From contig NC_035174.2 in NCBI RefSeq assembly GCF_001659605.2, positions 23,882,027-23,946,026 of the forward strand: DNA of 64,000 nt, in the 5' to 3' direction. A program made the translations under genes and the position numbers. The notes beneath the pieces were generated by a model. The model was not told the origin of the DNA, did no database searches, and saw only the letters and a list, made by a program, of their open reading frames with translations. Within the stretch, counting starts at the first letter, position 1. Every line of letters starts with the position of its first letter. Below are positions 1 to 64,000 of the stretch, piece by piece. Source of the stretch: Manihot esculenta (Eukaryota; Streptophyta; Magnoliopsida; Malpighiales; Euphorbiaceae).

Positions 1-711
1 TGCATATAGGGGCCTATAAACTAGCTCAAAGCCCATAAGAAACTTCAAAACTCATCAAAGCTCATATGATCAACATATGCTCAAACTCATGGTTACACCC
101 CAAAACATGCTATAAAACTCTCTAAAAACTCTTAAAACATACTTTAACCATAAGGGGAGGTGAGGATCCATGCTTACCTCTTGAAGAACTAGAGGATTGA
201 TGGTCCAAGCTTGGAGATGGGTGTAAAACTCAATCAAAGTCTCCAAGTGCTCACTTTGCTTCCTTTTGCTCAAAACTCTAAAACAAAGCTCAAAACATGT
301 TAAAACATGCAAGATTTGAGGAAAACATGAAAAATCCTACCAAGGAGAGCTTGAACCTACCGTTGACCTAAAAACAGAGTGTTTTACACCCAAGTCTCGG
401 GCGAAGGGGCTTTTGTAGTGGCCAACCGCCTCTCCTTCGGCGGCCTAACGTGCATGCGAAACCATGCAACTTTTGGCGGCCGAACTTCACCTTCGGCGGC
501 CGAACCTGGCTTTTGTCCCCTTGGTCTTTTCATTTCAAAACTCAATTTTCTTAACTCAAAAACATGAAAACATGATAAAACATTTTAAAAACACCTTAAA
601 AACCTTTCTTATACCCTTAGGGCAAGCTCCGACATCCTCGAATCCCGGATTCCAACGGAAAAGCCGCCGGAACGTAGGAATTCTGATACCGGGGTCTAGC
701 CGGGTATTACA
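1..711 (-). repeat. Element 1: partial Tekay-type LTR (cut by window edge)
   Basis: The sequence ends in ...CCGGGTATTACA at 711, the inverted start (TGTAATACCCGG) of a Tekay-type LTR. It matches, in the same orientation, the right part of the complete LTR at 16898-19182, so about 1.6 kb should lie left of the window. It holds a TTCGG-palindrome cluster around 437-510 and, on the minus strand, the conserved donor-like AG|GTAAGC near 173-186. It interrupts the RT of element 2. The bases after it (TATCT, 712-716) are the expected right copy of a target duplication. Whether it is a solo LTR or one end of a full element cannot be seen. No gene is present. Confidence 0.8.
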
Positions 712-1025
712 TATCTGGTCCTGAAAGTTGTCTTAGGCACATCTGCCTCTCTGTCTCTCAACTGATGATACCCGGATCTCAGATCTATTTTAGAGAAACA
801 ACCTGCTCCAGCTAGCTGGTCGAATAGATCATCAATCCTAGGTAAAGGATATCTATTCTTGGTAGTGACCTTGTTTAACTATCTGTAGTCAATACAAAGT
901 CTGAGGGATCCATCCTTCTTTTTGACAAAAAGCACTGGAGCACCCCAAGGTGAGGTACTAGGGCGGATGAAACCCTTATCTACCAAATCCTGTAACTGAT
1001 CTTTCAACTCTTTTAACTCTGCTGG
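712..1025 (-). pseudogene. pol: Element 2 reverse transcriptase fragment
   Basis: The minus strand is about 80% or more alike, by eye, to the RT segment of element 9 that runs from the [10 protein letters not shown] region to TAFRTRYG, and includes the homologue of the [12 protein letters not shown] motif. It is bounded on the right by the insertion point of element 3 (GCTGG at 1021-1025) and on the left by element 1. The adjoining upstream half, with the PYRMAPA region, resumes at 21266. It is a dead fragment. Confidence 0.85.
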
Positions 1026-3309
1026 TGTAACGACCCCGAAATGGACCGTCACTGGCGCTAGGATTCAGGTCGGCTTAAGGCCGCCAGAGCCCGTAGCAAG
1101 CCTGTTATACTCTCTGTGTACCTGTAAATCTCATACATGATCATACATTTTTTGTGAAAAATAAAAACTCTTTTTATTCTGTACCAGGGCTTAACCTGTG
1201 CATGCACTATCGCTGTACTCAGTACTCTGTACCCCTGACTAGAGCTTGCTCTAGATGGGTGGTTTCATACCTGTTAAGCCTGGTTTTTCACATACTCTGT
1301 AAAACATATACATAAACACAGATCATGTACATAACAAAAGATTTACAACACTAACTAAGTCAAGCACAATTCTAACTTTTTATACAACTGTACATCTCTT
1401 TAAAATTACATGTCCACTCTAAGCTATTACAAGTCTCTTCTCTCTTCCTGTACTCTGCTGGACTTCCCCTGTACACTGTACAATGAACCTGCAAGACTGG
1501 GGTTAAGGGAGTGGGATGAGCTCTATAGCCCAGTGAGTAGAACAGTAAAACAATTCAGTAAAATATGATATGATGGAATGCATCATAACACAGACAATCC
1601 ACATCAAGAGTAAACCTGTCACCACATAGTCCCAGTAAACCGTGCCAGGCCGTAGACTGGGGTCCTGGTCTTCCTATCCCATATATGTATATGTGTATAT
1701 AACACCTGTACTTACCATTTACCAAGCATAGACTGTTTGCCTATACCCGCCAGGCCGTAGAATGGGGTCCTGGACATCCTGTACCTGCTAGGCCGTAGAA
1801 TGGGGTCCTGGACTTCCTGTCTGGAACTACTGGATCATTCAGCATTTACCCACACCAACAATATAGTTATGCAATGCAACATCTTTGTGAGTTCTAATGC
1901 AATCAACCTATTGCATAAACATGATGCATGAAAGATGCCAAAAGCAGTTAATGTCTCAATTAAAACGAGTAATAAGTTTAGTTCCACTCACCTCTGGCTG
2001 TCTGGACTGACTCTGCAGGTTCTGTAAACTCTGGAGCAGTACTTACTGCTGCTCTCTCTGGTTCCTCTAGTCTGTGTAAGCACAGAAAGACTCAAATGAG
2101 GGACCAAACTAGTTTAAAATAAACTCTATTAAACTCCCCAAGAATCCCCTTAATCTCACTCTAAAACTCATGCAAAGCATGCAAAAGAAAAGCTGGACAG
2201 GACACTTTCGGCGGCAGGTTCGGCGGCCGAAAGTCCTCTCCAGAGACGAAACTCATGCACCTTCGGCGGCCGAATCTCAATCTTCGGCGGCCGAACCCTT
2301 TCGGGGGCAAGTTTCGGGGGCCAAAAGACACTCCAGAGACGAAAGTCTCTAACCTTCGGCGGCACCTTCGGTGGCCGAATCCCCTAAACAGAGCCGAACT
2401 TCAAAACTCTCAGGGGCGAGCTGTGGCAGCCAAAGCCACCATGCAAGAGGTTCGACGGCCGAATGCTTCTTCGGCAGCCGAAGCTGAGTTCTTCAAGAAC
2501 TCAGCTTCGCCCGCAACCTTGCTCCTCCATCCTTTCCTCCTCTCTAAACATGCATAACTCCATTCCTCTCCACACATATACTCCAGTATATGTACAAAGG
2601 GGTCTAAAACTATCTAAAAGACCCCAACAAACAACACATCATAACACAAACATGCATAGACCATTAAAACATAAAAAACTCCACTTAACAACCTATACAT
2701 GTAACTCTACCCTTAACCTCTTTAAGAGCTGTTATAACTCATTAAAACAAGTTTACAAACTTCCCTTACCTCTGGAAAACAGAAGCTCAACAACCTGAAC
2801 ACCAAGCTATGCACCAACTTCTCTTCTCCTTCACTAAACCACCAAACCTTTCTTTTTAACTCAAAAACCTTCAAAACCATTTAAAAAACAACATAATTCT
2901 GCATGAGCAGCTAAAAACTTGCAGATGAGTCATGAAAGACGTGGCCTATCCTCTGGCAATGGTTTGGAAGCAACACCTGTCCAAATCAAATGCACAATAG
3001 CTGGCTGGCCAACTCAGCTTCGGCTGCCGAATCGCATGCAAAACCATGCAACATTCGGGGGCCGAACCTGAACTTCGGAAGCCGAACATTGGGCACTTTC
3101 GGCGGCCAAACTTACCTTCGGCGGCTGAAGTTGGCAAAAGTCCCCATTGTCTTTTCTCTTCAAAAACTCAAATCATTTCAACTTAAAAACCTTAAAACAT
3201 AACATAATATCTTAGAAAAACATAAATCCTACCCTTTTATAGAATTCCAACATCCCGGATTCCACCGAATAACAGGAATTCTGGTGCCGCATTCTAACCG
3301 GGTATTACA
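1026..3309 (-). repeat. Element 3, 3' LTR
   Basis: The LTR runs TGTAACGACC...GGTATTACA on the + strand, i.e. inverted TGTAATACC...GTTACA. It has TTCGG-palindrome clusters at about 2208-2480 and 3018-3130, the 16-nt perfect inverted repeat CTAGAGC-TT-GCTCTAG at 1239-1254, and tandem CCAGG...CCTGG units near 1640-1820. Splice-like sites on the minus strand are donor at 2769, acceptor at 2072, donor at 1991 and acceptor at 1489. Reading frames inside it are products of the repeats, not genes. Confidence 0.9.
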
Positions 3310-3323
3310 TTTTCCTCCCCTTA
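3310..3323 (-). other. Element 3 polypurine tract
   Basis: The minus strand reads TTAAGGGGAGGAAAA directly next to the 3' LTR, the place and composition expected for the plus-strand primer of reverse transcription. The neighbouring inverted repeat (AACATTCATCCTCGGATGTT) is the degraded form of the hairpin seen beside the PPT of the other elements. Confidence 0.8.
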
Positions 3324-3386
3324 AGAACATTCATCCTCGGATGTTCCTAAACAAACAACAAACACAATAAAAGGAGGAAACTAACC

Positions 3387-5173
3387 TCAAAACAGATGTG
3401 GATACTGCTGGAGTATAGACTCCCGCGTCTCCCAGGTGCACTCTTCCAGATTATGGTGGTTCCACAAAACTTTCACCATCGGAATCTCCTTGTTCCTTAG
3501 CTGTCTGATCTGTGTGTCCAGAATCCGTACTGGCTGTTCTACATAAGTGAGATCCCCAAGAATCTCTACATCAAGCTCACTAACCACCTGACCTGGATCT
3601 GACACAAATTTTCGTAGCATAGAAACATGAAACACCGGGTGAATCCTCTCCATAGAAGTAGGTAAATCCAGCTTATACGATACATTTCCGATCCTCTGCA
3701 AAATCTCAAAGGGTCCAATGTACCGTGGAGCTAACTTACCCTTTTTCCCAAAACGAACCACTCCTTTCATTGGAGACACTTTCAGCAATACCCAATCTCC
3801 CTCCTGAAACTCTAACAGTTTCCTGCGAATGTCTGCATAGCTCTTCTGTCTACTCTGTGCTGTTCTGATCCTCTCTCTGATCACAGGCACTGTTCTACTG
3901 GTAATTTCTACCAACTCTGGCCCTGCAAGAGCCTTCTCTCCTATCTCTTCCCAGCAAACAGGTGATCTGCACTTCCTCCCATATAATGCTTCATAAGGAG
4001 CCATCCCAATGCTAGCATGATGACTGTTATTGTAGGCAAACTCCACCAAAGGTAGATGCTGCCTCCAAGAACCGCCAAAGTCTAACACACACATCCTGAG
4101 CATATCCTCTATGGTCTGGATGGTCCTCTCTGACTGTCCATCAGTCTGTGGGTGGAAAGCCGTACTAAAATGTAATCTCGTGCCCATTGCACTCTGCAGA
4201 CTTCGCCAAAATCTGGAGGTAAACTGAGGTCCTCTGTCTGAAACTATAGACACTGGGACTCCATGCAATCTCACTATCTCATCCAGATAAACCTGTGCCA
4301 ACTTATCCACATAATAGTTACTCCTAACTGGAATGAAATGAGCAGATTTCGTGAGTCTGTCCATAATCACCCATATAGAGTCTATCCTGTTGGATGCTGC
4401 TGGTAAGCCCACTATAAAATCCATAGCTATGTTTTCCCATTTCCATTCTGGAATCGGCAGTGGGTTAAGCATTCCAGCCGGCTTCTGATGTTCTAATTTC
4501 ACCCGCTGACAAGTCTCACAGGCTGTCACAAACTGCGCCACTTCTTTCTTCATGGCTGGCCACCAATATACCCTCTTCAGATCCTGATACATCTTGGTGG
4601 CTCCTGGGTGAACACTATACCTCGCATTATGAGCTTCCCTCATAATGTCTTCCTTCAGACTACTACTAGCTGGTACACAAAGGCGACTCCCATAGCGAAG
4701 AATCCCTTGGCCATCAAATCTGAACTCCGCACTATTGCCTGACTGAACAGTCCTGGCAATTTTCATTAACTCAGGGTCCTCATGCTGTCCGAAGCTATCT
4801 GCTCTAGAAACACTGGTGTCACTCTCATTTGCGCTATCAACGCACCTGTACCAGACAATTCTAGCTGTAATCCCTCATCGATGAGCTTATAAAGCTCCAT
4901 CACTACTGGTCTCCGCTCCGCCGCTATATGAGATAAACTGCCTAGTGACTTCCGGCTTAGGGCGTCTGCCACAACATTCGCCTTACCCGGGTGATACTGG
5001 ATCTTACAATCATAATCACTGAGCAATTCTACCCATCTTCTCTGCCTCAAATTCAGTTCTCTCTGGCTCAAGATGTACTGTAAACTCTTGTGATCAGTAA
5101 AGATCTCGCATTTAACCCCGTAGAGATAATGCCTCCACATCTTGAGTGCAAAGATAACTGCTGCCATCTCAAG
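3387..5173 (-). pseudogene. pol: Element 3 pol: RNase H end, integrase and chromodomain
   Basis: Two blocks are readable. Residues from 5167 down to about 4800 are RNase H ([30 protein letters not shown]). From 4766 to the stop at 3387 there are 459 residues with the HHCC zinc region ([23 protein letters not shown]), the DDE catalytic core ([26 protein letters not shown]), the GPF motif and a C-terminal chromodomain ending in QQYPHLF. A small indel near 4790-4800 breaks the frame between the blocks, where element 9 reads [13 protein letters not shown]. The protein would cleave and join DNA ends during integration, with the chromodomain directing it to heterochromatin. Element 4 cuts the gene at 5173; its upstream half resumes at 11686. 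Confidence 0.92.
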
Positions 5174-5365
5174 TGTAATACCCGGTTAGAATCCGGCACC
5201 GGAATTCCTATTGTCTGGTGGAATCCGGGGTGTTGGGATTCTATATAAGGGAAGGAGTTATGTTTTCTCAGTGTTATGAGGTGTTTTCTGGTTTTACAGT
5301 TCTGTAGTTTTGAGTTGAAATGACCCAAGGCAGAGGAGCCAAGTTCGGCCGCCGAAGATAAGTTC
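5174..5365 (+). repeat. Element 4, 5' LTR stub (192 bp)
   Basis: The stub begins TGTAATACCCGG and includes the TATA-like TATATAAG (about 5242-5249) and one TTCGGCCGCCGAA motif near 5345. It stops at ...GATAAGTTC, where it is joined to gag at ...TTCACAGATAAG. The shared TTC is a 3-bp microhomology at the deletion junction. Confidence 0.9.
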
Positions 5366-8300
5366 ACAGATAAGTTCCTGGATCTGCTTCAGTACGTGGG
5401 TCAAGCCTATGATACTGATCAGAAGAAAGCAAGGAGATATACTATGAGACTGCATCTCAGGTATGCTTCCTTGATTCTTCCAGCAGAAAAGGAGAGTTTC
5501 CATACCATAATAGACGCAGCCAGGAAGATGGAAGCTAGTGCCAATATTCAGAAACAGTCAAAGGCACAGGCTTCGGGTTCTAAAGCCCCCACACCAAGCA
5601 GTAAACGATGGGATAGAGCCAAAGGAACAAAGAGTAAGTTCTGGAGTAAAGTCAAGTCAGGTCTGGGAATAGGTAGTGGCTCAAGCTCTGGCACAGCTTC
5701 AGTCTGCAGACGATGCGGAAAACCACACGGAGGAATTTGTCGGTTGGGATCTACAGCTTGTTTTCGATGTGGACAGGAAGGGCATATTGCTCGGGATTGT
5801 CCGCAGATGACTTTTGCACCATCCCAGCAGATGAGTTCAGGCAGTGTGGTACAGCCAGTTGTACGGCCAGCAGCTCCAGTCATGCCTCAGACTAGTGGCA
5901 AAGGTAGAGGGAGAGGGGTAGCCTCTACTTCAGCAGCAGGCTCCCGAGGTGGAAATCCGATAGCCCCAGCACGGATTTTCACAGTGACACAGGAGGAGGC
6001 TAACACGTCGAACACAGTGGTGTCAGGTAATCTCATCATTGGGTGTTCAGATGTGTATGCTTTGATGGACCCCGGTGCTTCTCATTCCTTTATTGCTTCG
6101 AGAGCCATAGAGCGATTGGGTTTGATCAGCTCTGAGTTAGAGTATCCTCTCTGGGTCAGTGGACCTAGATGTGACCCATCAGTGGCAGTGTCAGTCTGTC
6201 GTTTCAGTCCAATATTCATAGAGAGTAGATGCCTTCCAGCTGACCTTGTGGTTCTAGATTTGACGGATTTTGATGTCATTCTAGGGATGGATTGGTTATC
6301 TACATATAGTGCTACGTTGGACTGTCGAGAGAAGCTAGTGAGTCTCAGAGACCAGGATGGGTCAGAGTGTGTCTTCAGAGGAGACAGGAGAGGTACACCC
6401 AGAGGTATGATTTCAGCCCTTCAGGCTCGTCGTTTGCTTAGGAGGGGTTGTCAGGGGTTTCTAGCTCATGTGAGAGAGCTAGATAGTCAGGTGAGGGAAC
6501 CAGCCACAGTACCAGTAGTCCGAGAGTTTCTCGATGTGTTTCCAGACGACTTACCAGGACTACCACCTGATAGGGAGATAGGGTTTGAAATTGAATTACT
6601 GCCAGGTACCAGACCTATCTCTATTCCTCCCTACAGGATGGCGCCAGCTGAGTTAACAGAGTTGAAAGAACAGTTGCAGGACTTGGTAGATAAGGGGTTC
6701 ATCCGCCCTAGTACCTCACCTTGGGGTGCTCCAGTGCTCTTTGTCAGAAAGAAGGATGGATCCCTCAGACTTTGTATCGACTACAGACAGTTGAACAAGG
6801 TCACTATCAAGAATAGGTATCCCTTACCTAGGATTGATGATCTATTTGACCAGCTAGCTGGAGCAGGTTGTTTCTCGAAAATAGATCTAAGATCTGGGTA
6901 TCATCAGTTGAGAGTCAGAGAGGCAGATGTGCCTAAGACAGCTTTCCAGACCAGATATGGGCATTATGAGTTCTTAGTGATGCCGTTCGGGTTGACTAAC
7001 GCCCCTGCAGCATTTATGGATCTCATGAACAGGGTATTCAGTGAGTTTCTGGATCACTTTGTCATTGTGTTTATCGATGATATCTTAGTGTATTCCAGAG
7101 ATGCAGAGGAGCATGCCCAGCATCTGAGGATAGTTTTGCAGACACTGAGAGAGCATGGTTTATATGCCAAGTTCTCGAAGTGTGAGTTTTGGTTACGGAG
7201 CATTGCCTTCTTGGGACATGTGGTATCAGCAGAGGGTATTGAGGTAGACCCCAAGAAGATAGAGGCTGTAGTTAACTGGCCCAGACCCACAACAGTGACT
7301 GAGATTAAAAGCTTTCTGGGACTGGCAGGTTACTACAGGAGGTTCGTTCAGAACTTCTCAAAGATAGCAGCTCCTATGACCAAATTGACTCAGAAGAACC
7401 AGAAGTTTATCTGGTCAGACCAGTGTGAAGAGAGCTTTGAGGAGCTCAAGAGGAGATTGACAACAGCACCAGTGTTAGCTCTGCCTGTCAGTAATGAAGA
7501 GTTCACAGTGTTCTGTGATGCATCTCGAGTGGGATTGGGTTGTGTATTGATGCAGAGTGATCGAGTAATAGCTTATGCTTCTAGACAGTTGAAGAACGAG
7601 TTGAATTACCCTACCCATGACCTAGAGATGGCAGCAGTTATCTTTGCACTTAAGATGTGGCGGCATTACCTCTACGGGGTTAAATGCGAGATCTTCACCG
7701 ATCACAAGAGTTTACAGTACATCTTGAGTCAGAGAGAGCTGAATTTGCGGCAGAGAAGGTGGGTCGAATTGCTCAGTGATTATGATTGTAAAATCCAGTA
7801 TCACCCGGGTAAGGCGAATGTTGTCGCAGACGCCCTAAGCCGGAAGTCACTAGGCAGTTTATCCCATATAGCAGCAGAGCGGAGACCAGTTGTGATGGAG
7901 CTTTATAAGCTCTTTGACGAGGGATTACAGCTAGAGTTGTCGGGTACAGGTGCGTTGATAGCACAGATGAGAGTGACACCTGTGTTTCTGGAGCAGATAG
8001 CTCAAAGACAGCATGAGGACCCTGAGTTAATGAAACTTGCCAGGACTGTTCAGTCAGGCAATAGTGCAGAGTTCAGATTTGACAGCAAAGGGATCCTTCG
8101 CTATGGGAGTCGACTTTGTGTACCAGATAAGGGCAGTGTGAAGGAAGACATTATGAGGGAAGCTCATAATGCGAGGTATAGTGTTCACCCAGGAGCCACC
8201 AAGATGTATCAGGATCTGAAAAGGGTCTATTGGTGGCCAGCCATGAAGAAAGAAGTGGCGCAGTTCGTGACAGCCTGTGAGGGTTGTCAGAGGGTGAAAT

Positions 8301-9409
8301 TAGAGCATCAGAAACCAGCCGGAATGCTTAACCCATTACCGATTCTAGAGTGGAAATGGGAGAACATAGCCATGGATTTTGTAGTGGGTTTACCAGTAGC
8401 GTCCAACAGAATAGACTCGATATGGGTGATTGTGGACAGACTCACGAAATCTGCTCATTTTCTTCCAGTACGGAGTAACTATTCTGTGGATAAGTTAGCA
8501 CAGGTCTATCTGGATGAGATAGTGAGATTACATAGAGTTCCAGTGTCTATAGTTTCAGACAGAGGACCTCAGTTTACCTCCCGCTTTTGGCGAAGTCTGC
8601 AAAGTGCGATGGGCACGAGATTAGATTTTAGTACTGCTTTCCACCCACAGACTGATGGACAGTCAGAAAGGACCATCCAGACCATAGAGGATATGCTTCG
8701 ACTATGTGTGTTAGACTTTGGCGGTTCTTGGAGGCAGCATCTACCTTTGGTGGAGTTTGCCTACAATAACAGCCATCATGCGAGCATCGGGATGGCTCCT
8801 TATGAAGCTTTGTATGGGAGGAAGTGCAGATCCCCTGTTTGCTGGGAAGAGGTAGGAGAGAAGGCTCTTGCAGGGCCAGAGTTAGTAGACATTACCAGTA
8901 GAATGGTGCCCATGATCAGAGAGAGAATCAGAACAGCGCAGAATAGACAGAAAAGTTATGCAGACGTTCGCAGAAAGCAGTTAGAGTTTCAAGAGGGTAA
9001 TTGGGTATTGCTGAAAGTGTCTCCAATGAAAGGAGTGGTTCGTTTTGGAAAGAAAGGTAAATTGGCTCCACGGTACATTGGACCCTTTGAGGTGTTGCAG
9101 AGGATCGGAAATGTGTCGTATAAGCTGGATTTACCTGCTTCTATGGAGAGAATTCACCCGGTATTTCATGTTTCTATGCTACGACAGTTTGTGTCAGATC
9201 CGAATCAGGTTCTGAGTGAGCCTGAGGTGGAGATTCATACGGATCTCACCTATATAGAGCAGCCAGTGCGGATTCTGGACACGCAGATCAGACAGCTAAG
9301 GAACAAGGAGATTCCGATGGTGAAAGTTCTATGGAACCACCATAATCTAGAAGAGTACACCTGGGAGACGCGGGAGTCTATGCTCCAGCAGTATCCATAT
9401 TTGTTTTAA
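5366..9409 (+). CDS. gag-pol: Element 4 gag-pol, N-terminally truncated but open
   Basis: The frame is open from the deletion junction to the stop, about 1347 codons, and starts inside the gag core ([11 protein letters not shown], about residue 286 of element 9). In order it has: gag C-terminus; two zinc knuckles ([26 protein letters not shown]); aspartic protease ([10 protein letters not shown]); RT with FIDD; RNase H ([22 protein letters not shown]); integrase with HHCC and D,D-35-E (SDRGPQF...QSE); GPF motif; and chromodomain ending QQYPYLF. One codon is missing in RNase H compared with element 9 (RQLKNEL for RQLKKHEL). No ATG initiates this frame near its 5' end, so expression is doubtful. 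It is almost identical to the pol of elements 9 and 11, the same young subfamily. Confidence 0.93.
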
Positions 9410-9474
9410 GGTTAGTTTTCTCCGTTTCATGTTTTCATTGTGTGTTTTCAGAACATTCGAGGACGAATGTTCTT

Positions 9475-9487
9475 AAGGAGGGGAGAA
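9475..9487 (+). other. Element 4 polypurine tract
   Basis: AAGGAGGGGAGAA directly precedes the 3' LTR start (TGTAATACC). Just upstream, 9451-9472 forms a perfect inverted repeat, GAACATTCG-AGGA-CGAATGTTC, found at the same place in the other chromoviruses of the window. Confidence 0.9.
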
Positions 9488-9555
9488 TGTAATACCCGGT
9501 TAGAATCCGGCACCGGAATTCCTATTGTCTGGTGGAATCCGGGGTGTTGGGATTC

Positions 9556-9563
9556 TATATAAG
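9556..9563 (+). promoter_or_regulatory. Candidate TATA box of the Tekay LTR
   Basis: TATATAAG lies 68 bp into the LTR. The same octamer is at 44265-44272 and 51644-51651 in element 11, while element 9 has TATCTAAG there. If used, U3 is very short and nearly all of the 2.2-kb LTR would be transcribed leader, as the splice-site pattern downstream would need. The start site itself is not visible. Confidence 0.5.
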
Positions 9564-10025
9564 GGAAGGAGTTATGTTTTCTCAGTGTTATGAGGTGTTT
9601 TCTGGTTTTACAGTTCTGTAGTTTTGAGTTGAAATGACCCAAGGCAGAGGAGCCAAGTTCGGCCGCCGAAGATAAGTTCGGCCGCCGAAAGTGCCCAATG
9701 TTCGGCTTCCGAAGGTAAGTTCGGCCCCCGAATGTTGCATGGTTTTGCATGCGATTGGGCAGCCGAAACAGAGTTGGCCAGCCAGCTGTTGGGTATCCTT
9801 AGTCAGCATTTTGGACAGGTGTTATGTCCAATTTGTTGCCAGACGTTTGGCCACGTCTCTCCTGGTTTATTTGCTGAGTTTGAGCAGCTCATGCAGAGTA
9901 TTTTGATCATTCACAAGGGGGTTGACTGTTTTGAAGCAAAACGTTAAGTTTGTGAGAGTTTGAGAGTTTGAGGAGAGTTGGTTCGTTTTTCTTAGTTCAG
10001 AGTGTTCAGCTTCTTGTTACAGGAG

Positions 10026-10626
10026 GTAAGTAATGCTCTTGAACCTGTTTATGTGTTTTCTGAAGGTTTTATGGAAGTTAAGGGAGAGAGATGCATGTTT
10101 AAATGAGAAGTAGTGGTTTTGATGAGTTATGCATGTATACATGTTTCTGTGTTATGTTTGATTTGTTGTTTGGGGTTATTAGATAGTTTTGGACCCCTGT
10201 GATCATATACATGAGTATATGTGTGGTGAGGAGTTGGAGTATATATGGTTTGAGTGGTTGAAGGGAAGGAGAAGATGGTTTGCCGTTGAAGCTGAGTTCG
10301 GGATGAACTCAGGTTCGGCAGCCGAAGGTTCATTCGGCCGCCGAACCTCTTGCATGGTGGCTTGGCTGCCACAGCTTGCCCCTGCGTGTTTTTGTATGTT
10401 CGGCTCTGTTTGAGGGATTCGGCCGCCGAAGGTGCCGCCGAAGGTGCTTGAGTTTCGTCTCTGGAGAGGACATTCGGCCGCCGAACCTGCCGCCGAAAGT
10501 GTCCTGTCTAGCTTTCTTTTGCATGCTTTGCATGGATAGTTGAGTGTGTTTAAGGGGATTCTTGGGGAGTTTAATAGAGTTGTTCTTAAGCTAGGTTTGG
10601 TCCCTCATTTGAGTCCATCTGTATAG
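10026..10626 (+). other. Candidate intron 1 in the LTR leader
   Basis: The segment runs from AGGAG|GTAAGTAATG to CTGTATAG|GTACAG. Equivalent intervals are 44746-45338 (element 11), 25645-26220 (element 8), 37203-37900 (element 9, minus), 41667-42303 (element 7, minus), 17978-18645 (element 6, minus) and 2072-2769 (element 3, minus). The bounding sites are kept although the interiors differ. The interior always carries the second TTCGG-palindrome cluster. The acceptor varies slightly (TATAG, TGTAG or ACAG within a few bases). Confidence 0.55.
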
Positions 10627-10715
10627 GTACAGACCAGAGGAACCAGAGAGAGCAGCAGTGAGTACTGCTCCAGAGGTTCAGAGCCTGCAGAGTCAGTCAG
10701 TCCAGATAGCCAGAG

Positions 10716-11232
10716 GTGAGTGGAACTAAACTTATGACTTTTAATTGAACCACAAACTGCTTTTAGCATATCTCATGCATCATGTTTATGCCATAGGTTG
10801 ATTGCATTAGTGTTCACGAATATGTTGCATTGCATCGTTATTTGGTGATGTGAGTGAATGCTGAAGGATCCAATAGTCTCAGACAGGAAGTCCAGGAGCC
10901 TTTGACTACGCCCTGGCAGGTATAGAGAAGTCCAGGAGCCTTTGACTACGCCCTGGCAGGTATATAGTAAAGTCCAGGAGCCTTTGACTACGCCCTGGCA
11001 ATGGTAAGTACACAGGTGTTATATACACATATACATATATGACAGGAAGACCAGGTGCTCGATTCTACGCCCTGGCACAGAGTTACTGGGACTATGTGGT
11101 GACAGGTTTACTCTTGATGTGGCTTGTCTGTGATATGGTGCATTCCATGAGATCATATTTTACTGAGATGTTTTACTGTTCTACTCACTGGGCTATAGAG
11201 CTCATCCCACTCCCTTAACCCCAGTTTTGCAG
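10716..11232 (+). other. Candidate intron 2 in the LTR leader
   Basis: The segment runs from CCAGAG|GTGAGTGG to a pyrimidine-rich stretch ending CCAGTTTTGCAG|GTTC. Equivalents are 45416-45934, 26323-26888, 36596-37119 (minus), 41262-41588 (minus), 17446-17908 (minus) and 1489-1991 (minus). The donor AG|GTGAGT(G/A)G is present in every Tekay LTR of the window. The interior holds the CCAGG...CCTGG tandem repeats. With intron 1 it leaves a middle exon of about 69-102 nt. Confidence 0.6.
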
Positions 11233-11685
11233 GTTCAGTGTACAGTGTACAGGGACAGTCCAGCAGAGTACAGGAAAAGTAAAGAGATCTGTAATAGCTT
11301 AGAGTGGACATGTAATATTAAAGAGATGTAATAGTTGTTGCTTGACCTAGTGATGTATGTTTTGTACATGATCTGTATTTGTATATATATATATGTTTTC
11401 CTGTATGTGAAAACCAGGCTTAACAGGTATGAGTTCACCCATCTAGAGCAAGCTCTAGCCAGGGATACAGAGTACAGAGTACATGAGTACAGAGTACAGA
11501 GATAGTGCATGCACAGGTTAAGCCTTGGTTCAGAAAAGAGTTTTATTTTCACAGAAAATGTATGATCATGTATGAGATTTACAGGTACACAGAGAGTATA
11601 GCAGGCTTGCTACGGGTTCTGGCGGCCTTAAGCCGACCTGAATCCTAGCGCCGGTGACGGTCCATTTTGGGGTCGTTACATCAAG

Positions 11686-14600
11686 GTCATGGGTGGGGTA
11701 ATTCAACTCGTGCTTCTTCAACTGTCTAGAAGCATAAGCAATCACCCTATCCTTCTGCATCAAAACACAACCCAATCCCACTCGAGATGCGTCACAGAAC
11801 ACTGTGAAATCCTCATCACTAACAGACAGAGCTAGCACTGGTGCTGTAGTCAATCTCCTCTTGAGTTCTTCAAAGCTTTCTTCACACTGGTCCAACCAGA
11901 TAAACTTCTGATTTTTCTGAGTCAGTTTGGTCATAGGAGCTGCTATCTTCGAGAAGTCCTGTACGAACCTCCTGTAGTAACCTGCCAGTCCCAAAAAGCT
12001 TTTAATCTCAGTCACTGTAGTGGGTCTGGGCCAGTTAGCTACAGCCTCTATCTTCTTGGGGTCTACCTCAATTCCATCTGTTGATACTACATGTCCCAAG
12101 AAGGAAATGCTCCTCAACCAAAACTCACACTTAGAGAACTTGGCATATAAACCATGCTCTCTCAGTGTCTGCAGAACTATCCTCAGATGCTGGGCATGCT
12201 CCTCTGCTTCTCTGGAATACACTAAGATGTCATCGATAAAGACAATCACAAAGTGATCCAGAAACTCGCTGAAAACTCTGTTCATGAGATCCATGAATGC
12301 TGCAGGGGCATTAGTCAACCCGAACGGCATTACTAAGAACTCATAGTGCCCATATCTGGTCCTGAAAGCTGTCTTAGGCACATCTGCCTCTCTAACTCTC
12401 AACTGATGATATCCGGATCTCAGATCTATTTTAGAGAAACAACCTGCTCCAGCTAGCTGGTCAAATAGATCATCAATCCTAGGCAAAGGATATCTATTCT
12501 TGGTAGTGACCTTGTTTAACTGTCTATAGTCAATACAAAGTCTGAGGGATCCATCCTTCTTCTTGACAAAGAGCACTGGAGCACCCTAAGGTGAGGTACT
12601 AGGACGGATGAAACCCTTATCTACTAAATCCTGCAACTACTCTTTCAACTCTTTTAACTCTGCTGGCGCCATCCTGTAGGGAGGAATAAAGATAGGTCTG
12701 GTACCAGGCAACAATTCAATTTCAAACTCTATCTCCCTACTAGGCGGTAGTCCTGTTAAGTCATCTGGGAACACATCTGGAAACTCTTGAACTACTGATA
12801 TCGAAGCTGGTTCCCTAACCTAACTGTCTAGCTCTCTCACATGAGCTAGAAACCCCTGACAACCCCTCCTAAGCAAACGACGAGCCTGAAGGGCTGAAAT
12901 CAGACCTCTGGGTATACCTCTCCTATCTCCTCTGAAGACACACTCCGACCCATCCTGGTCTCTGAGACTAACTACCTTGTCTCTACAGTCCAAGGTAGCA
13001 CCATATGTAGATAACCAATCCATCCCTAGAATGACGTCAAAATCTGTCAAATCTAGAACCACAAGGTCAGCTGAAAGGTATCTACCCTCTATGAACACTG
13101 AACTGAAACGACAGACCGGCATTGCCACTGATGGGTCGCATTTGGGTCCACTGACCCAGAGAGGATACTCTAACTCAGAACTGATCAAACCCAATCTCTG
13201 TATGGCTCTCGAAGCAATAAAGGAATGAGAAGCACCGGGGTCCATCAAAGCATATACATCTGAACACCCAATGATGAGATTACCTGACACCACTGTGTTC
13301 GATGTATTAGCCTCCTCCTGAGTCACAGTGAAAATCCGTGCTGGGGCTACTGGATTTCCACCTCGGGAACCTGCTGCTGACGTAGAGGCTGCCCCTCTTC
13401 CTCTACCTCTGCCACTACTCTGAGGCATGGCTGGAGCCACTGGCTGCCCTATTGGCTGTGCTACACTGCCTGAACTCATCTGCTGGGAAGGTGCAATAGT
13501 CACCTGAGGACACTCTCGAGCAAAATGCCCTACCTGTCCACATCTAAAACAGGCTGAAGATCCCAACTGACAAGCTCCTCTGTGTGGTCTCCCATATCTC
13601 CTACATGCTGGAATAGCTGTGCCAGAGCTTGAGCCACTACCCATTCCCAGACCAGACTTGACTTTACTCCAGAACCTATTCTTTGTTCCTTTTGCTTTAT
13701 CCCATCTTTTGCTTCTTGAAGTGCCTGAACTGGGGGCCTTAGAACCCGAAGCCTGTGCCTTTGACTGTTTCTGAATATTGGCACTAGCTTCCATCTTCCT
13801 GGCTGCATCCACTATAGTGTGTAAACTATCCTTTTCTGCTGGAAGAATCAAGGAAGAATACCTGGGATGAAGTCTCATGGTATATCTCCTTGCCTTCTTC
13901 TGATCAGTATCATAGGCCTGACCCACGTACTGAAGCAAATCCAGGAACTTATCTGTAAATTCATCAACACTCATTTCATATGTCTGTCTCAACTGTTCAA
14001 ACTCTATTATCTTCATCTCCCTGGAGCTATCAGGAAAAGCCCACCCTGTAAACTCATTGGCGAACTCTTCCCACGACATACTGTTCATTCTGGGCTCTAT
14101 ATAGTTATTGAACCATTCCCGAGCCTTCTTACACTTTAGTGTAAACCCCGCCATCTCAATGGCTCTGCTATCATCTGCACCCAACTCACCAGTAATTATC
14201 CTCACAGTTCTCAGGTACTCAAATGGATCATCTCCTATATTGAACTTAGGAGCATCCAATTTCAGATACTCTGTCATCTTCACCTTACTTCCAGATGAAC
14301 TAGGTGGAGGTATTTGGGCAATAGGGGCTACTGGTTCTGTTTGTGGTGGTGGGGGTACTGGTTCATTTAGTTCTGGGTGTGCTGCACTTGGATGGATAGG
14401 GGAGGGTGGATACATAGGATATGGTGGGTAATAGTAAGGATATGGCATATATGGCATGTATGTAGGATATGGGTCAAATCGAGAGTACTCTGACATACCC
14501 TCCATCGGATACTCTGGATCCTGGGAAACAGCTGGATAATCAAAACCTGAGGCCTGAACGCCTCCCTGGGATTCTCCCATACCTTCATCCATAGACGGAT

Positions 14601-14811
14601 CAGTCTCCATGGCCTCCCTCACTTCCTCTGATCTACCTCCTCTAACAATCCCTCTTCTGCTCTCGTCCACAGACCTTCTAGGGTCTATTGACATGCCTTC
14701 CCTGCTAGATCTCTGAGACTTTGCCCTCGGCAATGCAGGAGGACGAGCAGCTAATCCCTCACTATCTGATGGGACTCCAGTCAATCGAGCTGATCGACGA
14801 GTTCCTCGCAT
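11686..14811 (-). pseudogene. gag-pol: Element 3 gag-pol, upstream half (gag, protease, RT, RNase H start)
   Basis: Gag starts [14 protein letters not shown] at 14811 (an in-frame ATG 10 codons upstream is less likely, since this start is shared with elements 9 and 11). It carries a Pro/Tyr-rich stretch, the retrotransposon gag core ([12 protein letters not shown]...), two knuckles, the first damaged (CRRYGRPH, Cys to Tyr; second CFRCGQVGHFARECP), and protease [10 protein letters not shown]. Stops follow at 12820-12822 (Gln to TAG), 12637-12639 (Gln to TAG) and 12586-12588 (Trp to TAG). The RT reading then runs clean through FIDD to the element 4 insertion point at 11686. All three stops are explained by C-to-T change on one strand or the other. 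Confidence 0.92.
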
Positions 14812-15021
14812 CCTAACTCTCTGAAAAACAACACATACCATAGCATATCAGCACATAAACATATATCTCAATCATAATACACATGCATATGCATTTCATA
14901 GCATCAAATTGACAGGACTCCACATCCTATCCTAGTGGACATGATTTCCTATTGTGCTTGACCAACTGTAGTCTCTATGAGCCCGACACTCTCTCTATAG
15001 GTCCGATCATATGAACCTAGG

Positions 15022-15036
15022 GCTCTGATACCAATC
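15022..15036 (-). other. Element 3 primer-binding site
   Basis: The minus strand reads TGGTATCAGAGCCC a few bases inside the 5' LTR. This complements the 3' end of plant initiator tRNA-Met, the usual chromovirus primer. Between it and the gag ATG (14812-15021) is an untranslated leader with an acceptor-like TTGTTTTTCAG just before the start codon. Confidence 0.85.
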
Positions 15037-15864
15037 TATAACGACCCCGAAATGGACCGTCACCGGTGCTAGGATTCAGGTCGGCTTAAGGCTGCCAGAG
15101 CCCGTAGCAAGCTTGTTATACTCTCTGTGTACCTGTAAATCTCATACATGATCATACATTTTTTGTGAAAAATAAAAACTCTTTTTATTCTGTACCAGGG
15201 CTTAACCTGTGCATGCACTATCTCTGTACTCAGTACTCTGTACCCCTGACTAGAGCTTGCTCTAGATGGGTGGTTTCATACCTGTTAAGCCTGGTTTTTC
15301 ACATACTCTGTAAAACATATACATAAACACAGATCATGTACATAACAAAAGATTTACAACACTAACTAAGTCAAGCACAATTCTAACTTTATATACAATT
15401 GTACATCTCTTTAAAATTATATGTCCACTCTAAGCTATTACAAGTCTCTTCTCTGTTCCTGTACTTTGCTGGACTTCCCCTGTACACTGTACAATGAACC
15501 TGCAAGACTGGGGTTAAGGGAGTGGGATGAGCTCTATAGCCCAGTGAGTAGAACAGTAAAACAATTCAGTAAAATATGATCTGATGGAATGCATCATAAC
15601 ACAGACAATCCACATCAAGAGTAAACCTGTCACCACATAGTCCTAGTAAACCGTGCCAGGCCGTAGACTGGGGTCCTGGTCTTCCTGTCCCATATATGTA
15701 TATGTGTATATAACACCTGTACTTACCATTTACCAAGCATAGACTGTTTGCCTATACCCGCCAGGTCGTAGAATGGGGTCCTGGACTTCCTGTACCTGCC
15801 AGGCCGTAGAATGGGGTCCTGGACTTCCTGTCTGGAACTATTGGATCATTCAGCATTTACCCAC
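15037..15864 (-). repeat. Element 3, 5' LTR, left piece
   Basis: This is the U5-side part of the LTR, collinear with 1026-1850 of the partner LTR, and ends at the element 5 target site CCCAC (15860-15864). It includes acceptor-like TCTTGCAG and the CCAGG...CCTGG tandem units near 15650-15830. The outer dinucleotide has decayed from TG to TA. Confidence 0.9.
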
Positions 15865-18800
15865 TGACAGGAGCGGTTGTCGAAGCCGGTCAAAAATAAC
15901 CTTCTTGGTTACCTACAAATACAACTGTAGACAGTGATGAAGGATCGTATCCACAGAGAATTGATTACCTATTTATTTATCTTAATCAAGACCAATCAAA
16001 CCAATTGAAAGCACAAGTGAAAGCAAGTGATTGCAAATAGAACAAAAGTAAAGTGCAAGGAAAGTAAAAAGGGGGTTTTGAGATGATTTGATTAACAACT
16101 AATGAAAACAATTAAAACAGCAAGTAATCTAAAATAAAGAGAGAAATCAATAAGAGAAAGGTCTAGTTGAAGATATGGATCCACTTTGGTTGTTTGGGTT
16201 GATCATTGAAACATGGTAATCTTGATTAACTCAATAGGTTGGTTATGGGGGTGGAAGACGCTTCTCACCACCATGTCTTTCCTTATGAATAAACTGATTA
16301 GGGAACGTCCTCTAACCAATTACTAATCAACAAATTGCCAAGGAACGTCCTTGGGCCATAGGCATCAAAACAATTGCCAATTGCATAAAGAACAAGAAAG
16401 ATCCAAACCCTAACTACTCAAATGCATGAGATGTTGCTAGATCATGCAATTTCTTGGTCTTTACACCAAGTGTTCTTAGATCAGAATATTTCCAGCAATT
16501 ACGGACTAACAAATATCCTAATCAACAATCAATTAACTTTGCAATCAAGAATCAAGTGGCCAATTTGATCAAAACAACAAAGCAATCTTTATAATTAAGC
16601 ACAATTGCATGAATATTGAATAAATCAAAAGCAAACACTTTATGTTCAGATCTCACAACCTTTTAAACAACCTTAGTTTGAACCAAACTTCAACTAGAAA
16701 TAGGGTTTCAGCCACTCATGGCTGAACCAAAACAGAAAATAAAAGAAAAGAAGAAGAAAAGATGAAGAACTAAGGTGGAGGAGCCTTTGGAGAGCCTTGA
16801 TCAATCCCTTGATGGAAGATGATTATTCTTGGTCTTCTTGAGGCCTTTAAATAGATCTTGAGAGGCTGCCTTTTTTCCTTTTTAGTGTCCATGCATCTGT
16901 AACAGCCCGCTTACCGGACCATCACCGGCACTAGGATCCAGATCGGCTTAAGGCCGCCGGGACCCGTAGTAAGCCTACTGTCAACTCTGTGTACCTGATA
17001 AATCCCATACATGATCACACTTAAACTTAAAACTGTTACTTACTCTTCTCTTTTTTTTTTTTTTCTTTCTTTGCTTGACTATCTTTTCTTTTCTTGAAAC
17101 TTTTCTCATCAACTAAGCCTGGACTATGCATGCTCTGTCTGTATGCACTCGAAGAGTGATACCTGCTATGGTACCATACAGTAACTACAGAGATAGAAAG
17201 ACTACCATGCACCAAGCCTAGCTCATCATCACAACATTATCTCAATCATAAAATGATCATGTGCAAAGGGATAAACATACACTAGGGCCAAGCACAATTC
17301 TATAACTCACTATATAACTTACTATTACATCATTTCTATACATTACATAAACTCTGTACTGTACATCATTATCATGTCCACTATTCTATACTATTACATA
17401 TGCCTTTACCCTTGCTTTCTCTTTCTCTTTCTCTTCTCTGAGGCCCTGAAAAATGGGGTTAGGGAGAGGGATGAGCTACTAAAGCCCAGTGAGCGAAATC
17501 TATAAAAATCACATTTAAAACATGCTATCACATGATGCATCACTACACAAACATTTCACATCTCGGATTGGACATGATCCCAAAACTCCCTCTGTCAGTG
17601 CCCGGCCCCCAAAGGAGCTCACACAGGTCTTTCACTAACTACTCATGGTGCCCGACCCTATAAGGGCTCTCACAGGACTCATCCAAGGTAAATGCCCGGC
17701 CCCAAAGGAGCTCACACAGGACATACAATAATGACAGACTTATGGGCTATTGAGATCGCCTCGGTCCAATCCACATATACAAGTAATAATGCAATGCATC
17801 AACTTGATGAATACTAATGCAAAGCATCCTACATACACATGGCATAATGATGCATGAATCATGCTAAAACAATTCTTAACTTTTAAAATAAAGTTCTGTT
17901 CCACTCACCTCTGTCAACTGCTGAGCAGTCTCTGTAACTCTAACTCTGTGGGCCTCCTTGGTCTCTCGGGTCCGTACCTACACAGGTGGACTCAAATGAG
18001 GACCAAACTTACTTAAACATAACTCTTAATATCTCCCCAAAACCCCTCTAAAACATCATAGGCATGCATGGAAAAATGGGCAAAAGAAGGCTGGACAGAG
18101 CACCTTCGGCGGCACTTTCGGCGGCCGAAACCCCTCTCCAGAGACGAAACTCATGCATGTTCGGCGGCACCTTCGGCGGCCGAAAGCCTCGTCCAGAGAC
18201 GAAACTCATGCACTTTCGGCGGCCGAACTCCCTCTTTCGGCGGCCGAAAGTCTCGTTCTCACCCAAAAGCCTAGCTTTCGGGGGCAAGGTTTGGCAGCCG
18301 AAACTGCCTCCACAAGGGGTTCGGCGGCCGAACCTTGCTTCGGCGGCCGAACCTGGATTCTCCAGAAAGGCAGAATCCAAGCACAACTCATGCTCTCAGC
18401 CTCCAAAATCCTATCAAACACCCATAACATGCATACCAACACTTCTCAACTAACACACAACATATCTCATGCATATAGGGGCCTAAACACGAGCTCAAAC
18501 CCCAAAAACAACAACAAAACTCATACTAACTCATATGATTAACATATGCTCAAACTCATGCTTATACTCCAAAACATGCCATAAACCTCTCCAAAACTTC
18601 TAAAACTTGCTTTAAACATAAGGGGAGGTGAGGATCCATGCTTACCTCTTGAAGAACTAGAGGATTGATGATCCAAGCTTGGAGATAGGGGAAAACTCAC
18701 TCAAAATCTCCAAGTGCTCAACTTTGCTTCCTTTTGCTCAAAACTCTAAACCAAAACGCAAATCAAGTGAAAACATGCAAGATTTGAGGAAAACATGAAA

Positions 18801-19801
18801 AATCACACCAAGGAGAACTTGAACCTACCTTTGACCCAAAACCAGAGTGTTTAACACTCAAGTCTCGGGCAAAGGGGCTTTTGTGGTGGCCAACCGACTC
18901 TTCCTTCGGCGGCCTAACGTGCATGCGAAACCATGCAACTTTCGGCGGCCGAACTTCACCTTCGGCGGCCGAACCTGGCTTTTGTCCCCTTGGCCTTTTC
19001 ATTTCAAAACTCAATGTTCTTAACTCAAAACATGCAAACATGATAAAAACACTTAAAAAAAACATCTTCAAAACCTTTCTTATACCCTTAGGGCAAGCTC
19101 CGACATCCTCGAATCCCGACTTCCAACGGAAAATCCGCCGGAACGTAGGAATTCCGATACCGGGGTCTAGCCGGGTATTACATGCATCTTTGAGTGATTG
19201 CCCCATAGTGCCCTTGAGTTTTCTTTGTGCATATGTGGAGTTGCAAGCCCTTTTTGGTCTTTTAATTGACATCCAAGGTGTGTCCAAGAAGATTTATGCA
19301 CTAAAGAGGAAGGTGGAGCCTTGATTTGAATTTTGAATGAGCATAGCACTATGTAGGAAACATGTGATCTTCAAGATTTGGCTCATTAAATAGGGAAGAG
19401 CATGTTCGGGGGCAAGTTCGGCCGCCTAAATTAAGTTTCGGGGGCAGGACTTTCGTCTCTGGAGCCAAGGTTCGGCGGCCGAAGGTGCCCCCTAAAGTGG
19501 GTGACTTTCGCCTCTGGACTAGACTTTAAGCCGCCGAAAGTGCCCCCTAAAGTGGGTGACTTTCGGCTTCCGAAAGTGCTTCCGAAGGTGCCCCCGAAAG
19601 TGGGTGAGTTTTGGCTTCCGAAAGTGCTTCCGAAAGTGGCTGTTTTTGGGCATTCTTTGGCACTTTTAAGAGCATTTTCTTCAAATTGTTTCTTCATACC
19701 TAATATTTGCAAAACATGATTAAAACCACAAAATTAGGTAGAATAGGTGCAAATAAACATCAATAAGATCATGAAAATATGGACTAAAATATGCTCTATC
19801 T
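15865..19801 (-). mobile_element. Element 5: Athila-like solo LTR, TSD CCCAC, split by element 6
   Basis: The sequence starts TGACAGGAGCGGTTGTCGAA and ends AAATATGCTCTATCT, matching the LTRs of element 10, and is flanked by CCCAC at 15860-15864 and 19802-19806. Element 3's partner LTR shows the uninterrupted site. Without element 6 it is about 1.65 kb. No internal Athila sequence is present, so it is a solo LTR left by LTR-LTR recombination. The last base has changed from A to T. A TTCGG-type cluster lies at about 19404-19630. No gene. Confidence 0.9.
16898..19182 (-). mobile_element. Element 6: Tekay-type solo LTR, subfamily of element 1
   Basis: It is a complete 2285-bp LTR (TGTAACAGCC...GGTATTACA on the + strand) lying in element 5. 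The flanks TGCATC at 16892-16897 and 19183-19188 make a 6-bp duplication, one base longer than in the other insertions. Contents: a T-rich run near 17049-17075; three tandem units of TGCCCGGCCCC...CTCACACAGG (17596-17735); splice-like sites on the minus strand at 18645 (donor), 17978 (acceptor), 17908 (donor) and 17446 (acceptor); and TTCGG clusters at about 18100-18360 and 18905-18975. No coding gene. Confidence 0.9.
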
Positions 19802-19806
19802 CCCAC

Positions 19807-21260
19807 ACCAACAATATAGTTATGCAATGCAACATCTTTGTGAGTTCTAATGCAATCAACCTATTGCATAAACATGATGCATGAAAGATGCCAAAAGCAG
19901 TTAATGTCTCAATTAAAACGAGTAATAAGTTTAGTTCCACTCACCTCTGGCTGTATGGACTGACTCTGCAGGTTCTGTAAACTCTGGAGCAGTACTCACT
20001 GCTGCTCTCTCTGGTTCCTCTGGTCTGTGTAAGCACAGAAAGACTCAAATGAGGGACCAAACTAGTTTAAAATAAACTCTATTAAACTCCCCAAGAATCC
20101 CCTTAATCTCACTCTAAAACTCATGCAAAGCATGCAAAAGAAAAGCTGGACATGACACTTTCGGTGGCAGGTTCGGCGGCCGAAAGTCCTCTCCAGAGAC
20201 GAAACTCATGCACCTTCGGCGGCCGAATCTCAATCTTCGGCGGCCGAACCCTTTCGGGGGCAAGTTTCGGGGGCCAAAAGACACTCCAGAGACGAAAGTC
20301 TCTAACCTTCGGCGGCACCTTCGGCGGCCGAATCCCCCAAACAGAGCCGAACTTCAAAACTCTCGGGGGTGAGCTGTGGCTGCCAAAGCCACCATGCAAG
20401 AGGTTCGGCGGCCGAATGCTTCTTCGCAGCCGAACCTGAGTTCTTCAGGAACTCAGCTTCGCCCGCAACCTTGCTCCTCCATCCTTTCCTCCTCTCTAAA
20501 CATGCATAACTCCATTCCTCTCCACACATATACTCCAGTATATGTACAAAGGGGTCTAAAACTATCTAAAAAACCCCAACAAACAACACATCATAACGCA
20601 AACATGCATAGACCATTAAAACATCAAAACTCCACTTAACAACCTATACATGTAACTCTACCCTTAACCTCTTTAAGAGCTGTTATAACTCATTAAAACA
20701 AGTTTACAAACTTCCCTTACCTCTGGAAAACAGAAGCTAAACAACCTGAACACCAAGCTATGCACCAACTTCTCTTCTCCTTAACTAAACCACCAAACCT
20801 TTCTTTTTAACTCAAAAACCTTCAAAACCATTTGACAAACAACATAATTCTGCATGAGCAGCTAAAAACTTGCAGATGAGTCATGAGAGACGTGGCCTAT
20901 CCTCTGGCAATGGTTTGGAAGCAACACCTGTCCAAATCAAATGCACAATAGCTGGCTGGCCAACTCAACTTCGGCTGCCGAATCGCATGCAAAACCATGC
21001 AACATTCGGGGGCCGAACCTGAACTTCGGAAGCCGAACATTGGGCACTTTCGGCGGCCAAACTTACCTTCGGCGGCCGAACTTGGCAAAAGTCCCCATTG
21101 TCTTTTCTCTTCAAAAACTCAAATCATTTCAACTTAAAAACCTTAAAACATAACATAATATCTTAGAAAAACATAAATCCTACCCTTCTATAGAATTCCA
21201 ACATCCCGGATTCCACCGAATAACAGGAATTCTGGTGCCGGATTCTAGCCAGGTATTACA
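19807..21260 (-). repeat. Element 3, 5' LTR, right piece
   Basis: This is the continuation of 15037-15864, collinear with 1856-3309 of the partner LTR. It carries the candidate middle exon, intron 1 with TTCGG cluster 20160-20440, and cluster 20970-21085 in the first exon region. It ends GGTATTACA at the TSD GCTGG (21261-21265). No gene. Confidence 0.9.
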
Positions 21261-21265
21261 GCTGG

Positions 21266-23404
21266 TGCCATCCTGTAGGGAGGAATAGAGATAGGTCTGG
21301 TACCAGGCAGCAATTCAATTTCAAACTCTATCTCCCTACCAGGCGGTAGTCCTGGAAGTTCGTCTGGGACAACATCTAGAAACTCTCGGACTACTGGTAT
21401 CGAGGCTAGTTCCCTAACCTGACTGTCTGGCTCGCTCACATGAGCTAGAAACCCCTGACAACCCCTCCTAAGTAAACGACGAGCCTGAAGGGCTGAAATC
21501 AAACCTCTGGGTGTACCTCTCCTGTCTCTTCTGAAGACACACTTTGACCCATCCTGGTCTCTGAGACTAACTACCTTGTCTCTACAGTCCAAGGTAGCAC
21601 CATATGTAGATAGCCAATCCATCCCTAGAATGACGTCAAAATCTATCAAATCTAGAACCACAAGGTCAGCTGGAAGGCATCTACTCTCTATAAACACTGG
21701 ACTGAAACGACAGACTGACACTGCCACTGATGGGTCGCACTTGGGTCCACTGACCTAGAGAGGATACTCTAACTCAGAACTGATCAAACCCAGTCTCTCT
21801 ATGGCTCTCGAAGCAATAAAGGAATGAGAAGCACCGGGGTCCATCAACACATACACATCCGAACACCCAATGATGAGATTACCTGACACCACAGTGTTCG
21901 ATGTGTTAGCCTCCTCCTGAGTCACAGTGAAAATCCGTGCTGGGGCTACTGGATTTCCACCTCGGGAACCTGCTGCTGAAGTAGAGGCTGCCCCTCTCCC
22001 TCTACCTCTGCCACTACCTTGAGGCATGACCGAAGCTGCTGGCCGTACCACTGGCTGTGCTACACTGCCTGAACTCATCTGCTGGGATGGTGCCACAAAA
22101 GTCACCTGAGGACAATCCCGAACAAAGTGCCCTTCCTGTCCACATCTAAAACAAGCTGAAGATCCCAACTGACAAGCTCCTCTGTGGGGTCTCCCACATC
22201 TCCTACACACTGGAATAGCTGTGCCAGAGCTTGAGCCACTACCCATTCCCAGACTAGACTTGGCTTTACTCCAGAACTTGTTCTTTAGTCCTTTCGCTCT
22301 ATCCCATCTCTTGTTGCCTGAAGTACCTGAACAGGGGGCCTTCGAACCCGAAGCCTGTGCCTTTGACTGTCTCTGAATATTGGCACTTGCTTTCATTTTC
22401 CTGGCTGCATCCACTATAGAGTGGAAACTCTCCTTTTCTGCTGGAAGGATCAAGGAAGAATACCTGGGATGAAGTCTCATAGTATATCTCCTTGCCTTCT
22501 TTTGGTCAGTATCATAGGCTTGACCCACATACTGAAGCAAATCCAAGAACTTATCTGTAAACTCATCTACGCTCATCTCATCTGTCTGTCATAACTATTC
22601 AAACTCGATTACCTTCATCTCCCTCGAACTATCAGGAAAAGCCCACCCTGCAAACTCATTGGCAAACTCTCCCCAGAACATATTGTTCATCCTGGGCTCA
22701 ACATAATTCTTGAACCATTCCCGAGCCTTCTTACACTTTAGTGTAAACCCCGCCATCTCAATGGCTCTGCTATCATCTGCACCCAACTCATCAGTGATCA
22801 TCTTCACAGTTCTTAGGTACTCAAATGGATCATCTCCTGTATTGAACTTAGGAGCATCCAATTTCAGGTACTCAGCCATTTTCACCTTACTTCCAGATGA
22901 ACTAGGTGGAAGTGTTTAGGCAACAGGGGCTACTGGTTCTGTTTGTGGTGGTGGGGGTACTGGTTCATTTAGTTCTGGGTGTGCTGCATTTGGATGGGTA
23001 GGGGAGGACGGATACATGGGGTATGGTGGGTAATAGTGAGGATATGGCCTATTTGTAGGATATGGGACAAAACGAGAGTACTCCGACATACCCTCCATCG
23101 GATACTCTGGACCCTGGGAAAAGGCTGGATAGTCAAAACCTGAGGCCTGAACGCCTCCTTGAGATTCTCCCATACCTTCATCCATAGACGGGTCAGTCTC
23201 CATGGCCTCCCTCACCTCCTCTGATCTAGCTCCTCTAACTGTCCCTCTTCTGCTCTCGTCTACTGACCTTCTAGGGTCTATTGACATGCCTTCCCTGCTA
23301 GATGTTTGTGACCTTGCCCTCGGCAATGCAGGAGGACGAACAGCTAATCTCTAACTATCTGGTGGGACTCCAGTCAATCGAGCTGATCGACGAGTTCCTC
23401 GCAT
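21266..23404 (-). pseudogene. gag-pol: Element 2 gag, protease and start of RT (decayed)
   Basis: Gag starts [14 protein letters not shown] at 23404. The gag core ([22 protein letters not shown]), two knuckles ([26 protein letters not shown]), protease ([10 protein letters not shown], with VILGMDWLS downstream) and the PYRMAPA lead-in to RT can all be read in one frame. In-frame stops lie near 23353 and at 22916-22918 (CAA to TAA), 22595-22597 (CAG to TAG), near 22590 (CGA to TGA) and 21755-21757 (TGG to TAG). The RT continues at 1025 leftwards. It is a pseudogene decayed mainly by transitions. Confidence 0.9.
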
Positions 23405-23626
23405 CTTAACTCTGAAAAAACAACACATAACATAGCATATCAGCATATAAGTAACCCATATTCTCAATAATGCACATGCATATCATGGCATTTCATAACA
23501 TCAAATAGACAAGACTCAACATCCTATCCTAGTGGACATGATTTCCTATTGTGCTTGACCAACTGTAACCTCTATGAGCCCGACACTCTCTCTATAGGTC
23601 CGATCATGTGAACCTAGGGCTCTGAT
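23405..23626 (-). other. Element 2 leader between primer site and gag
   Basis: This non-coding leader has an acceptor-like TTGTTTTTTCAG immediately upstream of the gag ATG. Its right end (CTGAT, 23622-23626) is the left copy of the element 7 target duplication. Element 7 landed inside the primer-binding site, so the rest of the site (ACCAAT) is at 42848-42853. Confidence 0.85.
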
Positions 23627-25114
23627 TGTAACAGCCCGGAAATCGGTACCCTCTTTGTAACGGCCCAAACTGCTCGGCACTAGGATCCAGATCGGCTTAA
23701 GGCCGCCGGGACCCGTAGTAAGCCTGCTATGAACTCTGTGTACCTGATAAAATCCCATACATGATCCAACTCGACTCCTAACTTTTCTTAAAACATTACC
23801 AGACTTAACCTTAAAAACCACTCAGATATACTAATCTGAAATAGCCCTTAGGGCTATCTGTAATACACCAGTGACACGTAACCAAGTAACCTCCATGCAC
23901 TATGCGCTGTGTCATAGAACCCACCCTGAAGGGTCAGCATATCATAAGTTAACTTGGCTACCATAGAGTCACAGGAATCAAACCTGGTCTTCTCTATTGG
24001 TCTCTCTATAGATCACAGGAATCAAACCTGGTCTTTCCTCTGCACTGGTCTTGGGTCAAAGGAAGTAATCCCTGTCTTCCCTCACAGTTATAATTCACTG
24101 GGTTTTCGAAACACAACATTTATTAAGCCTGGTTTGACTCATTTCTCATCAAGAAACTGAAAACAGGATACATGCATATACAAGGGATGAAATACTATAG
24201 GCAAAGCACATACTAATCCACAAGCACACTATCTGACTGTTTATTACATCTGTACTACATATCTCTTTAATTTACATCATGTCCACACTAACTATACACA
24301 AGCATACTGAAGCCAACACTCTGATGCTTCTGACTTCCCAGCTAACCTTGTCCCTGCAAAACTGGGATTAAGGGAAAGGGATGAGCTATAAAGCCCAGTG
24401 AGTAGAAACACTGAAAACAGTTCATTCATACGCATTTTATATGAAAATGCATCACAACTCAAACATTCCATATCTTGGATTAGACATGACCTCAAAACTC
24501 CCTCGACGGGCTATTGATGTCGCCTTGGTCCAATCCTCATAAACAATGAAAATGCAATGCACCATATTCGTGATTCTAATGCAATCACCCTAAGATATAT
24601 CATGGCATCCATGATGCATGAACTATGCTAACAAGCATTCTGTTATTTTAATATAAAATATTAAGTTTAGTTCTACTCACCTCTGCTCCTCTGGCAGAAA
24701 CTGTACTGACTCTGCAACTGCTAATCCTGACGACCTCCCTGAACTGTCGGGTCCAATCCTACACAAATGGACTCGAATGAGGTGTCAAACATACGCTTAT
24801 CAACGCTTAAACAATCCCCCATAACCCTTTCTGAACCTCTAAAAACAATCACACAAAGCATGCAAAAGAAGGCTGGACAGAACACATTCGGCGGCAGGTT
24901 CGGCGGCCGAATGTCCTGAACAGAGCCGAAACTCAAGTACCTTCGGCGGCCTAATATCGTCTTTCGGCGGCCGAACCCTTTCGGGGGCTACTTTCGGAGG
25001 CCGAAACCCCTAAACAGAGCCGAACCTCAAGGCACTCAGGGGCAAGCTGTGGCAGCCTAAGCCACCATGCAAGGGGTTCGGCGGCCGAATCCTCCCTTCG
25101 GCGGCCGAACCTGA
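23627..25114 (-). repeat. Element 7, 3' LTR, left piece
   Basis: The piece is collinear with 40535-42022 of the partner LTR, with very few differences by eye. It holds the conserved GATCGGCTTAAGGCCGCCGGG block, direct repeats of ATCAAACCTGGTCTT (about 23977 and 24021), splice-like sites and a TTCGG cluster at about 24885-25108. It ends at the element 8 target CCTGA. No gene. Confidence 0.9.
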
Positions 25115-27462
25115 TGTAATACCTGGCAGATTCAGACATCGGAATTTCTACCGTCCGGTGGAATTCGGGGATGTCCGAGATTTCTAGAAGGGTATGAGAA
25201 AGATTTTCTAAATATTTTAAAGTGTTTTAAAAGTTTAGGGTAGAAAACGAGTTGAGTTTTGTGGAGAATTGGCGAAAGGAGTTTCTGTCATGTTCGGCCC
25301 CCGAAGGTTAAGTTCGGCCGCCGAAAGTGCCTAATGTTCGGCCCCCGAACGTTGCATGGTTTTGCATGCAGTTTCGGCAGCCGAAACTGGAGTGGTCGGC
25401 TAAGTTGTGCATGCTCCTCAGTCCGTGGTTTGGCCAGGTGTTCACCTCCAGATCATGACCAGAGGTTAGGCCACGTCTCCCTTGACTCATCTGCAAGCTT
25501 TTATCAGTTTAGGCAGAGGGTTTGGTTGTGTTTTCAGTAAGTTTGAACGTTTTGAGAGAAAAGAGAGAAAAGAGAGGTTTTGGTGGTTGAAGCTTGAGAA
25601 GGGGATTTGCTGTGTTCAGGTTGTTCCTCTTCTAGTTTCAGGAGGTAAGGGAAGTCTTTAAGTTTGTTTTAATGGTTATTAATAGCTTTTTAAAGAGGTT
25701 ATGGGAGTTTATATAGAGTTGCATGCTTAGGTTAGTTTTGATGAGTTTATGGAGAAGTTTGATTATGTGTTATGCTTGTTGTTTTGTTGGGGTTAATAGG
25801 TAGTTTTAGACCCCTTTGTACATATACCAGAGTATATGTGAGTTGAGGCGTTGAGTTATGCATGTGGAGAGGAGTTGTTGGTTGTGCACGAAGCTGAGTT
25901 CTGGATGAACTCAGGTTCGGCCGCCGAAGGGAGGATTCGGCCGCCGAACCCCTTGCATGGTGGCTTAGGCTGCCACAGCTTGCCCTTGAGTGTTTTTGAG
26001 GTTTCGGCCGCCTAAAGTGGAGATTCGGCCGCCGAAGGTATGCCAGTTTCGGCTCTGGACAGGGCATTCGGCCGCCGAACCTGCAGCCGAATGTGTTCTG
26101 TCTAGTTTTTCTTTTGTATGCTAAATGTGATTGTTTTGAGGTATTCAAGAGGGATTTTGGGGAGATGTTTATCAGTAATATAGAGTATATTTGGTACCTC
26201 ATTTGAGTCCTTCATTATAGGGTTGGACCCGAGGAACCGAGGTGTTTAGCAGTAGTAGCTGCTTCAGAGTTAGAGTTGGTCCAGAGCTAGTTAGCCCAGA
26301 GTTAGCCAAGCAGAGGCTACAGGTGAGTGGAACTAAACTGAATATTTTATTTTGAAAAATGACACGATTCTAGCATGATCCATGCATCATAAACTGCCAT
26401 GTTATGTATTAGGTTGTATTGCATTAGAATTCACGAAGATGATGCATTGCATAAGATGTTGTTTATGTGGATGAATGTTGGATGATCCTTAGCCCTTGAT
26501 AGAGCACAGAGTACAGATATAGAGATATGGCATGAGGTAGCCATACCAGGTCGCCCCTGGATAGTCTAGGTCGCTCCTGGTACTATAAGATAGACAGTTT
26601 GACCTGACTCAGATAGAGAAGTCCAGGTGAGGCCTAATCGCCCCTGGCACAGTTGGCCTTGTGATAGAGTCAGGAAAGAGAAGTCCAGGTGAGGCCTAAT
26701 CGCCCCTGGCAAGTTGGACATATTGTTATATGTATACAGTAAAGGGCTATTGGTGACAAGTTCATCCTTAAGGTGATATGTTTGTGATGTGATACATTTC
26801 ATGAAAGCATGTAATTAATGAACTGTTTACTGTTCCTTCTCACTGGGCTGTAGTAGCTCATCCCACTCCCTTAACCCCAGTTTTGCAGGTTCTGAGATAG
26901 CTATGGGAAGTCAAAGTCAGCAAGAGTACAGAGAATAGTGATGCATGAATGTATGGTTGTAATAGCATAGTGGACATGATGTAATTAAAAGATTAGTTGT
27001 CATGTAACGTATTGATATGTACTGTCAGTTACTGGATAGACTTGTGCTTTCTTTAGTGTCTTTGCCATAGTGTGATGTATGATTAATCCCTTTGTACATG
27101 CATCCTGTTTTACGTTTCTTGATGAGAAATGTGTGAGTTGGGCTTAACGTATGGCTTTGATGAGATACCAATGGGATGTGTTACAGATAAAAAGGGTTTC
27201 AATCCCTTGACCCACAGCAGATAGTAGTCCCTGGTATAGGCCCTGAGGGCCATTTCAGATTGACATATCTGAGTAGCAGCAGTTAAGCCTACAGAGTTTT
27301 ACAAGATTGTTGAGTCGTTTTGTATCATGTATGGAATTTATCAGGTACACAGAGAATATAGTTGGCTGACTACGGGTCCCGGCGGCCTTAAGCCAATCTG
27401 GATCCTAGTGCCAGTGATGGTTCGGACCGTTACTACGGGGTACCGGTTTCCGGGTCATTACA
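25115..27462 (+). mobile_element. Element 8: Tekay-type solo LTR, TSD CCTGA
   Basis: It is a 2348-bp LTR running TGTAATACCTGG...GGTCATTACA, flanked by CCTGA at 25110-25114 and 27463-27467. The partner LTR of element 7 has the empty site. It is a distinct subfamily with no TATATAAG near its start. It contains TTCGG clusters at 25292-25384 and 25915-26095, splice-like sites at 25645, 26220, 26323 and 26888, and two tandem copies of AGTCCAGGTGAGGCCTAATC followed by GCCCCTGG (about 26619 and 26681). No gene and no internal element sequence, so a solo LTR. Confidence 0.93.
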
Positions 27463-27467
27463 CCTGA

Positions 27468-28287
27468 GTTCATCAGGAACTCAGCTTCGTGCACAACCTC
27501 TCTCTTTCATCTTTTCCTCCTCTCTAAACATGCATAACTCCAAACCTCACCTTACATATACTCAAGTATATGCTCCAAAGGGGTCCAAAACTACCTATCA
27601 ACCCCAACAAACAACACTCATAACACATAATCAAACTTCTCCATAAACTCATCAAAACTAACCTAAGCATGCAACTCTACATAACTCCCATAACCTCTTT
27701 AAAAAACTATTAAAAAACCATTAAAACAAACGTAAAGACTTCCCTTACCTCCTGAAATCAGAAGAGGAACAACCAAACTCAGCAACTCCTCCTCCAAAGC
27801 TTCAAACCCTCACAACTCTTCTTTTCTCTCCAAAACGTTCAAAACCTTTTGCAAATGATCAACCCTCTGCATAGGCTGATTAAAAACTTGTAGATGAGTC
27901 AGGAGAAACATGGCCTAACCTCTGGTCATGATCTGGAGGTGAACACCTGGCCAAATCACGGACTGAGGAGTGTGCACAGCTTAACCGACCATCCCAGTTT
28001 CGACTGCCGAAACTGCATGCAAAACCATGCAACTTTCGGGGGCCAAACTTAACATTCGGGGCCCGAACATTGGGCACTTTCGGCGGCCGAACTTCACATT
28101 CGGGGGCCGAACATGACAGACACTCCTTTGGCCATTTCTCCCTAAAACTCAACTATTTCCTAATCAAACCGTTAAAATACTTTAAAACATTTTAGAAAAC
28201 CTTCACTCTACCCTCAGGAAACCTCTGACATCCTTGAATCCCACCGGACGGTAAGAATTCCGATGCCGGGTGTAGCCGGGTATTACA
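27468..28287 (-). repeat. Element 7, 3' LTR, right piece
   Basis: The piece is collinear with 42023-42842. It contains the hairpin CTGAGTTC...GAACTCAG at its left end, a donor-like site, and a TTCGG cluster at about 28000-28110. It ends CCGGGTATTACA. 1488 + 820 bp equals the 2308 bp of the partner LTR. No gene. Confidence 0.9.
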
Positions 28288-28649
28288 ATCTACCCCCCTT
28301 ACAAAAACATTCGTCCTCGAATGTTAAAAACAACAAAGAAACCATCAAGACCTCAACCTATTCCTGAATTCCACAGCTTTCGCTGCACTACTCTGATCCT
28401 TACTCCTCTTTCTCTTTATCTTTTTCTAACTTTCACTTTCTAACTCTCAATAGGTGATACTCAAATCTCTGATCACATCAAAATAATAATCAACTCTTTT
28501 ATCAAATCAGCTAGTAGATCATCAGTCTTACCTAAACTAATCTCTTGGTGAAACTCTCAGTCTTTAATTCTCTCAACAGATACCAATCTGTACTCTGATC
28601 ATACCAATCTGTAAATCCACTCAACTTTAATTAGAACAGCTAGTAGATC
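28288..28649 (-). pseudogene. Element 7 PPT and 3' internal remnant
   Basis: Next to the LTR the minus strand reads AAGGGGGGTAGAT (PPT) preceded by the inverted repeat AACATTCGAGGACGAATGTT. The rest has no open frame, but parts resemble the RT segment around the DLRSGYHQ region, badly decayed. It ends AGATC (28645-28649), the left TSD of element 9. Confidence 0.65.
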
Positions 28650-30929
28650 TGTAACGACCCCAAAATGGACCGTCACCGGCGCTAGGATTCAGGTCGGCTT
28701 AAGGCCGCCAGAACCCGTAGCAAGCCTGCTATACTCTCTGTGTACCTGTAAACCTCATACATGATCATACATTTTATGTGAAAATAAAACTCTTTTCTGA
28801 ACCAAGGCTCAACCTGTGCATGCACTATCTCTGTACTCTGTACTCATGTACTCTGTACTCTGTATCCCTGACTAGAGCTTGCTCTAGATGGGTTCACTCA
28901 TACCTGTTAAGCCTGGTTTTCACATACAGGAAAACATATATACATATACAGATCATGTACAACACATACATCACTAGGTCAAGCAACAACTATTATATCT
29001 CTTTAATATTACATGTCCACTCTAAGCTATTACAGATCTCTTTACTTTTTCTGTACTCTGCTGGACTGTCCCTTCCTGTACACTGTACACTGAATGCTGA
29101 ACCTGCAAAACTGGGGTTAAGGGAGTGGGATGAGCTCTATAGCCCAGTGAGTAGAACAGTAAAGCATCTCAGTAAAATATGATCTCATGGAATGCACCAT
29201 ATCACAGACAAGCCACATCAAGAGTAAACCTGTCACCACATAGTCCCAGTAACTCTGTGCCAGGGCGTAGAATCGAGCACCTGGTCTTCCTGTCATATAT
29301 GTATATGTGTATATAACACCTGTGAACTTACCATTGCCAGGGCGTAGTCAAAGGCTCCTGGACTTTGCTATATACCTGCCAGGGCGTAGTCAAAGGCTCC
29401 TGGTCTTTGCTATACGTGCCAGGGCGTAGTCAAAGGCTCCTGGTCTTCCTGTCTGTGACTATTGGATCATTCAGCATTTACTCACATCATCAAATAACAA
29501 TGCAATGCAACATATTCGTGAATACTAATGCAAGCAACCTATGGCATAAACATGATGCATGAGATATGCTAAAAGCAGCTTGTGGTTCAATTAAAAATCA
29601 TCAGTCTTAAGTTTAGTTCCACTCACCTCGGGCTAATTGGACTGACTGACTCTGCAGGTTCTGAATCTCTGGAGCAGTACTCACTGCTGCTCTCTCTGGT
29701 TCCTCTGGTCTGTATAAGCACATAAAGACTCAAATGAGGGACCAAACAAGCTTATGACCGACTCTATTAACCTCCCCAAGAATCCCCTTACACTCACTCT
29801 AATAGTCATGCAAAGCAAGCAAAAGAAAGCTGGACAGAACACTTTCGGCGGCAGGTTCGGCGGCCGAATGTCCTCTCCAGAGACGAAACTCAAGCATCTT
29901 CGGCGGCCGAATCTCTATGTTCGGCGGCCGAACCCTTTCGGGGGCAAGTTTCGGAGGCCACAAGGCACTCCAGAGACGAAAGTCTCTAACCTTCGGCGGC
30001 ACCTTCGGCGGCCGAATCCCCCAAACAGAGCCGAACATGCACAACTCGCGGGGGCAAGCTATGGCAGCCTAAGCCACCATGCAAGAGGTTCGGCGGCCGA
30101 ATGAACCTTCGGCTACCGAACCTGAGTTCATCCAGAACTCAGTTTCAACGGCAAACCTTCTCCTTCTTTCCTTCAACTTCTCAACCCATGCCAACTTCAC
30201 CTCCTCAACATACATATACTCATGTATATGATCACAGGGGTCCAAAACTAGCTAATAACCCCAAACAACAAAACAAACATACATATAAACATGTAGCCAT
30301 GCATAACTCATCAAAACTATCATTAAGAACCTAAACATGCATTTCCTTCCATACATCCCCCTAAAACCTTCAGAAAACATATACACAGGTTCTAACTCGT
30401 CCCTTACCTTTGTAAACAGGAAGATGCACGTTCAGAACAAGGGAAAACGGATCAACCTCTCAAACTCTCAAAAACGTAACTTTAGTTTCTCTCAAACTCT
30501 CTCAAACTCACTTTTGCAAGCACCTCAAGCTTCTGTATGATCACCCAAAACATGTACAGGTGAGTCATAGAGACGTGGCCATTTCATGGCAAGAATCTGA
30601 GGCCAACACTTGTCAAAAACCATGACTCAGCTCACCAGCCAACTCATCGTCGGCTGCCCAATCACATGCAAGACCATGCAATCGTTCGGGGGCCGAACTC
30701 ACCTTCGGAAGCCGAACACCTTCGGTGGCCGAACTTACTTTCGGCGGCCGAACTTGGCTCAACTGCCTTAGGTCATTTCAACTCAAAACTCACTTCCCTT
30801 AACCTTAAAACATTTAAACACATCATAACACTTAATAACACACAACTCCTACCCTTAGATAGAATCCCAATACCCCGGATTCCGCCAGATAATAGGAATT
30901 CTGGTGCCGGATTCTAGCCGGGTATTACA
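28650..30929 (-). repeat. Element 9, 3' LTR
   Basis: The LTR runs TGTAACGACC...GGTATTACA on the + strand. It has three tandem GCCAGGGCGTAGTCAAAGGC units (about 29336-29440), TTCGG clusters 29843-30122 and 30688-30755, the hairpin CTGAGTTC-ATCCA-GAACTCAG near 30122, and palindromic CTAGAGC-TT-GCTCTAG near 28874. Small reading frames here recur in every LTR copy only because the LTRs are repeats. Confidence 0.95.
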
Positions 30930-30942
30930 TTCTCCCCTCCTT
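30930..30942 (-). other. Element 9 polypurine tract
   Basis: The minus strand reads AAGGAGGGGAGAA immediately before the 3' LTR, identical to that of elements 4 and 11, with the inverted repeat AACATCCGAGGACGAATGTT just upstream. Confidence 0.9.
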
Positions 30943-31011
30943 AAGAACATTCGTCCTCGGATGTTCCTAAAACACATAAAAACAAAACAAAATACAAGGA
31001 GGAAACTAACC

Positions 31012-34000
31012 TCAAAACAAATATGGATACTGCTGGAGCATAGACTCCCGCGTCTCCCATGTGCACTCTTCTAGGTTATGGTGGTTCCATAAAACTTTCA
31101 CCATCGGAATCTCCTTGTTCCTTAGCTGTCTGATCTGCGTGTCCAGAATCCGCACTGGCTGCTCTATATAGGTGAGATCTGTATGAATCTCCACCTCAGG
31201 CTCACTCAGAACCTGATTCGGATCTGACACAAACTGTCGTAGCATAGAAACATGAAATACCGGGTGAATCCTCTCCATAGAAGCAGGTAAATCCAGCTTA
31301 TACGACACATTTCCGATCCTCTGCAACACCTCAAAGGGTCCAATGTACCGTGGAGCTAATTTACCCTTCTTCCCAAAACGAACCACTCCTTTCATTGGAG
31401 ACACTTTCAGTAATACCCAATTACCTTCTTGAAACTCTAACTGCTTTCTGCGAACGTCTGCATAACTTTTCTGTCTACTCTGAGCTGTTCTGATTCTCTC
31501 TCTGATCATGGGCACCATTCTACTGGTAATGTCTACTAACTCTGGCCCTGCAAGAGCTTTCTCTCCTACCTCTTCCCAGCAAACAGGGGATCTGCACTTC
31601 CTCCCATACAAAGCTTCATAAGGAGCCATCCCAATGCTAGCATGATGACTGTTATTGTAGGCAAACTCCACCAAAGGTAGATGCTGCCTCCAAGAACCGC
31701 CAAAGTCTAACACACATAGGCGAAGCATATCCTCTATGGTCTGGATGGTCCTTTCTGACTGTCCATCAGTCTGTGGGTGGAAAGCAGTACTAAAATCCAA
31801 TCTCGTGCCCATCGCACTTTGCAGACTCCGCCAAAAGCGGGAGGTAAACTGTGGTCCTCTGTCTGAAACTATAGACACTGGGACTCCATGTAATCTCACT
31901 ATCTCATCCAGATAGACCTGTGCCAACTTATCCACAGAATAGTTATTCCGTACTGGAAGAAAATGAGCAGATTTCGTAAGTCTGTCCACAATCACCCATA
32001 TCGAGTCTATCCTGTTGGATGCTACTGGTAAACCCACTACAAAATCCATGGCTATGTTCTCCCATTTCCACTCTGGAATCGGTAATGGGTTAAGCATTCC
32101 GGCTGGTTTCTGATGTTCTAATTTCACCCTCTGACAAACCTCACAGGCTGTCACGAACTGCGCCACTTCTTTCTTCATGGCTGGCCACCAATAGATCCTT
32201 TTCAGATCCTGATACATCTTGGTAGCTCCTGGGTGAACACTATACCTCGCATTATGAGCTTCCCTCATAATGTCTTCCTTCACACTGCCCCTATCTGGTA
32301 CACAAAGTCGACTTCCATAGCGAAGGATCCCTTTACTATCAAATCTGAACTCTGCATTGTTGCCTGACTGAACAGTCCTGGCAATTTTCATCAATTCAGG
32401 GTCCTCATGCTGTCTCTGAGCTATCTGCTCCAGAAACACAGGTGTCACTCTCATCTGTGCTATCAATGTACCTGTACCAGACAACTCTAGCTGTAATCCC
32501 TCGTCAAAGAGCTTATAAAGCTCCATCACAACTGGTCTCCGCTCTGCTGCTATATGGGATAAACTGCCTAGTGACTTCCGGCTTAGGGCGTCTGCAACAA
32601 CATTCGCCTTACCCGGATGATACTGGATCTTACAATCATAATCACTGAGCAATTCTACCCATCTCCGTTGCCTCAAATTCAGCTCTCTCTGACTCAAGAT
32701 GTATTGTAAACTCTTGTGATCGGTGAAGATCTCGCATTTAACTCCATAGAGGTAATGCCGCCACATCTTAAGTGCAAAGATAACTGCTGCCATCTCTAGG
32801 TCATGGGTAGGGTAATTCAACTCGTGCTTCTTCAACTGTCTAGACGCATAAGCTATTACTCTATCATTCTGCATCAATACACAACCCAATCCCATTCGAG
32901 ATGCATCACAGAACACTGTGAACTCTTCATTACTGACAGGCAGAGCTAACACTGGTGCTGTTGTCAATCTCTTCTTGAGCTCTTCAAAGCTCTCTTCACA
33001 CTGGTCTGACCAGATAAACTTCTGGTTCTTCTGAGTCAATTTGGTCATAGGAGCTGCTATCTTTGAGAAGTTCTGAACGAACCTCCTGTAATAACCTGCC
33101 AGTCCCAAAAAGCTTTTAATCTCAGTCACTGTCGTGGGTCTGGGCCAGTTAGTTACAGCTTCTATCTTCTTGGGATCTACCTCAATACCCTCTGCTGATA
33201 CCACATGTCCCAAGAAGGAAATGCTCCCCAACCAAAACTCACACTTCGAGAACTTGGCATACAAACCATGCTCTCTCAGTGTCTGCAAAACAATCCTCAG
33301 ATGCTGGGCATGCTCCTCTGCATCTCTGGAATACACTAAGATATCATCGATAAACACAATGACAAAGTGATCCAGAAACTCACTAAATACTCTGTTCATG
33401 AGATCCATGAATGCTGCAGGGGCGTTAGTCAACCCGAACGGCATCACTAAGAACTCATAATGCCCATATCTGGTCCGAAAAGCTGTCTTAGGCACATCTG
33501 CCTCTCTGACTCTCAACTGATGATACCCAGATCTCAGATCTATTTTCGAGAAACAACCTGCTCCAGCTAGCTGGTCAAATAGATCATCAATCCGAGGTAA
33601 GGGATACCTATTCTTGATAGTGACCTTGTTCAACTGTCTGTAGTCGATACAAAGTCTGAGGGATCCATCCTTCTTTCTGACAAAGAGCACTGGAGCACCC
33701 CAAGGTGAGGTACTAGGGCGGATGAAACCCTTATCTACCAAGTCCTGCAACTGTTCTTTCAACTCTGTTAACTCAGCTGGCGCCATCCTGTAGGGAGGTA
33801 TAGAGATAGGTCTGGTACCTGGCAATAATTCAATGTCAAACCCTATCTCCCTATCAGGTGGTAGTCCTGGCAAATCGTCTGGGAACACATCGAGAAACTC
33901 TCGGACTACTGGTACTGTGGCTGGTTCCCTAACCTGACTATCTAGCTCTCTCACATGAGCTAGAAACCCCTGACAACCCCTCCTAAGCAAACGACGAGCC

Positions 34001-35922
34001 TGAAGGGCTGAAATCATACCTCTGGGTGTACCTCTCCTGTCTCCTCTGAAGACACACTCTGACCCATCCTGGTCTCTGAGACTCACTAGCTTCTCTCGAC
34101 AGTCCAACGTAGCACTATATGCAGATAGCCAATCCATCCCTAGAATGACATCAAAATCTGTCAAGTCTAGAACCACAAGGTCAGCTGGAAGGCATCTACC
34201 CTCTATAAACACTGGACTGAAACGACAGACTGACACTGCCACTGATGGGTCACATCTAGGTCCACTGACCCAGAGAGGATACTCTAACTCAGAACTGATC
34301 AAACCCAACCTCTCTATGGCTCTCGAAGCAATAAAGGAATGAGAAGCACCGGGGTCCATCAAAGCATACACATCTGAACACCCAATGATGAGATTACCTG
34401 ACACCACTGTGTTCGACGTGTTAGCCTCCTCCTGTGTCACTGTGAAAATCCGTGCTGGGGCTACCGGATTTCCACCTCGGGAACCTGCTGCTGAAGTAGA
34501 GGCTACCCCTCTCCCTCTACCTCTGCCACTACTCTGAGGCATGACTGAAGCTACTGGCCGTACAACTGGCTGTACCACACTGCCTGAACTCATCTGCTGG
34601 GATGGTGCAAAAGTCATCTGCGGACAATCCCGAGCAATATGCCCTTCCTGTCCACATCGAAAACAAACTGTAGATCCCAACCGACAAACTCCGCCATGTG
34701 GTTTTCCGCATCGTCTGCAGACTGGAGCTGTGCCAGAGCTTGAGCCACTACCTATTCCCAGACCTGACTTGACTTTACTCCAGAACCCTTTCCTTGTTCC
34801 TCTCGCTCTATCCCATCTTTTACTGCCTGTAGAACCTGAACTGGGGGCTTTAGAACCCGAAGCTTGTGCCTGTGACTGTTTCTGAATATTGGCACTAGCT
34901 TCCATTTTCCTGGCTGCATCTATAATAGAGTGAAAACTCTCCTTCTCAGCTGGAAGGATCAAAGAAGAATACCTGGGATGAAGTCTCATGGTATATCTCC
35001 TTGCTTTCTTCTGATCAGTATCATAGGCTTGACCCACGTACTGAAGCAGATCCAGGAACTTATCTGTGAATTCATCAACACTCATCTCATCTGTCTGTCT
35101 TAACTGTTCAAATTCAATTATCTTCATCTCCCTTGAACTGTCAGGAAAAGCCCACCCTGCAAACTCATTGGCGAACTCTCCCCATGACATACTGTCCATT
35201 CTAGGCTCCACATAATTCTTAAACCATTCTCTGGCCTTCCTACACTTTATTGTGAAACCTGCCATCTCAATGGCTCTCCTATCATCTGCTCCCAATTCAC
35301 TGGTAATCATCCTAACTGCTCTGAGGTAATCAAATGGATCATCTCCCGTATTGTATTTCGGAGCATCCAATTTCAAATACTCCGTCATTTGAACTTTACC
35401 TCTAGATGAGCTAGGTTCATGCCTGTCAACAACAGGGGCTACTGGTTCTGGTGGTAGTACTGGTTCATTGGGTTCATTTAACTCTAAGTGTGCTGCACTT
35501 GGATGTATAGGGGAAGATGGATACATAGGATATGGTGGATAGTAGTGAGGATATGGCATATATGGCATGTATGTAGGATATGGGTCAAAACGAGAGTATT
35601 CCGACATACCCTCCATCGGATACTCTGGCTCCTGAAACAAGGATGGATAGCCATAATCTGAGGCCTGAACGCCTCCCTCGGAATCGCCCATACCTTCATC
35701 CATAGACGGATCAGTCTCCATAGCCTCCCTCTCTTCCTCTGATCTTCCTCCTCTAACTACTCCTCTTCTGCTCTCGTCCACAGACCTTCTAGGGTCTATT
35801 GACATGCCTTCCCTGCTAGATCTCTGAGACCTTGCCCTTGGCAATGCAGGAGGACGAGCAGCTGGTCTCTCACTCTCTGGTGGGACTCCAGTCAATCGAA
35901 CTGATCGACGAGTTCCTCGCAT
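31012..35922 (-). CDS. gag-pol: Element 9 gag-pol polyprotein with chromodomain (1636 aa, intact)
   Basis: A single open frame from [14 protein letters not shown] encodes the full set of proteins. The N-terminus is basic and disordered, with a Pro/Tyr-rich stretch at about 107-165. The gag core is at about 178-335. Two zinc knuckles lie at 402-434, the first with unusual CX2CX3HX3C spacing, the second canonical. Protease has D523-P-G-A. RT spans about 710-890 with F-I-D-D at 857-860. RNase H residues are D1006, E1043, D1068 and D1111. Integrase has the zinc site H1223/H1230/C1260/C1263 and catalytic D1293, D1354, E1390 (D,D-35-E). GPF is at 1528-1530 and the chromodomain at about 1585-1636. 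No catalytic residue is missing. Gag and pol share one frame, so protease would cut both from one precursor. The start is the ATG shared by all family members, 8 nt after an acceptor-like TTTCCAG. Confidence 0.97.
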
Positions 35923-36125
35923 CTTTACTCTGGAAACACAACATATAACATATCACTTAGCACATAAACATCACATATCACTCATACACATGCAACACTC
36001 ATGGCATATCATAGCAGATAGGACTCAAGACCCTATCCTAGTGGACATGATTTCCTATTGTGCTTGACCACTTCTAACCTGTCTGAGCCCAACACTGTCT
36101 CTATAGGTCCGATCATGTGAACCTA

Positions 36126-36139
36126 GGGCTCTGATACCA
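36126..36139 (-). other. Element 9 primer-binding site (initiator tRNA-Met)
   Basis: The minus strand reads TGGTATCAGAGCCC three bases inside the 5' LTR, complementary to the 3' end of initiator tRNA-Met. The 200-nt leader to gag (35923-36125) is non-coding and almost identical to that of element 11. Confidence 0.92.
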
Positions 36140-36142
36140 ATC

Positions 36143-38422
36143 TGTAACGACCCCAAAATGGACCGTCACCGGCGCTAGGATTCAGGTCGGCTTAAGGCCG
36201 CCAGAACCCGTAGCAAGCCTGCTATACTCTCTGTGTACCTGTAAACCTCATACATGATCATACATTTTATGTGAAAATAAAACTCTTTTCTGAACCAAGG
36301 CTCAACCTGTGCATGCACTATCTCTGTACTCTGTACTCATGTACTCTGTACTCTGTATCCCTGACTAGAGCTTGCTCTAGATGGGTTCACTCATACCTGT
36401 TAAGCCTGGTTTTCACATACAGGAAAACATATATACATATACAGATCATGTACAACACATACATCACTAGGTCAAGCAACAACTATTATATCTCTTTAAT
36501 ATTACATGTCCACTCTAAGCTATTACAGATCTCTTTACTTTTTCTGTACTCTGCTGGACTGTCCCTTCCTGTACACTGTACACTGAATGCTGAACCTGCA
36601 AAACTGGGGTTAAGGGAGTGGGATGAGCTCTATAGCCCAGTGAGTAGAACAGTAAAGCATCTCAGTAAAATATGATCTCATGGAATGCACCATATCACAG
36701 ACAAGCCACATCAAGAGTAAACCTGTCACCACATAGTCCCAGTAACTCTGTGCCAGGGCGTAGAATCGAGCACCTGGTCTTCCTGTCATATATGTATATG
36801 TGTATATAACACCTGTGAACTTACCATTGCCAGGGCGTAGTCAAAGGCTCCTGGACTTTGCTATATACCTGCCAGGGCGTAGTCAAAGGCTCCTGGTCTT
36901 TGCTATACGTGCCAGGGCGTAGTCAAAGGCTCCTGGTCTTCCTGTCTGTGACTATTGGATCATTCAGCATTTACTCACATCATCAAATAACAATGCAATG
37001 CAACATATTCGTGAATACTAATGCAAGCAACCTATGGCATAAACATGATGCATGAGATATGCTAAAAGCAGCTTGTGGTTCAATTAAAAATCATTAGTCT
37101 TAAGTTTAGTTCCACTCACCTCGGGCTAATTGGACTGACTGACTCTGCAGGTTCTGAATCTCTGGAGCAGTACTCACTGCTGCTCTCTCTGGTTCCTCTG
37201 GTCTGTATAAGCACATAAAGACTCAAATGAGGGACCAAACAAGCTTATGACCGACTCTATTAACCTCCCCAAGAATCCCCTTACACTCACTCTAATAGTC
37301 ATGCAAAGCAAGCAAAAGAAAGCTGGACAGAACACTTTCGGCGGCAGGTTCGGCGGCCGAATGTCCTCTCCAGAGACGAAACTCAAGCATCTTCGGCGGC
37401 CGAATCTCTATGTTCGGCGGTCGAACCCTTTCGGGGGCAAGTTTCGGAGGCCACAAGGCACTCCAGAGACGAAAGTCTCTAACCTTCGGCGGCACCTTCG
37501 GCGGCCGAATCCCCCAAACAGAGCCGAACATGCACAACTCGCGGGGGCAAGCTATGGCAGCCTAAGCCACCATGCAAGAGGTTCGGCGGCCGAATGAACC
37601 TTCGGCTGCCGAACCTGAGTTCATCCAGAACTCAGTTTCAACGGCAAACCTTCTCCTTCTTTCCTTCAACTTCTCAACCCATGCCAACTTCACCTCCTCA
37701 ACATACATATACTCATGTATATGATCACAGGGGTCCAAAACTAGCTAATAACCCCAAACAACAAAACAAACATACATATAAACATGTAGCCATGCATAAC
37801 TCATCAAAACTATCATTAAGAACCTAAACATGCATTTCCTTCCATACATCCCCCTAAAACCTTCAGAAAACATATACACAGGTTCTAACTCGTCCCTTAC
37901 CTTTGTAAACAGGAAGATGCACGTTCAGAACAAGGGAAAACGGATCAACCTCTCAAACTCTCAAAAACGTAACTTTAGTTTCTCTCAAACTCTCTCAAAC
38001 TCACTTTTGCAAGCACCTCAAGCTTCTGTATGATCACCCAAAACATGTACAGGTGAGTCATAGAGACGTGGCCATTTCATGGCAAGAATCTGAGGCCAAC
38101 ACTTGTCAAAAACCATGACTCAGCTCACCAGCCAACTCATCGTCGGCTGCCCAATCACATGCAAGACCATGCAATCGTTCGGGGGCCGAACTCACCTTCG
38201 GAAGCCGAACACCTTCGGCGGCCGAACTTACTTTCGGCGGCCGAACTTGGCTCAACTGCCTTAGGTCATTTCAACTCAAAACTCACTTCCCTTAACCTTA
38301 AAACATTTAAACACATCATAACACTTAATAACACACAACTCCTACCCTTAGATAGAATCCCAATACCCCGGATTCCGCCAGATAATAGGAATTCCGGTGC
38401 CGGATTCTAGCCGGGTATTACA
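36143..38422 (-). repeat. Element 9, 5' LTR
   Basis: It is near-identical to 28650-30929. Splice-like sites on the minus strand: donor AAAG|GTAAGG at 37900, acceptor ATACAG at 37203, donor GAG|GTGAGTGG at 37119, acceptor TTTTGCAG at 36596. TTCGG clusters are at 37336-37615 and 38178-38250. A TATA-like TATCTAAG lies about 70 bp from the LTR start. The differences seen (near 37094, 37420, 37607, 38219 and 38395) are all C/T or G/A. Confidence 0.95.
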
Positions 38423-38427
38423 AGATC

Positions 38428-39650
38428 ATTCAATCCTATCTAGGAACACCTGTAACTGCTTAGTAGTGATCTTGTTAACTGAAACAGTTATAACAAAATC
38501 TCAAGAGTCTATCCTTCGTTTTCCACAACAACACTGGAATATTCCAGGGTGAGGTACTAAGTCAGATACACCCTTTATCTACTAAGCTCTCTTATCCTTT
38601 TCTGACTCTTCTGAACTCTCTCTTTCTCTGCAGGTGCCATCCTGTAGGGTAGAAGGAAAGAAATGATTCTGCGGCCAGATATCATTCTCATTCCAAACTC
38701 TAATTCCCTAACAGATGGTAAACCTGACAGCTATTCTGGGAAACATCTAGAACTCTCTTCTAGTAAAAGGCACTGAGGCTGATTCCCTGTCCTGACAAAC
38801 TAGCTCACAACCCTCTGATAACCTTTCCTAAATAACCATGAGCCTGATGGACTGACATCAACTTCTAGGCACCACTAGACACTGTCCCACTAAAGGGCTG
38901 CCTAATCCATCCAATTCCCCTACCTTGTCTCTATGGACACAGGTAGTACCATGAGTAATGCATCAATCCGCCCTAGAATGACATCATACAGTCACTTCTA
39001 GAACCATAAGGTCAGCTGGATTGCATCTACTCACCATAACCTCTGAACTGAACTGACTGACTCTACCTCAGAGGGATCACACTCCGGTCCACTGACCCAG
39101 AGAAAACACGCTAAGCCCAGAAGTCATCAAACCCATCCTATCAACAGCTCACAACAACAGGAAAAGCGAAACACTAGGGTCCAACACAAACAGCATACAC
39201 ATCCGAATACTCACAAGCAAACGTACCTAACGTCGCCGTATTCGATGTGTTAGTCTCCTATTACGTCAGGGTGAAGATCCAAACTAAAGTTAATGAAACT
39301 TCCTTTGGGAATCCTTCAAGAAAAGACTGACCCTTTTCTCTGCCTCAACTACCACCCAATCCCAGACTGGCTCTAACCTCTTACTGAACTTATTCTTACT
39401 CATAGTTTTCTGTCTCTTGTTCTGTTTTCTGCTTTATCTTACTTACTTTACTCTTTTTACTCTAACTTATATTCTCTTACTCTTATTCTTCTTGAAAAAA
39501 GTAATTCTAACTGTTCCTGGGGTTATCACAACCTGAGATTATAACATCTCATAGCACCTCTCTCTCTCTTAACTCTTCTTTAAATCCTTATCTCTTTATC
39601 CTTTACTTTTGTCACAACAACTAACATCTTACTAGGGTCCTCAAAAACAC
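38428..39650 (-). pseudogene. Element 7 decayed protease and RT remnant
   Basis: No open frame remains, but several blocks align by eye with the family: 38428-38660 with the start of RT (the GGTGAGGTACTA and GGTGCCATCCTGTAGG blocks), 38800-39250 with protease, and 39300-39420 with the gag linker before the zinc knuckles. This linker-like block lies downstream of a second linker and knuckle set inside the gag at 39659-40237, so the region looks partly duplicated or rearranged. From about 39420 to 39650 I see only T-rich sequence. Confidence 0.6.
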
Positions 39651-39658
39651 ACATCAGA

Positions 39659-40237
39659 TCACTCAAAACACATGAGCATACCTGGCACAAAGGTGTCAGA
39701 TGTATCAGCCTCTCCTCCTGGCCAGTCAGCCTGAGCTGTTCGATCTGTATCTGCTCCCTGAAATTGAATCAACTGGAGTGCAAAAGGACACTCACGCATC
39801 ATATGTCCCTCCTGTCCACACTTATAGCATCCTGTTGTGCCAACAAGACAAACTCCCTTATGAAATCTTCCACACCTCAAACACTTTGGTTTGCCTCTAG
39901 CAAAACTCGGACCAGCACCACTAGTTCCTATCCTATTCCAAAACTCTCTCTGTTTTGCCCCTTTAAGGCCTCTCACCTTTTTCTTTTTAGCTTTCCCCCA
40001 CTTTGCCCCTTTCCAGGTAGCTGTACTCCAGGTGGAGGGTTCATTCTCTCCTATCCTAGAATCTTTAATCTGAGCATCTTCTAAAGTCTCTTCCTCCAAA
40101 TTCACTTGTACACCGACATCCCTTCTTTGCACATCTCTTTCTATCTCTCTCCTGTTTCCTAGGTCCATACCCCCTCTATTTTCATCAAAAGATTCTTCAG
40201 ACGGCTCTGAATCCACAGAGTGACTAGCACTACTCAT
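39659..40237 (-). CDS. gag: Element 7 gag remnant: N-terminus joined to zinc knuckles
   Basis: The frame opens at MSSASHSVDSEPSEES (40237), the position and style of the Tekay gag start, though an upstream in-frame ATG at 40270 also exists. The acidic N-terminus runs straight into a Lys-rich linker (WGKAKKKKVRG, EFWNRIGTSGAGP) and two knuckles (CLRCGRFHKGVC, CYKCGQEGHMMREC). The gag core (homologue of residues 178-335 of element 9) is missing. It ends soon after a protease-like lead-in (GEADTSDTFVPG). The frame stays open over about 190 codons although its surroundings are heavily decayed. It may bind nucleic acid but could not form a capsid. Only the family is secure. Confidence 0.75.
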   Translation of the reverse strand: MSSASHSVDSEPSEESFDENRGGMDLGNRREIERDVQRRDVGVQVNLEEETLEDAQIKDSRIGENEPSTWSTATWKGAKWGKAKKKKVRGLKGAKQREFWNRIGTSGAGPSFARGKPKCLRCGRFHKGVCLVGTTGCYKCGQEGHMMRECPFALQLIQFQGADTDRTAQADWPGGEADTSDTFVPGMLMCFE

Positions 40238-40514
40238 CTTAGCTATCCTGAAGAACAACACAAAGAACAAACATTAGCACACATATAGCTCATATGAAAA
40301 ACACATGAACCTACAAGATATACATGCATACATAGCACATGCCTATAGTCATGGCATTTCACATCAGCATGCAAAACAAACTTAACATCTTAGCCTAATG
40401 GACATGAGTTTACTTATTGTGCTTGCCTTCCTAGAACATCTAAACCAACCTCTTTCCGATGTGGGATATCTCTAATCCTTGAACAAAAATGCTCAACACA
40501 CCGTACTTAAGAGG

Positions 40515-40534
40515 CCCTATGCTCTGATACCATC
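40515..40534 (-). other. Element 7 primer-binding site
   Basis: The minus strand reads TGGTATCAGAGCATAGGG beside the 5' LTR. Twelve bases match the initiator tRNA-Met type, then it diverges from CCC of the other elements. The leader between it and gag (40238-40514) is non-coding and has an acceptor-like TTGTTCTTCAG near 40249. Confidence 0.8.
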
Positions 40535-42842
40535 TGTAACAGCCCGGAAACCGGTACCCTCTTTGTAACGGCCCAAACTGCTCGGCACTAGGATCCAGAT
40601 CGGCTTAAGGCCGCCGGGACCCGTAGTAAGCCTGCTATGAACTCTGTGTACCTGATAAAATCCCATACATGATCCAACTCGACTCCTAACTTTTCTTAAA
40701 ACATTACCAGACTTAACCTTAAAAACCACTCAGATATACTAATCTGAAATAGCCCTTAGGGCTATCTGTAATACACCAGTGACACGTAACCAAGTAACCT
40801 CCATGCACTATGCGCTGTGTCATAGAACCCACCCTGAAGGGTCAGCATATCATAAGTTAACTTGGCTACCATAGAGTCACAGGAATCAAACCTGGTCTTC
40901 TCTATTGGCCTCTCTATAGATCACAGGAATCAAACCTGGTCTTTCCTCTGCACTGGTCTTAGGTCAAAGGAAGTAATCCCTGTCTTCCCTCACAGTTATA
41001 ATTCACTGGGTTTTCGAAACACAACATTTATTAAGCCTGGTTTGACTCATTTCTCATCAAGAAACTGAAAACAGGATACATGCATATACAAGGGATGAAA
41101 TACTATAGGCAAAGCACATACTAATCCACAAGCACACTATCTGACTGTTTATTACATCTGTACTACATATCTCTTTAATTTACATCATGTCCACACTAAC
41201 TATACACAAGCATACTGAAGCCAACACTCTGATGCTTCTGACTTCCCAGCTAACCTTGTCCCTGCAAAACTGGGATTAAGGGAAAGGGATGAGCTATAAA
41301 GCCCAGTGAGTAGAAACACTGAAAACAGTTCATTCATACGCATTTTATATGAAAATGCATCACAACTCAAACATTCCATATCTTGGATTAGACATGACCT
41401 CAAAACTCCCTCGACGGGCTATTGATGTCGCCTTGGTCCAATCCTCATAAACAATGAAAATGCAATGCACCATATTCGTGATTCTAATGCAATCACCCTA
41501 AGATATATCATGGCATCCATGATGCATGAACTATGCTAACAAGCATTCTGTTATTTTAATATAAAATATTAAGTTTAGTTCTACTCACCTCTGCTCCTCT
41601 GGCAGAAACTGTACTGACTCTGCAACTGCTAATCCTGACGACCTCCCTGAACTGTCGGGTCCAATCCTACACAAATGGACTCGAATGAGGTGTCAAACAT
41701 ACGCTTATCAACGCTTAAACAATCCCCCATAACCCCTTCTGAACCTCTAAAAACAATCACACAAAGCATGCAAAAGAAGGCTGGACAGAACACATTCGGC
41801 GGCAGGTTCGGCGGCCGAATGTCCTGAACAGAGCCGAAACTCAAGTACCTTCGGCGGCCTAATATCGTCTTTCGGCGGCCGAACCCTTTCGGGGGCTACT
41901 TTCGGAGGCCGAAACCCCTAAACAGAGCCGAACCTCAAGGCACTCAGGGGCAAGCTGTGGCAGCCTAAGCCACCATGCAAGGGGTTCGGCGGCCGAATCC
42001 TCCCTTCGGCGGCCGAACCTGAGTTCATCAGGAACTCAGCTTCGTGCACAACCTCTCTCTTTCATCTTTTCCTCCTCTCTAAACATGCATAACTCCAAAC
42101 CTCACCTTACATATACTCAAGTATATGCTCCAAAGGGGTCCAAAACTACCTATCAACCCTAACAAACAACACTCATAACACATAATCAAACTTCTCCATA
42201 AACTCATCAAAACTAACCTAAGCATGCAACTCTACATAACTCCCATAACCTCTTTAAAAAACTATTAAAAAACCATTAAAACAAACGTAAAGACTTCCCT
42301 TACCTCCTGAAATCAGAAGAGGAACAACCAAACTCAGCAACTCCTCCTCCAAAGCTTCAAACCCTCACAACTCTTCTTTTCTCTCCAAAACGTTCAAAAC
42401 CTTTTGCAAATGATCAACCCTCTGCATAGGCTGATTAAAAACTTGTAGATGAGTCAAGAGAAACGTGGCCTAACCTCTGGTCATGATCTGGAGGTGAACA
42501 CCTGGCCAAATCACGGACTGAGGAGTGTGCACAGCTTAACCGACCATCCCAGTTTCGACTGCCGAAACTGCATGCAAAACCATGCAACTTTCGGGGGCCG
42601 AACTTAACATTCGGGGGCCGAACATTGGGCACTTTCGGCGGCCGAACTTCACATTCAGGGGCCGAACATGACAGACACTCCTTTGGCCATTTCTCCCTAA
42701 AACTCAACTATTTCCTAATCAAACCGTTAAAATACTTTAAAACATTTTAGAAAACCTTCACTCTACCCTCAGGAAACCTCTGACATCCTTGAATCCCACC
42801 GGACGGTAAGAATTCCGATGCCGGGTGTAGCCGGGTATTACA
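40535..42842 (-). repeat. Element 7, 5' LTR (2308 bp)
   Basis: The LTR runs TGTAACAGCCCGG...GGTATTACA. Splice-like sites on the minus strand are at 42303 (donor), 41667 (acceptor), 41588 (donor GAG|GTGAGTAG) and 41262 (acceptor TTTTGCAG). TTCGG clusters are at 41795-42020 and 42552-42665. The hairpin CTGAGTTC-ATCAG-GAACTCAG is at about 42019-42039. No gene. Confidence 0.93.
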
Positions 42843-42854
42843 CTGATACCAATC

Positions 42855-42967
42855 TGTAACGACCCCAAAACGGACCGTCACCGGCGCTAGGATTCAGGTC
42901 TGCTTAAGGCCGCCAGAACCCGTAGCAAGCCTGCTATACTCTCTGTGTACCTGTAAATCTCATACAT
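42855..42967 (-). repeat. Element 2, 5' LTR, first 113 bp
   Basis: The piece starts TGTAACGACCCC next to the split primer site and stops at TACAT (42963-42967), the element 10 target site. It continues at 59065 in perfect register with other Tekay LTRs (CATACAT|GATCATACATTTT). Confidence 0.9.
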
Positions 42968-44196
42968 TGACAGGAGCGGTTGTCGAAGCCGGCAAAAAAT
43001 AACCTTCTTTGGTTACCTACAATTTACAACTGTAGACAGTGGTGAAGGATCGTATCCATAGAGAATCGATTACCTATTTGTTTATTTCAATCAAGACCAA
43101 TAAAACCAATTGAAAACACAATAGAAAGCAAGTGATTGCAAATAGAACAAAAGTAAAGTGCAAGGAAAGTAAAAGGGGGGGTTTTGAGATGATTTGATTA
43201 ACAACTAATAAAAGCAATTAAAACAGTAAGTAATCTAAAATAAGAGAGAAATCAATAAGAGAAAGGTCTAGTTGAAGATATGGATCCACTTTGGTTGTTT
43301 GGGTTGATCATTGAAACATGGTTACCTTGATTGATTCAATAGGTTGGTTATGGGGGTGGAAGACGCTTCTCACCACTATGTCTTTCCTTATGAACAAACT
43401 GATTAGGGAATGTACTCTAACCAATTACTAATCAACAAATTGCCAAGGAACGTCTTTGGGCCATAGGCATCAAAACAATTGCCAATTGCATGAAGAACAA
43501 GAAAGATCCAAGCCCTAACTACTCAAACGCATGAGATGGTGTTAGATCATGCAATTTCTTGGGTTTTTACACCAAGTGTTCTATGGACAGAATATTTCCA
43601 GCAATTATGGACTAACAAATATCCTAATCAATCAATCAATTAACTTTGCAATCAAGAATCAAGTGGCCAATTTGATCAAAACAACAAAGCAATCTTAGAA
43701 TCAAAGCACAATTGCATGAATATTGAATAAAATCAAAGACAAAAGTTTCTGTTCAGATCTCACAACCTTTTAAACAACCTTAGTTTCAACCAATCCTCAA
43801 CTAGAAAAAGGGTTTCAGCCACTCATGGCTGAACCAAACAGAAAATAAAAGAAAAGAAAGCAAAAGATGAAGAACTAGGGTGAGAGAGAGCCTTAGAGGC
43901 CTTGTCGAATTTCCTTGGAGAAGAGGTGGAACCAAATCTGTCTTCTTGTCTTCTTGAAGCCTTTAAATAGGTGTTGGAAGGCTGCCTAGGGTTTCATGGA
44001 AGTCCAGGAGGCTTTTAGAGGCTGTCCAAAGTGTCCTTGGTGTTGCATGTGCCTTGTTTGTGCATGAGTGAAGGCAAAAACGAGTTGCATGTGTTTGAAG
44101 GCAAGTGGGGGCACTTTGGTCTTTTTACTTGCTGCCCAAGGTCTTCAAGATGTTGCCTAAAGAGTTAAGAGGCTGCCCATGCACTAATAAGGAAGG
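42968..44196 (-). repeat. Element 10, 3' LTR, left piece
   Basis: The piece begins TGACAGGAGCGG and is collinear with 57231-58458 of the partner LTR. It ends AATAAGGAAGG, where element 11 is inserted. No coding sequence and no TTCGG motif in this part. Confidence 0.92.
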
Positions 44197-46376
44197 TGTA
44201 ATACCCGGCTAGAATCCGGCACCGGAATTCCTATTGTCTGATGGAATCCGGGGTGTTGGGATTCTATATAAGGGTAGGAGTTATGGTTTCTATGTGTTAT
44301 GAGGTGTTTTATGGTTTTACAGTTCTTTAGTTTTGAGTTTTGAGTTTTGAGTTGAAATGAACCAAGGCAGAGGAGCCAAGTTCGGCCGCCGAAGATAAGT
44401 TCGGCCGCCGAAAGTGCTCAATGTTTGGCTTCCGAAGTTCAGGTTCGGCCCCCGAATGTTGCATGGTTTTGCATGCGATTCGGCAGCCGAAGCTGTGTTG
44501 GTCAGCCAGCTTTTGAGCCATCCTTAGTCAGCATTGTGGACAGGTATTATGTCCAGCTTGTTGCCAGAAGTTGGCCACGTCTCCCTTGGTTTATTTGCTG
44601 AGTTTGAGCAGCTCATGCAGGAGTTTGCTCGTTTACCAAGTTTTGAAGGTTGTGAAGCAAAAAGTGAGTTTGAGAGAGTTTGAGAGTGTGAGAGGAGGTG
44701 ATCCGTTTTCCCTTGTTCAGAGTGTGTAGCTTCTTACTACAGGAGGTAAGTGATGTTCTTGAATATGTTTTCTGAAGGTTTTAGTGGGATTTGTGGTAGG
44801 AGATGCATGTTTAGGTTTTTAATGGGAGTTTAGATGATTTATGCATGTATACATGATTATGTGTTATGTTTGTTTTGTTGTTTGGGGTTATTAGATAGTT
44901 TTGGACCCCTGTGATCATATACATGAGTATATGTGTGTTGAGGAGTTGGAGTAGATATGGTTTGAGAGATTGAAGGGAAGGAGAAGATGGTTTGCCGTTG
45001 AAGCTGAGTTCTGGATGAACTCAGGTTCGGCAGCCGAAGGTTCATTCGGCCGCCGAACCTCTTGCATGGTGGCTTAGGCTGCCACAGCTTGCCCCCGCGA
45101 GTTGTGCATGTTCGGCTCTGTTTGGGGGATTCGGCCGCCGAAGGTGCCGCCGAAGGTGCTTGAGTTTTGTCTCTGGAGAGGACTTTCGGCCGCCGAACCT
45201 GCCGCCGAAAGTGTTCTGTCCAGCTTTCCTTTACTTGCTTTGCATGACTATTAGAGAGAGTTTTAGGGGATTCTTGGGGAGTTTAAATAGAGTTAGTCAT
45301 AAGCTAGTTTGGTCCCTCATGTGCGTTTATCTGTATAGGTACAGACCAGAGGAACCAGAGAGAGCAGCAGTGAGTTCTGCTCTAGAGCCTGCAGAGTCAG
45401 TCCAGTTAGCCCGAGGTGAGTGGAACTAAACTTATGACTTTTAATTAAACCACAAACTGCTTTTAGCATATCTCATGCATCATGTTTATGCCATAGGTTG
45501 ATTGCATTAGTAGTCACGAATATGTTGCATTGCATTGTTATTTGGTGATGTGAGTGAATGCTGAATGATCCAATAGTCTCAGACAGGAAGTCCAGGAGCC
45601 TTTGACTACGCCCTGGCAGGTATAGCGAAGTCCAGGAGCCTTTGACTACGCCCTGGCAGGTATATAGCAAAGTCCAGGAGCCTTTGACTACGCCCTGGCA
45701 ATGGTAAGTACAGAGGTGTTATATACACATATACATATATATGACAGGAAGACCAGGTGCTCGATTCTACGCCCTGGCACAGAGTTACTGGGACTATGAG
45801 GTGACAGGTTTACTCTTGATGTGGCTTGTCTGTGATATGGTGCATTCCATGAGATCATATTTTACTGAGATGTTTTACTGTTCTACTCACTGGGCTATAG
45901 AGCTCATCCCACTCCCTTAACCCCAGTTTTGCAGGTTCAGTGTACAGTGTACAGGGATAGTCCAGCAGAGTACAGGAAAAGTGAAGAGATCTGTAATAGC
46001 TTAGAGTGGACATGTAATATTAAAGAGATGTAATAGTTGTTGCTTGACCTAGTGATGTTTGGTTTGTACATGATCTGTATATGTATATATGTTTTCCTGT
46101 ATATGAAAACCAGGCTTAACAGGTATGAGTTAACCCATCTAGAGCAAGCTCTAGTCAGGGATACAGAGTACATAGTACATGAGTACAGAGTACAAAGACA
46201 GTGCATGCACAGGTTAAGCCTTGGTTCAGAAAAGAGTTTTATTTTCACAGAAAATGTATGATCATGTATGAGGTTTACAGGTACACAGAGAGTATAGCAG
46301 GCTTGCTATGGGTTCTGGCGGCCTTAAGCTGACCTGAATCCTAGCGCCGGTGACGGTCCATTTTGGGGTCGTTACA
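44197..46376 (+). repeat. Element 11, 5' LTR
   Basis: The LTR runs TGTAATACC...GGTCGTTACA with TATATAAG at 44265-44272. TTCGG clusters are at 44381-44495 and 45024-45212. Splice-like sites are at 44746 (GAG|GTAAGT), 45338 (TATAG), 45416 (GAG|GTGAGTGG) and 45934 (TTTTGCAG). Three tandem AGTCCAGGAGCC...CCCTGG units lie at about 45588-45700. No gene. Confidence 0.95.
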
Positions 46377-46379
46377 GAT

Positions 46380-46393
46380 TGGTATCAGAGCCC
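46380..46393 (+). other. Element 11 primer-binding site
   Basis: TGGTATCAGAGCCC lies three bases after the 5' LTR and matches the initiator tRNA-Met primer type. The leader to 46599 is non-coding. The acceptor-like CAG seen before gag in the relatives is CAA here (GTGTTTCCAA). Confidence 0.92.
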
Positions 46394-46599
46394 TAGGTTC
46401 ACATGATCGGACCTATAGAGACAGTGTTGGGCTCAGACAGGTTAGAGGTGGTCAAGCACAATAGGAAATCATGTCCACTAGGATAGGGTCTTGAGTCCTA
46501 TCTGCTATGATATGCCATGAGTGTTGTATGTATATGATTGATATGTGATGTTTATGTGCTAAAGTGGTATGTTATATGTTGTGTTTCCAAAGAGGAAAG

Positions 46600-49500
46600 A
46601 TGCGAGGAACTCGTCGATCAGCTCGATTGACTGGAGTCCCACCAGAGAATGAGAGATCAGCTGCTCGTCCTCCTGCATTGCCAAGGGCAAGGTCTCAGAG
46701 ATCTAGCAGGGAAGGTACGTCAATAGACCCTAGAAGGTCTGTCGACGAGAGCAGAAGAGGTACAGCTAGGGGAGGAAGATCAGAGGAAAGGAGGGAAGCT
46801 ATGGAGATTGATCAGTCTAGAGATGACAGCATGGGTATAGGCAGTTTTGAGGAAGGTATGGGAGAGTCGCAGGGAGGTGCTCAGACCTCAGGTTTTGGCT
46901 ATCCAGAGTATCCGATGGGAGGTATGTCGGAGTACTCGAGTTTTGTGCCATATCCTCCTTACATGCCTTATATGCCTTATCCTTATTACCCACCATATCC
47001 GATGTATCCATCTTCCCCTACCCATCCAAGTGCAGCACATCTAGAGCCAAATGAACCAGTACTACCACCAGAACCAGTAGCCCCTGTTGTTGACAAACAT
47101 GAACCTAGCTCATCTGGAGGTAAAGTCCAAATGACAGAGTACTTGAAATTGGATGCTCCTAAATACAACACGGGAGATGATCCATTTGATTACCTCAGAG
47201 CAGTTAGGATGATCACCAGTGAATTGGGAGCAGATGATAGGAGAGCCATTGAGATGGCAGGTTTCACAATAAAATGCAGGAAAGCCAGAGAATGGTTTAA
47301 GAATTATGTAGAGCCGAGAATGGACAGCATGTCATGGGGAGAGTTCGCCAATGAGTTTGCAGGGTGGGCTTTTCCTGACAGTTCGAGGGAGATGAAAGTA
47401 ATTGAATTTGAACAGTTACGACAGACAGATGAGATGAGTGTTGATGAATTCACAGATAAGTTCCTGGATCTGCTTCAGTACGTGGGTCAAGCCTATGATA
47501 CTGATCAGAAGAAAGCAAGGAGATATACTATGAGACTGCATCCCAGGTATGCTTCCTTGATTCTTCCAGCAGAAAAGGAGAGTTTCCATACGATAGTAGA
47601 CGCAGCCAGGAAAATGGAAGCTAGTGCCAATATTCAGAAACAGTCACAGGCACAGGCTTCGGGTTCTAAAGCCCCCACACCAAGCAGTAAAAGATGGGAT
47701 AGAGCAAAAGGAACAAAGAGTAAGTTCTGGAGTAAAGTCAAGTCAGGTCTGGGAATAGGTAGTGGCTCAAGCTCTGGCACAGCTCCAGTCTGCAGACGAT
47801 GCGGAAAACCACATGGAGGAGTTTGTCGGTTGGGATCTACAGCTTGTTTTCGATGTGGACAGGAAGGGCATATTGCTCGGGATTGTCCGCAGATGACTTT
47901 TGTACCATCCCAGCAGATGAGTTTAGGCAGTGTGGTACAGCCAGTTGTACGGCCAGCAGCTCCAGTCATGCCTCAGACTAGTGGCAGAGGTAGAGGGAGA
48001 GGGGTAGCCTCTACTTCAGCAGCAGGTTCCCGAGGTGGAAATCCGGTAGCCCCAGCACGGATTTTCACAGTGACACAGGAGGAGGCTAACACGTCGAACA
48101 CAGTGGTGTCAGGTAATCTCATCATTGGGTGTTCAGATGTGTATGCTTTGATGGACCCCGGTGCTTCTCATTCCTTTATTGCTTCGAGAGCCATAGAGCG
48201 ATTGGGTTTGATCAGTTCTGAGTTAGAGTATCCTCTCTGGGTCAGTGGACCTAGATGTGACCCATCAGTGGCAGTGTCAGTCTGTCGTTTCAGTCCCGTA
48301 TTCATAGAGGGTAGATGCCTTCCAGCTGACCTTGTGGTTCTAGACTTGACAGATTTTGATGTCATTCTAGGGATGGATTGGCTATCTGCATATAGTGCTA
48401 CGTTGGACTGTCGAGAGAAGCTAGTGAGTCTCAGAGACCAGGATGGGTCAGAGTGTGTCTTCAGAGGAGACAGGAGAGGTACACCCAGAGGTATGATTTC
48501 AGCCCTTCAGGCTCGTCGTTTGCTTAGGAGGGGTTGTCAGGGGTTTCTAGCTCATGTGAGAGAGCTAGATAGTCAGGTGAGGGAACCAGCCACAGTACCA
48601 GTAGTCCGAGAGTTTCTCGATGTGTTCCCAGACGATTTGCCAGGACTACCACCTGATAGGGAGATAGGGTTTGAAATTGAATTATTGCCAGGTACCAGAC
48701 CTATCTCTATACCTCCCTACAGGATGGCGCCAGCTGAGTTAACAGAGTTGAAAGAACAGTTGCAGGACTTGGTAGATAAGGGTTTCATCCGCCCTAGTAC
48801 CTCACCTTGGGGTGCTCCAGTGCTCTTTGTCAGAAAGAAGGATGGATCCCTCAGACTTTGTATCGACTACAGACAGTTGAACAAGGTTACTATCAAGAAT
48901 AGGTATCCCTTACCTCGGATTGATGATCTATTTGACCAGCTAGCTGGAGCAGGTTGTTTCTCGAAAATAGATCTGAGATCTGGGTATCATCAGTTGAGAG
49001 TCAGAGAGGCAGATGTGCCTAAGACAGCTTTCCGGACGAGATATGGGCATTATGAGTTCTTAGTGATGCCGTTCGGGTTGACTAACGCCCCTGCAGCATT
49101 TATGGATCTCATGAACAGGGTATTCAGTGAGTTTCTGGATCACTTTGTCATTGTGTTTATCGATGATATCTTGTGTATTCCAGAGATGCAGAGGAGCATG
49201 CCCAGCATCTGAGGATCATTTTGCAGACACTGAGAGAGCATGGTTTGTATGCCAAGTTCTCGAAGTGTGAGTTTTGGTTACGGAGCATTGCCTTCTTGGG
49301 ACATGTGGTATCAGCAGAGGGTATTGAGGTAGACCCCAAGAAGATAGAGGCTGTAGCTAACTGGCCCAGACCCACGACAGTGACTGAGATTAAAAGCTTT
49401 CTGGGACTGGCAGGTTACTACAGGAGGTTCGTTCAGAACTTCTCAAAGATAGCAGCTCCTATGACCAAATTGACTCAGAAGAACCAGAAGTTTATCTGGT

Positions 49501-51497
49501 TAGACCAGTGTGAAGAGAGCTTTGAGGAGCTCAAGAGGAGATTGACAACAGCACCAGTGTTAGCTCTGCCTGTCAGTAATGAGGAGTTCACAGTGTTCTG
49601 TGATGCATCTCGAGTGGGATTGGGTTGTGTATTGATGCAGAGTGATAGAGTAATAGCTTATGCTTCGAGATAGTTGAAGAAGCACGAGTTGAATTACCCT
49701 ACCCATGACCTAGAGATGGCAGCAGTTATCTTTGCACTTAAGATGTGGCGGCATTACCTCTACGGGGTTAAATGCGAGATCTTCACCGATCACAAGAGTT
49801 TACAGTACATCTTAAGTCAGAAAGAGCTGAATTTGCGGCAAAGAAGATGGGTCGAATTGCTCAGTGATTATGATTGTAAAATCCAGTATCACTAGGGTAA
49901 GGCGAATGTTGTCGCAGACGCCCTAAGCCGGAAGTCACTAGGCAGTTTAGCCCATATAGCAGCAAAGCGGAGATCAGTTGTGATGGAGCTTTATAAGCTC
50001 TTTGACGAGGGATTACAGCTAGAGTTGTCTGGTACAGGTGCGTTGATAGCACAGATGAGAGTGACACCTGTGTTTCTGGAACAGATAGCTCAGAGACAGC
50101 ATGAGGACCCTGAGTTGATGAAAATTGCCAGGACTGCTCAGTCAGGCAATAGTGTAGAGTTCAGATTTGACAGCAAAGGGATCCTTCGCTATGGGAGTCG
50201 ACTTTGTGTACCAGATAGGGGCAGTGTGAAAGAAGACATTATGAGGGAAGCTCATAATGCAAGGTATAGTGTTCACCCAGGAGCCACCAAGATGTATCAG
50301 GATCTGAAAAGGGTTTATTGGTGGCCAGCCATGAAGAAAGAAGTGGCGCAGTTCGTGACAGCCTGTGAGGTTTGTCAGAGGGTGAAATTAGAGCATCAGA
50401 AACCAGCCGGAATGCTTAACCCATTACCGATTCCAGAGTGGAAATGGGAGAACATAGCCATGGATTTTGTAGTGGGTTTACCAGTAGCGTCCAACAGGAT
50501 AGACTCGATATGGGTGATTGTGGACAGACTCACGAAATCTGCTCATTTTCTTCCAGTACGGAGTAACTATTCTGTGGATAAGTTGGCACAGGTCTATCTG
50601 GATGAGATAGTGAGATTACATGGAGTTCCAGTGTCTATAGTTTCAGACAGAGGACCTCAATTTACCTCCCGCTTTTGGCGGAGTCTGCAAAGTGCGATGG
50701 GCACGAGGTTGGATTTTAGTACTGCTTTCCACCCACAGACTGATGGACAGTCAGAAAGGACCATCCAGACCATAGAGGATATGCTTCGCCTTTGTGTGTT
50801 AGACTTTGGCGGTTCTTGGAGGCAGCATCTACCTTTGGTGGAGTTTGCCTACAATAACAGTCATCATGCTAGCATTGGGATGGCTCCTTATGAAGCTTTG
50901 TATGGGAGGAAATGCAGATCCCCTGTTTGCTGGGAAGAGGTAGGAGAAAAAGCTCTTGCAGGGCCAGAGTTAGTAGACCTTACCAGTAGAATGGTGCCCA
51001 TGATCAGAGAAAGAATCAGAACAGCTCAGAGTAGACAGAAAAGTTATGCAGACGTTCGCAGAAAGCAGTTAGAGTTTCAAGAGGGTAATTGGGTATTGCT
51101 GAAAGTGTCTCCAATGAAAGGAGTGGTTCATTTTGGAAAGAAAGGTAAATTGGCTCCACGGTACATTGGACCCTTTGAGGTGTTGCAGAGGATCGGAAAT
51201 GTGTCGTATAAGCTAGATTTACCTGCATCTATGGAGAGAATTCACCCGGTATTTCATGTTTCTATGCTATGACAGTTTGTGTCAGATCCAAATCAGGTTC
51301 TGAGTGAGCCTGAGGTGGAGATTCATACGGATCTCACCTATATAGAGCAGCCAGTGCGGATTCTGGACACGCAGATCAGACAGCTAAGGAACAAGGAGAT
51401 TCCGATGGTGAAAGTTCTATGGAACCACCATAATCTAGAAGAGTGCACCTGGGAGACACGGGAGTCTATGCTCCAGCAGTATCCATATTTGTTTTAA
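46600..51497 (+). pseudogene. gag-pol: Element 11 gag-pol, one frameshift and three stops
   Basis: Gag, protease and the first two thirds of RT are open from [14 protein letters not shown] (46600) to just after FIDDIL. A 1-bp deletion at about 49171 (CTTGTG for CTTAGTG in element 4) shifts the frame. Pol then continues in the next frame with stops at 49671-49673 (TAG at a Gln), 49893-49895 (TAG, where relatives read Pro in YHPGKAN) and 51270-51272 (CGA to TGA in HVSMLRQF), to the normal chromodomain end QQYPYLF at 51497. All domains of the 1636-aa element 9 protein are recognisable: gag core, knuckles, DPGAS protease, RT, RNase H, HHCC and D,D-35-E integrase, GPF and chromodomain. Gag and protease could still be made. 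Confidence 0.95.
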
Positions 51498-51562
51498 GGT
51501 TAGTTTTCTCCGTTTCATGTGTTCATTGTGTGTTTTAGGAACATCCGAGGACGAATGTTCTT

Positions 51563-51575
51563 AAGGAGGGGAGAA
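51563..51575 (+). other. Element 11 polypurine tract
   Basis: AAGGAGGGGAGAA adjoins the 3' LTR. The inverted repeat GAACATCCGAGGACGAATGTTC (51539-51560, one mismatch) precedes it. Confidence 0.9.
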
Positions 51576-53755
51576 TGTAATACCCGGCTAGAATCCGGCA
51601 CCGGAATTCCTATTGTCTGATGGAATCCGGGGTGTTGGGATTCTATATAAGGGTAGGAGTTATGGTTTCTATGTGTTATGAGGTGTTTTATGGTTTTACA
51701 GTTCTTTAGTTTTGAGTTTTGAGTTTTGAGTTGAAATGAACCAAGGCAGAGGAGCCAAGTTCGGCCGCCGAAGATAAATTCGGCCGCCGAAAGTGCTCAA
51801 TGTTTGGCTTCCGAAGTTCAGGTTCGGCCCCCGAATGTTGCATGGTTTTGCATGCGATTCGGCAGCCGAAGCTGTGTTGGTCAGCCAGCTTTTGAGCCAT
51901 CCTTAGTCAGCATTGTGGACAGGTGTTATGTCCAGCTTGTTGCCAGAAGTTGGCCACGTCTCCCTTGGTTTATTTGCTGAGTTTGAGCAGCTCATGCAGG
52001 AGTTTGCTCGTTTACCAAGTTTTGAAGGTTGTGAAGCAAAAAGTGAGTTTGAGAGAGTTTGAGAGTGTGAGAGGAGGTGATCCGTTTTCCCTTGTTCAGA
52101 GTGTGTAGCTTCTTACTACAGGAGGTAAGTGATGTTCTTGAATATGTTTTCTGAAGGTTTTAGTGGGATTTGTGGTAGGAGATGCATGTTTAGGTTTTTA
52201 ATGGGAGTTTAGATGATTTATGCATGTATACATGATTATGTGTTATGTTTGTTTTGTTGTTTGGGGTTATTAGATAGTTTTGGACCCCTGTGATCATATA
52301 CATGAGTATATGTGTGTTGAGGAGTTGGAGTAGATATGGTTTGAGAGATTGAAGGGAAGGAGAAGATGGTTTGCCGTTGAAGCTGAGTTCTGGATGAACT
52401 CAGGTTCGGCAGTCGAAGGTTCATTCGGCCGCCGAACCTCTTGCATGGTGGCTTAGGCTGCCACAGCTTGCCCCCGCGAGTTGTGCATGTTCGGCTCTGT
52501 TTGGGGGATTCGGCCGCCGAAGGTGCCGCCGAAGGTGCTTGAGTTTCGTCTCTGAAGAGGACTTTTGGCCGCCGAACCTGCCGCCGAAAGTGTTCTGTCC
52601 AGCTTTCCTTTACTTGCTTTGCATGACTATTAGAGAGAGTTTTAGGGGATTCTTGGGGAGTTTAAATAGAGTTAGTCATAAGCTAGTTTGGTCCCTCATG
52701 TGCGTTTATCTGTATAGGTACAGACCAGAGGAACCAGAGAGAGCAGCAGTGAGTTCTGCTCTAGAGCCTGCAGAGTCAGTCCAGTTAGCCCGAGGTGAGT
52801 GGAACTAAACTTATGACTTTTAATTAAACCACAAACTGCTTTTAGCATATCTCATGCATCATGTTTATGCCATAGGTTGATTGCATTAGTAGTCACGAAT
52901 ATGTTGCATTGCATTGTTATTTGGTGATGTGAGTGAATGCTGAATGATCCAATAGTCTCAGACAGGAAGTCCAGGAGCCTTTGACTACGCCCTGGCAGGT
53001 ATAGCGAAGTCCAGGAGCCTTTGACTACGCCCTGGCAGGTATATAGCAAAGTCCAGGAGCCTTTGACTACGCCCTGGCAATGGTAAGTACAGAGGTGTTA
53101 TATACACATATACATATATATGACAGGAAGACCAGGTGCTCGATTCTACGCCCTGGCACAGAGTTACTGGGACTATGAGGTGACAGGTTTACTCTTGATG
53201 TGGCTTGTCTGTGATATGGTGCATTCCATGAGATCATATTTTACTGAGATGTTTTACTGTTCTACTCACTGGGCTATAGAGCTCATCCCACTCCCTTAAC
53301 CCCAGTTTTGCAGGTTCAGTGTACAGTGTACAGGGATAGTCCAGCAGAGTACAGGAAAAGTGAAGAGATCTGTAATAGCTTAGAGTGGACATGTAATATT
53401 AAAGAGATGTAATAGTTGTTGCTTGACCTAGTGATGTTTGGTTTGTACATGATCTGTATATGTATATATGTTTTCCTGTATGTGAAAACCAGGCTTAACA
53501 GGTATGAGTTAACCCATCTAGAGCAAGCTCTAGTCAGGGATACAGAGTACATAGTACATGAGTACAGAGTACAGAGACAGTGCATGCACAGGTTAAGCCT
53601 TGGTTCAGAAAAGAGTTTTATTTTTACAGAAAATGTATGATCATGTATGAGGTTTACAGGTACACAGAGAGTATAGCAGGCTTGCTACGGGTTCTGGCGG
53701 CCTTAAGCCGACCTGAATCCTAGCGCCGGTGACGGTCCATTTTGGGGTCGTTACA
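51576..53755 (+). repeat. Element 11, 3' LTR
   Basis: It is collinear with 44197-46376 at the same length. TATATAAG is at 51644-51651. TTCGG clusters are at 51760-51872 and 52403-52592; three of the roughly 11 LTR differences fall close together at about 52527-52566 in the second cluster region (TTTCGTC, TCTGAAG, TTTTGGCC). No gene. Confidence 0.95.
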
Positions 53756-54355
53756 GGGAGACTCCTTTTGAATTTTGAATATGCATGGCACTAAGTAGGA
53801 AGCATGTGATCTTTGGATTTTCTTTCCTTAATAAGGGGGATCTTGAAATCCAATAATTGAATGTGAATATTGAAGATTTGGATCTCAAGATATTTCCCTT
53901 ATTTGGCTCCTCAAATATGGCAACTTGGGATATGGCTTCTTGAACAAGGAAGGAGTGCAATAGAGTGCATTTTTGGCTGCCTAAGTTGAGTTTCGGAGGC
54001 TGGAATTTTGGAGGTTCGGCGGCCGAAGGTTGGGATTTGGGGGCCAAAGGTAGTGGACTTTCATCTCTGTCTGCATGGTTCGGCCGCCGAAGGTTGCCGC
54101 CGAAGGTGGTCCACTTTCGTTTCTGGAGTCCTCTTTCGGCCGCCGAAGGTGACTGAGTTTTGGCTTCCGAAAGTTGCCTCCGAAGGTTGCTTCTCTAGTT
54201 TTGGCTTCTTTTGGCATTTTTAAGAGCATTTTCTCCAAATTGTTTCTTCACACCTAATACTTGCAAAACATGATTAAAATCGTAAAATTAGGTAGAATAA
54301 GTGCAAATAAACATCAATAAGATCATGAAAATATCGACTAAAATATGCTCTATCA
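53756..54355 (-). repeat. Element 10, 3' LTR, right piece
   Basis: The piece continues from GGGAGACTCC to GCTCTATCA and is collinear with 58460-59059. It carries a TTCGG-type cluster at about 53970-54188 mixed with TTTCATCTCTG and TTTCGTTTCTGG. Short reading frames across it are palindrome products. No gene. Confidence 0.92.
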
Positions 54356-55382
54356 AATACCCCCATACTTAGCTTTTGCTTGTCCTCAAGCAAATAAACA
54401 TAGCCAAATAAGTCTTCTTTGCTCTAGATCCTTATTTCCACTTAAGCTCATACTCAAGACACCCATTTTGAAGCATTGCAGTGAAGAATATATGCATGAA
54501 GATTACTTACCTCTTTTCCTTGTTTCCCTTTGCTTACCATGGCTAGGATTTGTTTTCCTCAAGAGAGATCATGCACATTAATTTGTTAAGACTTTTTCTA
54601 GCTTTTGGATTGACTTGCCCTTACCTTGAAGTACCTTATTCAGGCTTTTGCACTTTAGATTTTGCTTGGAGAGATCACCAACCTATTTTTGATGTCATGG
54701 TTTATATTTTTCAGTTGGTCACCTATCCAAGTGGCTACTTGCCTTGTTCATAGTCTTTTGACCATTGAAACAATTTTCAATTTGTGCTTTTGAGGTCTTT
54801 GCCTTTGCTAAATTTTCTTTCTCTCAATGATTTGGGCAAATCAACACCAATTGCTAAAGCAAGTCATGTTAAGTTCATTCACACAATTTTAATTTTTCTC
54901 AATCAATTGAGGGTCATCAATATATTTTTCACCATGGCAAACTCAAAGATTCAATTCAAAAGGCAATTCTCAAGTACGAATACAACTCACTGCAATTGAT
55001 TCAACATAAGTTTAAAGAGTTATCACATCAATGGGGTCATGGGAAGAAAAACTTATCCAACATAGTTCATCAGTTTGAGTAGAGCAAAACAAAAAGGAGA
55101 AGAAGATGGTTGTGGTTGTGTGTGTTTTATTGAAAGCATAAACAAATTAAAATTTAATTGTGGCTAATTAACTAAAAAGGGCTTAAAGAGAAAAGAATTT
55201 TTGCATCTGAAAGCATGAGAAAACATGAGAAGAGTAGAAGAAGAGAAGAAGAAGGAAGAATGAAGAAGAGATATGCACCCCCACACTTAAATCATGCATT
55301 GTCCTCAATGTGAATGAAGAGAAGAAAGAGAACAAAGGAAACTGAGTACTTCCCTGGGGTGTGGTGTGCGTGGCATGATCCT
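54356..55382 (-). other. Element 10 non-coding 3' region and purine tract
   Basis: Next to the LTR the minus strand reads GTATGGGGGTATT, the likely PPT. The rest has no convincing frame. Two stretches, CCCCCATACTTAGCTTTTGC (54360) and CCCCCACACTTAAATCATGC (55278), each followed by TGTCCTCAA, are of the kind I associate with Athila-type 3' regions. I see no env-like ORF. Confidence 0.7.
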
Positions 55383-57176
55383 CTAGGTAGAAGGATGTTG
55401 TAGTGGAATTTCTTCCACCACTTGTACTGCGAACCCTTCAAAGTATGGTTTCAGACGATGTCCATTCACCTTGAAGATTTTTCCAGTTTCTATGCTTCGG
55501 ATGTCTACAGCTCCATGTGGGTATGCATGTTCTACGATGAATGGTCCAATCCACCTAGACCGTAGCTTTCCTGGGAACAGTTTCAGACGAGAGTCATAGA
55601 GTAATACTTTATCACCAACCTCAAATTGTTTTCTTGAAAGATGATTGTCATGGGAGGCTTTGGTCTTTGCTTTGTAGTTCCAAGAGTTCTCATATGCATC
55701 TCGTCTTATTTCCTCAAGCTCTTGCAGTTGTAACTTGCGATGATGTCCAGCTTCTTTGAGGTCCATGTTGCAATTCTTTACAGCCCAATATGCCTTGTGC
55801 TCAAGCTCAACTGGAAGGTGACAAGCTTTCCCATAGACAAGTCTATAAGGAGACATACCTATGGGAGTCTTGTAGGCTGTTCTGTAGGCCCATAAGGCAT
55901 CCTCTAATCTTAAGCTCCAATCCTTTCGGTTGGGAGAAACTGTCTTTTCAAGGATGGCCTTGATTTCTCTGTTGGACACTTCAGCTTGCCCATTCGTCTG
56001 AGGGTGGTAGGCTGTGGATGTTCTATGGATCTCATTGTGTTTTCTGAGAAGGCTTTCCACTACCCTATTGCAAAAATGGGTCCCTCTATCACTGATGATT
56101 GCTTTTGGTACTCCATGTCTGGTAAAGATGTTGGTCTTCACAAAGTCTACCACTGCCTTGGCATCATCAGTCTTAGTTGCTTTGGCCTCCACCCACTTGG
56201 ATACATAATCCACTGCAAGGATGATATAAGTGTATCCAAAGGATGGTGGGAATGGTCCCATGAAGTCTATGCCCCAAACATCAAATACCTCACAGACCAT
56301 GATGGGGTACTGTGGCATTTGATTTCTTTTGCTCAGATTTCCAGCCTGTTGACACCTAGCACATGTCCTGCAAAACAGAAAAGCATCTCGAAACATGGTG
56401 GGCCAAAATAGGCCACTTTCAAGTATCTTGTGAGCAGTTTTCCTTGGATCAAAGTGTCCTCCACAACTATATGAATGACAAAAAGTAAGTACAGAGGCTA
56501 TTTCTTGATCAGGAATGTATCTCCTTATCATTTGGTCAGCACAATGTTTCCACAAATAAGGTTCATCCCACACATAGTATTTGGCATCCTTTTTTATTTT
56601 ATCTTTAGTGTGCTTAGGCATGTCAGAAGGTAAGTTACCTGTGGCCAAGTAGTTTACCATATCGGCGTACCATGGCTCATCAGACTGAGCAAGAAAGATT
56701 TGTTCAAATAGGTCTTCCTTGGATGAGCAAATAATTTTGAATTCTTTTAAGTGCTTATGTGGATTTTCATTTGGTAAACCTCTAAATTTAGGGAGTTGAT
56801 GAATCAAACCTGATTTCAGTTCAAAGGGAACTGTAAGAGGTGGATAGGTGATGCAAAGTGGAGCATAATCACCTATAGGGGTTGCTAACTCCCTCATAGT
56901 TCTTTCCCTTTGTGCTTGTGGGCTATTTGCTGGATTTTCTTGAATGATCTGGCCTTGGACAGCATGTCCATCATGGGCAGCAGCTGGTGCTTGAGGTTCT
57001 GCCATTGGTGCAAGATGGGGTTGCTGGATGGGAGGACTTTCGGCGGCCGAATGTTGATGAGTTTCGGCGGCCGAAGGTTGGGCAGAAGGTTGTGCGGCTT
57101 GCTTTCCAAGTCTTCTGAGAGTGCGTTCAATTTCTGGATCCAAGGGCAGTGTGTCCCTTCTTTTAGATCTGGTCAT
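55383..57176 (-). CDS. Element 10 gag N-terminus fused to Athila-type integrase
   Basis: The likely start is [19 protein letters not shown] at 57176, homologous to the gag start of element 12; an in-frame ATG 10 codons upstream lies almost at the primer site. Numbered from that upstream ATG (607 aa): residues 11-162 are gag N-terminus, including [13 protein letters not shown] encoded by two TTCGGCCGCCGAA motifs. At about 163 the gag text (KIICSS) jumps to [17 protein letters not shown], the segment that leads into integrase. Then come the HHCC region (H251, H259, C279/C282), D314, D373 and E409 (D,D-35-E), a GPF motif (RWIGPF, about 551-556) and a normal end. The frame is unbroken. Protease, RT and RNase H are missing. 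All catalytic residues of integrase are kept. Confidence 0.93.
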
Positions 57177-57208
57177 GAAAGAAAAATAAACAAACAAGTG
57201 AATCAATT

Positions 57209-57225
57209 CCCCAGCAACGGCGCCA
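57209..57225 (-). other. Element 10 primer-binding site (tRNA-Asp type)
   Basis: The minus strand reads TGGCGCCGTTGCTGGGG, five bases inside the 5' LTR. It matches the 3' end of plant tRNA-Asp with one mismatch (CTGGGG for CCGGGG), the primer used by Athila-type elements. Confidence 0.88.
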
Positions 57226-57230
57226 ATTTT

Positions 57231-59059
57231 TGACAGGAGCGGTTGTTGAAGCCGGCCAAAAATAACCTTCTTTGGTTACCTACAATTTACAACTGTAGAC
57301 AGTGGTGAAGGATCATACCCACAGAGAATCGATTACCTATTTGTTTATCTCAATCAAGACCAATAAAACCAATTGAAAACACAATAGAAAGCAAGTGATT
57401 GCAAATAGAACAAAAGTAAAGTGCAAGGAAAGTAAAAGGGGGGGTTTTGAGATGATTTGATTAACAACTAATAAAAGCAATTAAAACAGTAAGTAATCTA
57501 AAATAATAGAGAAATCAATAAGAGAAAGGTCTAGTTGAAGATATGGATCCACTTTGGTTGTTTGGGTTGATCATTGAAACATGGTTACCTTGATTGATTC
57601 AATAGGTTGGTTATGGGGGTGGAAGACGCTTCTCACCACCATGTCTTTCCTTATGAACAAACTGATTAGGGAACATTCTCTAACCAATTACTAATCAACA
57701 AATTGCCAAGGAACGTCCTTGGGCCATAGGCATCAAAACAATTGCCAATTGCATGAAGAACAAGAAAGATCCAAGCCCTAACTACTCAAACGCATGAGAT
57801 GGTGTTAGATCATGCAATTTCTTGGGTTTTTACTCCAAGTGTTCTATGGACAGAATATTTCCAGCAATTACGGACTAACAAATATCCTAATCCAACAATC
57901 AATTAACTTTGCAATCAAGAATCAAGTGGCCAATTGCATCAAAACAACAAAGCAATCTTAGAATCAAAGCACAATTGCATGAATATTGAATAAAATCAAA
58001 GACAAAAGTTTCTGTTCAGATCTCACAACCTTTTAAACAACCTTAGTTTCAACCAATCCTCAACTAGAAAAAGGGTTTCAGCCCCTCATGGCTGAACCAA
58101 ACAGAAAATAAAAGAAAAGAAAGCAAAAGATGAAGAACTAGGGTGAGAGAGAGCCTTAGAGGCCTTGCCGAATTTCCTTGGAGAAGAGGTGGAACCAAAT
58201 CTGTCTTCTTGTCTTCTTGAAGCCTTTAAATAGGTGTTGGAAGGCTGCCTAGGGTTTCATGGAAGTCCAGGAGGCTTTTAGAGGCTGTCCAAATTGTCCT
58301 TGGTGTTGCATGTGCCTTCTTTGTGCATGAGTGAAGGCAAAAACGAGTTGCATGTATTTGAAGGCAAGTGGGGGCACTTTGGTCTTTTTACTTGCTGCCC
58401 AAGGTCTTCAAGATGTTGCCTAAAGAGTTAAGAGGCTGCCCATGCACTAATAAGGAAGGGGGAGACTCCTTTTGAATTTTGAATGTGCATGGCACTAAGT
58501 AGGAAGCATGTGATCTTTGGATTTTCTTTCCTTAATAAGGGGGATCTTGAAATCCAATAATTGAATGTGAATATTGAAGATTTGGATCTCAAGATATTTC
58601 CCTTATTTGGCTCCTCAAATATGGCAACTTGGGATATGGCTTTTGGAACAAGGAAGGAGAGCAATAGAGCGCATTTTCGGCTGCCTAAGTTGAGTTTCGG
58701 AAGCTGGAATTTTGGAGGTTCGGGGGCCGAAGGTTGGGATTCGAGGGCCGAAGGTAGTGGAATTTCGTCTCTGTCTGCATGGTTCGGCCGCCGAAGGTGG
58801 TCCACTTTCGTTTCTGGAGTCCTCTTTCGGCCGCTGAAGGTTGCCGCCGAAGGTGACTGAGTTTTGGCTTCCGAAAGTTGCCTCCGAAGGTTGCTTCTCT
58901 AGTTTTGGCTTCTTTTGGCATTTTTAAGAGCATTTTCTCCAAATTGTTTCTTCACACCTAATACTTGCAAAACATGATTAAAACCACAAAATTAGGTAGA
59001 ATAGGTGCAAATAAACATCAATAAGATCATGAAAATATGGACTAAAATATGCTCTATCA
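57231..59059 (-). repeat. Element 10, 5' LTR (1829 bp)
   Basis: On the + strand it runs TGACAGGAGC...GCTCTATCA. The TTCGG-type cluster is at 58677-58890, about 170-380 bp from the LTR's own 5' end. Most of the LTR is A-rich, non-coding and has no other repeat I recognise. It contains the uninterrupted version of the element 11 insertion site at 58454-58467. Confidence 0.93.
58677..58890 (-). repeat. TTCGG-palindrome cluster in the Athila-like LTR
   Basis: Within about 210 bp lie TTCGGCTGCC, TTTCGGAAGC, TTCGGGGGCCGAA, TTCGAGGGCCGAA, TTCGGCCGCCGAA, TTTCGGCCGCTGAA and TTCCGAAAG, with TTTCGTCTCTG and TTTCGTTTCTGGA in between. The same two ingredients (palindrome plus TTTCGTCTCTGGA) make up the clusters in the unrelated Tekay LTRs, e.g. 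29843-30122. Confidence 0.85.
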
Positions 59060-59064
59060 TACAT

Positions 59065-61187
59065 GATCATACATTTTCTGTGAAAAATAAAAACTCTTTT
59101 CTGAACCATGGCTTAACCTGTGCATGCACTATCTCTGTACCCTGTACTCTGTACTCTGTACTCTATACCCCTGACTAGAGCTTGCTCTAGATGGGTTATC
59201 TCATACCTGTTAAGCCTGGTTTTTCACATACTCTGTAAAACATATACATAACTAGATCATGTACATAACAAAAGATTTACAACACAACCACTATGTCAAG
59301 CACATTTCTAACTTTATACACAACTGTTACATCTCTTTAATATTACATGTCCACTCTAAGCTATTACAAAGCTCTTCTCTTATCCTGATCTCTGTTGGAC
59401 TTCCCCTGTACACTGTACACAGAACACTGAACCAGCAAAACTGGGGTTAAGGGAGTGGGATGAGCTCTATAGCCCAGTGAGTAGAACAGTAAAACAAATC
59501 ATTAAAACATGATCTAATGGAATGCATCATAACACAAACAATCCACATCAAGGGTAAACCTGTCACCACATAGTCTCAGTAACTCTGCCGTGCCAGTGCA
59601 TAGAATCGAGCACCTGGTCCTCCTGTCTATATGTATACGTGTATATAACACCTGTACTTACCATTGCCAGGGCGTAGTCAAAGGCTCCTGGACTTCTGCC
59701 AGGGCGTAGTCAAAGGCTCCTGGTCTTAACTCAGAGACTATTGGTTCATTCAGCATTTACCCACATCAACAAGTAACTATGCAATGCACCATATTCGTGT
59801 ATTCTAATGCAATCAACCTATAGCATAATCATGATGCATGAAATATGCTAAAAACAACATTCCATTGCTCAATTAAAAGAATTAAGTTTAGTTCCACTCA
59901 CCTCTGGCTATCTGAACTGACTGACTCTGCAGGCTCAGTAAACTCTGGAGCAGTACTCACTACTACTCTCTCTGGTGCCTCTGGTCTGTGTAAGCACAGA
60001 AAGACTCAAATGAGGGACCAAACTAGCTTAAGAATAACTCTATTAAACTCCCCAAGAATCCCCTTAAACTCACTCTCAAACTCATGCAAAGCATGCAAAA
60101 GAAAAGCTGGACAGAATACTTTCGGCGGCAGGTTCGGCGGCCGAAAGTCCTCTCTAGAGACGAAACTCAAGCACCTTCGGCGGCCGAACCTCAACTTTCG
60201 GCAGCCGAACCCTTTCGGGGGCTGAAAGGCACTCTAGAGACGAAAGTCTCTAACCTTCGACGGCACCTTCGGCGGCCAAACTTCCCTCTAGAGCCGAAAG
60301 TCCAAAAGCTCGGGGGCAAGCTTGGGCAGCCGAAGTCACCTCCTCTCACCTGCTCAGGGGTTCGGCGGCCGAATGTTCCTTCGGCTGCCGAACCTGAGTT
60401 CATCAGCAGGGTAGAAACTTGCCTTGCCTCACGCCAAATGCACAAAACTCCCCTCCAAATCCACACCTCACTTCCTCAACTTGCATACACCTAAGTATAT
60501 GCTCAAAGGGGTAAAAAACTACCTAAAAACCCCAACAACAGAAAACACATAACACATAAACAAGCCTTCTCACAAAATCATCAAAAACTCTTCTTTTAAC
60601 CTATTCATGCAACTCTCTCCATAAACCCCATAAATCTTCCATAAAACATGAAAACAAGATCAGGATCTTCACTTACCTCTTAAAATCAAGTAGATGAATG
60701 ATCCTAAGGTGGAGTTTTGAAGCAACTCTCCTTCAAACTCTCCAAAATTCACAACTTTGTGTTTAAAGCTCAAAACCTTCGAAATAACATAAAACTCAAT
60801 CAAATATTTGCAAACTTGGATGAAAACATGAAAGAATGCTCAAAAAGGACAGGGTCTCACCTCAGAAAGTGAAAGAAACGGCGAAGCTTATCCTTTCAAC
60901 CTACTGAGGGCCGTTTTATAGGTGGCTGGCCAGACGACCTTCGGCGGCCAAACGTGAAACCGAAAGCCATGCATGTTTGGCGGCCGAAAGTCACCTTCGT
61001 CGGCCGAACCTGGCTTTTCTGCCTTGGTTCATTTCTCTTTAAAACTCATTGCATTTTCACTTTAAAACATTAAAACATTCCAAATTACTTTAGAAAAACA
61101 TAAATCTTACCCTTCTAGAGAATTCCGACATCCTGGATTCCACCGGACGACAGGAATTCCGATGCCGGACTCTAGTCGGGTATTACA
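59065..61187 (-). repeat. Element 2, 5' LTR, main piece
   Basis: The piece is 2123 bp, making 2236 bp with the part at 42855. It is a diverged Tekay LTR. The acceptor-like site near 59428 has decayed (TTTTGCTG), while donor GAG|GTGAGTGG (near 59898) and AAGAG|GTAAGT (near 60675) remain. TTCGG clusters are at 60118-60400 and 60940-61012. Two GCCAGGGCGTAGTCAAAGGC units lie near 59665-59720. It ends TCGGGTATTACA. No gene. Confidence 0.9.
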
Positions 61188-61193
61188 TCTTTC

Positions 61194-64000
61194 ATGAGCA
61201 GATATGAAAGTAGGGACATACTGCCCTTTGATCCAGAAATTGAACGCACCATCAGAAGGCTAGGAAAGCAAGCCTCAAATGCAGAACCTTCTGCCCAACC
61301 TTCGGCCGCCGAAACTCATCAACCTTCGGCCGTCGAAAGTCCTGCACTCCAGCAACAGAATTTTGCACCAATGGCAAAACCTCAAGCACATGCTGCTGCC
61401 CCAAATGGACAAGCTGTCCAGGGCCAAATAGTTCAAGAAAATCCAGCAAATAGGCCATAAGCACAAAGAGAAAGAACCATGAGGGAGTTAGCAACTCCTA
61501 TAGGTGATTATGCTCCACTTTGCATCACCTATCCACCTCTTACAGTTCCCTTTGAACTCAAGACAGGTTTGATACATATTCTTCCTAAGTTTAGAGGTAG
61601 AGAGAATGAAAATCCACATAAGCACTTAAAAGAATTTAAAATTATTTGTTCATCCATGAGACCTCAAGGGATCTCTGAAGATCATGTTAAACTGAGAGCT
61701 TTTCCCTTTTCATTAGACGACCATGCCAAGGATTGGTTATTTTATTTGCCACCTGGATTTATAACTTCTTGGGATGATATGGTCCAAGCCTTCTTGGACA
61801 AATACTTCCCACCATCTAAATCAATTGGTATAATAAGAGAAATCACTAGCATAAGGCAAAAACCAACTGAAGACTGATATGATTATTGGGAAAGGTTTGA
61901 AAGACTATGTATAGGTTGTCCACAACATGATATGTCAGACAAGGCCCTCATACAGTTCTTCTATGGAGGATTGATTCCATCAGAAAGGAAACTCATAAAT
62001 GTAGCCTATGGAGGATCTATCCTAGACAAGTCAACAAGGGAGATGAAAGAGTTGATATCTACTCTTACAGCCTCATCTAGGCAGTATGGAGAAGAGAGGC
62101 AACTACAAAGGGCCAATGAGGTGAGTTTTCCCACTATTTCTGAACTAACATCTATTATGAAAAATATTGTCGTAGATGTTGTGCAACAAATTCAAGCACC
62201 CCAGCCTCCTAGGCCATGTGGTATCTGTTCATATGTGGGACACCCCACTGATCAATGTCCTACCCTCCAAGAAGACAATCATCAAGTCAATGCAATTGGG
62301 AGGTACAACAACCAGCCTAGATATGAACCATATTCCAATACATACAATCCAGGTTGGAGAGACCACCCCAATTTTAGCTATGGAAAGGCCAACAATGATC
62401 AAAACTCCCAAAACTACCAAAGAAATCAAGCCCAACCAGCACCTTCAAGCTCCAATCCGAGCCTTGAAAAGATGATGGAGACACTGATAAGCACCATGCA
62501 AGGCGTGCGACAAGACCTAGGACAAATGGCCACCTCTATAAGCCAACTGCAAACCCAAGGTAAACTCCCTTCTCAAACTAAAACTAACCCTAGATAGAAT
62601 GTGAGTGCCATCACTTTGAGAAGTGGAAAAGAACTTCAAGATGCAAGATATGAGGAAGAAAAGCAAGTTGCACCAAAGCCTGCGCCATCTGAGACGCCCT
62701 CTGCACAAGAACCAAGGCAACCTGAAACCTCACCATCACCATCTGAACCACCTCTTGCACACAAAATTGATCCAAAAGTAAGCTTTCACAGTCCACCTCC
62801 TTTTCCAAAAAGATTTGAAAGAACACAAAAAGAAAAAGAAGAAAAGGAGATCCTTGAGACTTTCAGAAAAGTGGAAATCAACATACCACTGCTAGATGTT
62901 GTCAAGCAAATCCCAAGGTACGGAAAATTTCTGAAAGAGCTTTGTACCAATAGAAGAAAGCTTGCTGAAAGAGAAAAAGTAAGTGTAGGTGAGGTAGTTA
63001 CTGCTGTTATCAAAAGAGAACTCCCCACCAAATGCAAGGACAAAGGTATGTTTGCTATCTCTTGCAAAATTGGGAATGTTGGTATAAAGAAAGCCATGTG
63101 TGATCTTGGTGCATCCATTAATGTCATGCCTCTCTCCATCTATAAATCTCTCAATGCATGTGCACTTAAAGAAACAAGGGTTGTGATACAATTGGCTGAT
63201 AGATCTGTGGTATACCCCATAGGTGTTCTAGAAGATGTGTTAGTCCAAGTAGATGAGCTTGTCTTTCCTCCTGATTTTTATGTGATTGATACTAAGGAAG
63301 ATAGTTGCAATACTAGTTCTGACATTCTTCTTGGACGTCATTTCTTAAGTACTATTAGAACTAAAATCGATGTGCATGATGGTACTCTTACCATGGAATT
63401 TGAAGGAGAAGTCATTAAGTACAATGTCTATGATGCCATGAAATATCCACATGATATGTCCCCAGTTTATAGTCTCGATATTATTGATTGTTTAAGCCAA
63501 GATGTGTTTAATGAAAATCAAGATTGTATTTTGGAGGATGATCTTTGTAGGACTGAAAACCTGAAACTAAAAGAAACCATCTGCAACATTCAGCATATAG
63601 AGGTTGCACAGACAGAAGACATTCGGCCGCCGAACATAGCCCATCTTCGGCCGCCGAACCCTACTGCTCCTCAGAAACTCGATTCTGTTGTGCCACTTTT
63701 GCAACACATTGCGCAAAAAGAAGACGTCCTTCGGCCGCCGAACATCTTTCGGCCGCTGAACCCCACTGACTTACGGAAGCCAAATCCATCGCCATAGCTC
63801 GTTCTGCAAACTGAAGAAATTCGGCCGCCGAACTCAGACACTTTTCGGCCGTCGAACCTCTCACAACCGAATCCAACGCAAGCAAACTCTTCCATCCCAC
63901 CTCCTTTGCAGTCAAGACCAGAACAGCACCTTCCAGATTCTGAAGAGAGTAAGTATGATCTCCTTGAACAAATCTTCCTTGCTCAGTCTGATGAGCCATG
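61194..64000 (+). pseudogene. gag-pol: Element 12 gag-protease, four in-frame stops, partial
   Basis: One frame carries the whole protein: MSRYESRDILPFDPEIERT start, gag domain (WLFYLPPGFITSWDDMVQAF, ALIQFFYGGL), a CX2CX4HX4C knuckle (CGICSYVGHPTDQC), NVSAITLRSGKEL, and aspartic protease of Athila type (CDLGASINVMP, DILLGRHFL). A linker rich in RPPN repeats then runs to [17 protein letters not shown] at the window end. Stops are at 61458-61460 (Gln in element 10), 61875-61877, 62595-62597 and 63795-63797, with no frameshift. After protease the text goes to the integrase lead-in within about 200 residues, with no RT. The RPPN repeats are encoded by TTCGGCCGCCGAA at 63622, 63646, 63730 and 63820 and by variants at 63748 and 63844. 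Confidence 0.9.
63622..63856 (+). repeat. Six TTCGGCCGCCGAA motifs inside Athila-like coding sequence
   Basis: Perfect copies are at 63622-63634, 63646-63658, 63730-63742 and 63820-63832; one-base variants are at 63748-63760 and 63844-63856. They are read in frame as (I/L/F)RPPN or FRPLN/FRPSN. Two more (61301-61313 and 61325-61337) are read in the other frame as SAAE and SAVE in gag, so frame use differs between sites. Confidence 0.9.

Follow-up and report, generated by a model that had tools for sequence, protein, structure and literature searches.

How one retroelement RNA can act both as mRNA and as genome is a long-standing question. The barley Ty1/copia element BARE1 uses different RNAs for translation and replication; its intron is more U-rich than its exons, the spliced RNA is not replicated, and the RNA pools come from two promoters (PMC3735527). 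EVADE of Arabidopsis and Ogre of pea and Medicago are intron-bearing exceptions among the intron-less plant LTR retrotransposons (PMC12786077; for Ogre also PMC6317226). In sunflower, direct RNA reads of Tyran and Varan show spliced isoforms, one of them with two introns, alongside unspliced RNA; Tekay elements are absent from the expressed set of that study (PMC7730604). In foamy viruses, R contains a splice donor that precedes the poly(A) signal, and U1 binding at this donor suppresses the use of poly(A) in the 5′ LTR (PMC3694450). The Ty3/gypsy element Cer1 of C. elegans has consensus splice sites that are skipped in its long RNA (PMC3315495).

The window analysed here is a stretch of 64,000 nt from contig NC_035174.2 of Manihot esculenta. 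Two pieces of the e9 frame give Pfam matches in the order gag-PR-RT-RH-INT, with a chromodomain after the integrase. The element is a Ty3/gypsy chromovirus, although the Chromo matches (E 2.4e-4 in the e9 frame and 3.1e-5 in frame 3390-4874) are both slightly below Pfam's cut-off. The clade name Tekay was given in an earlier note on this DNA. Tekay (Del) elements reportedly have a chromodomain upstream of the polypurine tract and an ORF that stops before the 3′ LTR, an arrangement common to all clades but CRM, whose chromodomain lies downstream of the tract; beet Tekay LTRs are about 2.5-3.0 kb, with an initiator-Met primer-binding site (PBS) at most 3 bases from the LTR (PMC3605345). Element e4 has this arrangement, which also fits the other clades except CRM: its frame ends at 9409, and the purine tract AAGGAGGGGAGAA adjoins the LTR start at 9488. 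The LTRs are 2.2-2.35 kb and the PBS TGGTATCAGAGC lies 2-3 nt past the LTR, as in Tekay but not uniquely so. Thus, the LTR, PBS, and chromodomain tests are consistent with the name. The 5′ parts of the e4 and e9 LTRs are 78% alike, and their 3′ parts 94%; therefore, the LTRs are mosaic, with blocks spread by recombination.

The earlier note had claimed that every well-preserved LTR contains two donors and two acceptors in a fixed order. All 28 of its coordinates (four sites in each of seven LTRs) bear the GT or AG as claimed. Donor 1 is GTAAG in all seven LTRs. Donor 2 is GTGAGTGG in six and GTGAGTAG in e7, and acceptor 2 is TTTTGCAG in five, TCTTGCAG in e3, and TTTTTCAG in e6. Acceptor 1 has an AG in 7/7, but in e9 and e3 the site is shifted to a CAG, about 6 nt downstream of the base aligned in the others. 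An eighth LTR, at 59057-61187, is absent from the list of the earlier note. Both donors persist in it, whereas acceptor 2 is lost. Predicted exon 2 is T-poor (mean 16% T, versus 33% and 32% in the two predicted introns). The positions are collected in Table 1. Two LTRs of the window that are split by insertions (15039-15864 with 19802-21260, and 23627-25114 with 27462-28287) were not joined and were left out of the counts.

Table 1. LTRs, predicted exons and introns, primer-binding sites and third acceptors in the window.
Element	Feature	Position	Strand	Remark
e4	3′ LTR, family A	9488..11680	+	from self-comparison; ends TGTAATACC...GTTACA
e4	end of predicted exon 1, free of AUG (LTR 429-538)	9916..10025	+	ends at donor 1
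e4	predicted intron 1	10026..10626	+	AG|GTAAGT ... CTCAT-N-TATAG|G
e4	predicted exon 2	10627..10715	+	purine-rich; T 13%, 0 ATG
e4	predicted intron 2	10716..11232	+	AG|GTGAGTGG ... TTTTGCAG|G
e11	predicted intron 1	44746..45338	+
e11	predicted exon 2	45339..45415	+
e11	predicted intron 2	45416..45934	+
e11	PBS	46380..46391	+	TGGTATCAGAGC
e11	putative acceptor 3, last intron base	46592	+	TTTCCAAAG, weakened; 7 nt before gag ATG 46600
e9	predicted intron 1	37203..37900	-	acceptor moved to CAG, 25 nt from branch
e9	predicted exon 2	37120..37202	-
e9	predicted intron 2	36596..37119	-
e9	PBS	36128..36139	-
e9	putative acceptor 3, last intron base	35930	-	GTTTCCAG; 7 nt before gag ATG 35922
e8	LTR, read as solo	25115-27462	+
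e8	predicted intron 1	25645..26220	+
e8	predicted exon 2	26221..26322	+
e8	predicted intron 2	26323..26888	+
e7	LTR, family F	40535-42842	-
e7	predicted intron 1	41667..42303	-
e7	predicted exon 2	41589..41666	-
e7	predicted intron 2	41262..41588	-
e7	PBS	40521..40532	-
e7	putative acceptor 3, last intron base	40248	-	GTGCTAATG...TTCTTCAG; 10 nt before ATG 40237 of a 192-aa ORF
e6	LTR, read as solo	16899-19182	-
e6	predicted intron 1	17978..18645	-
e6	predicted exon 2	17909..17977	-
e6	predicted intron 2	17446..17908	-
e3	predicted intron 1	2072..2769	-
e3	predicted exon 2	1992..2071	-
e3	predicted intron 2	1489..1991	-
leader at 14.8-15.0 kb	putative acceptor 3	14821	-	TTTTTCAG; gag ATG 14811
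leader at 23.3-23.6 kb	putative acceptor 3	23412	-	TTTTTTCAG; gag ATG 23404
eighth LTR	LTR, 3′ end missing	59057..61187	-	donors kept, acceptor 2 lost (TTTTGCTG)

Are these sites more conserved than their surroundings? Among the eight families of the window, 11 GT columns are kept in 8/8, and only donors 1 and 2 score as strong by a donor matrix in every row; the antisense control gave no strong kept donor (0/5). The same two are the only donors with a mean score of at least 4 kept in both the A-like (21) and the F-like (31) rows. Both GTs are kept in 31/31 family F rows and in 36/36 LTRs of a further comparison, in which 12 of the 195 reference GTs (3 of 89 within LTR 100-1000) are fully kept. 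A neighbouring donor-like CAGGTACAC is lost in 14/31 F rows, and CAG|GTATGA at LTR 1940 is kept in 21/21 A-like rows and was not found in F. For the 36 LTRs, of which 28 are close relatives of e4, the conservation of each 7-mer minus that of its flanks was ranked among 2106. Donor 1, whose AGGTAAG is invariant while its surroundings are poorly conserved (0.70), ranks 4, whereas donor 2, acceptor 2, and acceptor 1 rank 199, 762, and 1204. Thus, the excess over the flanks expected at all four sites is clear for donor 1 only. The AG is at the aligned place in 91.7% of the 36 LTRs for acceptor 1 (rank 58/205) and in 94.4% for acceptor 2 (rank 27 of 205).

For acceptor 1, all 66 rows, from 65 distinct LTRs, have an AG behind a branch-point-like CTCA, 19 nt away in 63 of them and 25 nt away in the other three. 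For acceptor 2, the AG lies at 15-16 nt in 30/30 F loci and in 33 of the 36 other rows; of the three exceptions, the 59-kb LTR has lost the site, whereas e8 and e6 have it but escaped the pattern. Over the eight families, identity falls from 0.825 where intron 2 ends to 0.543 directly after it. The rows are related, so that the row counts do not represent independent events; many copies exist for two families only, and each other family is a single copy. A candidate micro-exon between TTTCAG and donor 1 is not kept in every family and was rejected. As for the constraint proposed in the earlier note, the arrangement is conserved, most strongly at donor 1, and splicing itself is a prediction.

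The predicted exons avoid AUG. The longest two ATG-free stretches common to the eight families are 116 and 115 nt (the next is 51); one ends at donor 1 and the other spans exon 2. In seven families taken together, ATG is lacking from both the 735 nt preceding donor 1 and the 578 nt of exon 2, against 18.7 and 8.6 expected. Within the two exons, ATG accounts for 0/91 NTG trinucleotides and G follows AT in 0/16 cases, versus 442/1338 and 442/1061 elsewhere. The avoidance is only partly specific, because the exons are poor in AT dinucleotides overall (1.5 and 0.9 per 100 nt versus 5.9-9.7) and the antisense trinucleotide CAT is also scarce in them. Single families have ATG-free stretches as long or longer, up to 136 nt in A-like (1378-1514 and 1681-1817) and 181 nt in F-like (867-1048) LTRs, and rarer trinucleotides also yield long common stretches (263 nt free of TAC). 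Some copies have an ATG before donor 1 (6/21 A-like, 3/31 F-like) or in exon 2 (1/21 A-like).

A third putative acceptor, missed in the earlier note, was revealed between the PBS and the gag start codon, 6-10 nt from the latter. Its AG is present in 18/18 distinct A-like or D leaders (17 with CAG, and e11 with AAAG), and it is TTCAG in 12/12 distinct F-type units having a PBS and an ORF. Left out of the leader counts were L005 (not a leader), L051 (no ORF found), and L066 (PBS about 600 nt past the LTR end); F_e7 and L049 are one locus, and L008 and L029 are one common leader. The PBS sits between donor 2 and acceptor 3, and I infer that donor 2 is the partner of acceptor 3, although in A-like LTRs the CAG|GTATGA at LTR 1940 is a further candidate. 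Two other candidate partners were rejected: CAG|GTTAGA after the PBS is absent or broken in several leaders, and CAG|GTACAC in the LTR is weak and lost in 14/31 F rows. A leader made of exon 1, exon 2, and the sequence after acceptor 3 has no upstream ATG in 14/17 distinct units and one in the other 3/17, while the unspliced leaders of these 17 units have 59-72.

Judging from the sequence, the leader is probably a multi-intron 5′ UTR: the spliced Gag-Pol mRNA would lack the PBS, and the unspliced RNA would be the genome. The mature leader would consist of exon 1 (about 110-130 nt) and exon 2 (69-102 nt) followed by the gag AUG. The joining of donor 2 to acceptor 3 would remove the PBS and make the gag AUG the first of the mRNA, while RNA left unspliced would contain about 60 upstream AUGs and act as the genome in reverse transcription. 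Lacking the PBS, the spliced mRNA would therefore serve translation only. The earlier note had worried that genomic RNA must escape splicing; since the join would delete the PBS, mRNA and genome may instead divide the labour between them. Acceptor 2 is conserved although this join has no need of it. With poly(A)-like motifs downstream, it may mark a terminal exon within the 3′ LTR, which is the least certain step. The use of the sites, the pairing of donor 2, the point where transcription starts, and the assignment of RNAs to mRNA or genome are all predictions of this kind. A stricter form can be offered only tentatively, namely that in an abundant plant chromovirus lineage Gag-Pol comes solely from the spliced mRNA and that one splicing decision sorts the transcripts into an uncopiable mRNA and an untranslatable genome. 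Because this choice would remove about 60 upstream AUGs together with the PBS, the LTR introns would be kept through each round of reverse transcription.

The version of the earlier note, in which transcription starts near LTR 100 at a TATA motif, exactly two introns (donor 1 to acceptor 1 and donor 2 to acceptor 2) are removed, and exon 3 and the PBS are retained, seems unlikely. It shares the four conserved sites and gives a role to acceptor 2. Its TATA, about 68 bp into the LTR, is present in e4 and e11 (TATATAAG) and perfect in these and in e3 (TATAAAAG), and a strict TATA[AT]A is found near LTR 68 in 14/21 A-like rows; as a general promoter it is not supported, being absent from all 31 F-like rows. 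The AUG-free zone starts only about 110-130 nt before donor 1, and a transcription start there is more likely than one at this TATA. The sequence around the proposed start contains no recognised promoter motif. TATA motifs near LTR 719/729 are a possible start, but they would leave donor 1 unexplained. Acceptor 3 is left unexplained by the two-intron version, and its e9 leader would hold 38 upstream ATGs. The first 70 nt of exon 3 have 7 ATG in 490 nt (11.2 expected), which is not clearly AUG-poor; therefore, the Gag mRNA less likely arises by the join of donor 2 to acceptor 2.

Reverse transcription of an RNA spliced in that way would also yield intron-less LTRs. None was found among 40 scored places from 2,980 candidates; since the places are all on contigs C1 and C2, the test says little about the remaining genome, and the result fits no splicing equally with protected splicing. 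An 8-nt overrun in L079, considered as a spliced copy, proved to be an acceptor variant. No splice-junction sequence was found within the window with up to five substitutions allowed. For relatives in viral contigs, one search gave five stretches, none confirmed, and another gave none.

Less likely again, the LTR would yield a stand-alone noncoding RNA of three exons, polyadenylated soon after acceptor 2 and also made from 3′ or solo LTRs. TGTAA and ATTAAA are poly(A)-like motifs in plants, and they occur 58-106 nt after acceptor 2 in A-like and F-like rows alike, which agrees with such an RNA, as do e6 and e8, read as solo LTRs, with all four sites. However, solo LTRs may retain sites through descent alone, and neither acceptor 3 nor the ATG-free exons 1 and 2 would be explained. 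Least probable is that the motifs are conserved for other reasons, such as DNA-level regulatory elements or LTR recombination, and are unused in splicing: the mosaic LTRs, equally invariant blocks without splice motifs (CATGCATCAT and TTCGGCCGCCGAA), and three of four sites at or below the flank level in the A-like set favour this, but the constraint fits a splice grammar (a donor, a fixed branch-to-AG spacing, a shifted yet retained acceptor), exon 2 is T-poor and ATG-free, identity drops after acceptor 2, and families that are about 65-70% alike have an acceptor at the gag AUG.

If the leader is spliced as proposed, the choice of splicing would settle whether an RNA is mRNA or genome, since the mRNA would lack the PBS. 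It would explain the conserved noncoding stretches of long plant LTRs, and it predicts that solo LTRs hold exons and donors already in place, through which genes nearby could be reshaped. As in BARE1, separate RNAs for translation and replication are proposed here. In contrast to the 104-nt intron at the gag end of BARE1, which gives a Gag-only RNA, the introns predicted here lie in the LTR and leader, and their excision would take the PBS with it. The described introns of EVADE and Ogre lie between or within the gag/pol coding regions and not in the LTR, and the described isoforms of Tyran and Varan change Gag/RT coding, whereas the five sites described here are all upstream of the gag AUG. 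In Cer1, as far as described, Gag-Pol comes from an apparently unspliced 8-kb RNA and splicing leads to another protein; the reverse is predicted here. Both donors precede the poly(A)-like motifs, and the predicted arrangement may resemble that of foamy viruses. Unlike these vertebrate viruses with their one leader donor, two complete introns are predicted per LTR, and gag would be translated from the spliced RNA.

From its sequence, the LTR of the elements nested in the window most likely forms, together with the leader that follows it, a multi-intron 5′ UTR. The window, part of an assembly of 640 Mb in 86 contigs, consists of nested LTR retrotransposons, whose open frames encode gag, a zinc knuckle, protease, RT, RNase H, integrase, and a weak chromodomain. 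Their LTRs span 2.2-2.35 kb, start with TGTAATACC, and mostly end with GTTACA; TGGTATCAGAGC follows 2-3 nt past the LTR end wherever the leader is present. In e4, the family A element used for LTR numbering, the frame stops before a purine tract adjoining the 3′ LTR. This layout fits the Tekay label of an earlier note and would count against CRM by the criterion in an excerpt of PMC3605345. Between its pol stop codon and this purine tract, e4 has an acceptor-like TTGTGTGTTTTCAG, whose counterpart in element e11 is TTTTAGG.

The earlier note proposed two introns inside each well-preserved LTR (donor 1 to acceptor 1 and donor 2 to acceptor 2, with exon 2 between them), and its 28 splice-site coordinates were all found to be correct. 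When eight LTR families are aligned, every one reads AGGTAAG at donor 1 and AGGTGAGT at donor 2. Of all twelve invariant runs at least seven columns long, these two have the least conserved surroundings (means of 0.70 and 0.76, respectively). Eleven GT columns are kept in all eight families, and only donors 1 and 2 reach a donor score of at least 4 in every row; none of the five kept GT columns of the antisense control does so. Both donors are kept in 36/36 LTRs (8 from the window and 28 fetched), in which 12 of 195 reference GTs, and 3 of the 89 at positions 100-1000, are fully kept. In family F, to which e7 belongs, both are present in 31/31 rows (30 distinct loci); a scan blind to the proposed sites found them to be the only donors with a mean score of at least 4 common to the A-like (close to e4) and F families, the only two with many copies, the alignment rows being related. 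The proposed excess of conservation over the flanks was borne out for donor 1 (rank 4 among 2106 seven-base windows in the 36 LTRs) and not for donor 2 (199), acceptor 2 (762), or acceptor 1 (1204). Three of the four sites gain no support from the flank test, which has little power downstream of LTR position 1100, because 28 of the 36 LTRs are near relatives differing little there (checked on 21).

Upstream of acceptor 1 lies a near-invariant CCTCAT, which fits the branch-point consensus. An AG follows this motif in 66/66 rows (65 distinct LTRs), at 19 nt in 63 and at 25 nt in three (e9, e3, and the LTR near 59 kb), which lack the first AG and have the second. In these three, acceptor 1 has shifted in position while an AG is retained. 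At acceptor 2, TTTTGCAG or a similar sequence stands 15-16 nt from CCTTA in 30/30 F loci and 33/36 other rows; two of the three exceptions, e8 and e6, do have the site, which the pattern missed, and the third, the 59-kb LTR, reads TTTTGCTG. Across the eight families, identity falls from 0.825 over the final 40 nt of intron 2 to 0.543 over the following 60 nt, as would be expected of a 3′ splice site preceding a noncoding exon; the corresponding values are 0.957 and 0.887 within family F and 0.995 and 0.985 within the A-like set. Inside intron 2, CATGCATCAT, TTGCATTAG, and TGCATTGCAT are invariant (LTR 1287-1348).

Predicted exon 2 and the end of predicted exon 1 are nearly free of ATG. In seven families, ATG is missing from the 105 nt that precede donor 1 (735 nt, for which composition predicts 18.7) and from exon 2 (578 nt; 8.6 predicted), while it exceeds expectation in the upstream region, both introns, and the LTR end. 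Per 100 nt, A-like LTRs have 0.27 ATG before donor 1 and 0.05 in exon 2, versus 2.4-3.2 upstream and in the introns; F-like LTRs have 0.09 and 0, versus 2.6-4.3. An ATG before donor 1 occurs in 6/21 A-like and 3/31 F-like copies. With no place preset, the two longest stretches lacking ATG in all eight families are found at LTR 429-545, running up to donor 1, and at 1132-1247, taking in exon 2 (the next longest is 51 nt); in the 36-LTR set, 439-545 and 1171-1247 again rank first and second. For AGT, which is commoner, no shared free stretch exceeds 64 nt. Speaking against an ATG-specific reading are several rarer trinucleotides whose shared free stretches are longer, the longer ATG-free stretches that occur elsewhere within A-like (up to 136 nt) or F-like (up to 181 nt) rows alone, and the scarcity of both AT and CAT in the two exons. 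NTG is ATG in 0/91 cases in the exons versus 442/1338 elsewhere, and AT is followed by G in 0/16 versus 442/1061. ATG is not clearly depleted at the start of exon 3, whose first 70 nt contain 7 in 490 nt where 11.2 would be expected.

The leader contains the primer-binding site (PBS) and later a T-rich tract with CAG directly upstream of the gag ATG, here called acceptor 3 (in the window TTTCCAG, TTTCCAAAG, TTTTTCAG, or TTTTTTCAG; in family F GTGCTAATG...TTGTTCTTCAG). Its AG is present in 18/18 distinct leaders of A-like or D families (CAG in 17/18), ending 6-9 nt before the ATG, and TTCAG lies 10 nt before the ATG in 12/12 distinct F-type units with a PBS and ORF. Since no conserved donor was found between the PBS and acceptor 3 in the leaders compared, donor 2 would most simply be its partner, or, in A-like LTRs, perhaps a CAG|GTATGA at LTR position 1940. 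Joining exon 1 (its final 105 nt) to exon 2 and to the sequence past acceptor 3 leaves 14 of 17 distinct units without an upstream ATG and three with one, versus 59-72 in the unspliced stretch (leaving out L066, whose PBS lies ~600 nt beyond the LTR end).

Family F elements, among them some on genome contigs C15, C7, C10, and C11 listed with LTRs ~4.6 kb apart, have only ~2.1-2.3 kb between their LTRs, with a 192-aa ORF carrying a zinc knuckle, and are probably non-autonomous relatives retaining the five splice sites. Elsewhere, an A-like leader missing 7 nt (the spacer and first PBS bases) follows immediately on an F-type LTR end; by its sequence, this is a mosaic formed at the LTR-PBS border. 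The e4 and e9 LTRs are 78% alike in the first kilobase and 94% in the remainder. Near-palindromes TTCGGC(C)GCCGAA are repeated at e4 LTR 190-300 and 820-1010, occurring both in exon 1 and in intron 1, and some are invariant in eight families.

Features located in the window
Feature	Position	Strand	Remark
e4 LTR	9488-11680	+	family A
e9 LTR	36143-38422	-	
59-kb LTR	59057-61187	-	
Acceptor-like motif of e4	within 9400-9487		
Invariant blocks of intron 2 (e4)	10774-10835		
Interior of family F element	38423-40534	-	
F-element ORF	39659-40237	-	192 aa, zinc knuckle
F-type LTR end with A-like leader	23332-23626	-	
1,230-bp pair of another repeat	42967-44196 and 57230-58459		98% identical, brackets the e11 nest
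Further copy of the 1,230-bp repeat	15862-16871		91%

The predicted transcription start lies about 110-130 nt upstream of donor 1. The earlier note took a TATA 68 bp into the LTR to place all its sites in the transcript; this TATA is present as a strict TATA[AT]A in 14/21 A-like rows and is lacking in the 31 F-like rows, so some families may start near 100. Splicing of donor 1 to acceptor 1 and donor 2 to acceptor 3 would yield an mRNA with a leader of ~200 nt, gag at the first AUG, and no PBS, while the genome would be the unspliced RNA, with the PBS and many upstream AUGs. The introns would be protected, because spliced RNA without a PBS could not be primed. For a joined-exon query, no junction-crossing place was found in 40 scored of 2,980 candidates, all 40 on two contigs, which is expected without splicing too; the missing intron-less copies agree weakly with intron protection. 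Poly(A)-like motifs lie 58-106 nt downstream of acceptor 2 in both families; with these, acceptor 2 may mark the start of a terminal exon in the 3′ LTR. The upstream donors may reduce polyadenylation in the 5′ LTR, by analogy with U1 in foamy viruses (an excerpt of PMC3694450).

Among the matches listed from the open-access full-text literature (subscription journals lie mostly outside its scope), no title or abstract start deals with a plant chromovirus that has introns in its LTR or loses its PBS by splicing, which is weak evidence of novelty. Sunflower elements have spliced isoforms, with Tekay outside the expressed set, in an excerpt of PMC7730604; the main text of a later paper on active Tekay elements of sunflower (PMC11728184) does not contain the words intron, splicing, or spliced. 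According to part of a 2025 review (PMC12786077), plant LTR retrotransposons are generally intron-less, and the notable exceptions it names are Ogre and EVADE. In BARE1, as a portion of PMC3735527 describes, translated and replicated RNAs are separated by promoters, and splicing occurs at the gag end.
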